NCBI GenBank assembly: GCA_015491705.1 | Contig: WFVK01000229.1 | Span: 1 to 16,768 of the forward strand | Length of the DNA stretch: 16,768 nucleotides | Reading direction: 5' to 3' | Origin: Nitrospirota bacterium | GTDB lineage: Bacteria; Nitrospirota; Thermodesulfovibrionia; UBA6902 | Part shown: piece by piece, positions 1-16,768 of the stretch | Numbering within the stretch: the first letter of the stretch is position 1 | Layout: the number at the start of each line of letters is the position of its first letter | The notes under the pieces: generated by a model | The model's database searches: none | Told to the model about the DNA's origin: nothing | What the model saw: only the letters and a program-made list of their open reading frames with translations | Translations under genes and position numbers: made by a program

Positions 1-115
1 CAGTCACTGAAGACTGCCTGAGCCACTGGCCGGAGAGGCCGGGAAGGCGGGCGAGTAGGATGCAATGCCGTGAGGTGTTGCAATGACCTGAGCCGGAAGA
101 CCTGTCCGGGCCGGA
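1..115 (+). promoter_or_regulatory. Cobalamin riboswitch, 3' portion (5' end outside window)
   Basis: This is the downstream part of an adenosylcobalamin-type riboswitch. GCCACTG (22-28) and GGGAAGGC (41-48) are the conserved core blocks. AGCCGGAAGACCTG (91-104) matches the B12 box, whose consensus resembles AGYCAGGAGACCTGCC. Two local stems support a folded RNA: GGCC 28-31 pairs with 37-40, and GCAATGCC 62-69 pairs with GGTGTTGC 74-81 (with G-U pairs) around a GTGA tetraloop. The upstream conserved blocks lie before the window, so the fold cannot be completed. Between the B12 box and the start codon there is no GC stem followed by a T run, so translational control at the first gene's ribosome site is more likely than transcription termination. 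That last point is inference. Confidence 0.88.
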
Positions 116-153
116 TTCTTAAATCAAAAAAATTTCTCGAGGGAGGAAAAGAA
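116..153 (+). promoter_or_regulatory. Leader between riboswitch and btuB, with Shine-Dalgarno GGGAGG
   Basis: This is a short A-rich leader. GGGAGG at 141-146 lies seven bases before ATG 154, a strong ribosome site that fixes the btuB start. The open frame extends upstream through the riboswitch to 70, but those codons are RNA-element sequence and not protein. No promoter is visible; it would lie upstream of the window. Confidence 0.7.
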
Positions 154-2166
154 ATGAAACCAACACGTCTTTTGTATCATGTTTTGCTCACTGTCTGTAT
201 TTTATCCTTTGCCGCTTCTGCATCCGCAGGTGACGGCGCGGCTTCAATGGAAGAAATCGTTGTCACAGGCACCAAGATTGAAAAGAAGATCGAAGACCTG
301 ACCGGTTCCGTGACGGTAATTACCGCTGACGAGATAGAGAAAAACAATTTTACCGACTTCACTGAAGTCCTGAGGTCCGTGCCGGGTGTTGAATTCAAGC
401 AGGCAGGCGGGCCCGGCCAGTTCAACTACCCGAAGCTGAGAGGCTTCAGCCAGGGACATTTCCTGGTTGTTATCAACGGTGTCAAGGTAAATGAAGCAAT
501 GAGCGGCGGCGTCGGCAACCTCCTGGGACAGATCGATCCCGGAATCATCGAAAGAATCGAAATCTTAAGGGGGCCGCAGGCTGCCGTCTACGGTTCAAAC
601 TCTACAGCAGGCGTTATTGTCATTACCACAAAACGGGGCACAAAAAAACCGGAAATAAAGGCCGGCGGTGAAGCAGGCTCTCTGGACTGGAGAAAAGTCT
701 ATGCTTCCGTAAGGGGTTCAAAGGATAAACTGCGTTATTCATTGTACGCGGGGGATACCGACAGCGGCGGGGTGCATGAGTATGAATACTTCAGGGAATT
801 CTCTTCAAATTTAAGCCTGGGTTATAAACTCAGCGATTCGCTTGATATCGACGGTTCCTTTATGTATACGGACTCGGAATTTAACTATGCCGAGCTTCGC
901 GAGTCATACGCTGATGACTCCCCCTCAACGCCATGGTGGGCATTCCAGTTGCCTGACCCACACTCCGTGTCTGCATCGGATTACTATAACGGAAGCATCA
1001 GGATGCGGCATAAAATTACCGACGGGTTAAAACAAACCCTTACACTCGGCTACTATAAGCATAAGAAGAAAGGTCTCGATGAGGATGACGGTTACCTTGG
1101 AAGTGTTATCGCCCCGGTCGATAATTTTACACTCGACTGGGTGAATTATTATAACAAGGGCGATATTGTCCCGGTATACGACAAAGGTGACGGAAAACCC
1201 TATTATTACCGGAATGAAAACTACCTGGCTGATTACAACGTCATATGGGACAGGGAACTGGGACCGGAGACGTTAAACACCTTCCTTCTTGGCGCCGAAT
1301 TCCAGAAACAGAAAGGGAAAAAATGGGGCAAATACGGAGAAATCGAAAAGGCCCTGAATAATTATTCATTCTACCTCAATGACCAGGTTCTTATGCTCAG
1401 CGGTGACCTTGTCCTGTCGTTCGGGGTAAGGAATGACCGTCATGAGGAATTTGGAAACCAGGTTACGGGAAAGGCTGGCATCAGCTACACCTTCCGGTCC
1501 TCCGGAACAACTGTTTACGGGAATTACGGGACGAGTTTCAAGGCGCCCACATTTTTCAACCTGTATGACCCCAAATACGGAAACACGGATCTCGACCCGG
1601 AGAAGGGGAAAACTTACGAGTTGGGTATCAGGCAGTCACTGCTGCAGAAGAGACTCAACCTCGAATCCGCTTACTGGTATACGAAATTAAACGATGCCAT
1701 CGCTTTCGTCTACGGGATCAATCCCGACCCCTCGATCACCGGCATGTATGATAACCGGGATGCGGCAAGATCACAGGGGGTTGAAGCATCTCTGTCTTTC
1801 AAACTGACCGATTCTCTGACATTCAGCGGGAACTATACCTATACCGACGCAAAATCCGAGAAAGACGGCGAGACTTTCAGGACGGTGCAGATCGCCAGGA
1901 ACAAGTTCAATCTTGATCTTGCATATGACATCGACAATCTGCATCTCGATATCCACGGGTATTACTCAGGCCCGCGGCTCAGGTGGAAGGGTGACAGGGA
2001 GATGGGTTCTTACTTCAGGACGGACGTGTCTGCGAGGGCGGATATTACCGGAAACTGGACTGTCTATGCAAGGGCCGAGAACATTTTCAATGAAAATATC
2101 GTGGAAGGGCTCGGGTATGAACAACCCGGGGTCTATGCCGTTGCCGGCCTGGAGTGGAAGTTTTAA
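154..2166 (+). CDS. btuB: TonB-dependent outer-membrane receptor, BtuB-type corrinoid receptor
   Basis: This 670-residue outer-membrane barrel should import a large substrate using TonB energy. A signal peptide occupies residues 1-25 (KxxR n-region, hydrophobic core, ASA-G cleavage). The TonB box EEIVVTGT is at 33-40. A plug domain follows with VPGVEF, LRGF, the ERIEILRGPQAAVYGSNS segment and VIVITTK. The remainder is alternating aromatic/polar beta strands, and the chain ends in Trp-Lys-Phe, a usual barrel terminus. The substrate is inferred from the cobalamin riboswitch directly upstream and from the cobN and cbiZ genes in the same operon; the plug alone cannot separate a corrinoid receptor from a heme or siderophore receptor. 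The next gene starts one base after this stop, so the two are probably translated together. Confidence 0.87.
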   Translation: MKPTRLLYHVLLTVCILSFAASASAGDGAASMEEIVVTGTKIEKKIEDLTGSVTVITADEIEKNNFTDFTEVLRSVPGVEFKQAGGPGQFNYPKLRGFSQGHFLVVINGVKVNEAMSGGVGNLLGQIDPGIIERIEILRGPQAAVYGSNSTAGVIVITTKRGTKKPEIKAGGEAGSLDWRKVYASVRGSKDKLRYSLYAGDTDSGGVHEYEYFREFSSNLSLGYKLSDSLDIDGSFMYTDSEFNYAELRESYADDSPSTPWWAFQLPDPHSVSASDYYNGSIRMRHKITDGLKQTLTLGYYKHKKKGLDEDDGYLGSVIAPVDNFTLDWVNYYNKGDIVPVYDKGDGKPYYYRNENYLADYNVIWDRELGPETLNTFLLGAEFQKQKGKKWGKYGEIEKALNNYSFYLNDQVLMLSGDLVLSFGVRNDRHEEFGNQVTGKAGISYTFRSSGTTVYGNYGTSFKAPTFFNLYDPKYGNTDLDPEKGKTYELGIRQSLLQKRLNLESAYWYTKLNDAIAFVYGINPDPSITGMYDNRDAARSQGVEASLSFKLTDSLTFSGNYTYTDAKSEKDGETFRTVQIARNKFNLDLAYDIDNLHLDIHGYYSGPRLRWKGDREMGSYFRTDVSARADITGNWTVYARAENIFNENIVEGLGYEQPGVYAVAGLEWKF

Positions 2167-2167
2167 C

Positions 2168-3850
2168 GTGATACTCTTTGAAAACATCTCTTTCAAATAT
2201 GCCGGGCGTACCGGGAGGTCTGTGCACGCTGTCTCCTTTTCCGTGCCGGAGGGGCAGTGCGTGCTCGTCACAGGCCGGACAGGCTGCGGCAAGAGCACGC
2301 TGCTTAAGATGCTCGGCGGCATAATCCCTCATGAGAGCGCAGGCAGGATGGAGGGCAGGGTGACCGTCAACGGTATGGACACACGCCGCTCTTCCCTGCC
2401 CCTGATTGCACAGTCTGTGGGGATGGTCTTCCAGAGCCCGGATGACCAGTTGTTTTGCACCACAGTGAGGGACGAACTCTCATTCGGCCCTGAAAACCTG
2501 GGCCTCCCGCATGAAGAGATTGATAAAAGGGTGAGGGAGGCGCTTTCACTGGTCGGGCTTGAGGGGTTTGAGGACAGGCGGATACAGAGGCTTTCAGGGG
2601 GCCAGAAACAGCGCATTGCCATAGCCTCACAGCTTGCAATGAAACCCGTTGTCATGGCCCTTGACGAACCTGTCAGCCAGCTCGACCCGGCGGGCACGCA
2701 GGAAATAGTAAGGTGCCTCCGCGGCCTTAAGCGGAAAGGCATCACCATTGTCATGGTGGAACACAGGATTGACGATGTAATCGGCATTGCCGACCGCATC
2801 ATGGTAATGGACTCCGGTAGGATCGTGCTTGATACAGACAGGACAGAACTTTCCCGCCATGTGGAGACTTTTAAAAACCTCGGTCTCAGGGTCCCTGATG
2901 CCCTGCGGATTGCAGCCGCGGTCTCTCCTTCACCGCCGGACGACTGGATGCAGGATGTGACGGACGAGGTCATGAAACGGCGGCCTTTTTCAAACGGCCT
3001 GCGTGCCTGCAGTGAGGGGAGTAGCGCCGGCACCGCCAAACGGAAAAGGATAGTCAGCCTGAGGGATGTCTCCTTCTCCTATCACGGCGCAGGGCGGCCC
3101 GCTCTCAGGGGGGTCTCCCTTGATATTTACCGGGACGACATAATCGCGGTTTTAGGGCGGAACGGATCGGGCAAGTCCACCCTCCTGAGTATCCTGTCGG
3201 GGCTGAACCGCCCTGATACAGGGAGTATGGGCATGAGCGGACTCTCGTGTGCGGGCGGGCGGCGGCGCAACGGCAACGGCAATGTGGGGATGGTCTTTCA
3301 GAATCCCGACCTCCAGTTATTTGAAGACAGTGTGCTGGCCGAGTCGGAATTCGGACGGAAGAATCACTGTATTCACCCTGATTCCTGCAAGGAACAGAAC
3401 AGGAGGCTCCTGCGCCTGCTGGGGCTTGAAGGGCTGGAGCATGTGCCCCCTCATGCGCTCTCAAAGGGACAGCGCCTGAGGGTGGCGACAGGGGCGGTGC
3501 TTGCCATGAGACCCGGGCTTCTCATCCTTGATGAGCCGACAACAGGTCAGAACGAGGAAAATATCCGCAACCTGATCTGCACGATCCGGGGAGAGAGCAG
3601 CATAGAGGCGGTTGTCTTCTGCACGCACGATATTGACACGGCAGCGGCTTTCGCGGGGAGGGTGCTGCTCATGAAAGAGGGAAGGATCATTGCAGACGGC
3701 CCGGTCAGGGAGGTGCTCGGCAGTGAAAGGCTTCTTGAAGAGGCGGGTCTCCTGCCTCCCCTGCCCCTGATACTTTCCAGAAAGGCGGGGATTGATCCGC
3801 CTGTGCTCACGGTCGGCGAATTTTTAGGAGTGGTAAATGGAACCGTCTGA
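2168..3850 (+). CDS. ecfA: Fused double ABC ATPase of an ECF-type transporter (EcfA-EcfA')
   Basis: This cytoplasmic energy subunit of 560 residues carries two ABC domains in one chain. Domain 1 has Walker A GRTGCGKST (36-44), Q-loop FQSPDDQ (88-94), signature LSGGQ (142-146), Walker B LDE (165-167) and H-loop His199. Domain 2 has Walker A GRNGSGKST (330-338), FQNPDLQ, a looser signature LSKGQ (431-435), Walker B LDE (D455, E456) and a His in CTHD. The FQxPDxQ loops are typical of ECF/CbiO ATPases. The D-loop of domain 2 reads TGQN where many fused homologues have TGQD, so the two sites may be unequal. GTG 2168 was chosen because it starts at the conserved first strand and sits one base after btuB; GGAG at 2151-2154 is a distant ribosome site. 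The partners EcfT and the S domain are encoded 10 kb downstream in the same operon. Confidence 0.88.
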   Translation: MILFENISFKYAGRTGRSVHAVSFSVPEGQCVLVTGRTGCGKSTLLKMLGGIIPHESAGRMEGRVTVNGMDTRRSSLPLIAQSVGMVFQSPDDQLFCTTVRDELSFGPENLGLPHEEIDKRVREALSLVGLEGFEDRRIQRLSGGQKQRIAIASQLAMKPVVMALDEPVSQLDPAGTQEIVRCLRGLKRKGITIVMVEHRIDDVIGIADRIMVMDSGRIVLDTDRTELSRHVETFKNLGLRVPDALRIAAAVSPSPPDDWMQDVTDEVMKRRPFSNGLRACSEGSSAGTAKRKRIVSLRDVSFSYHGAGRPALRGVSLDIYRDDIIAVLGRNGSGKSTLLSILSGLNRPDTGSMGMSGLSCAGGRRRNGNGNVGMVFQNPDLQLFEDSVLAESEFGRKNHCIHPDSCKEQNRRLLRLLGLEGLEHVPPHALSKGQRLRVATGAVLAMRPGLLILDEPTTGQNEENIRNLICTIRGESSIEAVVFCTHDIDTAAAFAGRVLLMKEGRIIADGPVREVLGSERLLEEAGLLPPLPLILSRKAGIDPPVLTVGEFLGVVNGTV

Positions 3851-5894
3851 AAACAGGCTGCCGGAAGAGGCTCTTCCCTACCCGTTTTCTGCAATAGTAG
3901 GGCAGGAAGAGATGAAGCTCGCCCTCGTCCTGAACGCAATAGAGCCCCGTATCGGCGGTGTGCTTCTCAGGGGTGAAAAAGGCACTGCCAAATCAACGGC
4001 GGTCAGGGCGCTGAGGAGGCTTTTGCCCGGGATAAAGGCAGTGGCTGGATGTCCTTACTCATGTGACCCTGACGACCATGCCCGGTTGTGTCCGGCATGT
4101 GCGGAGATGATCGGCTCCGGCAGGCATCCCCGTACTGCATACATAAGAATTCCTTTTGTCAATCTCCCGTTGAATGCAACAGAGGAGATGGTCACCGGGG
4201 GCATGGATATGGAGTTTGCTCTCAGCACGGGCCGGAGACGGTTTCAGCCGGGACTCCTTGCCAGGGCAAACAGGGGAATCCTCTACATCGACGAGGTCAA
4301 CCTGATGGATGACCATATAGTGGATATTATACTTGATGCGGCATCCGGCGGGACCAATGTAGCAGAAAGGGAAGGCATTTCCCGCCGTCATCCATCCTGC
4401 TTTATACTCACAGGCACCATGAACCCGGAAGAAGGGGATCTCCGCCCCCAGTTGCTCGACCGCTTCGGACTCTGCGTGGAGGTCACGGGTGAGAAGGATA
4501 TAGAGAGGCGGGTCGGGCTTATGGAGATGAGAGAGCTTTATGACGGTAATCCGGCCGGGTTTCTTCCTGTTTACCTCAGGAAAGACAGGGAGGTCTCGGC
4601 ACGGATAATCAGGGCGCGCCGGGCAATCCGTGAAGTGGTGTTCCCCGGCCGCCTGTCGGGCCTTGTCTCAGAGCTCTGCCTGCAGAACAACGTGGCGGGA
4701 CACCGGGCTGACATTGTTATCAGATACGCAGCCACCGCGCTTGCAGCATTTGAATGCCGCACAGAGGTAACGGCCCGCGACATAACCAGGGTGGCGGGTA
4801 TGGCGCTCGCGCACCGCAGGAGGGATGCCCTTCCACCGCCTCCGGCAGCCGGCAATCCTGAGGTGAAAGAAAATGATACCGGGAACAAAAAGGACAGCGG
4901 CGGCAGGGAAGAAGATAATGCGGGCAACCGGCCTGGAAACAGCGGCACGGATCAAAAGGATAAACCGGACAATATGGCGGAGGAGTTTCCTGCAGCCCTG
5001 CACGGTACCGGAAAACCTGCGGAGACAGCCGGGGACCCCGAGCCTTCTGAAGAGGTGTTTGAGCCGGCCGGCACATTCAAGGTACGCGGATTCAGGCAGG
5101 TGAAGGACCGCCTTCTCCGCCGCGGCCCGGGCAGGCGCTCCAGGACAAGGACAGCACAGAAGACAGGCAGGTATATAAAGAGTATACACAGCAGCAGGTA
5201 CCCTGAGATAGCGCTTGATGCCACCATCAGGGCCGCGGCGCCCTACCAGCGCCACAGAAAAAAAGAGGACGGTATGGCGGTCAGCATCCGCAGTGATGAA
5301 ATCCGGAGAAAGGTGAGGGAAAAGCGGATAGGAAGTTTCCTGCTCTTTTTGGTTGATGCCAGCGGCTCAATGGGGGTAAAGGCACGGATGGCGGCCACAA
5401 AGGGGGCAATACTCTCCCTGCTCATGGACGCCTACCAGAAGAGGGACAGGGTCGCGATGGTGACGTTCAGGCGTAAAGAGGCTGTTGTCAGTCTTCCGCC
5501 CACTTCCTCTGTTGAGCTTGCCGCAAGGTATCTGAGGGAGATGCCGGTGGGAGGCCGCACCCCCCTGGCGGACGGGCTTCTCAGGGGTTTCAAGCTGCTG
5601 AAGGCGCATCTCCTGAAGGAACCATCCGCCCGTCCGGTGGCAATAATCGTTACGGACGGAAGGGCGAACGTCTCCGCGGGCAGCGGCATTGCACCGCGTG
5701 ATGAGGCGCTCGTTATCGCTGAAAGAATGGCGCATGAGGAAAGGATAAAGTTTGTGGTGGTGGACACGGAAGAGCCGGGGATAATAAAGTTCGGATTTGC
5801 AGCAGGGCTTGCCGCTGCACTGGAGGCGGAATACTTCCGCACCGAAGACCTGCGGGCAGGCGACCTTGTGGATATAGTGAGGAGGAGATTATAA
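3837..5894 (+). CDS. chlD: ChlD/BchD-like chelatase subunit: AAA+ domain, acidic linker, VWA domain
   Basis: This 685-residue AAA+/VWA protein is predicted to power metal insertion by the CobN subunit. It resembles the putative cobaltochelatase subunit family found in genomes that have cobN but no cobS/cobT. The AAA+ domain spans about 12-330, with Walker [10 protein letters not shown] (46-54), four cysteines C72, C76, C85 and C88 spaced like a zinc site, Walker B with D152 and E153, and the [19 protein letters not shown] segment. A low-complexity Glu/Lys/Asn/Gly linker covers about 335-415. The VWA domain has a MIDAS: D507-x-S509-x-S511, T575 and D607. ATG 3837 follows TAGGAG (3825-3830) and overlaps the ATPase gene by 14 bases. 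It is paralogous to the next gene over the AAA+ part. A magnesium chelatase role cannot be excluded from this gene alone, but no bchH or other chlorophyll gene is seen. Confidence 0.86.
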   Translation: MEPSENRLPEEALPYPFSAIVGQEEMKLALVLNAIEPRIGGVLLRGEKGTAKSTAVRALRRLLPGIKAVAGCPYSCDPDDHARLCPACAEMIGSGRHPRTAYIRIPFVNLPLNATEEMVTGGMDMEFALSTGRRRFQPGLLARANRGILYIDEVNLMDDHIVDIILDAASGGTNVAEREGISRRHPSCFILTGTMNPEEGDLRPQLLDRFGLCVEVTGEKDIERRVGLMEMRELYDGNPAGFLPVYLRKDREVSARIIRARRAIREVVFPGRLSGLVSELCLQNNVAGHRADIVIRYAATALAAFECRTEVTARDITRVAGMALAHRRRDALPPPPAAGNPEVKENDTGNKKDSGGREEDNAGNRPGNSGTDQKDKPDNMAEEFPAALHGTGKPAETAGDPEPSEEVFEPAGTFKVRGFRQVKDRLLRRGPGRRSRTRTAQKTGRYIKSIHSSRYPEIALDATIRAAAPYQRHRKKEDGMAVSIRSDEIRRKVREKRIGSFLLFLVDASGSMGVKARMAATKGAILSLLMDAYQKRDRVAMVTFRRKEAVVSLPPTSSVELAARYLREMPVGGRTPLADGLLRGFKLLKAHLLKEPSARPVAIIVTDGRANVSAGSGIAPRDEALVIAERMAHEERIKFVVVDTEEPGIIKFGFAAGLAAALEAEYFRTEDLRAGDLVDIVRRRL

Positions 5895-6929
5895 ATGGAG
5901 GGAAGAGCTGTCTATCCGTTTTCAGCAATAGTCGGACAGGAAAAGATGAAGCTTGCGCTCATTCTGAATATCATTGATCCCCGTATATCGGGTGTGCTCA
6001 TACGTGGTGAAAAGGGCACCGCAAAGTCAACGGCGGTCAGGGCCCTGGCGGACATACTGCCAGTGATTGAAGTGGTGAACGGCTGCCCGTTTCAGCTATT
6101 GCCGGGCGACGGTCCGGGAGTGTGCCGGCACTGCGCCAACAGGGAGTGCAGTGAACGGGTTGCAGCAGGGAAGCCCCCCGAGGTTATAAGGCGGAAGGTC
6201 AGGGTGGTGGGGCTGCCCGTGGGGGCCACGGAAGACCGTGTGGTAGGCACAATGGACCTGGAACATGCACTGAAAAAGGGAGAGAAACGGTTTGAACCGG
6301 GCATCCTTGCGGCAGCACACAGGGGGATTCTCTATGTGGACGAGATCAATCTTTTAGATGACCATGTGGTGGACGTACTGCTTGACTCTGCCGCCATGGG
6401 TGTAAATACAGTGGAGCGTGAGGGTGTTTCTTTCTCCCATCCCGCCCGTTTTACGCTGGTGGGGACAATGAACCCCGAGGAGGGTGAACTCAGGCCACAG
6501 CTCCTTGACAGGTTCGGCCTGTGCGTTGGTATTGAAGGTATCCGGAGCAGTTCCGAGAGGGTGGAGGTGATGGAGAGGCGAATCGCCTTTGAAGACGACC
6601 CTGAAGGCTTCTGCCTGAAATGGGAAGAGGAGTCCCGCAGGACAACAGACCGTATCGGGCAGGCAGTAAGCCTGTGTCCACGCGTGAAGGCCGCAAGGGA
6701 GAGGCTGTTCAGCATAGCAAACCGCTGCGTGGAGGCAGGCGTTGACGGCCACAGGGCGGATGTTATCACACTGAAGACCGCGAGGGCACTTGCCGCATGG
6801 AACGGACGGAGCGAGGTGACGGAGGAGGACATAGATATTGCAGCGCAACTCGCCCTGCCGCACCGGATGAGGCGCCTGCCTTTTGAGGAGATAGGGAAAC
6901 CGGAGAAGCGCATCAGGGGGGGACTCTGA
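5895..6929 (+). CDS. chlI: ChlI/BchI-like AAA+ chelatase subunit
   Basis: This 344-residue AAA+ ATPase probably forms the motor ring with the preceding ChlD-like protein and acts on CobN. Walker [10 protein letters not shown] is at 38-46 and Walker B has D149 and E150 ([10 protein letters not shown]). [19 protein letters not shown] is present, followed by the helical C-terminal ChlI lid (GVDGHRADV). It carries cysteines C64, C77, C80 and C85 in the same insert as the paralogue but spaced differently. The start ATG directly follows the previous stop, and AGGAGGAG at 5880-5887 is its ribosome site. Protein and DNA similarity to the first 1 kb of the upstream gene are both high around the P-loop, indicating tandem duplication or gene conversion. 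Length is normal for the family. It ends by overlapping the next start by one base (TGATG). Confidence 0.88.
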
Positions 6930-7948
6930 TGGCCGTCATGAACACCGCATTCCTTGTACTCATGCTTACCGGCAGGTGCAACCTGCGCTGCCGCTACTGC
7001 TATGTTGATGCAGGCGCTGACGGCATAGACATGTCCGGGGAAACCGCATTCAGGGCCATCGACCTGTTTGTGCCTGACACCGGCGCCGTAACTGTCGAAC
7101 TGTCAGGCGGGGAACCGCTGCTCCGCTTCGACCTGATAAGGAAAATCGTTGAATATGCCGGCGCTGTCAATCCCGGCGTCCGTTTTGCCATACAGACAAA
7201 CGGCACACTCCTTGATCCGGCCAAACTGCGGTATCTCTGGACACAGCGCATAGGAACAGGGCTCAGCATGGACGGAATCCCGGATGTAAACGAGAGTCTG
7301 CGCGGGGGTTCTGCCGGTGTACTCAGGGCGCTCAGGCTTATGGAAGAGTCGGGGACCGGGGTTAATATCACCGTGGTATTGACAAGGGAAAATATCGGGA
7401 AGCTGCCGCAATTTCTCCTTTTTTGCGCGGGGTTTTCCTGTGTGAGGGTGATAAACCTCGACATCCTGCGCCCGCTGGGCCGTGCCGTAAACAGCGGGCT
7501 TGTACCTGAAAAGGGTCAGATTACAGACATGGTTGACGGTATGTTCGCAATACTTTCATTTATTAATGAGAGGCGTTTCCCGCCGCTGAAGATAAGGGAG
7601 ATTGCACAGGCAAAGAGGCGAAGGAATGACAAGGAGATAAAACCCTATTGCCATGGAGCCGCAGGAGATGCAGTTGCGGTAACCCCTGACGGCAGGCTGT
7701 TTCCATGTGCCTCACTCATGGATATGGATCAATACCAGGCAGGAACCGTATGGTCCCCTGATCTTTCACGGCTTCAGGGGCTGGTACAGACACCTCTATA
7801 TCCTGAAAAATGCATGAGCTGTGAGCTGAGACCGGTCTGCCGCGGCGGGTGCCCCTCCCGCAGGGTTTCTATCGCAGGGGACATAAAAGATATCTGTGAT
7901 GTTGAATGCCATATGCGGAAAGAGATATGGAGGAGGATCGCGGAATGA
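6929..7948 (+). CDS. Radical SAM protein with SPASM-type C-terminal iron-sulfur domain
   Basis: This 339-residue radical SAM enzyme would generate a 5'-deoxyadenosyl radical; its substrate is unknown. The SAM-cluster motif C17-x3-C21-x2-C24 lies in GRCNLRCRYCYVD, and SGGEPLLR is the GGE motif. The C-terminal region has a SPASM arrangement with C241, C260 (after VTPDGRLFP), C295, C298, C304, C308 (GGC), C323 and C327, enough for two auxiliary 4Fe-4S clusters. Such proteins often modify peptides, but no candidate precursor peptide is visible next to it. It sits between chlI and cobN with a one-base overlap upstream and a four-base ATGA overlap downstream, so a role linked to the tetrapyrrole or the chelatase is a reasonable inference. 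No specific function is assigned. Confidence 0.85.
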   Translation: MAVMNTAFLVLMLTGRCNLRCRYCYVDAGADGIDMSGETAFRAIDLFVPDTGAVTVELSGGEPLLRFDLIRKIVEYAGAVNPGVRFAIQTNGTLLDPAKLRYLWTQRIGTGLSMDGIPDVNESLRGGSAGVLRALRLMEESGTGVNITVVLTRENIGKLPQFLLFCAGFSCVRVINLDILRPLGRAVNSGLVPEKGQITDMVDGMFAILSFINERRFPPLKIREIAQAKRRRNDKEIKPYCHGAAGDAVAVTPDGRLFPCASLMDMDQYQAGTVWSPDLSRLQGLVQTPLYPEKCMSCELRPVCRGGCPSRRVSIAGDIKDICDVECHMRKEIWRRIAE

Positions 7949-10323
7949 AAAAGATAAAGACAGTCGTAATTAATGCCACCGGCACGGGGATGATAAGCAT
8001 GGCCGGTGCATTCCGCCGGATAGAACAGGAATATCCCGGTTGTATGGAACTGCATGCACGGACAAATGATGACCTGTTTGACTCAAAGATGATGGAGCGT
8101 TTTATCCCCCGCCTTCAGGCGGCGGACTGTGTAATCGTGATACTCCACGGCGGCAGGAAATCGTTCAGGTTTTTTGACCGGCTGATTGAGGCATCGCGGA
8201 ATGCCGTGGTGTTCATCCAGCCCGGGGATGAGGACGAGACGTCCCTCTCTGCAAGATATTCCACGGAATACGGCAGTGATTACTTTAATGAGATGGCGCG
8301 GTTTATCAGGTTCGGAGGCAGGGATAACTGGACGAATCTCCTCAGGAGCCTGATAAGAAGATTCTCGGGAGAGCACATCCCCTATGACCCGCCGCAGAAG
8401 ATGCCATGCGAGGGAATCTACCATCCCCGGACAGGGGTGTCAGCGACGCTTGATGAATACCTCGACACACAGGGCGCCTCCCTGAAAGAGCTTGAAGACA
8501 AAAGTATTCCCGTCATAGGTGCGTGGTTTTATCAGGGCTATTATGTAGACGGCAACCTGGAGTTTGTGGACAGCCTTGTCAATGAGATCGAGAGGCAGGG
8601 TGGCTTCCCCGTTGCATGCTTTTATAACCGTTTCCCTGACAGGATTCTGAACAACAGGGACCCCGGCTGGGTGGTGGAGAATTTCTTTCAGGCGGATGGG
8701 AAGACGATTATCCACGTGCTGCTGAGCTGCATGGTCTTTTCAATGAGGCTCACCCTCCCGCAGTACGGCGGAGTTTATGAAAAACTCGGCGTGCCCGTTC
8801 TCCAGGCTATTACACTGTTTACGACCCGCCGGGACTGGGAAGAGACGAAACGGGGGGCTTCGCCCATGGATGTCTGCATAAGCGCAGCACAGCCCGAGTT
8901 TGACGGTATCCTCATTACCCTCCCTGTCTCGACAAGGGATGCGGCGGAACAGGACATGCTTACAGGAGCGACGCTGATGAGGAATATGCCCGTGGAGGAA
9001 CGTATAAGAAAGATCGTGGGCCTTGCACGGAAATGGGCCATGCTCGGTATAAAACCGAATGCTGAAAAGAGGGTGGCTGTCATCCTTCACAACTACCCCC
9101 CGCGCAATGACCGCATCGGATGCGCTGCAGGGCTTGACTCCTTTGAGAGCGTGAAAAACATTCTCGGGAGGCTGAAGGAGGAAGGGTATTCCCTTGAACG
9201 GGATTATGCATCAGGCGATGACCTTGCACGCGAGATACTTGATGGGGTTACCGCCGAGACGCGATGGCTCACCCCCGAGAGGATGGCGCGGAAGGCGGTC
9301 GACCGTATAGGGCCTGAGCAATACAGGGCATGGCATGAAAGCCTCCCCGGGAAGAACCGGCGGCATATGACAGACGACTGGGGCGACATACCCGGCGGGC
9401 TCTTTGTCCATGAAGACGAGGTTGTGGTCAACGGCGTTGTCAACGGTAATGTATACATAGGAATCCAGCCGCCGAGGGGCTTTGTTGAGCAGCCGGAAAA
9501 GATACACGACCCGCATCTTGCGCCGGGGCACCATTACATATTCCATTACAGGTGGATAAGGGATGTTTTTAAGGCGGACGCAGTACTGCATATCGGCAAG
9601 CACGGCTCCCTCGAGTGGCTGCCGGGGAAATCACTGGCGCTTTCACAGGAGTGCTATCCGGACATTTCCATCATGGACCTGCCGAATATCTATCCCTATA
9701 TCATCAATGATCCCGGAGAGGGAACCCAGGCAAAGCGCCGCTCCTATGCCTGTGTGGTCGACCACCTTATCCCTGTTATGACAAATGCCGACAGGTACGA
9801 GGAACTGGCAGAGGTGGATACAAAAATACTCGAGTACATCCAGACAAAGTCAATGAACCCTGAAAGACTGCCCGTGCTTCAAAAGGAGATATGGCAACTG
9901 GCCGCAACACACAATCTTCATTCGGATATTGAGGCCTCTGAGGATGAGGCACTTTCAGACTTTGACGCTTTTGTGGAGAGGCTGCACTCCTACCTCTCCG
10001 AGGTGGCGGATACCGCCATCAATGACGGCCTCCACATAATGGGGATTGTGCCCGGGGGAGAAAGACTTGCAGAGCTTGTCACGCAACTGGTGCGGATCAA
10101 AAACGGGGATGTACCATCCCTGAGAGAGGCAATTGCAAGGCAGTGGGGATACGATTACGACAATCTCCTTCAATACAGGGGACAGGCAGACCCCACAGGC
10201 CGGTTCCCCACAAATGCCGTTGCAGTAACAGAGATACACAGGGCCGCCCTTGAAATAGTGATGGATGTGATAGAGGGGGAGAGACCCTTGTTGCGGATGA
10301 GAGCCCGGAGGTGCGCAGAGTGA
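7945..10323 (+). CDS. cobN: CobN-type chelatase large subunit, N-terminal two thirds
   Basis: This 792-residue open frame covers the N-terminal and central part of a CobN/ChlH-family chelatase, the subunit that binds the corrin ring and metal. Diagnostic segments are the Rossmann-like start (KTVVINATGTGM), HNYPPRNDRIGCAAGLDS, and the metal-site region with H549 and H553 in HIGKHGSLEWLPGK, followed by DLPNIYPYIINDPGEGTQAKRR. ATG 7945 overlaps the radical SAM stop by four bases, and GGAGGAGGA at 7929-7937 is its ribosome site. The frame stops at 10321-10323 while the family continues for about 450 more residues, which are found in the next frame. The last residues (LLRMRARRCAE) do not look like the family. 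In the -1 frame, from the G5 run at 10275-10279, the sequence reads GGETLVADESPEVRRV and leads straight into the C-terminal part. This gene is therefore either naturally split or carries a one-base frameshift. Confidence 0.88.
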   Translation: MKKIKTVVINATGTGMISMAGAFRRIEQEYPGCMELHARTNDDLFDSKMMERFIPRLQAADCVIVILHGGRKSFRFFDRLIEASRNAVVFIQPGDEDETSLSARYSTEYGSDYFNEMARFIRFGGRDNWTNLLRSLIRRFSGEHIPYDPPQKMPCEGIYHPRTGVSATLDEYLDTQGASLKELEDKSIPVIGAWFYQGYYVDGNLEFVDSLVNEIERQGGFPVACFYNRFPDRILNNRDPGWVVENFFQADGKTIIHVLLSCMVFSMRLTLPQYGGVYEKLGVPVLQAITLFTTRRDWEETKRGASPMDVCISAAQPEFDGILITLPVSTRDAAEQDMLTGATLMRNMPVEERIRKIVGLARKWAMLGIKPNAEKRVAVILHNYPPRNDRIGCAAGLDSFESVKNILGRLKEEGYSLERDYASGDDLAREILDGVTAETRWLTPERMARKAVDRIGPEQYRAWHESLPGKNRRHMTDDWGDIPGGLFVHEDEVVVNGVVNGNVYIGIQPPRGFVEQPEKIHDPHLAPGHHYIFHYRWIRDVFKADAVLHIGKHGSLEWLPGKSLALSQECYPDISIMDLPNIYPYIINDPGEGTQAKRRSYACVVDHLIPVMTNADRYEELAEVDTKILEYIQTKSMNPERLPVLQKEIWQLAATHNLHSDIEASEDEALSDFDAFVERLHSYLSEVADTAINDGLHIMGIVPGGERLAELVTQLVRIKNGDVPSLREAIARQWGYDYDNLLQYRGQADPTGRFPTNAVAVTEIHRAALEIVMDVIEGERPLLRMRARRCAE
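10307..10311 (+). promoter_or_regulatory. Ribosome binding site that decides the cobN C-part start
   Basis: GGAGG lies eight bases before GTG 10320. That GTG overlaps the stop of the N-part (GTGA), the usual layout for coupled re-initiation. The alternative GTG at 10311 begins inside this site and is less likely. Confidence 0.5.
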
Positions 10324-11681
10324 CGGAGTTTATAAGGGATATCGTGCTGCCAAAACTGGCACAGACCACAGGGGAGATAGATTCAGTGGCTGCCGCCCTG
10401 TCAGGAAGGCATGTCCTTCCCGGCGGCAGCGGCGCCCCTACCCGCGGGATGGTGGACATCCTGCCCACAGGAAGGAATTTCTTCTCGGTTGACCCCTTCA
10501 GGATACCGTCCCCCACTGCATGGGCCACGGGGAAGGCGCTTGGAGACGCACTTGTCGAGAGACATATAAATGAGACCGGCAGGCCTCCTGAAAGCATCGG
10601 CATGGTTATATGGGGCAGCCCCACAATGCGCACAATGGGTGAGGACATTGCAGAGGCGTTCTACCTTATGGGTGTTAAGCCGGTATGGAACAGCAGGAAC
10701 GGGCGTATAGAGGGGCTTGAGGTCATACCTGCCGGGGAATTGAAATTCCCGAGGGTGGATGTGACGTTCAGGACATCGGGCTTTTTCAGGGATTCATTCC
10801 CCAACCTGATGGAACTCCTGGACGAGGCCGCGGCAATGGTGACTGCCCTCGACGAGCCCGTTGAGAAGAATTTCCTGAGAAAACACGTGCTGACAGAGGC
10901 GGAAGAGCTTGTCAGGCGCGGCATTGATCCTGAAGAGGCCCTGCGTGAGGCATCATTCCGTGTCTTCAGCGACCCGCCGGGGGTCTACGGCGCAGGCATA
11001 GCCGCGGCGATTGATGCAAAGGCATGGGAGAAGAGCGAGGATCTCGGGGAGGTATATATTGCCTGGGGCGGCTATGCCTACGGCAAAGGGGTATATGGAG
11101 AAGACATGAGGGATGCCTTCCGCAGGAGACTGTCGGACATCAGCCTTGTGGTGAAAAACGAGGACTCAAGGGAATATGATCTGTTTTCCTCGGATGACTT
11201 CAATGCCTACTTCGGCGGTTTTGTCGCAGCCGTAAAGGCGGTATCCGGGAGTTATCCACGGGCATATTCAGGAGACGCCTCCGACCCTGACAGGGTTAAA
11301 TACCGCAACCTTCAGCAGGAGACAAAGCATATCTTCCGCTCCAGGATTCTCAATCCCAAATGGATGGAGGGACTAATGCGCCACGGTTACAAGGGCGCGG
11401 GAGATCTCTCAAGGGCAGTGGATATCTCGTTCCACTGGGATGCCACCTCTGACGTGATGGAGGACTGGATGTATGATGCCCTGTCTGAAAAATATGCGCT
11501 GGATGAGAAGATGCAGAAGTGGTTCAGGGAGGTAAACCCCCATGCCCTGCAGAACATCACCGAGCGGCTGCTGGAGGCAGTCAGCCGAGGGATGTGGAAT
11601 GCCTCCGGGGAAATGAAAAAGAGGCTTGAGGATGCATATCTCGATATAGAGGGGGATGTTGAGGAGAGGACCGATGCCTGA
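10320..11681 (+). CDS. cobN: CobN-type chelatase large subunit, C-terminal third
   Basis: This 453-residue frame completes CobN. Conserved segments are SGAPTRG (37-43), ILPTGRNFFSVDP (from 47), IPSPTAW, MVIWGSPTMRTMGEDIAEAFYLMGV, the VTFRTSGFFRDSFPNL block, and the C-terminal NPHALQNITERLLEA-x-SRGMW. Together with the preceding part the total is about 1245 residues, normal for CobN, and no conserved block is missing. Start GTG 10320 is chosen for its GGAGG site and four-base overlap. If the split is a frameshift, there is no separate start here. Recoding, a real mutation and an assembly error in a G run are all possible. The end overlaps the next gene by eight bases. Confidence 0.87.
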   Translation: MTEFIRDIVLPKLAQTTGEIDSVAAALSGRHVLPGGSGAPTRGMVDILPTGRNFFSVDPFRIPSPTAWATGKALGDALVERHINETGRPPESIGMVIWGSPTMRTMGEDIAEAFYLMGVKPVWNSRNGRIEGLEVIPAGELKFPRVDVTFRTSGFFRDSFPNLMELLDEAAAMVTALDEPVEKNFLRKHVLTEAEELVRRGIDPEEALREASFRVFSDPPGVYGAGIAAAIDAKAWEKSEDLGEVYIAWGGYAYGKGVYGEDMRDAFRRRLSDISLVVKNEDSREYDLFSSDDFNAYFGGFVAAVKAVSGSYPRAYSGDASDPDRVKYRNLQQETKHIFRSRILNPKWMEGLMRHGYKGAGDLSRAVDISFHWDATSDVMEDWMYDALSEKYALDEKMQKWFREVNPHALQNITERLLEAVSRGMWNASGEMKKRLEDAYLDIEGDVEERTDA

Positions 11682-13596
11682 TCTGCCGGGGTTGAAGCCC
11701 CTGAGATACCCCGGCGCACAGGGCTTTCACTCAACTACAACCCCAAAAAGTCTGACAACTTTTCGGGGACCCCTGTTCTCGACAGGCATTCTGCCTGTCT
11801 CCGAGGTTTTCGCTTTCAGCGAAAAAAACCGTTCAGGCCCTGCACCCCGGGGTATCTCATCATTCAGGTGCTTGAGCCTTTTTTTCTTCCTGCTGGCACT
11901 GCTTGTTCTTGTTCAGGGGTGCTCAAGGGAGCAGGCCGGCGGTCAGGTGTATTTTGTACGTGACGGACTTGCCGTGGAGCTGGCCGGGCTTAAGATGGTT
12001 ACAGTCCGCTCAAAAGGGAGAGAGGTTTTCAGATGGCTGAAGGGCGAAGGGGTTGAAGGAGCGGTGCTTTTTGCAAACAGGAAACTGCTCCTTCCCCTTG
12101 AATGGAGCCCGGGCATGGAATACAGCGTGGATGCCCGCGGCAAAGATTCAAGGTTTACAGGCAGGCTCACTGCCCCGCTTAAGCCTTCGCCCATGCCGAT
12201 TTACAGTGTGGAACTGGAAGAGGTCGTACCCTTCAGCATTGACGAGGGGGCGGCGCCCGATACATTCGTGAAGTTCTCCGGCGACGGCGAATACCTTGCA
12301 ATCGGCAGCTTCCACGGCTATCTCAGGGTAGTGGACATGACAACGGGTAAGGTCATCTTCTCAAAGAAGATCGCCGAGGGTATGGTCAAGCGTATCGGAT
12401 GGGGGGAGATAGCCGGCCGAAGGGTTCTCTATGTCGGGGAGCAGTCGCCCGACGGCTATATCTACTGTCTTGATGCAATGACAGGCAGGGAGATATGGAA
12501 GTACCGCCTGGCCGACGACATTGAGACATCAAGGCCGGAGAGGGAAAATGACCGTTATGCAATATATAAATTCCCGGGCGTCTACCAGTTAAAGGTGCTT
12601 CCTGCCGGGGATGTGGTTGTAGCCGGCACGCACGGATGGGACACTGAAGGTAAAAGGCGTTACAGGTCTCTGGTCTACCGGTTTGACGGCGGGACCGGCA
12701 GGATAAAGTGGCGGTGGCCGTCAGACAGGACCCTCCCTTACGGCCTCACCTGGTTTGACATGTCAGCCGCAGGTGAGAAGCTTCTGCTCCTGACATCGAC
12801 ATGGCGCCCCCCCGGACAGAAGGATTCGCTATATGAAAACGGCGCCCTCTACTGCCTCAGCGGAGACAGCGGAACATTGCTCTGGGAGTACAAGGTGCCT
12901 CCCCTGAAGCCGTATTACAGGAGCGCCACTGCGTGGCAGGGAGTCGCGCTCTCTGCGGACGGCAGGTATGCGGCAGTCGGGCTCAATGACGGCAGGGGAA
13001 TGTTCTTCGATACAGAAAGAGCCGTAAAGACAGGGGGCAGGAGATTTCCGCGGAACAGCCCCGTGTGGGTGAAGGAAATCGGCACACCGGTGCTTATAGG
13101 GGACATACCCGTCTCATCTCCTGTAAGTTATGCCGCGGTCGGCAGGGAAGAGGTCTACTTTGTCCTGCCCGGCACATCCATACCCTCCGGCGCGGTAAAA
13201 GGCAAGGTGCAGAAACCGGCGCCCCATCCCGCTGCCGGACAGCTTTATGCCTTTGGTTTTGACGGCAGGCTGAGGTGGAAGTGGAAGTCTTACGGCTCCA
13301 TGCAGGGCATCTATCTCTCCGGGAACAAGAGGTGGCTCTTCACCGTCAATGCCCTTGCCGGGATGGCGGGCTCCCGCAGGGGCGGACCGGCGTCACCCTT
13401 TGGAGTCACGCTCTTTGATACATCGGGCAGGCCGGCGGAAACAGGCAAACCGGTCTATCTCTATCCCACTGAAGGTCCTGTATTTTTTATGGCCGATATC
13501 TCTGAAGACGGCAGGTACATTGCGCTCGTGGAAGTGCCGTTTGCCGACGAAAAAGGCATACAGAAGGGAAGCTACCGGGTGCATATAATCCACTGA
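11674..13596 (+). CDS. Lipoprotein with PQQ/WD-like beta-propeller, leader carrying a palindromic insertion
   Basis: This is a 640-residue predicted lipoprotein. A hydrophobic segment ends in lipobox VQGC with Cys83 as the lipidation site. An N-terminal module of about 75 residues (from V92) resembles the one in the next gene. Then come repeats of PQQ/WD-like propeller blades, with signatures such as TGREIWKYR, TGRIKWRWP, SGTLLWEYK and DGRLRWKWK. It would sit in the periplasm, anchored to a membrane. Function is not recognised; context suggests a role in substrate delivery to the ECF transporter. ATG 11674 follows GAGGAGAGG (11661-11669) and overlaps cobN by eight bases. Residues 10-62 are encoded by an inverted-repeat element that keeps the frame open. 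Removing 11703-11858 would leave a normal signal with the lipobox Cys at position 31. A start after the element (TTG 11872) has only a poor ribosome site. Confidence 0.78.
   Translation: MPDLPGLKPLRYPGAQGFHSTTTPKSLTTFRGPLFSTGILPVSEVFAFSEKNRSGPAPRGISSFRCLSLFFFLLALLVLVQGCSREQAGGQVYFVRDGLAVELAGLKMVTVRSKGREVFRWLKGEGVEGAVLFANRKLLLPLEWSPGMEYSVDARGKDSRFTGRLTAPLKPSPMPIYSVELEEVVPFSIDEGAAPDTFVKFSGDGEYLAIGSFHGYLRVVDMTTGKVIFSKKIAEGMVKRIGWGEIAGRRVLYVGEQSPDGYIYCLDAMTGREIWKYRLADDIETSRPERENDRYAIYKFPGVYQLKVLPAGDVVVAGTHGWDTEGKRRYRSLVYRFDGGTGRIKWRWPSDRTLPYGLTWFDMSAAGEKLLLLTSTWRPPGQKDSLYENGALYCLSGDSGTLLWEYKVPPLKPYYRSATAWQGVALSADGRYAAVGLNDGRGMFFDTERAVKTGGRRFPRNSPVWVKEIGTPVLIGDIPVSSPVSYAAVGREEVYFVLPGTSIPSGAVKGKVQKPAPHPAAGQLYAFGFDGRLRWKWKSYGSMQGIYLSGNKRWLFTVNALAGMAGSRRGGPASPFGVTLFDTSGRPAETGKPVYLYPTEGPVFFMADISEDGRYIALVEVPFADEKGIQKGSYRVHIIH
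11702..11859. repeat. MITE-like palindromic element in the lipoprotein leader
   Basis: Arms 11702-11724 and 11837-11859 are inverted copies matching at 20 of 23 positions (TGAGATACCCCGG against CCGGGGTATCTCA at the ends). Two perfect hairpins lie inside: GACAGGCA-TTC-TGCCTGTC (11781-11799) and TTTTCGCT-TTC-AGCGAAAA (11807-11825). The element has no gene of its own. It resembles small non-autonomous or REP-like elements in architecture, but no other copy is in this window, so family membership cannot be judged. Its insertion leaves the surrounding frame open. Confidence 0.72.
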
Positions 13597-15527
13597 TGAG
13601 AAAGGGCGGGGTATTTTTCATGGCAGGCATTATTCTTGTACTGGTTGCAGGCACGGGCGTTACCGCATGGTACTTTTCCGCCCCGCGCGGAGCCCTGCGC
13701 GGGGCAGATGTGAAGTTTGTCCCTGACGGTGCATTTCTTACCCTGCCTTACCCAGCAAGGGTCAGAAATGTCAAGGTCGAGGGAAGGGATGGTGTGATAC
13801 TCTCACGCCGCAGCGGCGGTGTAAAAAAGGAGAGACTGTGGCTTGTGTTTGACTGGGAGGGCGGAAGGGATTATACCTTCACGGTCTCCACTGATGAGGG
13901 GGATACAGTGATTGAAAAAACCTCCCCCGCCAATGACTACACTGCCGCCGTACAGTTCTCTGTGCCGTTCACATCAATGGCGGAGTTGACGTCCCCCGCG
14001 ATATTCGGGAAGGAAACCGCGGCATCGACTACGGCGATCGAAAACAACGAGCTTACATCAGCCCTGATTGTCACTGCCTACCGGCAGGGTGAAAGCACGG
14101 TCACAGGCACGGTCACAATCCCCTCAGGAATAGAGGTCACGGCATATCCGCAGGACCGGGAAACCAGAATAACCTACGGGGAAAAAGAGACTGTCATACA
14201 CTTCAGGACGACACTCTCCGTTGCCTACGGGAGATTTTACATGCCGCTGCGTATACGTATGCCGCGTGAAGGCGAGTATCGCCTCCATGCGGCGGTTGCC
14301 TTTAAAAGGGCAGGCGGCAGGGAGTCTTTCTTCAGCAGGACTGTAACCGTTAAAGTCGTCACGCAGGAATCCCTGGCCGCTGCAATAAGGCTTCTCAGGA
14401 TATCAATGCCAGCCGGCATTCAGGGGATGGCCCTCCGGCAGTATGCAGCGGACACGCTCTACATACAGCCGGCTGTATTTAAAAGACTCGGCCGTTTCTT
14501 CGGCGTTGAGCCGGAGTATATTGACTACAATCATCCCTTTACATACCAGGGCCTTGTCCTGGAAAACACCGGGACCGGCAGCATCGCCCTGCTCATTAAT
14601 TCCGCTGTATATTACACTGACCGTAACATCACGCCCCCGGCATTCATACCGCCCGACTCAGCAACAGGCGGGATAAAAGACGGGACGGTCACCGTGACAG
14701 CGGTGCTGCCGCCCGGAGAAAAAACGGCGGTGGTGATGCCTGTTTATCTGACGTCCGACCCCCTGCCCGGAGAGTACCGCAGGGTTTTAAAACTCATCCC
14801 CATGGGTTCGGCCCTCCCTGTTGCAGAATATGAGTTTCCCTTCCATGTCACATCCATGAACCTGACTGCATGGACATTCACCCTGATTGCAGTATTCCTG
14901 AGCCTGACCGCCACACTGGTCTTTATCATTAGGTTCAGAAAGATAGTGGCGCGCATGAAGGTGAGGTGGCTGGTGATTATCTCACTGTACGGGGCCATGA
15001 CCTTTGTGGTATCAAATGTCCCTGTGCGCATATTCGGATCATTTCTTTCGGCGGTGGCAGGCCCTTTCAGTGTATTTTTTACAGGTTTTTTCTCTGCGCT
15101 GCTCTACTGGACCCTGCTCGTCTCCCTTGTGAGACTCCTTCCACGGCCGGGCACCGTCACGTTTGCGACACTTGTCCGTTACATGCTGAACGGCATCATG
15201 TTCGGCGGCTTCCAGCTGGCGGATATACTCTTTACAGGCACGGGTATTGTTGCAAAGGAGGCGGCATTTTACGTCTCCGGCCTCACGCGCAGGGGAGAGG
15301 GTTTCAGGTGGAGCAGGTGGTCCGTCCTTTACCTTGCGCTATGCCTCTCCATTGCGGATGCATTTATCACCCTGACAGGGCTATACCTGCATATGGTCCT
15401 GTACAGGCTCTATTTTGCCGGCTGGTATATCACCCTGAACGTCGTCATCAACAGCCTGGTTTATACCTTTGCGGCAACCTTCAGCGGCCGGCGGTTCAGC
15501 GACAGGCTGAAATGGGAGGATGGATAG
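13596..15527 (+). CDS. Membrane protein: large extracytoplasmic region fused to a probable ECF S-component domain
   Basis: This protein has 643 residues. An N-terminal signal anchor (about 6-27) is followed by about 390 extracytoplasmic residues rich in beta strands and Thr/Val, of Ig-like appearance. A membrane segment lies at about 424-446, a basic stretch (RFRKIVARMKVRW) follows, and residues 455-643 contain about five or six hydrophobic helices. The last 189 residues match S components of ECF transporters in size and hydrophobic pattern, and ecfT follows two bases later. The metal-type CbiM/NikM start MHIxDG is absent, so this is not a standard cobalt S component; a corrinoid S component is the simplest inference. 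The start overlaps the previous stop by one base (TGATG) and has only a weak ribosome site. ATG 13620 with GGGCGGGG upstream is an alternative but would lose the positive n-region. The S-domain call needs a profile or structure match. Confidence 0.65.
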   Translation: MRKGGVFFMAGIILVLVAGTGVTAWYFSAPRGALRGADVKFVPDGAFLTLPYPARVRNVKVEGRDGVILSRRSGGVKKERLWLVFDWEGGRDYTFTVSTDEGDTVIEKTSPANDYTAAVQFSVPFTSMAELTSPAIFGKETAASTTAIENNELTSALIVTAYRQGESTVTGTVTIPSGIEVTAYPQDRETRITYGEKETVIHFRTTLSVAYGRFYMPLRIRMPREGEYRLHAAVAFKRAGGRESFFSRTVTVKVVTQESLAAAIRLLRISMPAGIQGMALRQYAADTLYIQPAVFKRLGRFFGVEPEYIDYNHPFTYQGLVLENTGTGSIALLINSAVYYTDRNITPPAFIPPDSATGGIKDGTVTVTAVLPPGEKTAVVMPVYLTSDPLPGEYRRVLKLIPMGSALPVAEYEFPFHVTSMNLTAWTFTLIAVFLSLTATLVFIIRFRKIVARMKVRWLVIISLYGAMTFVVSNVPVRIFGSFLSAVAGPFSVFFTGFFSALLYWTLLVSLVRLLPRPGTVTFATLVRYMLNGIMFGGFQLADILFTGTGIVAKEAAFYVSGLTRRGEGFRWSRWSVLYLALCLSIADAFITLTGLYLHMVLYRLYFAGWYITLNVVINSLVYTFAATFSGRRFSDRLKWEDG

Positions 15528-15529
15528 GG

Positions 15530-16426
15530 ATGATTTACGGGACCGGCGGTTTCAGCGGGGCGGGAGGAAGACACGGCGTCCTTGCGCGTCTTGACCCGCG
15601 AGTCAAGATACTCTGCCTGCTCTGCATATCGGTCTTTTCCGTGATACTCGAAAACACGGTCTCTCTTCTCGTGCTCTTTTCCCTGTCATGGATACTCGTG
15701 GCCGTTGAGCGGATGCAATGGCGCAACGTGCGGATGCTGCTCCTTCTTGTCGGCCTGACGGTATGGGGCACGATGTTCTCACAGTCCGTCTTTTACTTTG
15801 AAGAGCCGAGGACCGTGCTCGTCAATATTGTAAGTGCGGACACCCCTCTGATCGGCAGGTGGACAGGCGATATAAATATCTACCGCGAGGGATTCCGTTA
15901 CGGTGCCGTACAGTCACTGCGGTTTGCATCGATGATGGTCTATGGATTCATCTTCTGCTGGAGCACGGACAGCGGCAAGATGCTCTCAGGCATGGTGCAG
16001 TTAAAGGTCCCGTATGTGATTGCATTTATGACCGTGACCGCGCTCAGGTTTATTCCGGCGATAATGGACGAGGTCGCCACCGTCTCCCTTGCCATGCGCA
16101 TGAGGGGCAGGAGGGTGCTCTCCCCCAATCCGGTGAGGCTGGCCGGAAACTGGCTGAAACTGATACGGCCCGTGTTTATCAACTGCTACAGGAGGTCGAA
16201 TATACTTTCACTCTCAATTCAGTCAAGGGCTTTTCAGCCTTCGGCTGCCCGCTCAACTGCCGAAATCCGGCAGCTTGGGAAGGGAGAAAAGGTGCTTCTC
16301 TCCATTGTCCTTCTGAGCACAACAGTCCTTGTGCTGCTGAAGATACTTTATGGTCTTTATCTCTGGGATGTTCTTTACGTATCACGGTTACGGGGGATCT
16401 ACGAGATCTCCAGATTATATCTGTAA
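15530..16426 (+). CDS. ecfT: EcfT transmembrane subunit of an ECF transporter
   Basis: This 298-residue integral membrane subunit couples the ATPases to the S component. LDPRVKILCL near the N-terminus is the family DPRxK motif. Hydrophobic helices follow. The cytoplasmic coupling region contains AMRMRGRR and, further on, SLSIQSRAF, corresponding to the two Ala-Arg-Gly-like coupling motifs of EcfT/CbiQ proteins. A last hydrophobic helix lies near the C-terminus (LSIVLLSTTVLVLLKILYG). ATG 15530 is chosen because GGAGG at 15515-15519 precedes it and because the open frame further upstream only runs inside the previous gene. It follows the S-domain gene after two bases. The segment after the second coupling motif is encoded by a run of small hairpins. 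Confidence 0.88.
   Translation: MIYGTGGFSGAGGRHGVLARLDPRVKILCLLCISVFSVILENTVSLLVLFSLSWILVAVERMQWRNVRMLLLLVGLTVWGTMFSQSVFYFEEPRTVLVNIVSADTPLIGRWTGDINIYREGFRYGAVQSLRFASMMVYGFIFCWSTDSGKMLSGMVQLKVPYVIAFMTVTALRFIPAIMDEVATVSLAMRMRGRRVLSPNPVRLAGNWLKLIRPVFINCYRRSNILSLSIQSRAFQPSAARSTAEIRQLGKGEKVLLSIVLLSTTVLVLLKILYGLYLWDVLYVSRLRGIYEISRLYL
16227..16273. repeat. Cluster of small hairpins inside ecfT
   Basis: Overlapping stems GGCT-TTTC-AGCC (16228-16239) and CAGCC-TTC-GGCTG (16235-16247) are followed by CTGCCG-AAATC-CGGCAG (16257-16273). They lie just after the codons of the second coupling motif. They may be remnants of a palindromic insertion or chance structure in GC-rich coding DNA. Confidence 0.35.
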
Positions 16427-16427
16427 T

Positions 16428-16434
16428 GGAGGAG
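16428..16434 (+). promoter_or_regulatory. Ribosome binding site for the cbiZ gene
   Basis: GGAGGAG sits just before ATG 16438. The in-frame ATG at 16426 overlaps the ecfT stop (TAATG) but lacks a ribosome site of its own, so 16438 is preferred. Confidence 0.5.
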
Positions 16435-16437
16435 TAT

Positions 16438-16768
16438 ATGCTTTTGGAAAAGTTTTATGATGCAATCGAGGTCCACAGGGAGGAGAAGATTATCTATGTC
16501 AGGTTTTTGTCTCCCCACAGGGTTATATCCACCTGCCGTCTGGATGGCGGACTCAGGGATGACCTGGAGTATATCTATAACCACCAGGCGTGTGAACCCG
16601 CGGGACACTCCCGTGAATCACACGGGAGGATGAGCTCTGATCCGGCCGGATACCGTAAGTCTGTATGTGAGCGGTACGGGCTTCCGCCTGAAAAGAGTGC
16701 TTCCCTTGGTACGGCTGCAAATATGAATAATGCAGCCATAGTGTCTGAAAAGTTCCGTGATTTAGAGG
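16438..16768 (+). CDS. cbiZ: CbiZ-type adenosylcobinamide amidohydrolase (partial, runs off window)
   Basis: The first 110 residues of an open frame continue past the window end. RVISTCRLDGGLRDDLEYI-x-NHQ and, later, SLGTAANMNNAAIVSEKF match the family pattern in which an STxxxxGG block, NHQ and TAANM...A recur. CbiZ proteins cut the amide bond that holds the aminopropanol linker in adenosylcobinamide or adenosyl-pseudocobalamin, so that the corrin ring can be rebuilt with another lower ligand. The gene follows ecfT by 11 bases in the same operon. It fits a salvage role together with the riboswitch, receptor and transporter. The catalytic half and the true length cannot be seen, so activity is not assessed. 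Confidence 0.8.
   Translation, partial: MLLEKFYDAIEVHREEKIIYVRFLSPHRVISTCRLDGGLRDDLEYIYNHQACEPAGHSRESHGRMSSDPAGYRKSVCERYGLPPEKSASLGTAANMNNAAIVSEKFRDLE

Follow-up and report, generated by a model that had tools for sequence, protein, structure and literature searches.

The N, K, and L proteins of the cobalt and nickel ECF importers (CbiMN, NikMN, and NikKMLQO) have extracytoplasmic parts. They have been reported as additional, separate components of these importers (PMC2667541), whereas the protein described here carries a large extra part in the same chain and does not match the CbiM profile. YkoE (PF09819) is the S component of YkoEDC, a group I ECF importer of thiamine, and its reported thiamine ligands include E77, Q95, W49, Y46, and D131 (PMC5037267). 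For vitamin B12, ECF-CbrT and BtuM are known S components or transporters, and CbrT is a reported ECF S component with cobalamin and cobinamide as its substrates; an outer domain is not mentioned for CbrT in the available text of that source, which worked with an E. coli triple-deletion strain devoid of B12 import (PMC5997447). Reports on operon-2 of Dehalobacter and on gene clusters of Chlorobium describe genes for corrinoid transport alongside those for CobN, CbiZ, and chelatase subunits; a cobalamin riboswitch accompanies them in Dehalobacter, and TonB receptors do so in Chlorobium (PMC4285132, PMC8620254).

In BtuBFCD and CobN-ChlID-CbiZ clusters, transport across the inner membrane relies on a BtuCDF/FepBCD-type importer, whereas we found an ECF module in the window analyzed here, a stretch of 16,768 nucleotides from a Nitrospirota bacterium. 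Its candidate S gene encodes a 643-residue protein that differs from YkoE by an N-terminal extension of about 450 residues that contains a periplasmic region and one more helix, and by its location in a cobalamin operon. We consider it probable (about 0.74) that this protein serves as the S subunit in an ECF importer of the dedicated type (group I) that takes up corrinoids (cobalamin, cobinamide, or other B12 relatives), a presumed substrate class like that of CbrT and BtuM, because residues 453-643 have a predicted S-component fold and share one chain with a helix and an extracytoplasmic region, and because EcfA-EcfA and EcfT are co-located with it in an operon with a cobalamin riboswitch, a BtuB-like receptor, and CbiZ.

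Gene organization of the operon

All features lie on the forward strand. The window start cuts a cobalamin riboswitch (RF00174), of which the 3' part was detected at positions 1-123 (cmscan, 34.7 bits, gathering threshold 31.5, 5' truncated), and such a riboswitch lies upstream of the operon in all five testable carrier genomes. The next gene (70-2166; Pfam Plug and TonB_dep_Rec) encodes a BtuB-like TonB-dependent receptor, whose ORF runs from a GTG at 70 and whose likely start, by reading, is the ATG at 154, followed by a signal peptide. Its best PDB match was BtuB (E = 5e-35), and it scored 243.7 bits with TIGR01779, under the cut-off of 599.7. A fused two-domain ECF ATPase, EcfA-EcfA (2147-3850), matched TIGR04520 (411 bits, cut-off 315) and TIGR04521 (397 bits, cut-off 330) in two stretches each, and YkoD at 232 bits.

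Downstream are genes for a ChlD/cobaltochelatase-type AAA+VWA subunit (3837-5894; TIGR02442, 753 bits, just under the cut-off of 779), a ChlI-type AAA subunit (5895-6929; TIGR02442, 490 bits, cut-off 779; TIGR02030, 437 bits, cut-off 467), and a radical SAM protein (6929-7948; PF04055, 67 bits) that is absent from the operon of L013. The CobN-like chelatase gene is interrupted in the window, with an N-terminal ORF at 7906-10323 (PF02514 positions 2-656) and a C-terminal ORF in another frame at 10311-11681 (PF02514 positions 677-1089); it is one ORF in L006, L007, and L013. A beta-propeller lipoprotein (11656-13596; PF13360, 44 bits, cut-off 27.6) is encoded in six of six operons. By reading, it has a lipobox-like motif (...LVLVQGC), its true start being uncertain, and BtuG was absent among the 60 listed of its 66 matches to PDB sequences.

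The lipoprotein stop codon and the ATG of the S gene (13596-15527) have one base in common. The gene for the EcfT/CbiQ-family transmembrane component (15512-16426; PF02361, 100.6 bits, cut-off 25) starts either at 15512, inside the last codons of the S gene, or at 15530, 2 bases past its stop, in agreement with the proximity to ecfT given in the preliminary description; its product matched EcfT chains of solved ECF complexes at E = 2e-10. The window ends in the start of a CbiZ (adenosylcobinamide amidohydrolase) gene (16501-16768), with 57.7 bits over 79 positions of PF01955 at 16501-16767, and the complete gene in L006 scored 208 bits. The S gene thus has an adjacent EcfT and a fused EcfA-EcfA in the same operon, as in group I importers.

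Architecture and fold of the 643-residue protein

The ORF is present as previously described, from an ATG at 13596, and it aligned over nearly its full length with eight other proteins of 633-643 residues (identity 64-83%). Since matches in carrier genomes also contained no internal stops, we regard it as a real gene. Hydropathy peaks (window 19, >1.2) were found at residues 6-24 and 427-445 and then repeatedly from 450, with none between, and this pattern confirms the signal anchor, long soluble region, and extra helix proposed earlier. They correspond to residues 6-24 (13611-13667; hydropathy 2.3), residues 31-420 (13686-14855), and, from hydropathy and the model, approximately residues 423-446 (TM0, 14862-14933). 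The loop after TM0 is rich in K and R (residues 446-458, six K+R and no acidic residue). No Pfam or NCBIfam model matched the protein (Pfam, 0 families at E up to 1), including the CbiM/NikM model PF01891, and a PADLOC scan gave nothing usable. A match to type I asparaginase (E 0.19) was dismissed as chance.

The AlphaFold2 model of the S-component domain (residues 453-643; 14952-15524) had a pLDDT of 90.2 and, by structure matches in the PDB, an S-component fold; the S components of CbiMN, NikMN, and NikKMLQO were among these matches. Structural alignment placed the start of the C-terminal unit at model residue 36, approximately residue 453, close to the residue 455 proposed before. By predicted fold and YkoE profile similarity, the C-terminal domain therefore looks like an S component, and on the modeled fold we rejected an unrelated membrane protein. 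Among the best 50 matches listed for the S-domain model, 6fnp, the ECF-CbrT entry, did not appear, and a 15-row S-domain profile (A3) had no sequence match to PDB chains up to E 10, CbrT included.

Homology to YkoE was detected by profile-profile comparison, for which we used alignment A6, in which the piece from the window was combined with 41 of 77 retrieved proteins; P0016 (an apparent chimera), P0025, P0076, and P0078 (truncated or shifted), as well as numerous close duplicates, were excluded. The S profile comprised the 29 of 42 A6 rows left after dropping rows at least 90% identical. With hhalign it matched the YkoE family, the only family recovered, at 88% (E 3.2e-6, score 44.5; shuffle maximum 19.0), compared with scores of 12.8 for EcfT, 15.6 for EcfT-like, 23.4 for AI-2E, and 21.6 for RibU-like proteins as the few usable natural controls, and 13.7-15.0 for three single-sequence controls; FecCD, CbiM, and CbiQ control alignments were set aside because some rows were too short. 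The signal appears only with this deeper profile against the five-member YkoE family: profile A3 gave nothing significant when YkoE and four other S components were each represented by one sequence, and the PF09819 Pfam model was not matched above its cut-off, with one of 42 family members matching at E 0.13.

Other S components in carrier genomes

None of the six carriers contained a PF12822 S component. Each had one CbiM, close to its own CbiQ in five of six. These counts are profile-based, so that S components outside the PF12822 and CbiM models would escape them, and genome G000 is 88.67% complete. A third CbiQ-family gene per genome had no recognizable ECF partners in the surrounding 4.7-7 kb; it was discarded as a sign of another S component, as it adjoins an amidase-like gene in all six stretches (L039-L044, by eye). 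In L039, an ABC ATPase that reads as sugar-type lies 3.6 kb from this gene. A second clear S component pairing with the EcfT was thus not seen among PF12822 proteins, CbiM, or the surroundings of the third CbiQ-family gene.

Substrate and proposed transport route

The preliminary description had not named a substrate, and the operon context points to corrinoids. We weighed thiamine or HMP, as for YkoE, and find this very hard to credit. The profile comparison found YkoE as the sole family, and an aromatic residue (Y, W, or F) occupies column 505, near the mapped position of YkoE W49, in 26 of the 29 sequences, so that stacking at this site may be conserved. However, when the ligand columns were assigned manually on the alignment, the positions of E77 and Q95, which are E and Q in all five YkoE sequences, showed N/S/A/G and S/Y/G/N/R/A/T, respectively; none of the 29 sequences has E or Q there, and no thiamine gene was recognized in the operon. 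W49 and Y46 fall in a gapped part whose mapped columns contain no W and no Y, respectively; the Y46 position also varies among the five YkoE sequences. Free cobalt, with the system as a relative of CbiMNQO, would agree with the match of the CbiMNQO S component to the S-domain model and is still very unlikely, as the 643-residue protein lacks a CbiM profile match, every carrier already has one CbiM, and neither an outer-membrane receptor nor CbiZ would be expected for the uptake of a free ion. Cobalt and thiamine were therefore rejected as first choices in favor of corrinoids. Somewhat less remote, and improbable all the same, is another tetrapyrrole or its metal, with a metallated tetrapyrrole imported and CobN acting as a de-chelatase, as reported for HmuS. 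The operon does encode CobN/ChlID and a radical SAM protein. HmuS is a relative of CobN. The title of a paper that also mentions CobN describes HmuS as a heme de-chelatase (PMC12583661). Against this, the cobalamin riboswitch, the BtuB-like receptor, and CbiZ all point to corrinoids.

For a corrinoid importer, the riboswitch would be relieved at low corrinoid levels, and the BtuB-like receptor, energized by TonB/ExbB, would bring corrinoid to the periplasm. There it might be received by the extracytoplasmic domain, acting by itself or together with the lipoprotein, and passed on to the underlying S pocket, this hand-over being the least certain step. Once loaded, the S domain would topple onto EcfT, and EcfA-EcfA would hydrolyze ATP to free the corrinoid inside the cell, where CbiZ may remove its nucleotide loop and CobN-ChlID may insert, remove, or exchange the metal.

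The extracytoplasmic region

The preliminary description had also called the outer region beta-rich and proposed that it captures substrate in place of a solute-binding protein. The full-length AlphaFold2 model from nine close sequences was poor (pLDDT 43) and gives a low-confidence hint of strands over residues 38-415. Phascolarctobacterium-type relatives could be aligned only to the membrane-proximal part, approximately residues 262-420 (14379-14855; alignment A5), and the N-terminal half is restricted to the Nitrospirota type. No Pfam binding-protein family (Peripla_BP_2 and others) matched the outer domain up to E 1, and a PDB profile search with the whole family gave one match, at E 1.5, that we attribute to chance. 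Relatives form large clusters (593 member sequences in P0026), in which named members are called hypothetical, and none were found in viral contigs or plasmids. Two relatives carry the name of the gut genus Phascolarctobacterium.

Hence the S-component part of the earlier reading is supported by the fold, the YkoE profile similarity, and the failure of the profile counts and neighborhood readings above to reveal another S component, whereas the capture role is a proposal for a region to which the searches assigned neither fold nor ligand. We tentatively propose, at somewhat less than even odds, that bacteria with an outer membrane have a class of ECF importers whose YkoE-like S component shares its chain with a periplasmic capture domain, which would catch the substrate outside and hand it down to the S pocket of its own molecule. 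Also at less than even odds, the protein may be a corrinoid S component whose outer domain binds no substrate and is a docking platform for the lipoprotein or receptor, or a lid or anchor controlling toppling. The limited alignability just described fits such a role, as does P0023 (286 residues, 12.3-kb contig), with a signal-like segment, short linker, TM0, and S domain and seemingly no outer region, and the separate lipoprotein of all six operons is itself a possible substrate binder. Yet close members have all preserved this long outer region well, more than a simple tether would require.

Implications

To our knowledge, ECF importers are generally regarded as operating with no soluble binding protein, and a capture domain fused to an S component would unite both ABC-importer logics in one chain. 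If our reading is true, Nitrospirota and gut Phascolarctobacterium would possess a corrinoid importer that has so far gone undescribed. A gut-microbiome survey has reported the identification of transporters for B12 and its precursors as still open in numerous gut genomes (PMC6593275), and the two relatives named Phascolarctobacterium make this family a testable candidate for a gut B12 transporter.

Layout of the S protein and its relatives

The open reading frame at 13596-15527 on the forward strand encodes a protein of 643 residues (S protein). Based on hydropathy, membrane segments were found at residues 6-24 (signal anchor) and 427-445 (helix TM0), followed by a run of further segments that begins at about 450 and reaches the C-terminus; none was found between 24 and 427. 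The loop at 446-458 contains six K/R and no acidic residues, against no K/R at 410-422 before TM0, and this charge distribution supports a predicted outside-to-inside orientation of TM0. The flanks of the signal anchor (two K/R before, three after) give no clear orientation by charge. Eight further proteins of 633-643 residues matched the S protein nearly end to end (64-83% identity), and conservation among them was highest in the C-terminal part.

When 8000 candidates were scored with a mixed profile, at least 63 relatives had E values of 1e-3 or lower. Among the matches listed, Phascolarctobacterium was named for two relatives (P0051 and P0063), and many others belonged with them to a group of proteins about 552 residues long. 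The proteins of this group that were examined began, where the N-terminus was complete, with a signal-peptide-like segment, and their outer region, shorter than in the S protein, preceded TM0 and the S domain. In an alignment of the S protein with these relatives, the outer region was common to the Nitrospirota and Phascolarctobacterium types only near the membrane (about residues 262-420 of the window's protein), while its N-terminal half was confined to the Nitrospirota type. Soluble sequence ahead of TM0 was also present in three distant proteins (P0017, P0021, and P0022), and P0023 (286 residues) consisted of a signal-like segment, a short linker, TM0, and the S domain, with the outer domain apparently missing. 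Judged from these sequences, the arrangement of outer region, TM0, and S domain is a layout common to several groups, in which the size of the outer region varies. One S-domain relative (P0016, on a 1.4-kb contig) had a PspA-type N-terminus (PF04012) and is probably a chimeric assembly.

Comparison of the S domain with the YkoE pocket

The thiamine ligands of YkoE, the S component of the importer YkoEDC, include W49, E77, Q95, D131, and Y46 (PMC5037267). The corresponding columns, except that of D131, were placed by hand from an alignment of 29 S-domain sequences with five YkoE sequences. The E77 column contained N, S, A, or G and the Q95 column S, Y, G, N, R, A, or T in the 29 sequences; therefore, these two thiamine ligands are replaced in the S domain. 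The W49 and Y46 columns lacked W and Y, respectively, but the alignment is gapped here, and the Y46 position also varied within the YkoE set. Near this gapped part, an aromatic residue (Y, W, or F) occupied column 505 in 26 of the 29 sequences, so a stacking residue may be kept. A glutamate was invariant in both sets (E100 of YkoE, E555 of the S protein), and the PG turn was kept in the S domain (P in 25/29, G in 28/29). Among 22 tabulated columns, G489, P490, G497, E555, R604, W610, and Y623 were identical in all 29 sequences. On this comparison, the S domain is a YkoE relative with a probably different ligand.

Carriers and operon organization

The S gene was found in six distinct genomes of the window's phylum; the record names of four are Nitrospirae, Deferribacteres, or only 'Bacterium'. 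Three were detected among the 37 genomes of the window's family and five among the 395 sampled from the phylum, two being common to both. As far as each contig extends, the six share the operon order receptor, EcfA-EcfA, ChlD, ChlI, radical SAM, CobN, lipoprotein, S, EcfT, CbiZ, TonB, and ExbB; in G012, the last three lie on a separate contig. The radical SAM gene (6929-7948 in the window, between ChlI and CobN) is present in five of the six operons and is not essential to the system, because it is missing from one (L013, 17434-17480). A cobalamin riboswitch lies directly 5' of the receptor gene in the window (partial) and at L051, L052, L053, and L054, and the G012 contig ends short of this site. 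The closest solved relative of the receptor is BtuB; the L053 and L054 receptors are distant paralogues (27-36% identity over the longer matched parts), with two consecutive receptor genes at L053.

CbiZ occurred in four of the 37 family genomes, including all three S-protein carriers; as the genes are linked, this co-occurrence reflects operon consistency rather than independent evidence. In the family member G019, where the S protein was not found, the CbiZ match (L049) falls within a 719-codon open frame. In the window, CobN (7906-11681) is interrupted, its N- and C-terminal parts being encoded by separate ORFs in different frames, which reflects an assembly error or a recent disruption; L006, L007, and L013 each encode CobN as a single ORF (1245-1258 residues). 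The beta-propeller lipoprotein gene (11656-13596) is conserved and lies directly 5' of the S gene. A second cluster (L006 15819-21372, with a riboswitch 5' in L006, and L046 4438-8560) encodes a CbiK-family protein (Pfam) with an N-terminal hydrophobic segment. Further genes of this cluster read as encoding a PepSY-type protein together with an ABC pair and a BtuC-type permease.

Each carrier genome had three CbiQ-family genes, one being the EcfT of the S-protein operon. The second lies near the sole CbiM in five of the six (on different contigs in G319), and the third, EcfT-like, adjoins a gene reading as an amidase in all six (L039-L044); within the stretches read around it, neither an ECF ATPase pair nor an S component was recognizable. 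PF12822 S components were found in none of the six. A full-length FecCD/BtuC-type permease was present in five; G001 (92% complete) had only a partial match (28.4 bits), and such partial matches are present in the other carriers beside their full-length permease.

Predicted function

As described in PMC4285132, operon-2 of Dehalobacter restrictus combines a riboswitch, CobN, chelatase subunits, CbiZ, and a corrinoid transporter, and is strongly induced by corrinoid starvation. A similar cluster is described in Chlorobium, with cobalt insertion into imported corrinoids suggested there (PMC8620254). The window's operon shares this gene set, whereas its inner-membrane importer is an ECF module instead of the BtuCDF or FepBCD type of those clusters. 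The ECF transporter class is already known; no description of a fusion between an outer region and an S component was found in a search of the literature on ECF, CobN/CbiZ, and cobalamin uptake that left out most subscription papers. The fused architecture and the corrinoid assignment appear to be undescribed.

The substrate could be captured by the beta-propeller lipoprotein rather than by the outer domain. In Bacteroides, B12 is captured by BtuG, a B12-binding surface beta-propeller, and by analogy the lipoprotein is a possible BtuG counterpart; no BtuG structure was among the 60 of 66 structure matches listed for the lipoprotein. Putative capture by the outer domain, as raised in the preliminary description, is attractive because the receptor delivers the substrate into the periplasm, where a lone S component would have to find it. 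The simplest reading of the operon is a predicted corrinoid-specific group I ECF importer.
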